From Lutraria lutraria (lineage: Eukaryota; Mollusca; Bivalvia; Venerida; Mactridae), in assembly GCA_964023205.1 (NCBI GenBank), contig OZ026850.1, positions 952,368 to 1,016,367 of the forward strand: DNA of 64,000 nucleotides, in the 5' to 3' direction. The notes below the pieces were generated by a model. That model was not told where the DNA came from, searched no databases, and saw only the letters and a program-made list of their open reading frames with translations. This document shows positions 1-64,000 of the stretch, piece after piece. The position numbers and the translations under genes were made by a program. How positions within the stretch are numbered: position 1 is the stretch's first letter; each line of letters starts with the position of its first letter.

Positions 1-909
1 ATCTAGTGACTTGCTGTAATGATAAATGGATCTTATATAACAGTACGAAAAAAGATCATGAACAATCCAAAGACCTCTCAGTATGCATAAAACCATATCA
101 GCGTTGGTTGAACACGTTAATATATGTAATACATAGATACCGTTTAGTTTATATCAACTTAATGCAACGCTTTTTGCTTAAAGGTCACGTACTTCTGTTT
201 TTATAGGACATGTAGACAATTGCTGAAGTCAATAACAGGTGCGTCGTGGAGATATAAACTGGTGTAAGCCTGTCGTTATCTATCTTATGCAGACAGCCAG
301 CTAATCTAGTGGAAGGTATTTTTGTATGCCCTGCAACCAAAGCAAACTATGTTATCTAACAAGGTCATGGCTAAAGAAGTTCAAAGCGTACTTATATTGT
401 TAAATTTACATGCGATTTTGTATTTAAATCATTTTAAACAGATTGAAAGAGAATGAGTGTTGTCTAAATCATTTGACGATAGTGCTGAATGAATTAAGTC
501 GTATTTCGATAAGACACTGACATCCGGAAGTATTCCCCTTTCTCGAGAACCAGTCGCTTGGTAAGGATTGGTTGGCTTATCCTCGAAATCAACTTAGCGT
601 CAAAACACCATTACTAGTTCTTGCCACTTAGAATCAGGGTGAATGATGGGGACGATGATACTTTCAAATTTTATGTTTTTTTCCCTGGAAATCGATGCTG
701 ATTTAAATTGGTGTATAGAAAGCTCGTATCCATTAAATTCAGTGCAAAACCCAAACTAATTACAAACATATGTACATTTCTAGAAAAACAAATAAGACAT
801 GAGGAAATATTCTACAGTATGCGAATGATTTGAAATTAAAAAGTAAATTTCACAGTGTTCTTTAATTAAAGTTCTCTATTTATCTTACCTTTATTTGATT
901 TATTTTCAG
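1..909. other. upstream flank of gene 1, no gene seen
   Basis: AT-rich sequence with only short open frames that show no domain signature. It ends in a good splice acceptor (polypyrimidine run then TTTTCAG at 901-909) directly before the first recognised coding exon. A 5' untranslated or coding exon may therefore lie further upstream in or beyond this stretch, but I could not identify one. No promoter motif is called. Confidence 0.5.
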
Positions 910-1101
910 ATATAAATATGGGTGTAGACCTTACAACCTACAGATGTAGGGTGGGAACGTTTGTCCCTCAAAGTGGTGCTGGACAGATGATGATGCCGGT
1001 TTTTATAGATTTTAGCAAATTAGTGAAGATGATTGGAGTCGTGATATTTATCAAAATGTTGTTGTTCCGGGCGGGTATAGAACAAAACCCAGGACCTACC
1101 A
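910..1101 (+). CDS. gene 1 exon 1: 2A-like leader
   Basis: The exon follows an acceptor at 909, has its ATG at 918, and ends ACCTACCA before GTAAGA. It encodes 61 residues: a basic/aromatic start, a methionine patch (24-26), a hydrophobic stretch (about 38-50, MIGVVIFIKMLLF) and then RAGIEQNPGP-T. The last part fits the 2A ribosome-skipping motif (consensus D-V/I-E-x-N-P-G-P) except that G replaces D. Skipping would cut between G59 and P60, almost exactly at the exon border. 2A-like leaders are known at the N-termini of sea urchin NLR proteins. Cleavage here is inferred. If the exon were coding from its first base, the frame would open with split codon G|AT, so an upstream coding exon is possible. 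Confidence 0.8.
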
Positions 1102-4100
1102 GTAAGAATATACACTCTTCTGTTTAGATCCTCAATACTTAGTTGATAAGCATGCTGAATGTGTATCATGTATGTAGTGCAATTTCTCCAGCATTATTAT
1201 TTATTAATTGTCTATGTCCATCACACGGTTAATATGCAATATGAATTTTATGCAATTTCTTACCAGGCGTTTGAGAGTTTTTTTGTACAATCAAAATCTT
1301 TTCTGATTTTTTTAGAATAGTTTTATATTTAGACCAGTTAAAATCCAAATTTACATGATAATAAATTAATAGAATAAAGAATACGTAATTGCTTATAATT
1401 GATCATAAGACAGGAATAAAGTTATGTTACACCATCATTTCATTTCATTCATTTCATATAAGTTCAGGATTTAAAAATGTAAATCTGGATCGAATTATCA
1501 GGATATTATATTCGTTATAAATTATATCTCAAAGTGTGTTACATTTATTCGATATTTTGAAGAAATACCTTGAAGTATGCATAACATAATTTATTTCAAC
1601 CATAATGTTTCAATGGAGTGTGATTATGTATACTCATATCATTCATAACATATAATTGAGTGTCCTGGATATATGAGGGAATTTTTTTTTCAAACACGCA
1701 CGAAGTAATGTCTTTCATTCTTAACTTTTGTATAATTCCAGCACCACCGACAATTGATACGAAAGTTGACGATCAGACCATGTCACTAGGAGAACAATGG
1801 GAACGGAACGTACCAATCAGTGGAGATGGTCCTTTTACAGTCAATGTCATGAAGGATGGTACTGAACTCACGGGGAATGATCATATTGAAATCTCATCCA
1901 CTGCTGATTGTGTCACAGTTAAGGTCAATAAGTTGATAATGGAGGATTCTGGATTATACCATATTGATGTGTCCAATGATGTTGGTACTGAAACCTGTAG
2001 TTTCGAGATGAAGGTTGTTGGTAAGTTTCTTTATTCTATTAATATGACATCAAGTAATGATGTTTACAACACATGTATCACATAATATATAGTATCAGAG
2101 AATCAATTGTAACTTTCATGAAAAATATTCATACACATTAAATACTGTAAAATTTTCTAATATACCCAGGTTACGAGAGATCTCCTATTATTTGAAATCC
2201 AAAAACTTATTTACTGTGAGCAATAAGGTTCAAATATTAAATAGTTGAAAGGTAGTTTGTTTGATTTATATGATAATTTGATTTATGTGTTACCATCAGA
2301 CAATTATGATATCTTGAACTCGCAGATAGCCATTTTAACTCACATGAGCACGAAGTGCCCAGGGTGAGCTTTTTGTGATTGGTCTTTTCCCCTAATCGAC
2401 CGTCGGGCGGCGTCAACTGTTGCCTTGTAAACACCACAGAGGCCACATTTTTAGTTAGATGTCAGAACGTTTGCATTGACAAAATCTTGGACGAGTTTGA
2501 TAATGGGTCATTTGGGGTTAAAAATAAGGTCAAATGGTCAAAATAAATGAAAACTTGTGAACACTCTAGAGGTGACTGTTTGATTGGATCATCATGAAAC
2601 TTTGTCAAAGTTTTATCTTGGGACAACGTCCATAATGGGTCATCTGGGGTCAATACTTAAGAAGCCCTTGTGAACACTCTAGGTCATATTTTCTTATTTG
2701 ATCTTCACCAAAACTTGTCTGAATGTTTACATTAATGATACATTGGACAAGTTTGAAAATGGATCATCTGGGATAAAAAAAACTTGGTCTCGATGTCAAA
2801 CATAGGAAAGCCTTAATAACACTTTAAATATCCTAGTTTTGATTCGATCATCACCAAACCTTGTCACAATATTTGTCTTAATGATGTGTAAAACAAGTTC
2901 GAACATGTGCCATCTTGGGTTAGAAACAATGTCAAATCACCGGGTCATCTTGACAACAGACCTCATGACGCAGGCCCAAAACATTGTATTCATCAGCAAG
3001 CAATGATTCTCATGTGAGCTATATTGGGTCATCTTGTCCCTCTTGTTTTTATAATTGTTCAGTTTGTAAATATTTGAATATATAACAAAGCTAACTTTTC
3101 TACCATCTGACAAGTGATATTCATATTTAATTCCTACACATCTGACAGAAATGCAACAAAGTTGCACTTCATATACACAGCCTGTGAATTTTTATTTTAA
3201 TTTATACAGCAAAAAACATTTTAAACTAAAATTTGTGTTAGCGGCCTCCCCCGAATTATCGTCACCCTGTCAATAAAGGCCATTCTATCAAATAATTTTA
3301 AAAATCGACTAGAATAAAAAGACCTCCGAATAATAGCCAACCGTCAACTTATCAGTTTGTAATGAACATTATTGAGTTTGTTTTGATTGTTTTAGTCTAA
3401 ATTAGGTTCAATTTATACTGTTTTACACCGACCATTATGAACTATGCAATTATTTTGTTTTAGGTAAATACAACTTTAGATACCAGTACCTTCTAGTAGA
3501 AATAGGAACAAACGTGTTGAGGAAACTATTTGATTGTAAGGTTGGCTACAACTTTGGACAATACTTGGTTGCTAACCCAACTGCAAGTAGTACGCTTACA
3601 TCTCTGATGACTGGTAGGAATCGTAAAATAACAGTCGTCCAGGAACAGTTACTACCACCTATCAAGGCAAAGCCTGTATCTTCAGATTTTGATATTACTC
3701 TGCTAACTTGCTTGTTAAGGAATGTGTGTGGTCTACATCCTCCAAACAACCTAGCATGGATGAATCCAATGCCCACAGACACTTCAGTTGAGGCAACAAT
3801 CACTCGATTAAAAGTTTGCAGGAACAATGTGAGTACCTAAAACATATCTAACTATGTTTATTCATTTTCTTTTATTTTGAAGTAATATCTAATCACATAA
3901 CAAGTTACATAACTTGGCTATAATGGCTTAATCCAGACGCAAAAATCGGTAATTTTGTGTTAACCAATTTCTTTTCTTTTTTGGAAGGTGAAATATTAAC
4001 GGAAATTTCAAGGACTTTTTATTTTCAGTTGTCACACAGTGGAACCGTGTTGTTTCCAGAAACAGACCTCAATGATAAATGGACAGAATTGAGTGATGTA

Positions 4101-7100
4101 AATATGAGATTAGATTCTATCTATGCCTGTTTAGTTGCTTGATTATAATGCTAGTTCTTATTTCATAATATGGCTAGGGGTTAGTTCCTGTATTTGTAAT
4201 TATGAATGATTTTTGGTGATAATGATCTTCTTATAATGCCTCACAAGTGTGTGGACATTGAGTTAATGTAACTTTTTGATAGTCTACTTCTTTTCATAAA
4301 AACTGCTTTAGCAACAATGACAATAATGCTGTTGTTTGATAAAACCTCTTCATTCCACTAAACATTGGCTCAAATTTCCCAGCATTGTAACATTCATGTG
4401 TTCTTTCTTCTTACAGTGCTATTTTTCCTCACCAGAAGCTAGCATCATTTCTTTTCTGGTCAGTTAACTGAACAATTGATATCACCCACAATTTGTCAAT
4501 CAGTGATAATTTTCTTTTCGGGGGTTATTTTCATGAAACCTTTTACTACTATCTGTGTAACCTGAGGCTAGAAATATTATCTGTATTTAAAACTCACCAT
4601 TAAATTCTTAACCTCAATATCTCAGTTCTCAAAACCAACCACATGAATATGAGTGTGTAAATTATTTGCCCATGATTGTTATCATATACAAATGTATATA
4701 TCTTCTCAACCTCAGCTTTTGAAATGATTTCGTTATTCAGAGATTTTTGAAGTCATCAGGACCATCAGTTGGATCCTTCTTTGATTTTTGTGAGATTGTT
4801 TAGTTGAAGTCTTAAGAAATATTGGCATAACAATAGTATCTGATGTTTTAGGTAAGATCATGTATCACTGTTACAAACGTATTACTCCAATCCATATTCA
4901 CTTTTTTGGAAATTTATTTTTTCAGATTCTATCTGACCTTAATAAGCATTGTGGTAAAGATGGCATCACTGACTTACCTGCATTAATGAATGCAGCCAGT
5001 TGTATGGATATTGATGAAGAAATGCAAAATCATTTTACTGAAACTGTAGAAAGATGGTATGAAAATGATCAGGAGGTAAAGGTAGAAGTGATGAAATTAC
5101 AAGATGAAGTAAAGAAAATTGGTCAAATTGGTATAACCCGTATTGGTGTAGTTGAAGAAAAAGTGAAAGAAAATGCTAAAGATGTAAGAGGAATCAAGAG
5201 ACACATAGAAGGTAAATAATTATATTTTCAATGAGCAAATATACCATTTATACAGTCATGTTTTGAAAAAAATGTGAGTTTTTTTAAATGAGTTTGTTAA
5301 GCAAAGCAATACTGTGCACCAGGTTATTTGGTATATCGATGTAGTAAAGTTCATCTTTAGCTGTATATATGTTGAACATTTCCACGCCACCTTATTTTAA
5401 AGGCAGCCTAACAAAGCACAATTTGTATTTATCTTGGGTTCAAAAGTTCAAACCTTGGTTGAGATGCCTGTCCTCTTGATGGTTTTGGTTGAATATATAT
5501 AATGTCTAAGTCAATTAATTCTTCACGTGGAAAAGTAAGCACATACTTAGGTAGAGTAAGACTAGTAATGTTGAAGACTGATTTAAAAAAAACAATGATT
5601 CCTTTTGTACTTGCATAACTGCCAACAGAAATATTTTGTATAATGTAACGAATTTGTGATATGCTTAAAAAAGATGTATGTTACAATAACTAAATCCTTT
5701 TATATGTCCTTAAATTCAGAGGTTTATCTGTATTATCTAATGTTGTACTTGTACATGTATTGTCATTAGAACTTATCAGTTTAATTCATCTTTTTCATTC
5801 ACGTATTCACAGCATTGATGAATTTGGTACTTAAAACAACTTAAGTTTTAAAATAATTATTTTGAATCCATTTTCAGACGAAGAACAAACAAGCTGTAAA
5901 CGAGTGAAAGGAAAAGAAGGAAAATCGAATGTAGATGATGGTTCAGGTATATTTTATTCAGTAATGGGCCACTTACATATTCGTAAAATAATGTTACTAG
6001 ATACATTTTACTTTTTTATTTAATAATTAATTATTTGTTTAAACTATAGATCAGATTATTAGCAATATTCGTGTGTCACCCTCTGAATGATTTTAAACAA
6101 CCAAAGAATAAATGTCTACAGGAACGTTCACGCCTATATGGGAAATGTTTGTAAATACATGTACATGTGTATATCTCTTTTTACTTTCTTGAAAGATCAT
6201 CCCCTGAATTAATCTGGCTCTCATAACTTAAATTATTTATCTTTTTTTGTACATTGTTACATGTATTTCCTATTGAATTTATCTTTGATATAAGTCTTTG
6301 AAATCTATGTAGCAATCAATATCAAAATAAAAATAATATTTTCAGATATTAGAGAAAAGCTGATAAGAATTTATGAAGAAGATTGTTCCACCTTGTCAGT
6401 GTCTCCCTTGTTTGAAGATGAGACTACTGATCTTTTAAAAGTCTATAAGAACCCGACTATGTTTCGGGTTAATTATAACAAAGAACAGAGAAAGGAAAAC
6501 AGTAAACATGAACGTCGAGAAGAAAAAACAAAAGATGATAAAAAGGTTATATCATCTTATCAAGATATATTTTGCAAGGAAGACAGTCTGTGTAAGAAAA
6601 TTTATGTTACGGGAAATGCCGGTGTAGGTAAAACATCTGAATGTAAACGAATGTGTCTGTTATGGTGTAAATCAAAGTTAAATAATCAAATTGAAGGCAT
6701 AAACGATGACAAAGGCAATGAACGCATAAAAACTGACATTCAGTACATGTCTAGATTTGATTTTGTGTTTTATGTGTCTCTACGTGACACTGATTTAATC
6801 AATGTTAATTCTATGATTGTTGAACAGTTATTTTATACAGATAATGATAAAGAAAGGGATGAAATGTACAAGCGCATAAAACATATTCTGATGAACAAAG
6901 ATTGCCTTGTTATATTGGATGGTTTTGATGAATGGATGCCTAAGATGGTTGGAAAGAAGAAATATGACAAACCCCCCTGCATCAATTCTGAGAAATGTGT
7001 CGTATTGACAACTTGTAGACCGTACAAAATTAATAATACGAAATTGTCGCCTACTGAGATAGATCATCAAGTTCAGATTACTGGTCTTGATTCTAACTCT

Positions 7101-9056
7101 TCATATGCTTATGTTGAATATTTAGTAAAGTATACGAATGAGGCAAATCATGATAGCAAAATTCCAGATGAATTCGTCAAAGATGTACGGAAATGTAATC
7201 TTGATGACTTACTATGTATTCCGATGATTGCTTCACACTTGGTGGTGCTTTGGTTTGATAGAGGGTTAACTAAAATGTCTGTAGCACATGTTTATTCACA
7301 CATACTAGACATGCTTTTTGAAAGAGCTGAAAGAAGACAAGTCAGTGTTCCACAATCAACAGGAGAAGAACATCAACTACCAGATTCCCTTGCAGAGTTT
7401 ACATATTTACAACAACATACCTCGTTATTGTCTAAATTATGTTTACTTTCATTTAAATTATTTTTTAACAAAGATGAACGGGCTGCAAATCTTGTTTTCA
7501 CTAAACAACAGTTAATGTCTGAACCATATAACTTGTCCAATGAAGAAAGTGATTTTCTGTGTCAAATTGGTATTTTGTCCAAAAAGAAAGTGATAGGGCG
7601 TCATTTGAAACAAAAGCAAAAAATGTCATTTATTCATAAGAGTTATATTGAATTTTTGGCTTCATTTTTTGTATCATCATTTGACAAAAATAATCATTTT
7701 GATGACATTATTAATGAATGGACCTGTTTTAAAGATGTTGTACAATATGATAACTTCTTTCTCTTACTTACTGGATTTTCTTATCAAAAAATGAATATTT
7801 TGCTTGAGAAAGTGTACCAATCAATATCAGATCATTTACATTTATGTAGGATAAATCATATATTTCCTTATGATGATGATGATAAATTTGATGATTACCG
7901 ACAACAGATCAAAGCACTACAAAATATGATTGTCTATCTTTTTAGTAAGGTCAGGAAATACAATGAACAAGATTGTAGGCTTCTGATTGAAGATGTTGAA
8001 TTTGATATTTATGATCCTATTCATAATTCTTATGATGATGATGACGATGTTGTTTATGATGATTATTTGAAACGACTTCTATTGTTAAATACAACATGTA
8101 TAAAGTCAATATGTTCAGATAAATATTGTGATGAGTTTGATAAAATCCATACTCTGCAATGTCTTGATATAAGTGTGTCTGCTGATAACGTTGAAAAGTT
8201 CACTAAGTGCATACAGAATAATTCAGAACTGCACACTCTTTGTATTAGTAGTAATTATGCATTGATACCAGAATTACCTGTGAGAAGTCTCCATCATCTG
8301 ACATCATTGTCTCTGTCTCGTGTTGGAATACAATATGAAAGTTTACATGATCTGGTGAAATTTCTGTCTGACAATGTTCTCATTGAAAATATAAAATTGT
8401 CTTCTGTGTTTTGTGTTAATCCCCAGGATGATGATAGTGACTGTACATTGACTCTAAATCTTCCACAACATACAAAACTCACTACATTTTGTCTGGAGGA
8501 TGATAATATTTCATGTAACAATATAAACAGTTTTAATTTAAAGTCCGTCAAATTGCGGTTATCAAAGCAGAGGAATGATAGACTTGATTATAGTGATTTG
8601 TTTAATTGTATTAGGTATTCACAACTTAAACATCTTTGTGTCTATCCTTTTGCTTACAAGTTAGATAAGAACACTATGAAAACATTGACATCATCTGTGA
8701 AAACTCTTTCATGTATCAAGGCGCTAAAACTTAGGTACATGAAGTTACCTGATGATATTTCATTACAACTACATCCTCAGGTAACACAAGCGAAGATACA
8801 GCTGTATGAGGTCACAATGAGTCGTCAATGTTTTCATTGTTTTATTAAAAGTTGTGTGAACACTAAATCTGAGATAAAAGTTGAGTTACGTTTTTGTCAG
8901 ATTACATCAGTTGATGGAGAAACTCACAGTGAACTGTCAATGTCCGAGTCTTGGAAATACATGTCTGAATATCTTAAATCAATATCTAAAATAAAAAACA
9001 TAGATAAAGATGATAGAAGGCTTTACCGGTTACGCTTTGAAACAACAAGTTATTAG
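918..9056 (+). CDS. 2A-leader / Ig / HEPN / NACHT / LRR receptor-like protein, copy 1 (7 exons)
   Basis: Hand-spliced CDS: 918-1101, 1742-2020, 3464-3828, 4029-4097, 4926-5211, 5878-5946, 6346-9056. All junctions are GT-AG and phases match throughout, giving 1320 codons plus stop. Domain order: hydrophobic leader ending in a 2A-like motif (1-60), I-set Ig (62-154), DZIP3-type HEPN (about 155-360, with R274 and H279), coiled linker, NACHT (Walker A 507-514, K513; Walker B 604-613 ending DGFDE; sensor R642), NLR-type FIHKSYIEFL segment near 846, and LRRs from about 1015. This is a STAND/NLR architecture. By family knowledge the NACHT would be an ATP-driven oligomerisation switch, the LRR the sensor and HEPN an RNase-type effector. 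That function is inference. The start ATG has A at -3 and G at +4. Gene 2 repeats the whole layout 28 kb downstream on the same strand. Confidence 0.85.
1742..2020 (+). CDS. gene 1 exon 2: I-set Ig-like domain
   Basis: A phase 1-1 exon of 93 residues (about 62-154) starting TPPTIDTKVDDQ. It carries the I-set signature: a G-x-x strand-B region, TVNVMKDGTEL in place of the W-x-KDG strand C, a D-S-G-L-Y turn, and VSNDVGTETCSFEMKVV for the F and G strands. The usual strand B and F cysteines and the strand C tryptophan are absent (the F strand reads YHI rather than YxC). This resembles intracellular titin/twitchin-type Ig domains and fits a cytosolic protein. The symmetrical phase makes it a clean shuffleable module. 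Confidence 0.75.
2335..2965. repeat. dispersed repeat with ~125-bp internal periodicity (intron 2 of gene 1)
   Basis: Four degenerate units repeat the pattern TTGTC-x-GAA...TTGGACAAGTTTGA-AATGGGTCATCTGGGGTCAA, at about 2463, 2600, 2715 and 2855. The head reads GAGCACGAAGTGCCCAGGGTG. I associate this sequence type with common bivalve interspersed repeats. It is absent from gene 2 intron 2, so it was inserted after duplication or lost from the other copy. Confidence 0.6.
3236..3352. repeat. GGCCACCTCCGAATAA-type dispersed repeat, copy A
   Basis: GCGGCCTCCCCCGAATTATCG...GACCTCCGAATAATAGCCA resembles 44608-44735 (GAGGCCACCTCCGAATAATGG...GACCTCCGAATAAAGGCCACC). Two divergent copies in one window indicate a dispersed family. 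No coding content. Confidence 0.5.
3464..3828 (+). CDS. gene 1 exon 3: DZIP3-type HEPN core
   Basis: Entry phase 1, exit phase 0. It encodes YQYLLVEIGTNVLRKLFD, a mid-region ending DFDITLLTCLLRNVCGL, and DTSVEATITRLKVCRNN at the end. The pattern (V/I-E-I-G-T-x-x-L-R at the start, D-x-T-L-L-x-x-L-L-R-N-x-C-G-L in the middle, then the R-N box) matches the HEPN domain of DZIP3-like proteins, a family much expanded in molluscs. The catalytic R (R274) is near the end of this exon and the paired H (H279) is in the next exon. The frame opens within GGTAAATAC, so the acceptor is TTTTAG at 3463. Confidence 0.75.
4029..4097 (+). CDS. gene 1 exon 4: completes HEPN R-x4-H motif
   Basis: A 69-nt phase 0-0 exon reading LSHSGTVLF to TELSD. 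With exon 3 it forms CRNN-LSH, an intact R-x4-H RNase motif. Its acceptor is ATTTTCAG at 4028 and its donor is GTAAAT at 4098. Reading through the donor meets a stop at about 4140, so intron retention would give a truncated leader-Ig-HEPN product. Exon boundaries are supported by an identical copy structure at 31136-31204. Confidence 0.75.
4926..5211 (+). CDS. gene 1 exon 5: HEPN tail and coiled segment
   Basis: Phase 0 entry, phase 1 exit. It reads ILSDLNKHCGKDGITDLPAL, then an acidic helix MDIDEEMQNHFTETVERWYE, then a charged coiled-coil-like run (EVMKLQDEVKKIGQ to KRHIEG). It is 54 nt longer than the gene 2 exon, from an 18-residue length difference in the coil. The 66 nt upstream of the acceptor are also open in this frame from an ATG at 4860, and this is conserved in the paralogue. 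Confidence 0.75.
5878..5946 (+). CDS. gene 1 exon 6: short charged linker
   Basis: A 69-nt phase 1-1 exon encoding DEEQTSCKRVKGKEGKSN and VDDGSG. The acceptor is TTTTCAG at 5877 and the donor is GTATAT at 5947. No domain is recognised. It is a basic/acidic linker joining the HEPN-coil part to the NACHT exon. The symmetrical phase means it could be skipped without a frame change. The same exon exists at 39892-39960. Confidence 0.7.
6346..9056 (+). CDS. gene 1 exon 7: NACHT ATPase and LRRs
   Basis: One large terminal exon, a common NLR arrangement, starting DIREKLIRIYEEDC and ending with TAG at 9054-9056. Walker A is GNAGVGKTS (507-515). FVFYVSLRD follows, then the Walker B CLVILDGFDEW (604-614), sensor TTCRP with R642, a helical/winged region with FIHKSYIEFLASFF near 846, and an acidic D-rich linker (codons 8034-8048). 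LRR-like segments follow, for example LHTLCIS, HLTSLSLS, IENIKLS, IKALKLR and KVELRFC. All key ATPase residues are present. N-terminal half and LRR tail differ sharply in divergence from gene 2. Confidence 0.85.
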
Positions 9057-9576
9057 TAAACGTTTCATTCTATTTCAGTAAACATTTTGTGCAAAAGTAT
9101 GATTTTACAGCATGTTTTGATGAACTCGTTAGCAAAATGTGCGGAAATTACACGGACGAAAATGGCCGTAAATTTTTTATTAGTGAATGGAAACATGTCA
9201 TGTGACCATTTATTTTCTTAATTAAATCATTTCCTACAAGTTGAGTCATGTTTTGGTGCAAAATTCCGAAAAAAGTTGTTTTTGGCATTTTTGTGATTTT
9301 GATGAAAATTCGGAAATTTTAATTTCTTTTTATAAAGAGCTTTATTTGCATTTGTTTTACTATAAAACATTCATTAAAGACTTTGTAAGACAAATGTAAC
9401 CAGAATATGTAGTTTGAAGTATGAATTTTGTTTGTTTAATTGATAACATTTAACAAATTGTTTTGTTTTCCATGTTTTTTGTACATCAAAGTTTACTATT
9501 GTGTAAATATTTACATGATTCACTGATTTTTTTGCACTGAATATACATTTATAGATATTTATGTCGTTATCAGAAT

Positions 9577-9582
9577 AATAAA
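9577..9582 (+). promoter_or_regulatory. polyadenylation signal of gene 1
   Basis: AATAAA lies about 520 bases after the stop codon. The aligned sequence downstream of gene 2 carries AATAAA at 43588-43593 in the same place, which supports it as the real signal. Confidence 0.55.
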
Positions 9583-9991
9583 ATAATATGTATCTTTGAT
9601 AATCTCTTCTTGCTTGTTATTATGAGACAAATCAGAAATTTACCACAAGATATTGCTAGATGACTTAATGTATGAGTTCTGTCAACAAGAAACAAGACAT
9701 CCAGAGATGTAAATTGTAGATAAATTCTACATTAATGTACAGATTATAAAACTACATGTATGTCTGTCCGTTCCATTAAAATCTTGCTTTATCCACAAGT
9801 TTGGATATCTGCATGATGATCGAATTCCTCTTCACACGAACCAGATTATAAAACATAGATACTTAAAAAACATCGATCGTTGGGTGAAGAACGTGAACTC
9901 AGTTGTATTTATCAATTAATACAGAATTCATTATCTCCCTTGGATAACCTAGCTGACACAAATACAAAATCAACATTAGAATGTTTTCATT

Positions 9992-10165
9992 CCAAGTCAG
10001 GCCCGTAGGAATCTAGTTAGATTGGGGTTTAATTCTAAATTTTGCCTGAGACGCAGGGAGGATAGGCGTGGCGAAAAATATAGGCCGTTTAATTACCATG
10101 ACAGTCAAAACGATTGAGGTACTAGTACATAGCAGAGTCCCCTTCGCTTCCTACGGCCCTGCAAG
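9992..10165. repeat. small palindromic element ending in CCGTAGGAA / TTCCTACGG
   Basis: AGGCCCGTAGGAAT at the left and CGCTTCCTACGGCCCTG at the right are inverted partners about 160 bases apart. The aligned copy after gene 2 (44130-44272) keeps both ends, so the element predates the duplication. Confidence 0.45.
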
Positions 10166-10360
10166 TTACCTTTCTCACATTAGAATTAATAATAAATGTT
10201 TGCAGAACTAGCTGGAAACAACTGTTTCCCTTCAAAGATAGAAATTAAAAGATGGAACAAAACAGTCTATACTGTTCATAGAATATCGCTTAGTACTGAA
10301 AAACCCCAATCTCAACAAAACTAAAATTCATAAACCAAACGGCTTGAATTAATATTATTG

Positions 10361-11226
10361 TCATGTGCGAAGAACGAAAACTCGTTTATAAGTATGAATA
10401 AACTTTGATTTCATTGCCTCCCTTTGATGACCTCTTATACGAAATTAGAACATCGTAGTTATAAAACAATCTAAAACACCATTACAACCTTCGTTAAAAG
10501 GAATGTAGGACAAAAGCTCCCCCGGACAAAAGCTCTCTACGTTGATTTTGATAGGGGCGGATAAAAGCTCTCCTATTCTTTTACTACTCCGGACAATCAC
10601 TCTCCAGTTTTTTTGCACCCCGGACAAAAGCTCCCCCCGTTCGATCCAGGAAGCATATCTGAGTGCTCATGTTTGTACATAACTGCATAAAAATTATTTG
10701 TTAACAAACCACAAAAAAATATATCTCCAGACATTATAAAACCCCGGTAAATTGTAAAAATGTGTCAATATAAAATTATTATTCCGTGTGTTCTTTCAAA
10801 TGTTGAAGTTACGCTATAGATTTAGTCGTCTACAAAATACACACATAATATTCTACAGGTTAACTAACTAACTAGTCAATCAGGCAGTCAATCACAGAAA
10901 CTTCATCAAAATACTTGTATAAAGGGATAGCTTCTGTGTGTATTTTGTAGACCGACAAAATCTATTGCGTAATTTCAACATTTGAAAAAACACACGGAAT
11001 AATAATTTTATATTGACACCAGCAAATGTTAACAATTTACCGGGGTTTTATATTGTCTGGAGATTTATATTTTTTTGTGGTTTGATGTCATGCGCAAAGA
11101 ACGAAAACTCCTTGTATCTATGAATCAACTTTGATTTCATGACCTTTCTTTGATGACTTTTTATGCGAAATTAGAACATCGTAGGTATAAAACAATCTAA
11201 AACACCACCACCATCTTCGTTAAAAG
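10361..11226. mobile_element. fold-back element flanked by ~140-bp direct repeats
   Basis: Outer direct repeats of about 140 bp lie at 10361-10500 and 11087-11226 (CATGYGCRAAGAACGAAAACTC...CTTCGTTAAAAG). Between them is a fold-back with arms of about 145-150 bp at 10705-10848 and 10935-11084, whose ends read CAAACCACAAAAA and TTTTTGTGGTTTG. The left inner part (10500-10650) also has four CCGGACAAAAGCTCTCC-like units. No transposase is visible. Confidence 0.55.
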
Positions 11227-11429
11227 CATCAGCAACAACAACAGCAACATCGTTATTAATTGTTTTCTCAATCATCGACAACAACATCTATATCACACAA
11301 ACAACATCTTAATAAGCAGCAGCAACAACATTATCAAAACCAACAAAATAATAATAGCCGTCATCACAAATTTTCATTTTCAGTATACTAGGTTATTTAT
11401 ACCCATAGCGTCAGATACATTAACTTACC

Positions 11430-13974
11430 AATTATGAACAGTTTAATACTAGAGTTATGAAACTTTAATGTTGGTACTAGTGTTATATACCTTTAATGTT
11501 GGTATTAGAGTTATGAACCTTTAATGTTAGTATTAGAGTTATATACCTTTAATGTTGGTACTAGTGTTATATACCTTTAATGTTGGTATTAGAGTTATAT
11601 ACCTTTAATGTTGGTACTAGTGTTATATACCTTTAATGTTGGTACTAGTGTTATATACCTTTAATGTTGGTACTAGTGTTATATACCTTTAATGTTGGTA
11701 CTAGAGTTATGTACCTTTAATGTTGGTACTAGAGTTATGTACCTTTAATGTTGGTATTAGAGTTATATACCTTTAATGTTGGTACTAGTGTTATGTACCT
11801 TTAATGTTGGTATTAGAATTATGTACCTTTAATGTTGGTACTAGTGTTATATACCTTTAATGTTGGTACTAGTGTTATATACCTTTAATGTTGGTACTAG
11901 TGTTATATACCTTTAATGTTGGTACTAGTGTTATATACCTTTAATGTTGGTACTAGTGTTATATACCTTTAATGTTGGTACTAGTGTTATATACCTTTAA
12001 TGTTGGTACTAGTGTTATATACCTTTAATGTTGGTACTAGTGTTATATACCTTTAATGTTGGTACTAGTGTTATATACCTTTAATGTTGGTACTAGTGTT
12101 ATATACCTTTAATGTTGGTACTAGTGTTATATACCTTTAATGTTGGTACTAGTGTTATATACCTTTAATGTTGGTACTACAGTTATGTACCTTTAATGTT
12201 GGTACTACAGTTATGTACCTTTAATGTTGGTACTACAGTTATGTACCTTTAATGTTGGTACTACAGTTATGTACCTTTAATGTTGGTACTACAGTTATGT
12301 ACCTTTAATGTTGGTACTACAGTTATGTACCTTTAATGTTGGTACTACAGTTATGTACCTTTAATGTTGGTACTACAGTTATGTACCTTTAATGTTGGTA
12401 CTACAGTTATGTACCTTTAATGTTGGTACTACAGTTATGTACCTTTAATGTTGGTACTACAGTTATGTACCTTTAATGTTGGTACTACAGTTATGTACCT
12501 TTAATGTTGGTACTACAGTTATGTACCTTTAATGTTGGTACTACAGTTATGTACCTTTAATGTTGGTACTACAGTTATGTACCTTTAATGTTGGTACTAC
12601 AGTTATGTACCTTTAATGTTGGTACTACAGTTATGTACCTTTAATGTTGGTACTACAGTTATGTACCTTTAATGTTGGTACTACAGTTATGTACCTTTAA
12701 TGTTGGTACTACAGTTATGTACCTTTAATGTTGGTACTACAGTTATGTACCTTTAATGTTGGTACTACAGTTATGTACCTTTAATGTTGGTACTACAGTT
12801 ATGTACCTTTAATGTTGGTACTACAGTTATGTACCTTTAATGTTGGTACTACAGTTATGTACCTTTAATGTTGGTACTACAGTTATGTACCTTTAATGTT
12901 GGTACTACAGTTATGTACCTTTAATGTTGGTACTACAGTTATGTACCTTTAATGTTGGTACTACAGTTATGTACCTTTAATGTTGGTACTACAGTTATGT
13001 ACCTTTAATGTTGGTACTACAGTTATGTACCTTTAATGTTGGTACTACAGTTATGTACCTTTAATGTTGGTACTACAGTTATGTACCTTTAATGTTGGTA
13101 CTACAGTTATGTACCTTTAATGTTGGTACTACAGTTATGTACCTTTAATGTTGGTACTACAGTTATGTACCTTTAATGTTGGTACTACAGTTATGTACCT
13201 TTAATGTTGGTACTACAGTTATGTACCTTTAATGTTGGTACTACAGTTATGTACCTTTAATGTTGGTACTACAGTTATGTACCTTTAATGTTGGTACTAC
13301 AGTTATGTACCTTTAATGTTGGTACTACAGTTATGTACCTTTAATGTTGGTACTACAGTTATGTACCTTTAATGTTGGTACTACAGTTATGTACCTTTAA
13401 TGTTGGTACTACAGTTATGTACCTTTAATGTTGGTACTACAGTTATGTACCTTTAATGTTGGTACTTGAGTTATGTACCTTTAATGTTGGTACTTGAGTT
13501 ATGTACCTTTAATGTTAGTACTAGAGTTATGTACCTTTAATGTTAGTACTAGAGTTATGCACCTTTAATGTTAGTGCTAGAGTTATGCACCTTTAATGTT
13601 AGTACTAGAGTTATGTACCTTTAATGTTAGTACTAGAGTTATGCACCTTTAATGTTAGTACTAGAGTTATGTACCTTTAGTCTTGGTACTAGAGTTATGC
13701 ACCTTTAATGTTAGTACTAGAGTTATGCACCTTTAATGTTGGTACTAGAGTTATGCACCTTTAATGTTGGTACTGGAGTTATGTACCTTTAGTGTTAGTA
13801 CTAGAGTTATGTACCTTTAATGTCAGTACTAGAGTTATGTACCTTTAATGTTAGTACTAGAGTTAATGTTAGTACTCGAGTTACGTACCTTTAATGTTAG
13901 TACTCGAGTTACGTACCTTTAATGTTATTACTAGAGTAATGTACCTTTAATGTCAGTGCTAAATGTATGTACCT
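11430..13974. repeat. 28-bp minisatellite, about 90 copies
   Basis: The unit reads TTAATGTTGGTACTACAGTT plus ATGTACCT (28 bp). There are three variant zones. Mixed edges carry ACTAGAG or ACTAGTG, a block at about 11825-12170 is mostly ACTAGTGTTATATA, and a very uniform ACTACAGTTATGTA block runs from about 12175 to 13450. Units decay at both ends (GTTAGTACTCGAG, then loss near 13970). Homogenisation in the centre is typical of unequal exchange. No unique spacers lie between units. Confidence 0.95.
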
Positions 13975-14261
13975 TGATAGAAAATCTGAGTAACATGCAT
14001 TATATCATCACATGCAATAATTTGTTAGTTTTCTATAGAATTTATTCTAACCACAATTCCTCAATAATTATGCAGTTGATAATTAAATTTTTTGTTCAAT
14101 GTAGTTTTAATATACTCTGTTCTTTCATCGTTACATATACGAGGGTTGTCCCAAAGTGTCGCATACATATAGTCTGTGTACACCGAACAGCACACAACTT
14201 TCGAAGATATACTTTTTACAGATATTATTATCTTTTCAGTGGTAAATACAAAACAACTAGC
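13975..14261. other. short gene-free stretch after minisatellite
   Basis: AT-rich. GAGGGTTGTCCCAAAGT near 14140 is loosely like mariner terminal repeats, but no partner end was found. Otherwise nothing seen. Confidence 0.35.
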
Positions 14262-14425
14262 TGAGTTTACCGGAGCCGTCGGAAGCAAGTGGCACAATTC
14301 GTTTTAAATCCAGAAATTGTAGACGAGAAAAAAATTGCAGGCAGTTCAAAGAATATATTCGTTCCAATAAAACGATCACTGACAATGGCAAGACGCTATA
14401 TCAATCATTAGATTAATTGAAAGGG
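14262..14425 (+). pseudogene. broken copy of DUF4326-like gene
   Basis: This aligns with 62161-62320 (CCGTCGGAAGCAAGT, then ATTCGTTCYAATAAAACSATCACTGACAATGG). It has a 1-base insertion in CGTTTTAAATC, a compensating 1-base loss in the following A run, and a GAA-to-TAA change giving an in-frame stop in GATTAATTG. The alignment then jumps over about 95 bp that in the other copy encodes the cysteine-rich CWC...HG end. It is clearly non-functional. Confidence 0.6.
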
Positions 14426-14451
14426 AAGACAATAGGTTGCTAAAATTAAAC

Positions 14452-15220
14452 AAATACATTGCGACCTCTCCAAAGCAACACGTACCCTTTGATAGTAGCA
14501 AAAATATGTTGCTGTTGAGAGGTTATTGCTCTTGAGAACTTAAAGTAATAGTTAAATCGTACTGTTGGAAAAATCACATTGTTTTTGCAGGGAGATTATT
14601 ATAAGCAATGATTAACTTCTGAATTTCTGACTTAGAGTTACATTATTGAGATAATCATAATATTGTGGAGGCTTGCTATGTGAAATCTTACTGTATATTA
14701 ATGCTATGAATGTTGTGTTTGATAAAAAATACTACACAGGTCATCAGATATATGGCAAAATTCCTTACTATGATATTTTGCAAGTTTTAAATATCTTTTT
14801 CTAGTAACAATCTCGAATTGCGTCCCTTTAAGTGTTATTGTACATTGTATTTTTATTACAGTTTGTTTATTAAAATAAAATCGTATAAAATGAACTTTAC
14901 TGATGTGTTTTACTTCTCAGACAATAGTAATAAGTCATATATAAAACTTACGCACGATTTAGTAAACATGAAATATTATGATTATCTAAATAATGTAATT
15001 CTAAGTCAGAAATTAATCATTGCTTATTATCTAAACAATACTATCTTTTAGATCAATGTAACACAGTTTCTATTTCTAAAATATGTACAGAGGTAGTATA
15101 TAGGATGCTACAGGTGCAGTAAGGTACAACTTCTAAAGAGCGGCCTTCTCTTGAACAACAATCTCCCTGTAACAACAATGTGATTTTCCCCACAGTACGA
15201 TTTAACTTTTACTTTAATTG
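14452..15220. repeat. flank duplicated at 62433-63160, with CTCTCCAAAGCAAC repeat
   Basis: It starts with the CCTCTCCAAAGCAACAC element, has an inner GAGAGGTTATTGCTCTTGAGA, and ends with inverted counterparts near 15120-15200 (GCGGCCTTCTCTTGAACAAC). The middle (TTTATTAAAATAAAATCGTA to about 14975) aligns with 63046-63150. Together with the pseudogene this is one old segmental duplication. The TCGTATAAAATGARCTTTAC stretch is open in both copies but too short and divergent to call a gene. Confidence 0.5.
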
Positions 15221-17920
15221 TTAAATATTTTGTCTTGTTTCTAACAATTAGAGAAGTTTAATTATTCATGAAGAGTTGATGAAGAATTCTCTCTAATAAA
15301 GTAATCTAAGCGTGCGGAGTGTAGGAAGAATATTTTATATATTTACTTTTATATATACTGAAAACTTATCAGTAACCTGGTTAGGGCGATTTGGGAATCG
15401 AGGAGACAAGGGTTTTGTTATGCTATAATATAAATATACTGTAACAAGACTAAATAAATAAATTTGAATGAAATACAATTCCATTTACTAACTATTCCTA
15501 TAGCATAATAAATACATTAGATTCCTCGTAATGCAACAACAACCTAGAGACGCTAAGGAAAACCCTTAAACTGAGTGTAAACTTAACTCAAATAATATCC
15601 GACCCGAGTACGAAATATTTTAGAACGAACCCATAAAACTAGCTAAACATTTACCAAATCCACATCAGAAAGAAATCACATTACGTTCAGAACAAAAATA
15701 CCAAAAATGAATAAATTCTTACCTCAATGTTTTGAGCATAATAATGATTTAACATATCATAAAACAACGTTTTGTCTTTCCAACGTATTCCGTCTGTGTG
15801 CTAATTTACTACCCAAAACCAAACCTATATAGAGCTAAATTGCCACACCCGATATCGAGAATTACAAAACCCAGGGAATTCTCGTGGAATTCATGGCAAA
15901 AATATCGTACGATACTCAATTTATCCTAACATACTGAGGCTCGTAAATGTGGACTTATGAAAAATACCACTTGAATCAAGGTCACAAAAATATTAACTTA
16001 CTTGTTACAGAAGCGATTTAAATATAACTTACATGAAAATGCTAGATTCAAAATGCAAACAATAATGCCCTATCTTTGCAAAACAAAATCCAACAATTTA
16101 CTCAAACATATACGATGCAATAATTTCCCTTCTTTACGTTGGTTAAATTTTTACTTAGTAACTCACATTTCAGAATTTCAATTGTATAGAATTCCAATGC
16201 GTATAATAACTTTATTATGTCTGACGATGTGAATGTCATGTTCACAGAACTTAATATTACTGGGTAATCATTACTAATCAATAACATTATGGGGGGTTAC
16301 ATGATCTAGTTATTGTCTCTGATAGTAATCACAACCCCGTCGCCGCTGAGAGTTCAAATCCTACCGGACCCAGATTTCACATTGTAGGTCGAAGGTCTTA
16401 CCCAGATGCACGCACGTGGTCTTCTACCATTGTTATAGCTTTAAAAGTCACCAATAACTCTGAAAAAGAACCTATTTTTGAGAAAAATAATCACATAGAT
16501 GTGATATGAAAGATACATTTTGTGTTACTAACAAGGCGTAAAACAGTGTTTGTTTCTGATTACATGCTCATGAGGAATAAGGAAGGCAGGCAGGGATTTT
16601 TGTTATTCTAGAAACCATGAGGAAAGGTAAAAAAATGTCACCACGGATATAGATAGATACCAGATTTATATAGCCATTATATTCCATCCCTCGTGCCTTA
16701 TAAAAAGTGTTTTAAAGGATTCATAGGATGAGTCGTGTAACCGGAAACAAACAGGTTTGTATGCCGTATGTAACAGCATATGACGTTAAAAATGATCATT
16801 GATGCATTTTGTTCTATTCGGTTTTCTATTTTGATTTTATCTTACACTACAAGCACTGTGCTCTACCGACTGTGTTAATCGGACTGACTCCCGTACACAT
16901 AGAATTAATTTAACATACAAGGGGAACACTTCGGGCGTGCTCGATTGTCAGAACTAGGAGAACCCCAATGGAAGGCATCGGAGCAGAGTTCTGCCTGTTC
17001 CAGTGCAACATGTGGTGTGAGCGGAATCGGTAAGTGTAGACTGAACCAAAATGGTGGAAAGTTTGAGGAAACATGCGCCAATATAAAAATATCACTTTTG
17101 GTGCTCACTCAGTGAAACATATCTCGCTGTTTCGCCGAAAGAAACACTTATCCTTTATATTCTTATTTACATATTTCCAATGACAAGTTACCAAGTTCTT
17201 TTTATATTCATTTTATCCGTTCTTGCAAACCCAAGTATATTCCTTTATTCGTTTGTATGTTAGGAATAAAGTTTAGAAAAACAGTATGATAATATGTTTT
17301 AATAGAGTTTACAATGCATGCGACAGAACATCAAATTTCCTCATAGCGTAATTGGATATGCTCAATTTGTTACGGTGTGTGCTTCTATCATGAATATCAA
17401 ACTAATTTAATATGTACTTCATACCATATGACATAAAATATTTGAATGATGAATTTGCAGACTATGTCCCATGGTATCCATAGACATATTTCAGCAAAGA
17501 TAGCAACTTTCAACTTAAAATCTTGTCATCACCCTTTTTATGAAAGAAATTTTATTCTATGAATTACTGTTCGGGTAATTTACGGCCAATGCAGTGACAT
17601 GTACTGGTATAGATGTTTTCAGTCTTATAAAAGGTTTATCATTAGCAAGTGCTGTCATGGTGGTCTCAGTATCAAGTGGTAATGTAATAATAAATGTTGA
17701 ACACTGAATACTTAAATTACAAATTTAAATAAGCCACACTTTGTCTCTCTTATAGAAAGCCTCTACGGACAGTTTTTTTTGGGTATCGATAAAGTTTTCG
17801 GGCCTTGGTCGCACAACTGATGTATCATTAACTTCAAAAAAATCTAAAAGGAATATGCTGCGGGGAGGTCATCCAAAGTATTCAATTGTTGATACTGTGG
17901 AATTGGAATTCGCCTTAATG
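15221..17920. other. gene-free stretch
   Basis: I see no coding region, tRNA or array here. Two short tRNA-like scraps (about 16310-16375 on plus, 16850-16890 on minus) resemble SINE heads but do not fold convincingly. Remaining sequence is AT-rich and low in structure. Confidence 0.5.
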
Positions 17921-17924
17921 TACG

Positions 17925-20245
17925 TTTGTCTTTATGTACAGTAAGACTTTATGTACATTTGTCTTTATGTACATTTGCCTTTATATACATGTGTATTTAT
18001 GGACAGTTGTCTTTATGTACATTTGCCTTTATATGCAGGTGTATTTATGCACAGTTGTCTTTATGTACAGTTAGTCTTTAAGTAAGTTGATTTATATGTA
18101 TGTTGGCTTTTATGTACAGTTGGTCTTTATGTAAGTAGGCCTTAATGTAAGTTGGCCTTTATGTACAGTTAGTCTTTATGTACAGTTAGTCTTTATGTAC
18201 AGTTGACCTTTATGTACAGTTGTCTTTATTTACAGATAGTCTTTATGTACAGTTGGTCTTTATGTACAGTTGGTCTTTATGTATAGTTGGTCTTTATGTA
18301 CAGTTAGTCTTTATTTACAGATTGTCTTTATATACAGTTGGTCTTTATGTACAGTTCGTCTTCATGTACAGTTGGTCTTTATGTACAGTTAGTCTTTATG
18401 TACAGATAGTCTTTATATACAGTTGGTCTTTATGTACAGTTGGTCTTTATATACAGTTGGTCTTTATATACAATTGGTCTTTATGTACAGTTGGTCTTTA
18501 TATACAATTGGTCTTTATGTACAGATAGTCTTCATGTACAGGTGTATCTATGCACAGTTGGTCTTTATACACAGTTGGTCTTTATACACAGTTGGTCTTT
18601 ATGTACAATTGGTATTTATGTACAGTTCGTCTTTATGTACAGTTAGTCTTTATGTACAGTTGGTCTTTATGTACAGATAGTCTTTATATACAGTTGGTCT
18701 TTATCTACAGTTAGTCTTTATATACAGTTGGTTTTATATACAGTTGGTCTGTATATACAGTTGTCTTTATGTACAGTTAATCTTTATGTACAGTTGGTCT
18801 TTATGTACAGTTAGTCTTTATATACAGTTGTCTTTATGTACAGTTAGTCTTTATGTACAGTTAGTTTTTATGTACAGTCGGTCTTTATATACAGTTGTCT
18901 TTATGTACAGTTAGTCTTTATGTACAGTTAGTTTTTATGTACAGTCGGTCTTTATATACAGTTGTCTTTATGTACAGTTAGTCTTTATATACAGTTGGTC
19001 TTTATATACAGTTTGTCTTGATGTACAGTTGGTCATTATATGCATTTGTCTTTATATACAGTTGGGCGTTATATACAGTTGGTCTGTATGTACAGTTGGT
19101 CTTTGTATACAGTTTGTCTTTATGTACAGTAAGTCTTTATGTACAGTTGGTCTTTATATACAATTGGTCTTCATGTACAGATAGTCTTCATGTACAGGTG
19201 TATCTATGCACAGTTGGTCTTTATATACAGTTGGTCTTTATACACAGTTGGTCTTTATGTACAATTGGTCTTTATGTACAGTTCGTCTTTATGTACAGTT
19301 AGTCTTTATGTACAGTTGGTCTTTATGTACAGATAGTCTTTATAAACAGTTGGTCTTTATCTACAGTAAGTCTTTATATACAGTTGGTTTTATATACAGT
19401 TGGTCTGTATATACAGTTGTCTTTATGTACAGTAAGTCTTAATGTACAGTTAATCTTTATGTACAGTTGGTCTTTATGTACAGTTAGTCTTTATATACAG
19501 TTGTCTTGATGTACAGTTAGTCTTTATGTACAGTTAGTCTTTATGTACAGTCGGTCTTTATATACAGTTGTCTTTATGTACAGTTAGTCTTTATATACAG
19601 TTGGTCTTTATATACAGTTGGGCGTTATATACAGTTGGTCTGTATGTACAGTTGGTCTTTGTATACAGTTGGGCGTTATATACAGTTGGTCTGTATGTAC
19701 AGTTGGTCTTTGTATACAGTTTGTCTTTATGTACAGTAAGTCTTTATGTACAGTTGGTCTTTATGTACAGTTGGTCTTTATATACTGTTGTCTTCGTGCA
19801 TAGTTGGTCTTTATATACCGTTGTCTTCGTGTATAGTTGGTCTTTATGTAAAGTTGTCTTTACAGTTATTCTTTCTGTAAAGTTGTCTTCATGTACAGTT
19901 GTTTTCATGTACAGTTGTCTTTTTGTACAGTTGTCTTTATGTACAGTTGTCTTTATGTACAGTTGTCTTTTTGTACATTTGGTCTTTATGTACAGTTGTC
20001 TTTATGTACATTTGGTCTTTATGTTAAGTTTTCTTTATATACAGTTGTCTTCGTGTACAGTTGGTCTTTTTGTACAGTTGTTCTTCATGTAAAGTTGTTT
20101 TTACGTACAGTTAGTCTTTCTGTAAAGTTGTCTTTATGTACAGTTGTCTTTATGTACATTTGGTCTTTATGTTCAGTTTTCTTTATCTACAGTTGCCTTT
20201 ATGTACAGTTAGTCTTTATGTATAGTTGGTCTTTGTGTTTTCGGT
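17925..20245. repeat. 17-bp satellite array A (CTTTATGTACAGTTGGT family)
   Basis: About 130 units of 16-18 bp, core TCTTTATGTACAGTTGG with A/G and G/T variants. A higher-order repeat of about 656 bp is visible: the irregular block TTCATGTACAGGTGTATCTA occurs near 18531 and again near 19187, with the same neighbours each time. The array lacks stops in places and so yields long open frames with a 17-residue period. These are an arithmetic result of the 17-bp unit and not genes. Confidence 0.93.
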
Positions 20246-21088
20246 ATTTACTAGTTGTCAGTTAATTATGTTTACTTGTATGGGATCGCATTGATAAAGG
20301 AACAAAAAATAACAGTTATGTAACAAAATGTAACAGTTCAGCGCTAATAAAGAATTATTTAACTACATAACATAATTAACTTATCTGAAGGACGTATATT
20401 CTATGCGTATGTTCATGAATATTATCCACCAGACGTTATAATTATCTTAGCGAGACATTTATGCAGTTATAAAAACAAGCTTGTATGGGACCAATAGACA
20501 ATTCTACTATCGTGTTCCATATTCAACCTTTTGAATAGATTATTATCGATCGTAATTTGATAGTCTATACTTCAGCTTGAAATATTATATGACGCCTTTT
20601 AAATATGTACATTTCATACAGATTTCAATCAAAATCAATAGAGCGATTTTCGTTCGGAGGAAAAATATTTAAACCTGCAGAGCGTCTATCAACATGTATA
20701 CTGCAACACACTCTTTCGAGTATTTCGTGCTGGTGCGCGTAATCATGTTCACAATCACGTCGCAAGTTAAAACGCTTAGAAATATTCACGTTATTAAGGA
20801 TAATTAAATGAAAAATAAATTTGAATGCCTCATAGCTAGTGTTCACATATATTTTTGGATTTACGTCTTTTGGATGGAAAACGTAAGCTTACAATATTAT
20901 TATCAATTATAATTAAGGGTTTGCAATACGCTTCGTACATAAGTATAGAGTTACAAAATTTTGGTTATATGGTTTCCGGAAACTACTTTTTCAACACTAG
21001 GTACTCGTTTTCAAGAATCATTCTCATAATGGCAGACTTTCAAACGTTTGTATTATTCGCGATTGATAAATTCGGCATCAATTTCATA
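20246..21088. other. gene-free stretch
   Basis: AT-rich sequence. The longest open frame (20855-21166, 103 codons) has no recognisable domain, runs into a TTAA element, and is not credible as a gene. Nothing else seen. Confidence 0.5.
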
Positions 21089-21092
21089 TTAA

Positions 21093-21625
21093 AGGGGCAT
21101 GCCCTGGAACTGAAGCGTCTCGAATATAAATCAAATTGGTATCATTTGAATGCCAAAATCAATTAATGAAAGTCCTGTAAAATATTTACGAAATGTCCCG
21201 CTATTTGACTCAAAATACACATTTCAAGATTTACCAAACCTGCCGATTACGCCTTTCGGGATCTATCAAAAGCGGAAAAAATGTCAACAAACTGTGAAAT
21301 GGTAAGTATTGCTCATGTCATGTTCATTGTTTGCGACATAAAGCTTATATATCGATCAATTATAGGTAAATATCATTGTTTTGCTGCTTGAAAGGCAGCG
21401 CGACGCTAAGTTAAATTCTCAGACGAATCGGAAATATCGTTGTCGTCAATAAAAGGCTTGTAAGCCTTTTATTGAAACCGGCATATAAATACCCACGCGT
21501 GCGTTATAGGGCCATTTTTGAAGGCACATTCTTCTTTGACTTTTCGGTAATAATTGTTTTTACAAGTGATAAACGCATTTTTGGTGTATACAACCCAAGA
21601 CACAGCAGTTCCTGGGCATGCCCCT
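21093..21625. mobile_element. TTAA-flanked non-autonomous element
   Basis: Perfect TTAA copies flank it (21089-21092 and 21626-21629). Terminal inverted repeats AGGGGCATGCCC-TGGAACTG and CAGTTCC-TGGGCATGCCCCT are about 20 bp. TTAA target duplication is the hallmark of piggyBac-type transposition. No transposase frame is inside, so it would need a transposase in trans. An inner small hairpin AAAAGGCTTGTAAGCCTTTT lies near 21450. Confidence 0.7.
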
Positions 21626-21629
21626 TTAA

Positions 21630-22915
21630 AAGAGAAACAGATTGTTTCCATCGTTTATTCCCACGGTAGCCATGATGAAAAGTAGTCCGTGAACAACAAT
21701 AATGGCGGACAGCATGTCCGAGGCATTGTTTTTAGATAAACGATTGATGATTTTGCAGTTTATTCTAATAGTAAGTATTTACTTAAAAGCCGGGCACGTA
21801 CTAAAAGCATAAAATCTTGCTTTATATAAATTTCTTCATGTCGTCTTAGATAACTACATATATTTCCTATATATTCACGTGGTAATATTTTAATGACTCA
21901 GATATAAAAAGTAGTCTTGATCGATATGGTCGCAGACTCTTCAAAGCTGTACCCTCCGGTTGACTGTTTTGTCATTCATTATTTGTATAGCCGTTAAAAA
22001 TTACGTACACAAATTACGTAAATAATTGATAAACGGACACAGAAATAGAAAAACAAAAGACAGCAAACGATGAGCAGCAAATATAATTAACAGGTTGGTT
22101 GCATTCGTTCTCCAGAAGTTATAGCTCTTTAAACAAAAAATAGGTAAGTCATCTACCGAATTATGATGTTACATCGCAAAGATTTAAGATTCATAACTTT
22201 GTCTGTATACAAGTGCTCAACAGTTTTAATAAAATTCACAGGAAGTAGTGACGGGCCTGCCATGGTAAAATACTGTAATACTAGTGAATTGCCACTCTTA
22301 CTAAGAATTATAAGAGACATTATTTACATTATAATAAAACATCAAATTATCACAAGGTTCATGTATAAAAGATTTTGATATTGCATATTATTACATAATA
22401 CATGTTTAATGTTGCATATATGCAGAAATGAAAAAAAATGCCACAGAATTCGATTTACTGTCGATTTACTGCAAAAGAAATGTGATCATTGAGTAAGATG
22501 GTGTCTGCCGAAGATTCTCGATAATTACTCATAACTGTCTTTCGGGCAGTGAAATCTTTCAACAATACACAGTACATGTATACAATAAACAGAAGTAAAG
22601 AAAAACTAGGAAGGCTTTTTATGGAGGCCAGCATATTGTTTTAGTTTTATATCCAGGATATTCCGAATTTCGGCATATTATATACAGTACATATAAAATG
22701 TAATAGGTAAAAATTAATGTAGTCGACCGAGATGTGCCGAATGGGTCATTATCAATAAAAAGAAGTCTGCCGAGGGTCGGTGTTTTTTTGTCTGCTCCCT
22801 CAAAACGTACGGGTAATATTCGGTGAGGCATCCGCGAGTGCAATAGGTTACACCAGGGATTGATATTTCATTCACGGTTATGTATTGTTCTTGATTATAC
22901 TAATGAGACAAAGCT
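21630..22915. other. gene-free stretch
   Basis: No domain-bearing frame, array or structural RNA recognised. AT-rich intergenic sequence. Confidence 0.5.
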
Positions 22916-22917
22916 AC

Positions 22918-23660
22918 ATGGTGTGACATAATAAACTTAAACAAGAATAAAGAACAAAAAGAATTTTTGAATCAATTTGTTTAACGTATTGATAAGTAAT
23001 CAAGCAGTAAAAATATTGGCAAACTTCAATGGTTAAATTGACGTTAAAAACGTCCAGGGGGTAACAGTGGGGTAGGTTTTCTATCTATCTATATCTATAC
23101 TGCACACGTTCAAAATTAAAATCATGGCAGGTGGTAGTAAGGCTACTTGCATAGATCAAGGGTATAAACTAAATACAAACAAAAAATACATGTAGTTAAA
23201 AAAATGATCTTGTACCAAAAATATAACAATAAGAGAAAATACTACAAATGGAAATAATTCAAAAGAGATTCAAGCGATTCGACAACAACCTCAACTGCTC
23301 AAAGCGCAAACACAACCTAACATTAAAACAGCTTATGTCAGATATCGTGATTAAAACTGATGTATAGTCCCGATAATGTGACACAAACTTGAACAAGAAT
23401 AAAATAAAACACAATGAGATGTTTTTAACTTACGTCTTTTTTATTGATAAATATTCAAGTATTAAATACATAAATGAACAATAAAACGATCATGAACATA
23501 AAATTGAGTGGTTAGATAAAATGTACGTAAATAACGACCAGGGAATAACACTGTAGGTAGGCTTTTGATCTTGTACCAAAAAGATAAAGTTAAAAGAAAA
23601 ATATTACAAATGAATTGGTCAAATAAACAGATGGGAAAAGATCAAGCAATATTTTAAACC
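22918..23660. repeat. degenerate tandem duplication (~400 bp units)
   Basis: 22920-23290 and 23375-23660 share ordered blocks: GTGACAYAA...ACTTRAACAAGAATAAA, then AC-GTCCAGGG-GTAACA-TG, then GATCTTGTACCAAAAA-ATA and GAGATTCAAGC/AAGATCAAGC. Divergence is high, so this is an old duplication. A CTATCTATCTATATCTAT microsatellite lies in the first unit. No coding content. Confidence 0.4.
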
Positions 23661-24639
23661 AAAAAAAGGCAGACCCTAATATTAAGCAAAGGCAGTGACC
23701 AGAAATTAATGATCTAGTACCTATTTTGTTGGTTTTGTTATAAGTTAGGTAGGACTAGAATTTATAAAAATTGTATATATATACTAGTATGTCACTGTTC
23801 AAGATTCAATTCATTATTCACAGCTTACACAATGTAAATACATGTGAACATGTGTAAATACAGTTTAAAAGTGGTTGTATTTGCAATATAAAATAATGAA
23901 GATAGAAATTATCTATATGATTATCAAAATTAAGTGACTGAACATTTGTTTTAAATTTGTATCTGTCTATCACTTATCTATGTATTTCTTTTTGTTTCAC
24001 CGGGAACAAGTGTGACGTTCGGCCGGTCAATCTACATTTGTAGTTTAAATCCCACGTAGCCTTGATACAGACTGTTTCAAGGCAGTATAGATTGTGCTTT
24101 CTCCTCGATATCTTATGTATATATATGTCTGAATTTGGTCGGATATTGGAAATGTGGGATATTTTGTGTTTTCTTTTTCTAGAAATTATTCTTTTATAGT
24201 AATGATTAATTGTACGATAGCATCTACACATTGTACTTCTTTTTGCAGAAGATCTCTCCATAGAATTAATGTACCATTTACTATTATATATATTAATTAA
24301 TTTAAGCCCAAAATCTTATTTTACGAATTATCATAAACGCCGAAATATTACTTTTAGAGTATGCTCATAAATCAGTTTTATGTCAGAAATTGATATGCAA
24401 AGGTCTTATAACAGAATATAAAAAAATGCGATGTCACTAGAAATTACTCATGAAAATATACGTCTAATAAAACTAACCACAAAGAAGGCGCCACAGATCT
24501 AAGCATTTAGCAGAATTGTTGAATAGACACGCAAATTAAACAATTATGTATGTAGCCTGCCAGTAAACCTGCGCATAACGAGTAATTTGATAGCTATACT
24601 CGTATATGTACAAAGTTGCTACTAGCGACCGCCTTATAC
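23661..24639. other. gene-free stretch
   Basis: No supported gene. A 95-codon minus-strand open frame (23974-24261) has no recognisable domain and an ordinary AT-rich composition. Confidence 0.45.
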
Positions 24640-25090
24640 TTGCATTTCACATGACTGGTCGAGAGAACGCAGAACTTGGATATGAGCTTGTTACACTGAA
24701 ATATCTACATTCTAGGTTTGATATTTTATTTCTACCATTTTATAAATCTTTCATTATATTCAATTTTACTTTATTTTTAGTTACCGTATGTTTGAATAAA
24801 TAAATTGAAAATAAACTTAGTTAAATTTTCTCCCTGTTGTCTTTATTAGTGGGTGGAGTACGCGAAAAGTAAAAAATATTTAGTGTTTGAATTTATAATA
24901 ACAAATCGCTATACATACTGTGATGACCAGCGAATTTGATTAGATAAACCGCAAAGGAAGTAATTGAGGAATAAAATAGGCATAATCTGCTTTGTACGAA
25001 TCGGTGACTTATCGATAAATTGGTTCGTCTACCGTTGCCAATAGTGACCGTCGAATGTTTGGCTTGTCACCTGACCGAGAGGCATATCAC
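24640..25090. repeat. sequence related to 28325-28560 upstream of gene 2
   Basis: Two blocks match: TTGGTTCGTCTACCGTTGCC (25019) against TTGATTGGTCCACCGTTGTC (28348), and TATTAGTGGGTGGAGTACGC with GAAAAGTAAAA (about 24845) against TATTGGTGGGTGAAGTATGG with GAAAAGTAAAA (about 28520). The block order differs. A dispersed or rearranged repeat, with no coding signature. Confidence 0.45.
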
Positions 25091-26339
25091 ACACTTGCTA
25101 GTATGGGGGAAATTGCTTAAGGTTTATTCCGGCAATCGCCGTATTTTAAATGTCTCAATGCCAGGTACCGCCACATTTTGGATAGGACAGGTAAATCCGT
25201 CAAGAGTATGTATTGACTATATTCGGTGTAAATAATGTGTTAAATATGATTCTATTTGTTCTGATTTTACAAGCAATACTAACGTATAAATGTTGAAATT
25301 TGATTTCAACGTATCAAAGACAAAACATGAAAAATTATGAACAAAATATGAACAAAAGTAGGTAGTGTTATCAAACTCGGATAGTTTGACAATAAATAAA
25401 ATTAATTTGAAAGTATATGATTGAAGGTAATACATGCTTTGATTTTTAGTCATTTTGATGCATAAAATTTAGAAGTTTAGAATTATTCAAATCCAAACAA
25501 TATTGAATAGTATTCGGGTGAATATAGTGCCTGTCTTCATTCATCTATGAAAGCTATCTAAACATTTTACGGAATTTGCATATATTCAGTTACTCGTGAG
25601 TTTCATTCGGGATGCCCTCGTGGCAGAAATTCTTATAATTGTAGGATTCAGGTTTATGGTAATCATTTATCTACATTTCACGCATATTCAAGATGTATAA
25701 TGTGCGCTAGTTTTGCCACAAATGGTTTAGCACCAGGATATGTCCGACGTTAAAACATAGCGGCTTCACATAGTCCTTATTGTTCTTCAATACATGTTAC
25801 GATTTTGATGAAATGCTAGATTCAATATACTGTGTGACATGAAATATCGGTTTCAATGATTCGAACCAACTACTTGAGTAATCATCTATTATAATCCAAA
25901 CAATCATAAAATGAAGTATCAATGAAATAACAAATAATTAATCATTCGTTATATATAAAGACATAACTATGATTCAATACTTTATTTTCAATCACTGTAT
26001 GCACATTACATTTTAATATCACAATTTAACTTCATTGTATACAGACTATACCCCCCAAAAAATTGCCCCGTTTAAACCCTAAATTATGCAGCTGCCGGAA
26101 GAGCAAAAGGGGGTTAATTAAAACGATGCAGTATACTAAATGACATTCTTTGTGTGTCTGTGACATTTGGTCTACGCTTCTGGTCTGTTCTAAATACCTG
26201 TAGTTACAAGTATTGTTATATTTTTGTAAATCCTCGAATTTTGTATCGAATTTCATTAGATATAAATATCTGTCTGGTTTACTAGCCAATGCAAGTAAAA
26301 AATGTTTACTGAAAAATATTTAGTAGTAACGTGATACTT
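25091..26339. other. gene-free stretch
   Basis: AT-rich intergenic sequence without domain-bearing frames, arrays or hairpins that stand out. Confidence 0.45.
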
Positions 26340-27830
26340 CATGCAGTATGAATTATGGTTTCATATTTTATACCGAAGACGTATTTTGCATGACCGTAAG
26401 AGGGTATATACGTTTTTAAGTAAAGATAAGGTCCTGGTAGATTTTAGCCATTCTCAAGTTACTTTACAACACGGTGATATAATCCCTGAAAAATTGCATT
26501 AAACTTCCCATCATCATTCGGCATACACCGACCAACTTCGTCTAGATGGAAGTACGGAATCGATCGAAGTGTTCCGAATGTGCCCAGCACATGCGCAAAA
26601 ACGTTGGTTTCTTCTTCTTATTAAGAGGGAAATAACCGAATGAAACCGGAGCTATTATTATCGCATACGTAATATCACGTGTCCTAAAATCCTGATCACG
26701 GATTGAAGGACACTTTATAATTGTTTGATACTTTGAAAACCGACATGTATATATTGAACGGATTTATCAAATTAAGTGAACAATTATACTTGTAGAATGG
26801 TTAAAAGCATAAGTTTCTTAACCTTTAAAACACACACAATATGTATTCATACTCTTTTACATTAGAATATGAATTACGGTTTCATATTTTATACGAAGAC
26901 GTATTCTGCATGACAGTAAGAGGGTATGTTTGTTTTAAAATAATGGTAAGGTCCGGGTAGATTTTAGCCATTCTCAAGTTACTTTACAACACGATGTAAT
27001 GTATAGATCTAGTCACTGAATAATTGCAGTAAACTTTCCAACATCATTTGGAATACGTCGACCGACTTCGTCTAGTTGGAATCTAAGAACGGAATCTACC
27101 GACGTGTTCCGAATATTCCCAGCACATGCGCAAATATGTTTGTTTGTCAATTAAATTAAGTGGGAAATAAGCGAATGAAACCCGAGCTATGATGATCGTA
27201 TACGTAATATCACGTGTCCTAAAATCTTGATTATGGATTGGAAGACACCTTATAATTGTTTAATACTTTGAAACCGACATGCATACATCGTACGGATTTA
27301 GCACATTAAAGGAGCAACTTCCGATCAGACTATCTCTACATTGTTTTATCAAATGAACTCTCTCTCTCTCTCTCTACATTGTTTTATCAGTGATAGACAT
27401 ACAGTGAATGCTGACTTACTGTACTGAATCTATAAATAGCTGAAGCAGACGATGGGTTTAAACCATATAAACTCCTCCCTCTGATTCAAATTTGAATTTC
27501 TATTATAAATTGTTTTGAAAATATAAGAACCTAAATCTTCATACATTTTGAAGTTTCTTATCTGGACTGATAAAAGAATCACCATGCTTTATTCAGAATT
27601 TTTTTCAGTGATTAAAAGCACCATTTAATATCAAATATTTTAAAAAATCTCTCCCTGAGCTGAAAACAGATTAAAAATCAAGGGAAAACACCCACCAGCC
27701 ATTACCTCCCTTTTTATATCCCTGTTGGGGGTTTAAGTGAACAATTATATTAGTATATACTCATAGATTGGTTAAAAGCAAAACTTTCTAAACTTTTTAA
27801 ACATATATCCATACTCTTTTACATAAACTG
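26340..27830. repeat. ~530-bp tandem duplication, second unit carrying a TTAA insertion
   Basis: 26345-26865 and 26868-27830 share TTTCATATTTTATAC-GAAGACGTATT, TAGATTTTAGCCATTCTCAA, ACTTCGTCTAG-TGGAA, CGTAATATCACGTGTCCTAA and GGTTAAAAGCA-AA. The second unit is interrupted by the element at 27310-27732. Once that is removed the two align end to end. Confidence 0.65.
27310..27732. mobile_element. TTAA-flanked insertion in duplicated unit
   Basis: TTAA lies on both sides (27306-27309, 27733-27736). The intact first unit reads AAATTAAGTGAACAATTATA where this unit is split, giving a near-empty site. It includes a CT microsatellite (about 27361-27375) between two copies of CTACATTGTTTTATCA. Terminal inverted repeats are weak (AGGAGCAAC against ACCCCCAAC). 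No transposase. Confidence 0.55.
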
Positions 27831-28871
27831 CTATACGAAAAGTGAATTAATGAAGAATATTTTATAGACTCGTGTATTCGAACCCAAGGTTAAACAAAAA
27901 TATGTTCGTAAACAGGACGCTGTCATGACTGTTGACCTGAACTTCCCTGGACAAGGGAAAATTGCATTAAATTTTTCTTAAATAATGGTGACCATCTTTG
28001 TTTCAATACACACTATGCCCGAAAGTAGTGGAAAGAAGACAGTTGCTCAAATAATGATGGCGGTCTATATACTTGTAAAGACATCGATTTAACACTACTA
28101 ACATCGACAGTTGCCGACCTCAAGCTGTCAACAACGATTATTCGATTATAATCGATTATCATTACATCACTACTTTTAAGTCACTAGTGACTATGATACA
28201 GTGCGCCTCATGGAAGATTAAACTTGTAAAATATGACGTAATCTTATTTTCTTCTTCCCCCTGGAATAAGGGTGAGATTTCGTTGGTTTAAAATATTTCA
28301 AACATCATGTAGCTTAGAACGATACCGTGACTTGTTGTTAATTTGATTGGTCCACCGTTGTCAATAGTGACAGCTTGCCATATGACCGCTTTCTCCGTCG
28401 GATGTTATTTCTGCCATCGTATAAATATTATTTCATTATAATTTATTTTACTTATTTTTTAATAACCGTGTTTGCACGAATTATAGAATGAAGTTGGTTT
28501 TACTTTCTAGTTTACGTACGTATTGGTGGGTGAAGTATGGGAAAAGTAAAATCACTTAAACAGACATAGTGATGGTTTCCCGAGTAATTGTGTTTTTAAA
28601 AGCGATCATTTTTATTAAAATGATCATAAATATTAACATTATAAAACTATTAAGATATTGAAAACAAAGTTTATATAACGGGGCCGACCTTTCATCAGTA
28701 CTAATTAAGTGGAGTTTGACCGTGTCACCAAGACATACAAGAGTTGTTTCCCTTTTACCATTTTTTGTTCACTATTTCCCGCCTCTTTACAAATGCAGTC
28801 GTCTGACACAGTTCGTTAGGACAGTTTGATTATTTTACTGCAGTTTATACATTTATTTGTGTTATTTTCAG
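27831..28871. other. upstream flank of gene 2
   Basis: No coding region seen except the acceptor GTTATTTTCAG (28861-28871) before gene 2 exon 1. 28325-28560 is the repeat related to 24640-25090. No promoter element could be assigned. Confidence 0.45.
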
Positions 28872-29063
28872 ATATAAATATGGGTGTAGACCTTACAACC
28901 TACCGATGTAGGGTGGGAACGTTTGTCCCTCAAAGGGGCGCGGGAATGATGATGATGCCGGTCTTTATTGATTTTAGTAAATTAGTGAAGATGATTGGAG
29001 TCGTGATATTTATCAAAATGTTGTTGTTCCGGGCGGGTATAGAACAAAACCCAGGACCTACCA
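28872..29063 (+). CDS. gene 2 exon 1: 2A-like leader
   Basis: Same design as gene 1 exon 1, with ATG at 28880. Only residues 19 and 23 differ (S/R, Q/M) of 61. From K34 to the splice donor the two genes are identical at the DNA level, covering the hydrophobic run and RAGIEQNPGP. Several other substitutions upstream are synonymous, pointing to purifying selection on the leader. The acceptor is at 28871 and the donor GTAAGA at 29064. Confidence 0.8.
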
Positions 29064-32000
29064 GTAAGAATACACATGCTTGTTTTTAGATCATCAATAC
29101 TTAGTTGATAAGCATGCTGACTATGCATCATGTAGGGCCTACAGTGCCATTTCTCCAAAGCAACAACCTTTGGGAGTCGTACGCGTGGTATCATATTCAT
29201 TTTATTTAGCAAGTATAAATGATATCAGAATGTATATACGTTACATTTTTTCGAAATTTCAAAGTTATATCTGGAGGTATGCATGTCAGAATGCTAGTTG
29301 ACACCCACTATACATAGTTCCCACATCTACAATATTTACCTCCCTTGGCAGCCATCTTGTTTGGCTAATTCAACAGGCATCGATAGAAGATATTTATATT
29401 TTTGCTTTGATAATTCTAAATATAGGATATTTATATGTGACAATGACATTTTCTTACACCTGATGTACAACTTCATGATTAAGTTAACTTTTATAAAATG
29501 AGATGTTTAATAACCAATTTTCAGATTTTTTTTCTATTAAGCACATAAGAAATTTGCCTAGCAAGATAACTTCCAAGGGAGGTAAATATTGTAGATGTGG
29601 GAACTATGTATATTCTTTTTAACCATAGGGTATCAATGTATGATTATATATAAACTACTATCATTCATAAATATAACTTTGAATGTTCTGGAAATATGAG
29701 AGAAATTATGACTTTTTAAATACCGGTACGCACATAGTAACGCGTTTCATTTTTAAGATTTGTATGATTCCAGCAGCACCGACAATTGATACGAAAGTTG
29801 ACGATCAGACCAAGTCACTAGGAGAACCATGGGAACTAAACTTACCAATCAGTGGAGATGGTCCTTTTACAGTCAAGGTCATGAAGGATGATACTGAACT
29901 CATAGGGAATGATCATATTGAAATCTCACCCACTGCTGATCGTGTCACAGTTAAGGTCAATAAATTGATGATTGAGGATTCTGGATCATACCATATTGAT
30001 GTGTCCAATGATATTGGTACTGACTCTTGCATGTTTGAGATGAAGGTTTTGGGTAAGTTACTTTTAAAGTCCTGTTGATTTGCTATCAGCTAATAATAAC
30101 AGCAATGACAAATAATGCATAAACATAAAATACGTAAAATGCAATTAATTTAGAAATAACTACATGTGATTTGATCAACAAAATCATTGTAAAAACAAAC
30201 AAAAAAAGAATATTTTATTCATTCTGGAATAAATATTTAACCTTTAAATTTAAAAAAGGAAATCATATTACATACATTACTCTTAAGAAAGATTATGTGT
30301 GATATGATAATGATAACAAAGTTAGCTATTTACTCAGTAAGTCATTTCCTCAATGGCATAAGCACGTATTCAATTAAGCAAGTAATTTAGTGTCTTCGTA
30401 TAATTTTACCCTCAATGTTTCAGTTTGTCATGAGCATTATACAGTGTGTTTAGAATACTTTTGTATTTTACTCTTAATTTGGTTCCATTTATACTGTTTT
30501 CCTCCCATCATTTTGAACTATGCTAATATTTTGGTTAAGGTAAATACAACTTCAGATACCAGTACCTCCTAGTAGAAATAGGAACAAAAGTGTTGAGGAA
30601 ACTGTTTGATTGTAAAGTTGGCAACGACTTTGGACGATATTTGGCTTCTAACCCAACTGCAAGTAGTACGCTTACATCTCTGATGACTGGTAGGAATCGT
30701 AAAATAACAGTCGTCCAGGAACAGTTACTACCACCTATCAAGGCAATACCTTTATCATCAGATTTTGATATTACTCTGCTAACTTGCTTGTTAAGGAATG
30801 TGTGTGGTCTACGTCCTCCAAACATCCTAGCATGGATGCATCCAATGCCCACAGACACTTCAGTTGAGGCAACAATCACTAGACTAAAAGATTGCAGGAA
30901 CAATGTGAGTACCTATACCCTATTTAACTCTGTTTATTCGTTTTCTATCATTTTGAAGTAATAATTAATCACGCAAAAGTTACATAACCTGTGTTACAAC
31001 TAAATGGCTAAATCCAGACGCAAATGCAAAATCACTTATTTTGTGTTAACCAATTTCTTTTCTTCTTTGCATGGTGAAATATCGGGATAGACTTGAAAAC
31101 AATAAATGTAAATTTCAAGGACTTTTTATTTTCAGTTGTCTCACAGTGGAACCGTGTTGTTTGAAGAAACAGAGCTCAATGATAAATGGACAGAATTGAG
31201 TGATGTAAATATGAGATTAAATACTATCTCCCTGTTCAGTTGCTTGATTATAATGCTAGTTCTTATTTCATAATATAGCTAGGGGTTAGTTCCTGTTTTT
31301 GTAATCATGAATGATTTTTGGTAATAATAATCTCCTTATAATGCCTCACAAGTGTGTGGACATTGAGTTAATGTAACTTTTTGATAGTCTACTTCTTTTC
31401 ATAAAAACTGCTTTAGCAACAATGACAATAATGCTGTTGTTTGATAAAACCTCTATTCCACTATACATTAGCTCATATTTCCCAGCATTATAATACATGT
31501 ATTCATGTATTCTTTCTTCTTACAGTGCTAATTTTCCTCACCAGAAGCTAGCATCATTTCTTTTCTGGTCAGTTAATTGAACAATGGATATTACCCACAT
31601 TTTGTCAATCTGTGATAATTTTCTTTTTGGGGTTATTTTCATGAAACCTTTCACTCCTATCTGTGTAACCTGAGGCTAGAAATATTATCTGTATTTAAAA
31701 CTCACCATTAAATTCTTAACCTCAATATCTCAGTTCTCAAAACCAACCACATGAATATGAGTGTGTAAATTATTTGCCCATGATTGTTATCATATACAAA
31801 TGTATATATCTTCTCAACCTCAGCTTTTGAAATGATTTCGTTATTCAGAGATTTTTGAAGTCATCAGGACCATCAGTTGGATCCTTCTTTGATTTTTGTG
31901 AGATTGTTTAGTTGAAGTCTTAAGAAATATTGGCATAACAATATTATCTGATGTTTTAGGTAAGATAATGTATCACTGTTACAAACGTATTACTCCAATC

Positions 32001-35000
32001 CATATTCACGTTTTTGGAAATTTATTTTTTCAGATTCTATCTGACCTTAATAAGCATTGTGGTAAAGATGGCATCACTGACTTACCTGCATTAATGAATG
32101 CAGCCAGTCATATGGATATTGATGAAGAAATGCAAAATCATCTTACAGAAGCTGTAAAAAGATGGTATGAAAATGATCAGGAGGTAATGGCAGAAGTGAT
32201 GAAGTTACGAGAATCATTAGAAGCAATGGCTTCAGATGTTAGCATAATCAAGAGTCACATAGAAGGTAAATAATTATATTTCCAATGAGCAAATATGTCA
32301 TTCATACAGTCATGTTTGGAAAAAATTGTGAGCTTTATAAATGAGTTTGTTAAGTAAAACAATACTGTGCACCAGGTTATTTGGTATATCGATGCAGTAA
32401 AGTTCATCTTTAGCTGTATATATGTTGAATATTTCCACGCCACCTTAAGGCAGCCTAACAAAGCACAATTTGTATTTATCTTGGGTTCAAAAGTTCAAAC
32501 CTTGGTTTAGATGCATGTTCTCTTGATGGTTTGGTTGAATACATATAATGTCTAAGTCAATTAATCCTTCACGTGGAAAAGTGAGCACATACTTGGGTAG
32601 AGTAAGACTAGTAATGTTGAAGACTGATGTACAAAACATTGATTCCTTCTGTACTTGTATAACTGTCAACAGAAATATTTTGTATAATGTAATAAATTTG
32701 TAATATGCTTAAAAAAGATGTATGTTACAATAACTAATAATAATAATCTTTATCTAACGAACTTGTTACATTTATAGACATATTATATACAAACATATCG
32801 TCACATAAGAACCATAAGGGCTCATCTGCAAAAATCAAATAGTGGAGAAAAAGCCGTTTAAAGGTTTGAAGGTTTACCAAAAATCAAATATTCAAGACAC
32901 AATCAAGAAATTTTGTACATTTAATAAGATGGTAAAGAACTTTTAAAATACAGTTTGTTTGAATTAAACAATTGACGTACAAGCCATATACGGTCATATT
33001 TGCAGATGAGCCCTTATGGTTTTTTATTTTTTTTACAAACATAAGGACTCATCTGTAAAAAAGAACTCTAATTATAGGGAATCACTGGTTCAAATTCACA
33101 TCAAAGTGTTACTTTTTGCAACAAATATTAAATATGTGTTCCATAGATACAGTTTTATCCGATAATCTCATCTTATCACTGTCTGCGTCATCTACACGAC
33201 TGTGCGGTACAGTAACCGTTCTTTTACAGATTTATCTGTCTTAAGATCAGCATAGAAATCATGGTTACTTGATGGAATTATTAGTGAGTCGCACAGTGAC
33301 ATTAAATCTTTCTTTTTTGGTTCAGTATTTCTGGGCGGACAACTATGCACTGATCGACGCAGCTTTATGACTCGAACTTCCAGTTGATCAAAGTTTTCTT
33401 TCACAAAAATCATGTCTGGCTGATGGTTGCTGACACTCTTATTATTTTTATTTTTAACCAGTTTACCATATTCCCATTGTGTCAGTCTTTAGTGTGTGAG
33501 ATGTTTCCCTTTTGCAGTTTTTAATTTTGAAAAAAATGGTCGAAATGCATGGATAAAACAGTGTAAGGATTACTTCTGCAAGCAAAATGAATAACCATAT
33601 CCTAGTTGTCTGGGATGAAAATTGAAGTTCCCTTTTTGGCTGTATCTATAGCAGAATGTATGGAATCACATTCCATTTGTGTATGTCCTGACTCCAACAT
33701 TTTTTGTTCTATTAGTTCAACTGTTGGGTGACTAAATATAATCAGTTTCGGCCAGAGCAACAGTCTGAATACAGTATTTATTTGGTGTGTTCACCTGAGG
33801 TATACTAATACTTGATTTTGTCAAAATTATTCAGTTTATTGTCATCCACGAACACCTTTAGTGCATGCATCATAATGTTCATAGCCTGGAACTGCTAAAC
33901 ATGCTAAACAAAAGGCCTCTGCACTTGTCGCCATATACATCTGGCTCAATTTGAATCAAAGGGCAGTTCAGTCTACTGGAATATATCAGTATTCTTCTCT
34001 GCAACAGATTAGCTGTTGCAAATGGGATCAGGTCGCTTAGTGACACATTCCATATTCCATCATGCTTGAGTTCATCAACATTTTCATCAAACATCTGTGA
34101 TGATTCTTCTTTTGACTAATTAAACTTATCCAAGAAGCCAATATAGTGATTATTTTGTTGCTTTAAATGAAGAAACATCACTGTCACTTGTGTTGAATTG
34201 ACATGTTATTGCATTGAAAAAAACAATTGCCATCACCTGCTACATTGTATTTAGTTTTTTTTCCAAGTTAGTACTTATAAGCATATTGTTAAGTCTGATT
34301 TCATGATGTTTCTTAAATACTTGTGTTTACTTGAAACATTCTGCAGCTAGCCATAATTACATGTTCAGTGCTTATTGTTTCTGTGTTCTGTTGATCTGTA
34401 GTTGGTTGCCTTCCTTTGTTTATCAATTCTGTTTTAGGCGGTTTAGCTATTTTTGCAATGTGCCTTTGCATAGGTCTGGTTCTTATTCTCCAACATTTCT
34501 GATGTATGTTAGTGATATGTATTACAGGTATATTTATATCCCCATTGATGCTGGTATCACTATCAGACCTTTGTACAAGAGTGTATGTTTTATCATTATC
34601 ACTGTCATCATTTTCGGGTGACGTAAAAAGTATTTTACGCTTCCAAGTTGCCTTCCTGTTTGGTTGTTTTCTTGTACAGTTTTCAATAGAATGATCTACT
34701 CATTCTTTTCAGTTCTGCCTGAATTTGACACAATGGAAAGTCATCATCTGAACAGCTTTGCTATTCATTATCTGTTTTATTTTTAAGGCCAGACAGTGTG
34801 CTTGACAGTGGTATGTCTTCATCAGAAGAGGACTTGGTCCTTTTTTCCATCTCAATTTCATTTACGTCCTTCCTTTTATCTAATGATTTATTTTCATTCA
34901 GAGTCAAGTCTTTTTGTTTGTTGGTCGAAAGAGTTCAATTAACATCAAAACTTTTAAAACGCCTTTTGGTGATGAAAACTGCTTGGTTCAGTCTTTCTTT

Positions 35001-38000
35001 TCGTTGTATCATCGAGATATCTGTCAGATATTTCATTAATTATATCAAGAAAGGCTTCTTCGTCTGACCAGTCAGCTAATACAGCGCCATGTATTGAATT
35101 TTCTGTCTTTTCCATGGTCACCTGTAATTTTAATTATAATTGTAGTTTTAGAATATAACAGTTAATTTGTAAGATAAGTTACAAGACGAGTTGTTGGATT
35201 TACAGTTTACTTAAAGAAAGAAGTATGTTCTGCTCGAGAAACTTGGTGATTTTGAAGAATCAACTACTGTTAAAAATAACATAATATTATAGCATAATTT
35301 CATTAGAAAGGAAAAACAAAATAATTTTATAAGTATTGAACCATGTAAGCTTTACTGTATTTAAGTCCTAACCATTCAATAATTTGTATTTTAAAATCTT
35401 AATGATAAATAAGTTTATCTTACCTGTATTAAATATCCAACTAATAGAAAACCTTGTTTAAATAAGAACACAACCATTTTTTTTTATTGAACTTACTTCC
35501 ATACACTCTCAAATGAAATGAGAACATTTCCTCAGTGTCTTCTGGACAATGTATACATCTGGGATGATCTGGCACATCTTATAATTTCTTTTCATTAATA
35601 ACTGTTTACATGTCAATAATAACTGTAAACATATATCACTTGTTAATGATTATAAGTCTGATACTAAAGAGACTTATATTAAGCCCCTAAGTATGAATTA
35701 ATCGGTATACGTTAGTGTATAATTATTTTCAAACATTGCAGATGAGCCCTTATGTTTCTGAAGGATGAGTAGATGAGCCCATATGTTTCCAAGTAATTAA
35801 TAAAAATGCAGATGAGCCCTTTTCATTAACCTGATTTTTCACTTTATTTTTTAGAAATTAAGTGGGATATTTTTTCAGCAGAAAGATAACAACAAAACAT
35901 CATTATTTTTCACAAAAAGTCATTTTCGCCCAAAAGTGCAGATGAGCCCTTATGGTTCTAATGCGACGATATATGATGTCATAAATTACAATATGGCCTT
36001 CAAACAACAAAATTTAATGCAAAAACTGAAAAGAAAACATAAAAACAATAGTGACATAGATATCAAAATATTGACAAACACTAAAATAACCATTAGTCCC
36101 TTTTGTAATAAGTGGATATTTCAGCCATTTTGTGTATTTAGTAGATATTGTTTTAGAGCATTCTTAAAGGATGAAGTCTTAGATTTTGAACGTGAAAGCG
36201 GGATATTGCAACTAAAACTAAATTCTTCTAAATGTCCTTAAGGTAGTTCGCGGTGTTGCTCGGCAAAAAAGAAAGTTTGTTAGAATGGCATGAAATTTGG
36301 AGGAATTATACCCGAAGTAGCAGCGCTTACGAAAATAGTGTTCTTTTAACAGTTTGACGTCGGTAACCTAGCAACTAAACGACGTTAAAACGCCATCTAG
36401 CGGCACCAGCTGTGTGAACGACTCGTTGTACTTTTCCCCTTGTAACTTTGCTATAAATTGTCATAGATTGAAAATTCGAACTTTGTGAATGAGCGAATGC
36501 AGTTGTCTACCGAATGGTATTCATCAATGCTTTGAATATCCATTACTGCCCGGCGTTTCGGAAATTAATCAACGTCAGAACGTCATTGTGGGGACGTTTT
36601 TTCGACGTAAAATATTCAGATAAATGCAAATGTAGCTAAAACGCCGTGGTAGAAGTTTTTCAAAAATTAACATTATTTAAAACATTCATTTATCTACGCA
36701 TTAAGCGAAAAAAATCTATACCTCTTCAGGCTACTTTTTTCAGTATCGTAACGTTTCCTAAAGTCATACCATGCCAAAATGACGTCAATCATACTGCACA
36801 TAAAAAGACAACGTTTTGTTGGAGCTATATTCATCAAATTTGGTTGTTTTATCCAAGGGTTGATCGTCTGATTTATACTATTACTTGATGATGAAGACAT
36901 CGATGTACGAAAACTATTATTGTGAAGTGAAACAATCCGAAACACTATGTTCAAAGATGTACATGTTCGTTTTTGTTTAATTTGTACACGCCACAAGTTC
37001 AGGTTGAATGTACGTGCAAATGTGCAATTTACGAACAGTTAATGCATTAGGACACGAATGTAACGCACATAATGACGGAAAAGATGTTACTGACGATTTT
37101 TTCATTCAAACTGAGTGTATATACTAGACAAAATGCGGGTGCGCGTAAATGGAAAATTACGGTCTGAAAAAATATCCCTCGACTCTCTAACTTGCTATAA
37201 CCCAGTGATCGGGGGGTAACTTGTGAAAGTCAGTTGAATATTCTTTAACTTCTTACCTTTTTATCTATTATCAAAGTCAATAGAAAAATTGACCCCGGTG
37301 CCATCATTTGAACAAACTTGGTAGAGGTCTGCTAGACAATGTTTCACACCAAATATCATAGCTCAAGGTCTTGTTTCGGACAAGAAGATTATAAAAAGAT
37401 TTTATATATTTATGAGAGTATGTAAAATCAAGTTATTCCCGGGACGGGGCCAATTTTAATCCCATGTCCATAATTTGAATAAACCTGGCAGAGGTCTACT
37501 AGATAATGCTAGATGTACAAACCAAGTATTTATGCTGTAGATATTGTTGTTTCTGATAAGTTAAGATTTTTTAAAAAGATTTTCCTATTGGTAATTTATT
37601 TACAGAGCGCTACAGTTGACACCGCTAATAAATTTTATTTTCTTGATTGTCACCTTCATCGAATACAGAACTAAGTCAGATTAATTTTAGGACACGTGGT
37701 GACGGTTGGTCACTCCACAAAGAAGTGTGTAAATTTCGCCGAAAACTTCAGTAAACCAACTTTTGCATTTAATTCAAAAGTCATTATTCAAAAAATGCCT
37801 TTTCCTGATGTATGTGGTTTTGCGGACAGTCTAACACTGTACCAATAACAACATCCAGAATAATTAAACACACGCAGGAATGTCTCGTACAAAAATTGCT
37901 AGAAAAAGAATGTGTTACGCATTACGCAGTTTCTGATGCTCCAACATAAGAGAACTTTATTATATTTGTCCTGGATGTTAAGAAAAAAAGTAGGTTTTCA

Positions 38001-41000
38001 TTGAGAAGGAAGTCGTTGTGAAGTTGCAAAAATATTTTACGAAAAACATACTTGTCATCGGACGCAAAGGTTATTACTACATGTTGCGCTAAAATTACAG
38101 CGAGCAGAGGCTTATATGTCAACAATATAAATCTGACATTAAGTCGTCATGGCATTGGTGGACCAAGCTAGGATATCACGTGACACTTGTACCCGCTAAT
38201 TGTACGTGATTGAACGTGTCATGTATTGTATATCAACCGATTATTATGTATTAGTTATCGTTCATATTTTGAATTTTAGGGGATATATCACAAGCGACGC
38301 GAAGCGAAACGCAGTGATAAGTCGCATAAAATTCAAAATATGAACGATAACTGATTTACAGATTGTCTTAATTTCTGTGCTTACAGTTTGTCTTAATTTC
38401 TCGTCCAATGAAATGTCCGCATTTCATTTGAAATTTGAAAAATATATCGCATAAAATGTGCTTAAGACCTGATATGGAGAAAATACGTCACTTATTTTTC
38501 TGTATGTACAGAAATTAAGACAAACTGTAAATCAGTTATCGTTCATATTTTGAATTTTATGTGACATATCACAGCGCTCCGCTCCGCGTCGCTTGTGATA
38601 TATCCCATAAAATTCAAAATATGAACAATAACTAATACATAGAGAAAAATAAGTGACGTATTTTCTCCATATCAGGTTCTAGGCACATTTTATGCGATAT
38701 ATTTTTCAAATTTTAAATGAAATGCGGACAATTCATTGGACAAGAAATTAGGACAAACTGTAAGTATTGTAAAATGCATATTACTTACAGCACAGCTTCT
38801 ATTGTGGTGTGAAAAATGTATGTAACGAACCAATACCGGTACTATACATTATTGATTGTAAAAAATGATTATCATGAAATGTGGTTGTCTTTAAATGTAA
38901 ACAACAGAGTTAACATAGAAACATTGTTGTTTTAATATTACGGTAACATATCCATGTTAATATTTTTATGACTGCATATGCCTACATTACAACTTCCTAA
39001 AAGGAGACGATAGCCTTGTGCTGATCTTAGGTCGAAAAAAAAAAGCATTTAATTATTGCTTTTAATATTACGATCCTAACTATAATTGTTGGAGTCATCA
39101 AAAGTCTACAAATAACTATTATGGGAAAATAAGATTAACATGCACTTACAAAAATGGCCTAAATAATGACGTAATGACGCCGTGTTTTCATTTCAAGTGG
39201 TGCAGGAAACGTTACGATACTGAAAAAAGTAGCCTGAAGAGGTATAGATTTTTTTCGCTTAATGCGTAGATAAATGAATGTTTTAAATAATGTTAATTTT
39301 TGAAAAACTTCTACCACGGCGTTTTAGCTACATTTGCATTTATCTGAATATTTTACGTCGAAAAAACGTCCCCATAATGACGCTTTGAAGTCGATTAATT
39401 TCCGACACGCCGGGCGGTCATGGATATTCAAAGCATTGATGATGATTACTCGGTAGGCCACAGCATTCACTCATCCGCAAAGTTCGAATTTTCAATCTAT
39501 GACAATTTATAGCAAAGCTACAAGGGGAAAAGTACAACGAGTCGTTTACACAGCTGGTGCCGCTAGATGGCGTTTTAACGTCGTTTAGTTGCTAGGTTAC
39601 CGACGTCAAACTGTAAAAAGAACAATATTTTCGTAAGCGCTGCTACTTCGGGTATAATTCCTCCAAATTTCATGCCATTCTAACAAACTTTCTTTTTTTG
39701 CCGAGCAACACCGCGAACTACCTTAAATTCAGAGGTTAATCTGTATTATCTGATGTTGTACTCGACATGTATTGTCATTAGTTCTTATCAGTTTAATTGA
39801 AATATTTTCATTGACATATTCACAGCATTGATTAATTTGGTACTTAAAAACAACTTGAAGTTTTCAACAATTATTTTTAATCTATTTTCAGACAAAGAAC
39901 AAACAAGCTGTAAACAAGTGAAAGGAGATGAGGGAAAATCAAATGTAGATGATGGTTCAGGTATATTTTATTCAGTAATGGGCCACTTACATATTCGCAA
40001 AATAATGTTATTAGATACATTTTACTTTTTATTTAATAATTAATTATTTGTTTAAACTATAGATCAGATTATTAGCAATATTCGTGTGTCACCCTCTGAA
40101 TGATTTTAAACAACCAAAGAATAAATGTCTACGTTCACGCCTATATGGGAAATGTTTGTAAATACATGTATATCTCTTTTTACTTCCCTGAAAGATTATC
40201 CCCTGAATTAATCTGGCTCTCATAACTTAAGTTATTTATCTTTTTTGTACATTGTTACATGTATTTCCTATTGAATTTATCTTTGATATTAGTCTTTGAA
40301 ATATATGTAGCAATCAATATCAAAATAAAAATAATATTTTCAGATATTAGAGAAAAGCTGATAAGAATTTATGAAGAAGATTGTTCCACCTTGTCAGTGT
40401 CTCCTTTATTTGAAGATGAGACAACTGAACTTTTAAAAATCTACCAGAAACCGAAAATGTTTCGGGTTAATTATAACAAAGAACAGAGAAAGGAAAACAG
40501 TAAACATGAACGTCGAGAAGAACAAACAAAAGATGATAAAAAGGTTATAACATCTTATCAAGATATATTTTGCAAGGAAGACAGTCTGTGTAAGAAAATT
40601 TATGTTACAGGAGACGCAGGTGTAGGGAAAACATCTGTATGTAAACGAATGTGTCTGTTATGGTGTAAATCAAAGTTAAATGATCAAATTGAAGGCATAA
40701 ATGATGACAAAGGCAATGAACGCATAAAAACTGACAGTCAGTACATGTCTAGATTTGATTTTGTGTTTTATGTGTCTCTACGTGACACTGATTTAATCGA
40801 TGTTAATGATATGATTGTTGAACAGTTGTTTTACACAGATGATGTTATAGAAAAACATGAAACAATCAAGCGCATAAGAAATATTCTGATGAACAAAGAT
40901 TGCCTTGTTATATTGGATGGTTTTGATGAATGGATGCCTAAGACGAGTGGAAAGAAGAAATGTGACAAACCCTCCTGCACATACTCTGAGAAGTGCGTTG

Positions 41001-42039
41001 TATTGACAACTTGCAGACCGTACAAAATTAATGACATTAGATTGTCGCCCACCGAGATAGATCATGAAGTTCAGATTACTGGTCTTGATTCTAACTCTTC
41101 ATATGCTTATGTTGAATATTTAGTAAAGTATACGAATGAGGCAAATCATGATAGCAAAAATCCAGATGAATTCGTCAAAGATGTACGGAAATATAAGCTT
41201 GATGACTTACTATGTATTCCGATGATTGCTTCACACTTGGTGGTGCTTTGGTTTGATAGAGGGTTAACTAAAGTATCTGTAGCACATATTTATTCACACA
41301 TACTAGACATGCTTTTTGAAAGAGCTGAAAGAAGACAAGTCAGTGTTCCACAATCAACAGGAGAAGAACATCAACTACCAGATTCCCTTGCAGAGTTTAC
41401 ATATTTACAACAACATACCTCTTTATTGTCTAAATTATGTTTACTTTCATTTAAATCATTTTTTAACAAAGATGAACGGGCTGCAAATCTTGTTTTCACT
41501 AAACAACAGTTAATGTCTGAACCATATAACTTGTCCAATGAAGAAAGTGATTTTCTGTGTCAAATTGGTATTTTGTCCAAAAAGAAAGTGATAGGGCATT
41601 ATTTGAAACAAAAGCAAAAAATGTCATTTATTCATAAGAGTTATATTGAATTTTTGGCTGCATTTTTTGTATCAACATTTGACAAAAATAATCATTTTGA
41701 TGACATTATTAATGAATGGACCTGTGTTGATGATGTTGTACAATATGATAACTTCTTTCTCTTACTTACTGGATTTTCTTATCAAAAAACGAATATTTTG
41801 CTTGAGAAAATGTACCAATCAATATCAGATCATTTACATTTTTGTAGAATAAATAATATATTTCATGATAATACTAATTATGATGTTTTTTATGATTTGA
41901 ATGATAATTTCCAACAACAGATCACACGACTACAAAATATGATTGTCAGACTTTTCAGTGAGGTCAGGAAATACAATGAACAAGATTGTAGACTTCTGAT
42001 TGAACATTTAAATTTTGAGGATTGTTATTACTATGATTA

Positions 42040-42070
<31 letters not shown>

Positions 42071-43057
42071 TATGTTGATTGTTTGAAACGACTTGTTTTG
42101 TTAAATACAACATGTATAAAGTCAATATGTTCAGATAAATATTATGATGAATTTGATAAAATACATAGTCTGCAATGTCTTGAAATAATCCTGCGTGCTG
42201 ATTTTGTAAAGTTCACAAAGTGCATGTTACAGAATAATTCAGAATTGCACACTCTTTGTATTAGTGGTTTTTTTAGTTCGATACCAGAATTACCTGTGAC
42301 AAGTCTCCATCATCTGACATCATTGTTTCTGTCTGATGTTATAATACAACATAAAAGTTTAGATGATCTGGTGAAATTTCTGTCTGACAATATTTCCATT
42401 GAAAATATACGATTGTCTGCTGTGTCTTGTGATACTCACCAACATGATGATAGTGACTGTACATTGACTCTAAATCTTCCACAACATACAAAACTCACTT
42501 CATTATATCTGTACAAAGTTAATATTTTATGTAACAATGTAAACAATTCTAGTTTAAAGTTCGTCACATTGCATCCATTATCTGAGAGGATTGTTAGACT
42601 TTGTTATAATGATCTATTTAATTGTATTAGCTATTCACAACTTGAACAACTTTGTGTCTTTGGTTCTTCTGACAATGTAGATATGAACACAATGGAAACA
42701 TTGACATCATCTGTGATAACTCGTCCATGTATCAAGGCGCTAAAACTTGGGAACATGAAGTTACCAGATGATATTTTATTAGAACTACATCCTCAGGTAA
42801 CACAAGTGAAGATAGAGCTGGAGGAGGTCACAATGAGTCCTCAATGTTTTCATCGTTTTATTGAAAGAAACACTAAATCTGAGATAAAAGTTGAGTTACG
42901 TGGGTGTAGGATTACATCAGATGATGGAGAAACTCGCAGTGTACTGCCAAGGGAGAAGTCTGAGGAATACATGTCTAAATATGTTGAATCAATATCTACA
43001 ATAAACATCATATATGATGTTGATGAGTCATTCTTTGAAACTACAAGTAATCAGTAA
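28880..43057 (+). CDS. 2A-leader / Ig / HEPN / NACHT / LRR receptor-like protein, copy 2 (7 exons)
   Basis: Hand-spliced CDS: 28880-29063, 29774-30052, 30540-30904, 31136-31204, 32034-32265, 39892-39960, 40344-43057. This gives 1303 codons plus stop with every junction GT-AG and the same phases as gene 1. Exons 1-4 and 6 have identical lengths to gene 1; exon 5 is 54 nt shorter and exon 7 is 3 nt longer. Domains: leader with GIEQNPGP, cysteine-less I-set Ig, HEPN with R274 and H279, coil, NACHT with Walker A GDAGVGKT (489-496) and Walker B LVILDGFDE, then LRRs. No stop or frameshift, so both copies look functional. Intron 5 is 7.6 kb because of two transposon insertions. Likely an intracellular immune-type receptor by architecture; ligand and activity are unknown. 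Confidence 0.85.
29311..29610. mobile_element. 300-bp TA-flanked inverted-repeat element in intron 1 of gene 2
   Basis: Terminal inverted repeats begin TACATAGTTCCCACATCTAC and continue through ACAATATTTACCTCCCTTGG, with the mirror at about 29569-29610. They are about 40 bp and nearly perfect, flanked by TA on both sides. This is a Tc1/mariner-like miniature element by TSD type. It is absent from gene 1 intron 1. Confidence 0.7.
29774..30052 (+). CDS. gene 2 exon 2: I-set Ig-like domain
   Basis: Phase 1-1, 279 nt, exactly as in gene 1. It starts TAPTIDTKVDDQTKSLG and ends DSCMFEMKVLG. The D-S-G-S-Y-H-I turn again lacks the strand F cysteine, so loss of the disulphide is a shared, stable property and not decay of one copy. 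Confidence 0.75.
30540..30904 (+). CDS. gene 2 exon 3: DZIP3-type HEPN core
   Basis: 365 nt as in gene 1. The acceptor is TTAAG at 30539 (an A-rich, weaker site than in gene 1) and the donor GTGAGT at 30905. It reads YQYLLVEIGTKVLRKLFD to ATITRLKDCRNN. Most replacements lie in one loop (VGNDFGRYLASN against VGYNFGQYLVAN), while the LLTCLLRNVCGL core is unchanged. Confidence 0.75.
31136..31204 (+). CDS. gene 2 exon 4: HEPN motif completion
   Basis: 69 nt, phase 0-0, LSHSGTVLFEETELNDKWTE then LSD. It supplies H279 of the R-x4-H motif. The donor is GTAAAT at 31205. Confidence 0.75.
32034..32265 (+). CDS. gene 2 exon 5: HEPN tail and shorter coil
   Basis: 232 nt. ILSDLNKHCGKDGITDLPAL is unchanged from gene 1, then MDIDEEMQNHLTEAVKRWYE. 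The coil end is different and 18 residues shorter (EVMKLRESLEAMASDVSIIK). As in gene 1, the intron sequence just upstream is open in frame from an ATG (31968). Confidence 0.75.
33192..33413 (-). pseudogene. decayed open frame inside nested element, unknown
   Basis: A 73-codon minus-strand frame (MIFVKENFDQLEVRVIKLRR at its start, with PPRNTEPKKKDL in the middle). Codon makeup differs from the surrounding AT-rich noise and it lies on the same strand as the OTU-like remnant at 33879-34094, so it may be a downstream exon of the same element gene. No domain recognised. Confidence 0.25.
33879..34094 (-). pseudogene. OTU-like protease domain remnant
   Basis: A 71-codon minus-strand frame. WNVSLSDLIPFATANLLQRR then ILIYSS and PLIQIEPD fits the second half of OTU cysteine-protease folds (W...D-x-x-x-x-A-x-A-x-x-L-x-R-x-I-x-I-Y). 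The N-terminal catalytic D-G-x-C part is not seen in frame. OTU domains are carried by some eukaryotic transposons, which fits its place inside an inverted-repeat element. Confidence 0.35.
34954..35115 (-). pseudogene. short N-terminal frame of the same element gene
   Basis: 53 codons in minus sense, starting MEKTENSIHGAVLADWSDEE, preceded by a splice-acceptor-like TTACAG. Acidic, no domain recognised. Placed upstream of the OTU-like remnant on the same strand, it may be the original first coding exon. Confidence 0.25.
37190..37590. repeat. ~170-bp direct repeat pair nested in the TTAA element
   Basis: Two units share CCATAATTTGAATAAACCTG / CCATCATTTGAACAAACTTG, GCAGAGGTCTACTAGA-AATG and TTGTTTC-GA-AAG. 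I associate the motif with common bivalve interspersed repeats. No coding content. Confidence 0.45.
38245..38770. repeat. nested palindromes inside the TTAA element
   Basis: GTTATCGTTCATATTTTGAA then TTTTA-GG-ATATATCACAAGCG and its mirror occur twice in opposite order (38260-38345 and 38535-38635). The surrounding GACGTATTTTCTCCATATCA and TTAGGACAAACTGTAAG blocks also repeat inverted. The whole can fold into a large cruciform. Confidence 0.5.
39892..39960 (+). CDS. gene 2 exon 6: short charged linker
   Basis: 69 nt, phase 1-1, DKEQTSCKQVKGDEGKSN then VDDGSG. The acceptor (ATTTTCAG) and donor (GTATAT) are unchanged from gene 1 despite the 7-kb insertion upstream, and the frame is open, so splicing across the enlarged intron appears preserved. 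Confidence 0.7.
40344..43057 (+). CDS. gene 2 exon 7: NACHT ATPase and LRRs
   Basis: Starts DIREKLIRIYEEDC, stop TAA at 43055-43057. Walker A is GDAGVGKTS (489-497) and the Walker B LVILDGFDEW and sensor TTCRP are intact. The NLR-like FIHKSYIEFLAAFF segment is present. The linker before the LRRs contains nine consecutive Asp encoded by pure GAT (42044-42070). The LRR tail shares the framework with gene 1 but not its variable positions (HLTSLFLSDV, ALKLGNMKL, VELRGCRIT). Residues 1-5 of the exon continue from a split codon G|AT. Confidence 0.85.
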
Positions 43058-43587
43058 ACGTTTCATTCTATTTTAGTAAACATTTTGTGCAAAAGTATGA
43101 TCTTACAGCATATTTTGATGAACACGTTAGCAAAAATGTGCGGAAATTACACGGATGAAAATGGCCGTAACTTTGTTATTAGTGAATGGAAACATGTCAT
43201 GTGACCATTTATTTTCTTAATTAAATCATTTCCTACAAGTTGAGTCATGTTTGCTGCAAAATCCCGAAAAAAGTTTTTTTTTTTACATTTTTGTGATTTT
43301 GATGAAAATTCCGGAATTTCTCAATTTCTTTTTGTAAAGAGATTTATTTGCATTTGTTTTTACTATAAAACATTCATTAAAGACTTTGTAAGACATATGT
43401 TACCAGCATATATAGTTTGAAGTATGAATTGTATTTGTTTAATTGATAACATTTAACACATTGTTTTGTTTTCCATGTTTTTTGTACATCAATGTTTACT
43501 ATTGTGTAAATATCTACATGAATTTCATTTCTCTGTATTTTTGTGCACTGAATGTACATTTATAGATATTTATGTCATAATCAGATT

Positions 43588-43593
43588 AATAAA
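43588..43593 (+). promoter_or_regulatory. polyadenylation signal of gene 2
   Basis: AATAAA about 530 bases after the stop, aligned with 9577-9582 after gene 1. It immediately precedes a retroelement tail insertion. Confidence 0.5.
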
Positions 43594-43722
43594 ATTTGTG
43601 TTTGACTTATTCCTAAAGCATGACTGTATTAATTCTGTCACTGTCCAAATTAATATTATATCATGTTGTTGTATATATTGTATTGTACAATTTGAGTTAA
43701 ATAAAGTTTAGTTAGTTAGTTA
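43594..43722 (+). mobile_element. truncated non-LTR retroelement 3' end with TTAG tail
   Basis: About 130 bp present only after gene 2. It ends TTAAATAAAGTTTAGTTAGT-TAGTTAG, an AATAAA plus short tandem TTAG tail as seen in some non-LTR elements. Gene 1 is continuous across the site (AATAAAATAATATG...GATAATCTC). Confidence 0.5.
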
Positions 43723-44607
43723 GATAATTTCTACTTGCTTGTTATTATGAGACAAATCAGAAATTTAGCTCAAGATATTGCTAGATGACTTTATGTATGA
43801 GTTCTGTCAACAAGAAACAACAAGACATCCAGGGATATAAATTGTAGATAAATTCAACATTAATGTACAGATTATAAAACTACATGTCTGTCTGTCCGTT
43901 CCATTAAAATCTTGCTTTATCCACAAGTTTGGATATCTGCATGATGATCGAATTCCTCTTCACACGAACCAGATTATAAAACATAGATACTTAAAAAACA
44001 TCGATTGTTGGGTGAAGAACGTGAACTCAGTTGTATTTATCAATTAATACAGAATTCATTATCTCCCTTGGATAACCTAGCCGACACAAATACAAAATCA
44101 ACATTAAAATATTTTCATACCAAGTCAGGTCCGTTGGAATAGGGATAATTTTAAATTTTGCCTGACAACAGAGGGGGATAGGCGTGGCGAAAAAGTTAGG
44201 CCGTTTAATTACCATGGCAGTCAAAATTTGGGTACTTATCCCCCTTCGCTTCCTACGGCCCTGAAAGTTACCTTCTTCAAAACAGATTGAATGATAAATG
44301 TTTGCAGAACTAACTGTAAACAAGTGGATAGAAATGAAAGGACGGAACAAAACTGTATACTGTTCACAGAAGATTTTAAAGCTAAAAAAACAAACTGAAC
44401 AAGAAATATTTATAAACCAAACAAATACTGTTCTATGTCACTAACACTCCGACAGACAAACAATTCATTCATACATTCATTACGTCAGTCAATCATCAAA
44501 TCATAATTACCTTCTCACCCAGACAGACACAAGCTCGCACATTCACTATCAAGCTTACATTTACAGTTGACGATCTCAGAATGTACAACGATGTACTGTC
44601 AAACCTG

Positions 44608-44770
44608 TGTTAGAGGCCACCTCCGAATAATGGTCATCCTGTGAATAAAAGCATTCTTTTAATACCCGTTTTAATAATCAAGAACAAAATGACCTCCGAA
44701 TAAAGGCCACCTATCTATAAAGACCACATTTCGTCTTTCACTAGGATGGCCTTTGTTCAGAGGTTTGATT
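44608..44770. repeat. GGCCACCTCCGAATAA-type dispersed repeat, copy B
   Basis: GAGGCCACCTCCGAATAATGG, then GACCTCCGAATAAAGGCCACC and a TTCACTAGGATGGCCTTTG end. Related to 3236-3352. Short internal inverted symmetry, no gene. Confidence 0.5.
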
Positions 44771-45639
44771 GTGTTACAATCATACAGGTAGGGAACATTT
44801 CTCAGTGCATTACTCACTTAATAATGTGTGTTTTTATATCATTCATAGGGAAACACATAACTTTCTTGAATAATCGCTTCTTGTCATAAAATATTATTTA
44901 TATTACATTACAAGAATGAATTAACAAACATTATTAAATTACTATTTATTATCAGCCTTGTAACTTGTTTACTGCCTAGCATAATATTGCAGTGACATTT
45001 CCAATAAGCGCGCCAATATCTATATCACTTCCCGGCCCGGATAGATATAAAGCAAACATTTTAAGCAATTTGATTGGCTACGCACGCGGCCGTCTTTGCT
45101 ATTCCTGTGGTTTTAAAACATTTGAAATGAAACTGATTCAGATAATAGATAATTATTTAATAGAATTGTCAATAAATAAGTCAGGTGACTTCATGATCAG
45201 GTGACTTTAGGTAACTTCATGGTCAGGTGACTTTATGGTCCGGTAATATAAGTGATTTGATATAGGCAAAAAATGTTGATTTTAGTCCATATCTGTAGAA
45301 GTTGCCAGCTCCTTATGGAAGGGTAAGTTAGTACTGGTTAGGATACAGTCCTAGAAATGAACCGGCCACCGTATATAACTGAATAAACATTAGAAATAGC
45401 GTGAATGCCATTAAAACACAAAATATGATGCAACTTACGTAACTAATTAAGTATCTTTCTTTGTGTGTTTACATACATCAAAGAGCTAAAGAATACTAAC
45501 GTCTACTAGATCTTATTTCGGATATAAACAATGGTCGAAGTATCCGAAACTTCTTGGGCTTTCATTTTAGTCTGAAACAATTCAAGGTAAGACAGTCTTA
45601 ATGTTGTATGATAAATTGATAATGAATAAACTGTAAATA

Positions 45640-45835
45640 CGTATACCGTGTAACCTCTCCAAAGCAAGACCCTTTGGGAGTAGTAAAATTATATTGTCGA
45701 GAGGTTGTTGCTTTAGAGAGGCTATATTATTAATAGTTGAATAGTGCAGTAAGAAAAACAATGCGCTTGTTGAAAGGAGGTTGTTGCTCAAGAGAGGGCC
45801 GCTCTGGAGAGGTAGTACTGTATTTATTATTACAC
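45640..45835. repeat. CTCTCCAAAGCAA...CTGGAGAGG inverted-end repeat
   Basis: Left AACCTCTCCAAAGCAAGACC and right GGCCGCTCTGGAGAGGTAGT are inverted partners. Inner GAGAGGTTGTTGCTTTAGAG and GGAGGTTGTTGCTCAAGAGA repeat directly. Relatives lie at 14452-14600, about 29148-29180, and 62433-62620, so this is a dispersed family. Confidence 0.55.
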
Positions 45836-46424
45836 TCCAGTCCTGTTAGGAAATTTGAAAGAAAAATATGATATTAACAATATCATTATTACAGTCTTTT
45901 CTGTAGGCTGACTTCCTGCACTCTTAGATATCCTTATCGTTGAATTAAATGTGTTTACATTTGATGAAAATGCTGAAAAAATTGGTTTGTAGAATAATCA
46001 AGGTTATAACATGTTAGTACTTATGTTGAAGGTTCTTAATATGCATGTACATTTTTTCTTTTCCAGGGCTCTCCCACTACAGCTATGATTAAGTTATGCA
46101 TGACAAATTAAGGGAACAAACCCGCAGTATCTAGTATTGTCAGTTGACTTTGATTACTCCCCTTCTTTGGCAAATTGGTGTATTAATTGTTGATGTTTGC
46201 TTTTCTTGCTGAAGGGGACGAATGGACACGTCAAAGGTCCTTTTGCTGGACACTCATTTGGGGGCTACTCTTGGACTGAACCAGAGATTTAAGCGTGTTT
46301 TGAAACACACGTGGAATTTGAGAATTAACAATAATTTATGTTTTCATTATTTTAATAACTGTACTGAAGTTGAATTTCATAATTGATAATGAACAATATT
46401 ATAATTTATGTTTTCCTATTTTGT
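45836..46424. other. gene-free stretch
   Basis: No supported gene, array or RNA. AT-rich. A minor precursor of the 16-bp minisatellite occurs earlier at 45180-45245. Confidence 0.45.
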
Positions 46425-46912
46425 GGTCAGGTGACTTCATGGTCAGATGTCTTTATGGTCAGGTTACTTCATGGCCATGTGACTTCATGGTCAGGTGACT
46501 TCTTGGTCAGGTGACTTTATGGTCAGGTAACTTCATGGCCATGTGACTTCATGGTCAGGTGACTTCGGGTAACTTCATGGTCAGGTGTCTTTATGGTCAG
46601 GTTACTTCATGGCCATGTGACTTCATGGTCAGGTAACTTCTTGGTCAGGTGACTTTATGGTCAGGTAACTTCATGGCCATGTGATTTCATGGTCAGGTGA
46701 CTTCTTGGTCAGGTGACTTCATAGTTCGGTAACTTCATGGTCAGGTGACTCATGGCCATGTGACTTCAGGTAACTTCATGGTCAGGTGACTTCAAGGTTA
46801 GGTAACTTCATGGTCAGGTGACTTCAAGGTCAGGTGACTTTAGGTAACTTCATGGTCAGGTGACTTCGTGGCCAGGTGACTTCATGGTCATGGTCAGGTG
46901 ACTTCGGTAGTC
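46425..46912. repeat. 16-bp minisatellite (CTTCATGGTCAGGTGA)
   Basis: About 30 units, with variants CTTTATGGTCAGGTAA and CTTCATGGCCATGTGA alternating in a longer pattern of about 110 bp. A three-unit seed with the same core is 1.2 kb upstream (45180-45245), which suggests spread from a single origin. Confidence 0.85.
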
Positions 46913-47287
46913 TCTTAACAAATACTTTTAAAGTCCTAAAAACTCGTTTTTTTAAATGAAATTAATGTGAAGTATCAAACACTGTTATGTATATAACAAA
47001 CACGAAGAGGTGAGACGTGATATGGCCTTTATATATAACGTTGGATTTTATTCCAAGGTTCATTTAGTATAAAATATCGATAAATCGTTAAAAAGAGAGG
47101 CCTATGTGCATAAGTGAACTGTGTTCAAGGTGACTTCAATTTATGCTAAGTCATATGGATGAATATAGTTTACAGGTGACCTTAATTCATAATTCACCTC
47201 TGTTGACAGATATGGCCAATACTAACAGGTGTGTGTTCTTTTAAGTTTTAGTCCATTTGTTCTTAGAGAACGATATTATTTTTACAG

Positions 47288-47444
47288 GGTTGGAATCATG
47301 TTTGATGCTCAATGAAGATTTGTGTTCAAAGTTGACTCAAACAATTGTAATGTTAAACAATGAGAAATTTCAGTGGAAGAAGAATGTACAACAGATGGAA
47401 TGGTTGAAGATTGATGACTCTGAACGTCTCATGATAACAATCAG
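47288..47444 (+). CDS. candidate orphan exon, unknown protein
   Basis: Acceptor TTTTTACAG at 47287 and donor CAG|GTATTT at 47445 bound a 157-nt open segment. The frame reads GLESCLMLNEDLCSKLTQTI, VMLNNEKFQWKKNVQQMEWL and KIDDSERLMITIR. It is lysine- and glutamate-rich and less AT-biased in codon position 3 than the flanks, but I recognise no domain and found no partner exons in the window. It could be a relic or an exon of a gene whose other exons lie elsewhere. Confidence 0.25.
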
Positions 47445-50180
47445 GTATTTATATACACAATTGAACCTTTATATTATTATTATGATCACCTTTTGGTTAC
47501 AAACAACAACATTATTGAGATAATCTTATTGCCAAGATGAAGTACGTGTATAGAGGGAATATATTGAACTTCAAACCGTTAATAAGTGGTTGTTACAATG
47601 ACATTATTATAAAGTGTTGGGTAATTGAGGTTTAATTGCATAAAACACAATAAAACCCCCGAAACACGGACTCATTGAAACCGGAATTCTTTGCAAATCG
47701 GATGATTGTTCAAGTCCATTTTTTGGAATTGATCAAAATACTCGGAATTCTCAGAAAACCGGACGTTTTGAAGATGTAAAAGAAAACAAGGAAGAAATTC
47801 GATTATCCACCTACTACTCGCAAGAGATCTGATAAGCTCAAATGTTTCAAGTATAAAATCGGTTATTACGTGCGAATTAGACATATGAAAAATATTGCAT
47901 GTATCTATGAACTATTATCGTATGTCTTATGTGTTGTAAATATGTGTAAAATAAATTTATATCCTGTACATACTTGTTGTTTCTAATCATATATACTATA
48001 AAATATACTATAATTAAACACACAACTCCAAACCGAAACCTTATCGTCTGCTATTTAAAGTATACATCAAACCTTCACAGCGTATGATTTCAATGATACA
48101 ACGAAACAATGCTACTGTGCTGCCTCTATACACCATATCGACAGACCTATCACGTGATATCACTGCAGACAGATAGAACTTTATGTGAACAAGAACCCGT
48201 GAAATGCTTTTCATATGAGGGTCGTACCAAAAAGTAAAGGGTCCCTAAGGTGATAGCTTCAATACAAGAAATCATAGGTGCTCAAGCAATATGTGAGTCC
48301 TAGAAATTTGACAACTGGCAACAGTTAGACCCACCCCTCCCCCCGATTTTGTTTGCAACACTACATATTTAATGGGTATTCTATGATCGAAGATATGAAA
48401 GTCTCAACATGAATTCGATGATATGGTATTACTTGAGTATCCTGCACATTTGGGTATTGTTTTCGTTTTAAATCAAGTGCCATAATTGTGTGTTCTGAAA
48501 TTATATCACGATAATGAAATAATTTCATAGACCAAGAGACATATATAACGGAGAGCAGGAAAACTCAAAAACCAAATAACATACGTAAATTATACATTTT
48601 CTGAAAGTTTAAACAGTTGATCTCTGCAGGATATGATATTTGGTTACGTTTTCTCAGTTAATTTTGAGATATACCCACTAGAATGTATTCGGTCTGAAAA
48701 AAATGGTATCGCAAGATATTTCTTCAGCGCAGCTGTATTAAAAGTGAGTTTGACATACATTTGAACCAATGAAATTTTCAGCTGAAGAAGGAAGTTTGTC
48801 ATTGGTTAAAAACTTGCAAAGTGTCGTCATGCTTGACTTCGTCAAGGTCCGAAAACAATACAGCTATATATATGTGGCATTAATTGTGTTCTGTATATGC
48901 GCTGATTATCTTTTTTAAAGACATTTCTTGTTTTTGATAAATGGCACAAGTAGCTACAATGTAGTATAAACAGGGGTGCAATAAAAGATATTTGAAAAAG
49001 CTCAGCAGCAATAATTTAAATAATAGACTTTCAGGAAAAGTAAAGTATCAGTAGGTAACAAGTTTTATTTGCTACAAAATCAGCAATTTGGGGGGAAAGT
49101 AATAGTCATAGGTAATATTACATAAGTGCTTATCTCTTCTTATCTATGTCTCTGATAGAGCCTAATTAATGAAATTTATCCATGGGTTGAAAAACTTGAA
49201 GCTTTACAGTTGGAAACTAAACAATAAAACACAATCATTACTAGACAACATTAGCCTAAGTTTATACTGTTAATCTAGATGTACACAAATGTACACATAA
49301 TGGCTGGGAAACTCTCTGATTACCACTTTTGGATCACGTTATAAAGTTTGTATATGGTGAATAATGTACTGAGATACGGCCGGATGCACGCTGAGTAACG
49401 TCACGTTTAATTTAGTAACATAGATGGAAATCCTAATCTAAAAATAGAATTGGAAACCCAGTATTATATATGAAGAAAAGGAAACCCAGTACATGTACTC
49501 GTACATGTTTTATAAATATACAAGACATGTTGAACGAAGAAATCATCTATGAAAATAAAATAAAAAAAAGGTTTTAATAGCGGTACATATTTGTTTTTGA
49601 ATTTCCGCATATCAAAGGGAATAACATTTTTGAAATTATCTTTTGGTTATTTGATTTTTTTGCTGAACGAAAAAAAATTCTCTGTTTTAAAATTAGACGA
49701 CTTACAAAAAGATTAAGATATTATAGCTGTTTGAGAGTACTTACTGTAGTGTCTATTACTAGTTTGGCTAATCCTGGCCATTTGATTGGCTAATGGTGAT
49801 GACTGAATCTATTAATAGTTGACAGGAAAGTTAACCATGAAGGCATTGCCTAGATAAGTTGTTGTGTGGCTATTTGAAGTTCAATGTGCTTGTATGATAG
49901 TGCTCAGATTTATGGTGAATTCGTTAACATTTAGGGTTGATTCTATTTGATTGATGTAGGGTATGATATAACCATATACATCTTATTTCAAAGCTGAAAG
50001 GGACTAGGCACCATATATGATTAGTTCGAAATTGTACATCATCCTAACTCAGGCTTAATAGCTTAATAGATTGGATAAAATAAATATCATGAATGTGGTT
50101 TATCCAAGATGTTTCAATTAGGGAATTTCTTAACTACTTTGATGTTGACTTACTATTTCTGAAATCAGTAAACGTTATTA
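47445..50180. other. gene-free stretch
   Basis: No supported gene. Near 48215 GAGGGTCGTACCAAAAAGTA resembles a mariner terminal repeat, with no matching end or transposase close by. Otherwise AT-rich intergenic DNA. Confidence 0.45.
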
Positions 50181-51125
50181 ACACATGACAGTGTTCATTG
50201 CGTCACGTAAAATATTAATTACGAATTGTACCAAGTCGTTCCGTGCTTCGCACCGTATTGAGCCTTATATTGTGGTCATGTGATATGTACGTGATATGTC
50301 ACGTGATATGTGTGCGATATATCACGTGCTATGTGTGTGACTGTCAATGCTTTGTCATTATTTACAACTTAAGTGTTTAAAACACTATCACGCCTATTAC
50401 AATGCAATAAAACATAACTGTAATGCTCAATTTACGGTGGCATAAAGGGGACATAGGAAATATTGTATTTACCGCGTGCGCACGTAGTAGCTACGGAGTG
50501 TGCACTTGATAATTACCACGTGCGTACGTGATAGATATTGCGTGCGAACGTTATTATTGTGTGCGCACGTGATAGCTGACCAATAAGAATACGTGTCAGC
50601 TCTGCCATTTTGATAATGGACGGGGAATCGCTAATTTGAAGTAGCTATCACGAGCGCACGTAGCAGCTATCGCGTGCGTGCGCGGTAAAATATTTCCAAT
50701 GTCCCCTTTATGCCACCGTATATCCCAGATAATTCAGAAAGAAAAAATCTAAATACACTTATGTCGAATGACTATTTCTAAAACCAGCAATGTTATCAAC
50801 GTATGAGAGTGTTTATTTGTCACGTAAAATATTTATTGCGATTTGTACCAAGTCGTTCCGTGCTTCTCGCCGTATTGTGCCTCATATTGTAATCATGTTA
50901 TACGTACAATGTATATGATATTGTCACGTGCTATGTGTGTGATATGTCACGTGATAAGTGTGCTATATTTCACTGGATATGTACGAGCATTGTGCCTTAT
51001 TTTGTGGTCACGTGATGTATTGTGATATGTCACTTGCTATATCCTTATTCACAACTACATATAGACTGTTTAAAACACTATCACGCCTATTAAAATGCAA
51101 TCAAACATAATTGTAACGCTCAATT
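50180..51125. repeat. direct duplication (~300 bp) with CACGTGATATG tandem motifs
   Basis: 50190-50435 and 50800-51125 share TTGTACCAAGTCGTTCCGTG, ATATGTCACGTGATA blocks, ACACTATCACGCCTATTA and TGTAA-GCTCAATT. Between them is the TA-flanked element 50433-50720. No coding content. Confidence 0.6.
50433..50720. mobile_element. TA-flanked miniature inverted-repeat element
   Basis: Ends TACGGTGGCATAAAGGGGAC and its mirror GTCCCCTTTATGCCACCGTA, arms at least 45 bp including TATTTACCGCG. The interior has repeated GCGCACGTRGTAGCTA motifs. The second half of the surrounding duplication reads GCTCAATTGTATCC, a near-empty site with a single TA. Confidence 0.65.
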
Positions 51126-51352
51126 GTATCCATGCATCGATGTTTTACAATGTGTTATTAATGATTATTGACTTTTGTTTCCAATATTTTATTGTTTTGA
51201 TAATTGTTGCTATATTATTACTTCACTATTGTGGAATATATAATTTTGATTATATTACGTCCTGTGTATTGCAATATCGAGCTTTAAAAAAAGAATATAT
51301 AAATATCACAAGCATGTGGACGACTATGTTGTCAATATCACTGGGTACGGTA

Positions 51353-51652
51353 TAAACTGGTTCCCGTTCCATTATACAGTGCGCCAAAAGTTTTGTACCG
51401 ACAGCGTCGACGGGAACCGGTTTTGGTATAGTACGTGTCTTTATATAGAGCCCAAGAGCCCGGACCTTTATAAAACCGGGTAAACTGGTTCCCGATCCAT
51501 GTAACAATGCACCAAATGTATCAGGCACAATCAACGGGAACCAGTTTATAAAACTGGGGCGCATATCGAAAGCAGTATTCCTTAAACTGGTTCCCATTCC
51601 ATGTTACAGTGCGCCAAAGTTACAGACAGAGTCAATGGGAACCAGTTTACTT
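51353..51652. repeat. three tandem hairpin modules (AAACTGGTTCCC...GGGAACCAGTTT)
   Basis: Modules at 51353-51424, 51481-51549 and 51592-51650. Each opens with TAAACTGGTTCCC, has CAGTGCGCCAAA or a variant in the loop, and closes with GGGAACCRGTTT. Each can form a stem of about 13-20 bp. No coding content and not a tRNA. Confidence 0.6.
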
Positions 51653-52180
51653 TACTTCATGGTTTGTCTTCGAAAGTTCTGAATGTTTTGTAAATGGTGT
51701 GCACTACTATCGACACGCTTATAGTAAACTCGGATGGAGTGAACATTCGGATAATGTTATTTTTCAGATCCCGGGGCCTCACATAACCGTGTTCAACTGT
51801 AGCTTTTAGAACATTATCGGTCTATTTATACATCACGTTGTTTTTATGTGTATACCTAATAGGAAGTACGACTGTATTCCGACATTGTATATGTGACATT
51901 GTTATGCACTTCTACATATTTTTATATCTATTTATATTTTCATTATCTCGCATATTTATTTATTCACTAATTGTATCCACCTCACTTAAGAAATCTGTTA
52001 TTGCCTTTTTGCTATTTTAGCTTTTTATATTTATTCTCTGTGCTGTTGTTATAAATTTTGTTGTTGTTTCTTTATTTACCACTCTGTCTTTCATTCATGT
52101 TGGTGTTTTTATCTTTTTTATAAAATGTTGTTTTTACTGAATCAGGATATATATCAACATGTTTCCGCTTATTTGATTAA
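51653..52180. other. gene-free stretch
   Basis: AT-rich with short hydrophobic open frames only, none with a recognisable domain. Confidence 0.4.
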
Positions 52181-52185
52181 CATTA

Positions 52186-52410
52186 GATGAACATGACTTT
52201 TTGCATGTAACAACGGTGAACCGGACTTATTGCATGTAAAAAGGATGAACCGGACTTATTGCATGTAAAAACGGCGTTCCGGACGAGATAATACAATGTA
52301 TATGGTCCTGACAATGAACCGGACTGTTTGCATGTAACAACGGTGATCCGGACTGATATATCATTCTGACAATGAACCGGACTGTTTTCACGGTCCGGTA
52401 CGGATCCGTG
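52186..52410. repeat. short ~33-bp repeat cluster (GAACCGGACTTATTGCATGTAA)
   Basis: Six irregular units combine TTGCATGTAACAACGGTGA and ACCGGACT-TT, ending in CACGGTCCGGTACGGATCCGTG, which is partly self-complementary. No gene. Confidence 0.6.
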
Positions 52411-53080
52411 TTGTTTATATATCTTCACTCTTTATTTGTCAGTAAAAGTTTGACAACATAATCTTGCGAGTATAATTATTGAGGCAATAGTTACATGTAT
52501 GTCCTGTTTTATTTACTGAACTATCTCTAAATACTGTCTGATACCTTTCCTTAATAACCTTCTAGTCGCGGTGAAGGTGAGGTTGATTAATTAAGAGAAT
52601 AATCTTGAAGTCGCTTATTGGTTACATAACAGGTATTATTTTATTTGTATTTCTACAAACATGAAACTACTTCCTTCTTTTTGTGGTTTGTTACAAGTTA
52701 TTTTTTGTCCTATCAATATATTAAACTCCATAGATTGAAAGTGAACAAAATGAAAATTATTGTCAAATTATTGATTACTTATAATAATGTATTACGTCAT
52801 AAAACTAAAGCATCTGATTGGTTGTGACAAACTGACCAATCAGAATGCTTCGTTCTAAGAGTAGTCTCTAAATACAGGTTTTATAATTGTTTACCTGAAT
52901 AATCAATTGATTCTTTGTACTATGCAACATGTATGATTTTAAAACGAATATTGTTTTTGAAAGAATGATTTATTTTGTACTTTGCATGATTCGTTGAAAG
53001 TTATATCAGTTCACGAATTAATGTGACCATTTGATAATGAAATAGATAACGATTGAGGGTTGTTCATGTATTAAGTGTTT
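52411..53080. other. gene-free stretch with one small hairpin
   Basis: AT-rich. A CTGATTGGT / ACCAATCAG hairpin lies at about 52812-52845. Nothing else seen. Confidence 0.4.
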
Positions 53081-53084
53081 GTCC

Positions 53085-54650
53085 TACATGTACAAGTCTT
53101 TATGTACAGTTGTCTTTATGAACAGTTGTCTTTATATACAGTTAGTCTTTATGTACAGTTGTTTTATGTCAGTTGTATATATGTACAGTTAGTCTCTATA
53201 AACAGTTGTATATATGCACAGTCTTTATGTAGAGTTAGTTTTTATGTACAGTTGGTCTTTATGTACAGTTAGTCCTTATGTACAGTAAGTCTTTATGTAC
53301 AGTTAGTCTTTATATCCAATTGTCTTTATGTACAGTTGTTTTCTGTCAGTTGTATATATGTACAGTCTTTATGTAGAGTTAGTTTTTATGTAGAGTTAGT
53401 CTTTATGTACAGTTGGTCTTTATGTACAGTTAGTCTTTATGTACAGTTAGTCTTTATGTACAGTTAGTCTTTATGTACAGTTAGTCTTTATGTACAGTTG
53501 TCTTTATGTACAGTTAGTCTTTATGTACAGTTAGTCTTTATGTACAGTTAGTCTTTATGTACAGTTGTCTTTATGTACAGTTAGTCTTTATGTACAGTTA
53601 GTCTTTATGTACAGTTGGTCGTTATGTACAGTTGTCTTTATGTACAGTTAGTCTTTATGTACAGTTAGTTTTTAAGTACAGTTAGTCTTTATGTACAGTT
53701 AGTCTTTATGTACAGTTAGTCTTTATGTAAAGTTGTCTTTATGTACTGTTAGTCGTTATGTACAGTTAGTCTTTATGTACAGTTAGTCTTTATGTACAGT
53801 TGTCTTTATGTACAGTTAGTCTTTATGTACAGTTGTCTTTATGTACAGTTAGTCTTTATGTACAGTTAGTCTTTATGTACAGTTAGTCTTTATGTACAGT
53901 TGTCTTTATGTACAGTTGGTCTTTATGTACAGTTGGTCTTTATGTACAGTTGGTCTTTATGTACAGTCGGTCTTTATGTACAGTTGGTCTTTATGTACAG
54001 TTGACCTTTATGTACAGACAGTCTTTATGTATAGTTAGTCTTCATACACAGTTGACCTTTATGTACAGATAGTCTTTATGTATAGTTAGTCTTCATACAC
54101 AGTTGGTCTTTATGTACAGTTGGTCTTTATGTACAGTTGGTCTTTATGTACAGTTGTCTCTATGTCCAGTTGTCTTTATGTACAGTTGTCTTTATGTACA
54201 ATGGTCTTTATGTACAGTTGTCTCTATGTCCAGTTGTCTTTATGTACAGTTGTCTTTATGTACAATTAGACTCTATGTGCAGTTATCTTTATGTACAATG
54301 GTCTTTATGTACAGTTGTCTCTATGTCCAGTTGTCTTCATGTACAGTTGTCTTTATGGACAGTTGTCTTTATGGACAGTTGTCTTTATGTACAATTAGAC
54401 TTTATGTACAATTAGACTTTATGTACAGTTGTCTTTATGTACACTTATACTTTATGTACAGTTGTCTTTATGTACAATTGTCTTTATGTACAGTTGTCTT
54501 TATGTACACTTATACTTTATGTACAGTTGTCTTTATGTACAGTTGTCTTTATGTACGGTTGTCTTTATGTACAATTAGACTTTATGTACAGTTGTCTTTA
54601 TGTAAAGTTGTCTTTATGTACAGTTAGACTTTCTGTGCTCTAGGTTTTTA
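53085..54650. repeat. 17-bp satellite array B (same family as 17925-20245)
   Basis: About 90 units of CTTTATGTACAGTTRG type. The centre (53400-53990) is mostly GTTAGT, the right part mostly 16-bp GTTGTCTTTATGTACA. The last units (AGACTTTCTGTGCTCTAGGT) already switch to the composite type of array C. Confidence 0.93.
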
Positions 54651-56004
54651 TGTGATAGATATAAGCCGAAAACTGTCCATTATGTAAAATATTGGAGTGT
54701 TTGAGGCGCGTAGCGCCGAAGACACTCCAATATTTTACATAATGGACAGTTTGAGGTTTATATGTAACTTAAATCATTTCGAAAGGATTTACACAATTCA
54801 TTGACCGTGACAATTTATAATTTTTAAAGGTACTCGTCGAATTACTCATTCTATTTCCTAATCAAAATCAAGTCATTCATATTGATTTTGCTTCCTATTT
54901 TTTATGCTACACCAAGGACTTATATACATGCATAAATATACATGTATATAAGTCCTTGGCTACACTAAAACGAAATTGCTCACTAAAAGTCATTAAAGAA
55001 GGTTATTGGCTTTGAACAAGTAGTTGGGATTCATTTTTTTGCATAAGTAGATAAAATTGCGTGTGAATTTAACTGTTTAAAAGCCTACACGACGGATACC
55101 TTTAAATCAACACCCTTTCAATCACACTGCTCGGGTAGCACGAGGAATGTACATTTTAATCAAAACCTGTTTGCACCGATTCAGACCATTGGGATGGCCT
55201 TTCATTTAAAATTCTAAATGGTTTGTAAAACAGTGCAATGTGGAAGATTGTGTGAATAATGTGGGATTTCCGTGTAATACTTTGTTTGATTTGATTTGTA
55301 ATATCAAATGCTTAATTTTCAAGGTATGGATTGTATTGAAAAATGTGTGTATATTGAATGTTATAAAATTTACTCAATTGATGCTATGTTTCTTAATATA
55401 TTTAATATTTGTAATTGGAGGAAAATAATGTACATGATGCGGTGCTCGAACCCGCGTCCTCCTTCTAGCATGTGAGATGCTCTACCAACTGAGTTAATCG
55501 GGCTGTTGATATTACAGCCAATTAGTAAATACGAGTAATACAGTACTGCTTCATTTTCGTTAAAATCTTAATTAAAACAAGACTTGGATAAGGAAATAAA
55601 TTTATTTTCGAATCATTAAAGCATTCGAAAATCGTACGCATGCGTCGTTTTCAGCACCGGGACCTTGAATTTTATCCATAAAGGAACAGTAGGCCCTAAA
55701 AAATTATTACCCGAGCCTCGTTCATAGACCGCTGTATATGTACATGTATATAATATTAATATATAATGTATATATATATATATACACAGCGGTCTATGAA
55801 CGAGGCTCGGATTACGTTTTTTGGGCCTATTGTTGTTACCTGGATAACATTTCAGGTTCTCAGTGTCCAAATTTGAGTAGCAGTCCAATATGTCGACTAC
55901 ACTCCAATATTACAAAAATAACGGACGGATGCCCATTGAGAGTTGTCCATCCGTAAAAATATTGGACAGTGAGAACAAAAGGATGACGTCACAGGAATGA
56001 TTTA
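54651..56004. mobile_element. palindrome-rich insertion splitting satellite arrays B and C
   Basis: The composite satellite stops inside a unit at about 54650 and resumes at about 56005. The insert has a hairpin with 28-30 bp arms (54670-54752, CTGTCCATTATGTAAAATAT then its mirror), a perfect 19-bp hairpin (54912-54959, CCAAGGACTTATATACATG), a third with about 45-bp arms (55683-55842) and CTCCAATATTAC-AAAAATA near the right end that echoes the left hairpin. No transposase. Confidence 0.45.
55437..55503 (-). repeat. tRNA-derived relic (SINE head-like)
   Basis: Minus strand reads GCCCGATTAACTCAGTTGGT then AGAGCATC, a D-arm/A-box pattern, and GCGGGTTCGAGCACCGC, a T-arm/B-box pattern, at tRNA-like spacing. 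The acceptor stem is only half paired, T-stem and anticodon stem contain mismatches and no clean anticodon loop forms. It is therefore called a relic and not a functional tRNA. Confidence 0.45.
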
Positions 56005-57450
56005 AGTATAGTTAGACTTTATGTGCTCTAGCTTTGTATGTACAGTAAGACTTTATGTGCTCTAGGTTTTTATGTACAGTCCGACTTTATGTGCTCTAGG
56101 TTTTTATGTACAGTTAAACTTTATGTGCTCTAGGTCTTTATGTATAGTTAGACTTGATGTGCTCTAGGTTTCTATGTGCAGTTAGACTTTATGTGCTCTA
56201 AGTATTTATGTACAGTTCGACTTTATGTGCTCTAGGTTTTTATGTACGGTTAGAATTTATGTGCTCTAGGTTTTTATGTACAGTTAGACTTTATGTGCTA
56301 TATGTTCTATGTATAGTTAGACTTGATGTGCTCTAAGTTTCTATGTACAGTAAGACTTGATGTGCTCTAGGTCTTTATGTACAGTTAGACTTGATGTGCT
56401 CTAGATTTTTATGTACAGTTAGACTTTATGTGCTCTAGGTTTTTATGTACAGTTAGACTTTATGTGCTCTAGGTTTTTATGTACAGTAAGACTTTATGTG
56501 CTCTGGGTTCTATGTATAGTTAGACTTTATGTGCTCTAGGTTTTTATGTACAGTAAGACTTTATGTGCTCTAGGTTCTATGTATAGTTAGACTTTATGTG
56601 CTCTAGGTTTTTCTGTACAGTTAGACTTTATGTGCTCTAGGGTTTATGTACAGTTAGACTTTATGTGCTCTAGGTTTTTATGTACAGTTACACTTTATGT
56701 GCTCTAGGTTTTTATGTACAGTTACACTTTATGTCCTCTAGGTTTTTATGTACAGTTAGTTTTTATGTGCTCTAGGTTTTATGTACAGTTAGACTTGATG
56801 TGCTCTAGGTTTTATGTACAGTTAGACTTTATGTGCTCTAGATTTTTGTGGACAGTTAGACTTGATGTGCTCTAGGTTTTTATTTACAGTTAGAATTGAT
56901 GTGCTCTAGGTTTTTATGTACAGTTAGACTTGATGTGCTCTAGGTTTTATGTACAGTTAGACTTTATGTCCTCAAGGTTTTTATGTACAGTTAGACTTTA
57001 TGTCCTCTAGGTTTTTATGTACAGTTACACTTTATGTGCTCTAGGTTTTCATGTACAGTTAGTCTTTATGTCCTCTAGGTTTTTATGTACAGTTAGACGT
57101 TATGTGCTCTAGGTTTTTATGTACAGTTAGAATTGATATGCTCTAGGTTTTTATGTACAGTTAGACTTCATGTCCTCTAGGTTTTTATGTACAGTTAGAC
57201 GTTATGTGCTCTAGGTTTTTATGTACAGTTAGAATTGATGTGCTCTAGGTTTTTTTTATGTACAGTTAGGCTTGATGTGCTCTAGGTTTTATGTACAGGT
57301 AGACTTTATGTCCTCTAGGTTTTTATGTACAGTTAGACTTGATGTGCTCTAGGTTTTTATGTACAGTTAGACGTTATGTGCTCTAGGTTTTTATGTACAG
57401 TTAGACTTTATGTGCTCTAGGTATTTATGTACAGTTTGTCTATATGTTTG
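56005..57450. repeat. 34-bp composite satellite array C (TATGTGCTCTAGGTTTTTATGTACAGTTAGACTT)
   Basis: About 42 units that alternate TATGTACAGTTAGACTT (the 17-bp family) with TATGTGCTCTAGGTTTT. It is a diverged dimer: the basic 17-mer was doubled and then amplified as a 34-mer. Variants include TTGATGTGCTC, TTATGTCCTC and a short TTTTTTT slip near 57250. Confidence 0.92.
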
Positions 57451-58350
57451 AAACATTTGTACAGTGGATGAACAATAATTTAAAGCATATCAAATGATTA
57501 AAAGCCTTTGCCAAACAAATAAAGAATGCATGACGTCAGTGTTTAGCTAATCTAAACAATGTTCTAGTTATTTGAAACAAAACTGGTATGTAAGGAGATA
57601 AGTCGATTAGACATATTTAATAAAGTTCAGGAAGAAAAAACTTGGTATAACTTGTCCCATAATCGATAAAAGATAAAATAGTTTGGTATCTTTGTTCATA
57701 AGTCTTAAACCTCAGATATTATGGGTTATATAGAGCGCCCATATTTTTTATAAATTGAAATGCAATGATTTGGTGGTTTGATAGAAGTGACACAAGTACA
57801 ATCGTTGTAATTTATTCAGTTCCACTTCAGGTATACATTCAAACAATCAGTTTGTAGTAATGGCCTGTTAATGTTTGTACGCTTGTATAATAATACATAT
57901 ATTATATCATTATAAGCCCCTTCAACTAACCCAAACATCTTTTACAGTATTATACAAGTAGTGACATTATGAGTTTGGACTTTGTATGGGCTTGTGTACA
58001 TGTGTCATTAAATGTTGATAAACATGCGTAGTACATTGTACAAGGGATGTTCGATATGTAATGTGCATTGTACTATTACACGAAAATCGTATGCACAATG
58101 TCACTATTATTGATACGTCTGGATAGTTTTATTCAATACCTTAACAATGGTATATAAATGAATATTAGGTTCAACACAAAATTGTCAAAAATCTTTATTT
58201 CAAGATAGCCACTCGTTGACTACTGTTGAAAAATGGTTAGAAAGCGTGTTGAGAATTTTTAAGAAACTTGAGCCGACATTCATTGAGGCTAATTGGTAAC
58301 TAATTTGGGTAAGTTTATGGGTCCCTTAAGGTATCTGGCATTGGAAAAAT
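57451..58350. other. gene-free stretch
   Basis: No gene recognised. The right end (58190-58350) may belong to the degraded mariner element but is not readable in a continuous frame. Confidence 0.4.
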
Positions 58351-58470
58351 GATTTTGTTAATTGCTCGGAGACAGTTAAAGATTCTGCAAAATCAGGACG
58401 ACCGGCGACTACAACTGGATTTACTAATGTCTCCACAGTCAGTGAAATGATTCAAAGGGATGGCAGATAT
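58351..58470 (+). pseudogene. mariner-type transposase fragment (HTH region)
   Basis: The plus-strand frame reads DFVNCSETVKDSAKSGRPAT then TFTNVSTVSEMIQRDGR with one change of T/G between. The pattern S-x-x-V-x-D-x-x-x-S-G-R-P...V-x-x-M-I-x-x-D-R matches the linker between the two helix-turn-helix motifs of mariner/Tc1 transposases. The catalytic domain is missing and the sequence runs straight into a 40-bp satellite. Confidence 0.5.
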
Positions 58471-59105
58471 ATACATGACTAAACAGCGGGTATGGTCCAT
58501 ATCTGTAGTTATACATGACTGTACAGCGAATATGGCCCAAATCTGTAGTTATACATGACTAAAAAGCGGATATGGCCCATATCAGTAGATATACATGACT
58601 AAATAGCGGATATGGTCCATATCTGTAGATATACATGACTGCACAGCGAATATGGCCCAAATCTGTAGTTATACATGACTAAATAGCGGATATTACCCAT
58701 ATCTCTAGATATACACGATTAAACAGCGGATAGGGACCATATCTGTAGATATATATGACGTAACAGTGCATATGGCCCATATCTGTAGATATGCATGACT
58801 CATTAGCGGATATGGCCCATATCTGTAGATATATATGACTTAACAGTGGATATGGCCTATATCTGTAGATATACATAACTACACAGCGGATATGGCCTAT
58901 ATCTGTAGATATACATAACTACACAGCGGATATGGCCTATATCTGTAGATATACATAACTACACAGCGGATATGGCCCATATCTGTAGATATATATGACT
59001 TAACAGTGGATATGGCCTATATCTGTAGATATACATAACTACACAGCGGATATGGCCCATATCTGTAGATATACATAACTACACAGCGGATATGGCCCAT
59101 ATTCG
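58462..59105. repeat. 40-bp satellite, about 16 units
   Basis: The unit is ATCTGTAGATATACATGACT plus a similar-length ACACAGCGGATATGGCCCAT. Phase is exact at 40 bp over 58861-59060. Early units are more divergent (AAACAGCGGGTATGGTCC). It begins at the end of the transposase scrap (GGCAGATATATACATGAC). Confidence 0.92.
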
Positions 59106-61320
59106 AATATATATTGATTTAACTTATTTTCGACACACATGTATAAGCAGTTACAATTATGTCTAATCTCAACTACTGTATTTAACAGATTTGTTTTTCA
59201 AAATAACATACTTTTGACGTAATTTTGTGTGTTTCTTCAACAGGTTTGAAGTACTAAGAAATGCTTGGCATAATCTAATTTTGTGGCTGTCAGCTTGACG
59301 GGGATACAGAAATAACGATATATGACCCATATCCGTGAAATGTTTAAAATAGAGGGATAAGAAGATATGACTTGTGTTTTTACGTCAATTACACTATAGT
59401 ATCAATTCAATATTTTTAGATCTTTATAGTAGAATATATATTATATACTTAGAAGTTTAGTTTTAATTTAATAAATGCATTTTTACCTAATGTTGTGTGT
59501 TTTTGTATATATCTGACTGATCCGTTCTCTATTTCGAATAAACTTGAAATCCTATATGATAGCTGAAGATATATTTACACAGGCCTAAATGTTTTTTTTC
59601 TGTTCTTGCTTATAGATGTATTAATAAGTTTGTGTGAAAGAACGTGTAAACTTTTTTATATTCAAAAGGTTTTTTTTGATGGATTTTACCAAATTACATT
59701 GTTTCAATTAATAATTGTGAATACAAATGATTGTAACTGTTTATATAAGCAAAATGAACTAATATCCTAGTAATAATATAATAGTCTAGTCTAGAAGTAA
59801 AATATAAGAAATGAGCGAGGTATCTCTAAATTTTATCCGTTGATTTTTTTCACTATTTCTTGTACGTAACCCAGTAACTGTGACAATAATTTGGACAATG
59901 ATTTGGATGAAATTAGCTGGGTAATTAACTGTAAATAATAGTTCATAGTTTTCATTTACTAGTAGTGGACCTAGCAACACCAAGTGCTCTCTCAATACAG
60001 AGGCAGTGATGGGTGTGTTAAGAAAATAATCAACTTAATATACATATGTTGTTGAATGTTCTAGAAAAGGACTCATCATACATTCAGTGTAAGACATGAG
60101 CTAGATATTTATATATGCTACAATATACAATTGTGCATGAATTTATTAAGAAATGACTGTACAAATGAAACAAATCTGTTAACATTTTGTCATATTCCAA
60201 ATTAAATTGATAATAAATCACAAACACTTAATTGAATATGCCAAATAGCATTAAATATATCATGATCATCATTCAAATACACTATTTTTGCATGAATTTA
60301 ACTGATATCGGATTTGTAGTCTTTGCTGCTGGTACAATATTAAATGACAATCACGTGATATGAAATGTTGTTGAAAATGAATTTAACTTGCTTCTATGAA
60401 TGTATCGTATTAACAAAATGTCATGAATATATAACTAATGTTACTCCTTTCTTTATCATTCATACAACAATTCATAAACTGTTGAAGCCTATTCATAATC
60501 AACTCTTGATTTTGAAGAAATATATAAGTTGCATAAAGGCCATATAATTATGTATACAGCCCAAGAATATTTTTTGTCGACAGATTTCAGACCTTTTTTT
60601 AAAACTTGACTGTGCTAAAACAAGTGGATAGCTCGAGATATAAATGTGTATCACTCATAGAAACTAGAGAGAAAAGTCCTGGTGATCAGAAAAAGAAACA
60701 AAATAAAAAGAATTAACCTCAGCTGAAACGAAATGAAAAGGTAAGGGAATAATTAACAAATAACAATGTTCTTAGAAAAATGGAGAGGTGCAAAGTTGAC
60801 AACACTGGAACACTTGACAAGCACGTTTGTAAGACATCAGAAAACGAATGAACCATGCAGGCCCACCTTGTAACCAACTCAAAACGTATCAACGGTAATG
60901 CCGTAAATTTCGCTTGATGCGCATCGGGTACATTGGCAAGATGTTACAATACATTGCGTAGTATCATAATACTATCTATACTTTATCAAGTGTTTTATAC
61001 ACATTGTTATTAGGCGAATCAACAAACATATTCCACGAACGCGGTTATACAAATTAAGAAATCATTTTCTTCCTCATCCAGTATAGCAACAAAATCTATC
61101 TATTTGAACTCAATATCCCAGTCGAACACCCTTTTGGATTTGTATTTATATTTTCCTTACCTCAACCATTTGGAGACAGTTTGATAAACAGATTATTCAT
61201 TGTGTAGTCTAAAATTATACGCAAACAACTGACAGTTAACAAAGAATTTGATTTGTCACGCGATATCCAGGACCATCTGTGCTTATATGTGTTTACATTT
61301 TAAACTCGCGTTATAATGGA
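59106..61320. other. gene-free stretch
   Basis: No supported gene, structural RNA or array. AT-rich intergenic sequence with only short open frames. Confidence 0.45.
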
Positions 61321-61324
61321 CACT

Positions 61325-62117
61325 GTTATTTATGGTGGCTGATTATTGCCATTTTAATTCTTCGTGTGTTCGCCCCTGAAAGTCGAAGCACGACGACACG
61401 AACACACGAACACACGATAAATTGTTCATTTATCGTGTCTTCGCCTTCGACCTTAGAGGGCGAATACACGAACACACGAAATATTGAAGGCGAAATAACG
61501 ATATTTCTATAGGCGAACACACGAAATCTTCTCTTGTAGAGTTTCGTGTCGGCAGGTATAAAATCTTCGTATCGTCGCCCTATATTTGTCGTGTCTTCGT
61601 GTCTTCGCCCAGACAGGCGAAAGGCGAAGACACGACAATAGGCTAATTATCGTGTCTTCGTGTCGTCATGCTTCGCCCCGAAGGACGAAGACACGAACAC
61701 ACGATAATTAGTGTGCAATTTTTCGTGTCGTCGTGTCTTCGCCTTCCGGTAGACATGCGCAGAACCATGAATCTGGACCATTGTATAATAGTTATTCAAT
61801 TCAGTAATATGTGTAATGGTTCTGCGCATGTCTACCGGAAGGCGAAGACACGAACACACGACAGATATAAGGCGCCGATACGAAGATTTCATACCCGCCG
61901 ACACGAAACTCTACAAGAGAAGATTTCGTGTGTTCGCCTATCAAAATATCGTTATTTCGCCTTCAATATTTCGTGTGTTCGTGTATTCGCCCTCTAAACT
62001 CGAAGGCGAAGACACGATAAATGAGCAATATATCGTGTGTTCGTGTCGTCGTGCTTCGACTTTTGGGGGCGAAGACACGAAGATATGAAATGGCAGAAAT
62101 CAGCCACCATAGTTATC
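61325..62117. mobile_element. large imperfect palindrome built of GAAGACACGAACACACGA repeats
   Basis: Ends TATGGTGGCTGATT (61330) and AATCAGCCACCATA (to about 62114) are mirror images. Left 61327-61610 pairs with right 61850-62117, and 61738-61765 with 61818-61848. A loop of about 50 bases contains ATAATAGTTATTCAATTC. The left arm has an extra tandem of about 125 bp. Short motifs GGCGAAGACACGA and CGTGTGTTCG recur some twenty times. Open frames within it are by-products of the repeat. Confidence 0.65.
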
Positions 62118-62143
62118 AAATGTTGCGTCGACGAACATGTGAT

Positions 62144-62395
62144 ATGATAAATTATTATCCGGGGCCGTCGGAAGCAAGTCGCACAATCCGTTTAAATCGA
62201 GAAATTGTAGCCGAAAAAAAAAATTGTAGGCAGATCAAAGAATACATTCGTTCTAATAAAACCATCACTGACAATGGTAAGACGTTATACCAGTCATTAG
62301 ATGAATTAAAAGGGAAGACGCTAGGTTGTTGGTGTCACCCTGAAAAAATGCCATGGACATATGTTCATGGAACTTGTGTTGAAAGTTTGTGGTGA
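62144..62395 (+). CDS. DUF4326-like domain protein, partial or last exon
   Basis: An 83-codon frame from MINYYPGPSEASRTIRLNRE through ITDNGKTLYQSLDELKGKTL and GCWCHPEKMP to HGTCVESLW-stop. The end (L-x-G-K-x-L-x-C-W-C-x-P then H-G-x-x-x-x-x-L) matches the conserved C-terminus of DUF4326 proteins, whose biochemical role is unknown to me. The usual N-terminal part is not seen. The frame stays open upstream to ATG 62021 but that part lies in the palindrome, so the true start or exon border is uncertain. A dead copy is at 14262-14425. Confidence 0.45.
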   Translation: MINYYPGPSEASRTIRLNREIVAEKKNCRQIKEYIRSNKTITDNGKTLYQSLDELKGKTLGCWCHPEKMPWTYVHGTCVESLW

Positions 62396-62432
62396 CTGAC
62401 TTATTCTCCACGTGATGTTTCTTACAATTAAA

Positions 62433-63160
62433 CAAATATATTGCTACCTCTTCAAAGCAACACCCTTTTTTAGAGTAGCCAAAATATGTTGTTGTTGGGA
62501 GGTTATTGCTCTTGAGAGATAAAAGATATAGTTAAAGCGTGCAGTCGGAAAAATCATATTGTTGTTGCAGGGAGGTTGTTGCTCATGAGAAGGCCGCTTT
62601 GGAGAGGTTGTACTTTACTGCCCCTGTAGTGTGCTATATACCTACGTCTGTGCAATGCATTCTAAAATACTTATAAATAATAAACAAACAACTTGGTTGT
62701 TAAAGATATATTAGAAACTGTGTTACGAAGACGATTTAAAGATAAAAAAGATATCATTGTTTAGCCTATTAGCATTACTTAAAACCGTGTAAATTTCATA
62801 ATACAATAATAATCATAATACTGTGGACGTCGCTGTGTAAGGTGTTACTGTATATTGATGATATAAATGTTGTGTTTGATTAAAAACGCTAGCTCAGGTC
62901 TGCAGATATGTTGCAAAGTTCAAAATCATTCATCTACAACTCTAAACCCTTACTGTGATATTTTGCAAGTTTTAAATATGTTTTTCTTATACCAATCTCC
63001 AGTTGCGTCCCTTAAGTGTTATTGGTACATTGTATTAAGGTTAAACTTGTTTATTAAAATCAAATCGTATAAAATGAGCTTTACTGATACGTTTTACTTA
63101 TCAGGCAATAGGGACAAGTCATGCATTAAATTTACGTACGTTTTTGTAAACATTTTGTCC
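62433..63160. repeat. flank duplicated from/at 14452-15220
   Basis: AAACAAATATATTGCTACCTC and the CTCTTCAAAGCAACACCC element, a full GGAGGTTGTTGCTCATGAGA...GCCGCTTTGGAGAGGTTGTAC end, then TGTTGTGTTTGATTAAAAA and TCGTATAAAATGAGCTTTAC. All occur in the same order near 14450-14960. Diverged but collinear. Confidence 0.5.
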
Positions 63161-64000
63161 TTACAGAACGGGCTAGACTTTGCCAGCTCGCCTCAGCGTT
63201 TGGAATTTACTGCAAAAACAACATGAACACACCTAGAACACCGAACGTTCCGAAATCAGAACCGACCTGGGTTTCAGCTTAACCTATCAGTAAAACTACA
63301 AAGCCGGTTACCAAAATTTGACGTATCTACAAAGTAATCAATAGAAATCGGGATCACAAAGCCTAAAATTTCCCCACTTATCGCAGTAAATAGTATAGTA
63401 ACACAAATATGTCTTTCTTTGAAACGAAAAGAGACGTCATAAAATCAAAGGTACTGTGGTTCTAATCAGAATTCACGGTGAGTGCACAGTACAGCACACG
63501 GCTCTTGAACTCGATTGAGTTATACATACGTACATGTACTTGTAACAGATGCATTTCTAATTCAGAACAGAATTAATAAATAAATTTCTAATGTGTGAGC
63601 ATGATTCATGACACAGTTCTGAATCGTGTTTAGCTCAGGTTCATTTCGTCTCAATTCACATCTTTAGGTTTTTACACTAACTTCTCTATATACTTTCTGT
63701 TCATGTCTACACCTATCCTGATAAAAAGAGCTAATCGAGCCGCTTTCTAGCTTTTTCAAAAGCTGACCTTGTAATTCAATCTAAAATGTGAATGTACATA
63801 AAATATGCAACGGTTCGTGTTTGCACACAGCGACTGTTGCTGGGTCGTATTTGTAAAAATAAAACACGTTTCAATCTATCGACCTTTTGATTGGTCTACA
63901 GTTTGCTTCTGTGATCACGTGATGACAGCATATGGCACATGCCCGGAACTTATAGGACATAAGAAGACCGAGCCCAGATGAAGCGGATACAGCTTAAGTG
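63161..64000. other. gene-free end of window
   Basis: No coding region, RNA or array recognised. Confidence 0.4.

Follow-up and report, generated by a model that had tools for sequence, protein, structure and literature searches.

A candidate StopGo leader as the usual first exon of HEPN_DZIP3-NACHT receptor genes in the bivalve Lutraria lutraria

Two receptor genes in a 64,000-nucleotide stretch of the Lutraria lutraria genome (hereafter the window) begin with an exon that encodes a 2A-like leader. Based on our analysis, this exon is very likely a working StopGo leader and the usual first exon of a lineage-expanded family of bivalve HEPN_DZIP3-NACHT genes. The original prediction had described such a leader on an NLR-type gene in both paralogues of the window. 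We confirm that the leader in exon 1 of both genes is real, and the earlier observation understated the case. To judge from the conserved sequence, ribosome skipping at this leader would very probably occur and be efficient.

Both genes lie on the forward strand. Exon 1 of gene A (918..1101), which is supported by translation, family, selection and pattern count, encodes the 61 residues MGVDLTTYRCRVGTFVPQSGAGQMMMPVFIDFSKLVKMIGVVIFIKMLLFRAGIEQNPGPT plus one base and ends in RAGIEQNPG/P-T. It comprises a MGVD..TYRCRVGTF module (918-962), a hydrophobic segment (about 1011-1067) and the GIEQNPG/P core (1074-1097). A 3' splice acceptor CAG (907..909, forward strand) is found 8 bases 5' of the start codon, and a donor GTAAGA follows directly 3' of the exon at 1102. 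Exon 2 (1742..2020, phase 1-1) encodes an I-set immunoglobulin domain (Pfam I-set 1.1e-10, splice sites) and exon 3 (3464..3828) the first part of HEPN_DZIP3 (Pfam 3.2e-25, splice sites). Splice consensus and frame delimit exon 4 (4029..4097) with the end of the HEPN domain and the two linker exons 5 (4926..5211) and 6 (5878..5946), while exon 7 (6346..9056) carries NACHT and an LRR-like C-terminus with the stop codon (Pfam NACHT 1.4e-7, AlphaFold2/Foldseek). The joined frame of these seven exons comprises 1,320 residues with a single, terminal stop, and Pfam places I-set at residues 64-153, HEPN_DZIP3 at 199-316 and NACHT at 550-674, the latter being PF05729 with 31.9 bits against a cut-off of 26.7. 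As judged by eye, the Rx4H motif RNNLSH crosses the junction of exons 3 and 4, and the Ig exon is devoid of the usual YxC cysteine.

Gene B has a homologue of every gene A exon in the same order, where homology extends over 179 of the 286 bases of exon 5 and over most of the length of exon 7. Its leader exon (28880..29063), identified by translation and comparison with gene A, has the same core and differs from that of gene A in two residues. The Ig exon (29774..30052), the HEPN_DZIP3 exon (30540..30904), exon 4 (31136..31204), exon 6 (39892..39960) and the NACHT-LRR exon 7 with its stop codon (40344..43057) were assigned by homology, and exon 5 (32034..32265) has an approximate 3' end taken from splice consensus. 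When the exon junctions are placed by splice consensus, reading frame and comparison with relatives, each leader can continue in frame into the Ig exon and from there into the HEPN_DZIP3 and NACHT exons. The skip site G59/P60 falls near the end of exon 1 in both genes, four bases separating the proline codon from the border, and the next exon encodes the I-set domain, just as originally predicted.

The C-terminus of gene A gave no Pfam LRR match. An AlphaFold2 model of exon 7 (mean pLDDT 62.9, alignment of seven sequences) displays alternating strands and helices, and its best Foldseek matches are NLRC4 (1.4e-12), NOD2 (1.7e-10) and NLRP3 (3.7e-10; best E-values), with TM-scores of at most 0.27. 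NLR-type hence seems a fair name for the window genes, the terminal exon being NLR-like in a model of low confidence. Between the two NACHT-LRR exons (6346-9056 and 40344-43057) dN/dS is 1.07, suggesting that the receptor body is under relaxed or diversifying selection. The window further contains long arrays of short tandem repeats at about 11400-13950, at 17900-20000 and around 54073-54627, with units ATGTTGGTACTA... and TTTATGTACAGTTGGTC-like (by eye; the stretch around 54073-54627 from translation alone). Frames of 184 residues within these arrays resemble repeat translations rather than genes.

The leader is not restricted to the window. We searched the same genome (728.5 Mb, 71 contigs) with the 61-residue leader and scored the best 150 of 164 candidates, most of which are situated on the contigs C18 and C19. 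At the DNA level, the pattern G[IV]ExNPGP was found at 141 sites genome-wide against 0 for the reversed pattern, and an occurrence of NPGP by chance was rejected because of these counts. Among 98 loci examined (L009-L106), all except L045 and L076 have a recognisable N.GP end; since reading demanded this end, leaders in which the motif has been lost are underrepresented. Three of these 96 loci are retrotransposons, and the other 93 comprise 92 of the receptor leader type plus L046 from the C17 region discussed below. G occupies p12, where classical 2A has D, in 93/93 leaders and G[IV]ExNPGP is present in 91/93, the exceptions being L069 (GNEQNPGP) and L083 (NSGP). Where a MG start was needed, 12 of the 93 leaders were excluded (at four of them, L038, L075, L099 and L100, this start is visibly changed), and removal of 17 exact duplicates from the remaining 81 led to 64 unique leaders; M and G are invariant in both sets because the rows were chosen for a MG start. 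Within the 81 leaders, A at -3 and G at +4 are found in 79, and an acceptor AG lies exactly 8 bases before the ATG in 68, so that an untranslated exon further upstream is likely.

The leaders are linked to receptor exons. At least 121 of the 150 leader matches have HEPN_DZIP3 on the same strand within 7 kb downstream (median distance 1,035 bases), while among the matches listed the control counts were 0 for the opposite strand and 1 for the upstream side of the leader's own strand. Conversely, at least 120 of 150 HEPN_DZIP3 matches have an upstream leader and 30 are without a listed one; two of the HEPN loci counted as leaderless, C18:946105 and C18:1198473, have a G-type core 4.4 kb upstream. 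For NACHT, a leader is found upstream within 15 kb in 80 of the best 100 of 186 candidates, with controls of 3 and 4. The leader, HEPN and NACHT counts are lower bounds, and pseudogenes are possible among the loci. The 29 leader matches that are without HEPN downstream among the matches listed include six in retrotransposons (five read, the sixth assigned by equal score and frame length), seven in the GTPase region of C17, nine in an array on C4 and two on C9 (those on C4 and C9 degenerate or unread), while five are unexplained or lie beyond the matches listed.

The HEPN start motif was present in 13 of 34 loci examined, and an in-frame phase-1 acceptor precedes it in 13/13; therefore, the leader can be spliced directly onto HEPN. 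An Ig exon (phase 1-1) occurs in 6 of 33 loci, all on C19, within stretches that covered 1.5 to 2.8 kb downstream. Judging by this distribution, the Ig exon was apparently inserted between the leader and HEPN in the subfamily to which the window genes belong.

Some loci deserve separate mention. L045 (C4:13110900-13112899) belongs to a tandem array of leader-like stretches with matches at C4:13108474-13116024, which keeps MGVDITMWRC.V and the hydrophobic part, stops before NPGP and has no HEPN within 7 kb among the matches listed. On C19, two pairs of receptor leaders, L012/L013 and L014/L015, have identical translations within each pair at distances of 45 and 60 kb, a sign of recent local duplication. 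One leader-HEPN-NACHT locus lies in a repeated segment of 2.5 kb with 98-100% identity across 8 places (L042, L043 and L107-L110 on C9 and C11; further copies on C1, C7, C16 (two), C18:9.8 Mb and C46). Its NACHT open frame has 340 residues in six copies and 639 in two, and its 3' flank, compared between C9 and C11, is 99.93% identical over 7.5 kb and contains a frame that by eye is RT-like. The segment looks like a recent segmental duplication or a large mobile unit.

The core GIEQNPGP of genes A and B conforms to (D/G/C/N)(V/I)ExNPGP, to which the StopGo core has been extended (PMC12846837, excerpts). From the absence of the usual D, the original prediction derived a possibly altered or tuned efficiency. 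This part found no support: G is the rule in 93/93 leaders, and in the excerpts of the same paper G at p12 is a functional, established StopGo variant that is as prevalent as D in RNA-virus StopGo and tied, among other things, to an upstream motif ending in (A/G/S)G. Damage by a D-to-G change was likewise rejected, given the constant G in these leaders and in 8/8 leaders of Mactra antiquata and the known function of the variant. In the alignment, LLxxSGD-IES of retrotransposons and LLxxAG-IEQ of receptors have LL and SG/AG in register and are one codon apart, so that the missing D seems to reflect a difference of one codon and not a D-to-G change.

The hydrophobic segment that had been noted ahead of the core is general: in a 19-residue Kyte-Doolittle window all 64 unique leaders reach at least 1.6. 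LL is found at the same columns in 62/64, p11 is A, S or G in 64/64, and a K/R is conserved inside the hydrophobic segment in 62/64. By eye, the L-rich upstream context is like that described in excerpts of PMC12846837, where upstream motif 5, which the leader resembles, is not among the motifs assayed. A protein database search with the leader alone, which depends on shared 5-residue words, gave no match. N-myristoylation of the MG start was considered and dropped, as MGVELD, MGIDID and MGDDLN break the PROSITE pattern (compared by eye).

From these features a mechanism can be proposed. The ribosome would synthesise the roughly 60-residue leader first, and the hydrophobic segment together with GIEQNPG would act within the exit tunnel. 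Consequently, the G59-P60 bond would not be formed, the leader would be released, and synthesis would resume, yielding a most likely cytosolic receptor with proline as its first residue. A minority of read-through product that retains the hydrophobic leader and is membrane-bound, as shown for a sea-urchin leader, is a tentative addition we would not bet on. The two forms suggested in the original prediction, and a secretory role of the leader, are possible.

The strongest competitor is dual targeting as in sea urchins, where skipping and read-through would both be functional and their ratio would set the balance between cytosolic and secretory receptor. The original prediction was right to name sea-urchin NLRs as precedent (PMC4981915, excerpts): one of their leaders is skipped to about 80% in vitro by a qualitative estimate, and the read-through form enters the secretory pathway. 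Position, gene class and hydrophobic leader of the bivalve genes match this tested case, and the hydropathy of 64/64 leaders would permit a secretory read-through form. However, no sign of read-through was found in the sequences, high skipping is suggested by a core of a permitted type in a suitable context, and the hydrophobic segment, in which K/R is conserved, is itself part of the 2A context. We therefore regard dual targeting as a serious option that is still less probable than its opposite, and prefer efficient skipping with a mainly cytosolic product.

Selection bears on further alternatives. Between genes A and B, dN/dS amounts to 0.13 for the leader (a rough figure based on 6 synonymous and 3 non-synonymous changes) and 0.43 for the first HEPN exon, compared to 1.07 for the NACHT-LRR exon. 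Over the 64 unique leaders, pN/pS is 0.059 for the skip-core octamer, 0.24 for residues 1-15, 0.25 for the hydrophobic stretch and 0.60 for the spacer, as calculated from those pairs that fell within the usable range (356 of 2,016) and with the N-terminal figure slightly lowered by the choice of MG starts. The codons of the p12 glycine vary (GGA, GGT, GGG), and N, P, G and P each use two or three codons. To judge by such synonymously varying codons for constant residues, selection is on the peptide and most of all on the skip core, while the constraint on the core could stem from a different function of those residues.

If the leader instead served as a signal peptide or anchored the protein in the membrane, with NPGP as an inherited relic that has lost efficient skipping, the receptor would be mainly membrane-bound. 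The hydrophobic segment in all 64 leaders and the Ig domain that comes next in the window genes would fit such a reading. Yet it is precisely the skip core, more than the hydrophobic segment, that is most constrained, a basic residue resides within the segment in 62/64 leaders, the Ig exon is confined to 6 of the 33 fetched stretches while other leaders are spliceable straight to HEPN, and the Ig exon has no YxC cysteine. Taken together, this makes a signal peptide or anchor unlikely.

Some 40 residues or more separate residues 1-15 (MG..D..YR.R.G.F) from the skip site, whereas 2A activity maps to 20-30 residues (PMC11512398, excerpts) and full FMDV 2A activity takes more than 30 (PMC12846837, excerpts). 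The first half, located beyond the mapped stretch, is therefore probably kept for another purpose, and its conservation at such a distance makes a separate function of the leader after its release probable. This conservation is left unexplained if the N-terminal proline matters most, that is, if the leader were merely the means to a Pro-starting receptor with regulated turnover. Every intact leader would indeed yield a Pro start, and a destabilising N-terminal Pro is mentioned in excerpts of PMC12846837, but T, A, G, H, F or P follows the proline, depending on subfamily and species. We consider turnover through the proline a little less likely still than the membrane anchor.

A link to mobile elements emerged as well. 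Weak matches of the leader search (33% identity or less, E 0.08 and above) are starts of ORF1-like frames of non-LTR elements. In the elements found here, a leader MGVD..YR.RIGTF...LLVVSGDVESNPGP opens the ORF1-like frame. The loci L039, L040 and L041 begin with MGVDINAWRVDIGTF, MGVDISVYRARIGTF and MGINIVAWRLVIGLF, and their leaders end in SGD[IV]ESNPGP, followed by a coiled coil and, by eye, an endonuclease-like frame behind it. L040 and L041 gave coiled-coil matches and a sub-threshold match to Transposase_22 (L1-like RNA-binding region), while a piece of the endonuclease-like frame from L040 gave no Pfam match. The elements keep the D, whereas the receptors possess neither this D nor an ORF1 body; the window leaders lead into Ig, HEPN and NACHT exons and not into a coiled coil with an L1-like RNA-binding domain. 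2A sequences in APE-type non-LTR retrotransposons were reportedly described by Odon in 2013.

Over the first 16 residues, L039-L041 resemble the receptor leaders with z of 5.5-7.3 and 0/200,000 shuffles each, figures that are inflated because similarity of the leader was how these elements came to light. L121, from a further set of 20 elements read and selected by its D-type core alone, is a fairer test: it reads MGISTEQWRAKVGCF and gave z 5.9 (0/200,000 shuffles), or z 5.5 (1/200,000) without M and G. Altogether 23 D-type elements were read: eight belong to families with a MG-type leader, five of them complete, and in fifteen the open stretch preceding the core, short in some cases, contains no MG-type start. 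In a tree of about 60 positions, five retrotransposon leaders and 27 receptor leaders (two from Mactra) separate with a support of 99.7/100; the retrotransposon side is the more diverse, with a mean distance of 1.22 against 0.82 on the receptor side, where the tree resolves few relations. Thus, common ancestry of the receptor leader and the non-LTR ORF1 leader is well supported by sequence comparison, and capture of the leader by the host from a retrotransposon appears to be the likelier direction. That the leaders are merely retrotransposon ORF1 starts which by chance lie near receptor genes is very unlikely because at least 121 of 150 leaders are in register with HEPN and Mactra gene models fuse the two; although retrotransposons do carry homologous leaders, the cores differ (AG-IEQ and SGD-IES) and the tree separates the groups, so that a stray element was rejected.

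Genome-wide, 86 D-type cores are present on 20 contigs (control 1). A clean split into D for mobile elements and G for receptors was tried; it is nearly true, and exceptions were found. Among 100 of the 141 G-type sites, 87 are of the receptor type, eight lie in the GTPase region of C17 and five elsewhere (C6, C8, C12, C14 and C17:21.68 Mb); of the three read among these five, on C6, C12 and C14, the latter two resemble retrotransposons. L132 (C14) is retrotransposon-like, with the core QGVEPNPGP and an endonuclease assignment that relies on a sub-threshold Pfam match, and L134 (C12; core also at C17:21682683) is retrotransposon-like, with SGIEPNPGP followed by a PHD-like finger; G at p12 therefore extends beyond immune genes. 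L133 (C6:23948900-23952700; core also at C8:5950940) holds a frame of 122 residues that contains the G-type core LLLLTQGIEPNPGP, with a stretch of hydrophobic residues upstream.

The eight G-type cores on C17 (22.72-22.99 Mb) lead to a second gene family. At L131 (C17:22722100-22729099), the core is followed by an open frame of 1,581 residues with Pfam matches to URGCP_GTPase (3.3e-76) and URGCP (1.1e-39), which we take to be a class of very large interferon-inducible GTPases. A genome search with a 288-residue piece of this GTPase revealed seven such genes, all on C17, and in 7/7 a G-type core lies 0.4-1.3 kb upstream on the same strand (coordinates compared by eye). The last 24 residues of the GTPase leader are identical to receptor leaders at up to 18 positions and to retrotransposon leaders at 8, and a phase-1 splice can join the L131 leader in frame (...AGVEPNPGPNGGRQDHIEPSEKSPHIILKKLGL). 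The leader search had also given five weak matches 2-3 kb upstream of the C17 cores. The four that were read (L135-L138, two of them alike) begin with MGVDI[MQ]TYRA[CS]IG[ST]F and continue into a hydrophobic stretch without NPGP; exactly 8 bases upstream of their ATG lies an acceptor, the spacing also seen in the receptors. In these GTPase genes, the MG module and the 2A core thus seem to reside on separate exons, with their joining putative. A second immune family, comprising seven URGCP/VLIG-type giant GTPase genes, apparently has the leader module and a related 2A core in front of it.

One might speculate that a single ORF1-derived leader module serves as a reusable first exon on two unrelated innate-immune families and that its skip ratio reports the state of translation. 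As StopGo is sensitive to the ribosome's state, the skip ratio would let proteins report on translation; if this were true, disturbed translation, for example by a virus, would shift the balance between cytosolic and leader-bearing receptor. We consider this rather improbable at present.

StopGo is said to be rare in cellular genes (PMC12846837, excerpts), and here, in one bivalve genome, the leader stands before about 120 HEPN-type receptor loci under stronger selection than the receptor body. Many natural variants are thus available for measuring the effect of the skip ratio in a cellular gene. The authors of the sea-urchin study called speculation on the cellular origin of 2A fruitless (PMC4981915, excerpts). 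This origin becomes approachable, because the 15 residues that underlie the likeness to retrotransposon leaders lie outside the 2A core. While sea-urchin NLR leaders are the known precedent for the bivalve case, what appears to be new here is the resemblance of the first half of the leader to a non-LTR ORF1 leader and the presence of the module before URGCP/VLIG-type GTPase genes. In 2025, Rao et al. reportedly surveyed the 2A sequences of eukaryotes and viruses systematically (Cell Reports), and that survey may already include such genes. In the literature searched, no paper on 2A leaders in bivalve NLRs was found, and the excerpts of PMC5086354 and PMC8623073 do not treat them.

Compared with known systems, the closest database proteins to gene A belong to Mactra antiquata (37-38% identity). 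As read from gene models, an N-terminal G[IV]ExNPGP is fused directly to HEPN in 8 of 9 close Mactra HEPN proteins, P0005 being without it, and the full MG[IV]DI.SYRCRIG.F stretch occurs in three (P0001, P0020 and P0019, where 15 residues precede it). NPGP was absent from the 16 other HEPN proteins found (corals, oyster and others; P0006-P0018, P0023-P0025). Pinctada fucata has, as here, a lineage-specific bivalve expansion, there of NACHT, DZIP3-HEPN and Ig, with more than 200 NACHT genes and the HEPN_DZIP3-NACHT architecture, but no 2A leader is mentioned in the excerpted passages (PMC9646362).

The sea-urchin NLRs of Strongylocentrotus purpuratus share with the window genes a hydrophobic N-terminal 2A-like leader, a skip site before the receptor and many paralogues, and such leaders were counted in 14 of 87 database entries, or in 85 of 241 (PMC4981915, excerpts). 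However, the sea-urchin leader has 26 residues and was found by D(V/I)ExNPGP, while the bivalve leader has about 60 with a GIEQNPGP core. Moreover, going by the same excerpts, HEPN_DZIP3 replaces the DEATH domain in the bivalve family, and the bivalve leader has the conserved MG..D..YR.R.G.F first half and the link to a retrotransposon leader. With StopGo sequences that have G at p12 and upstream motif 5 (PMC12846837, excerpts), the leader has in common the core, the (A/G/S)G context and the favoured Q at p15; those are RNA-virus sequences, whereas the leader described here is the first exon of a cellular gene.
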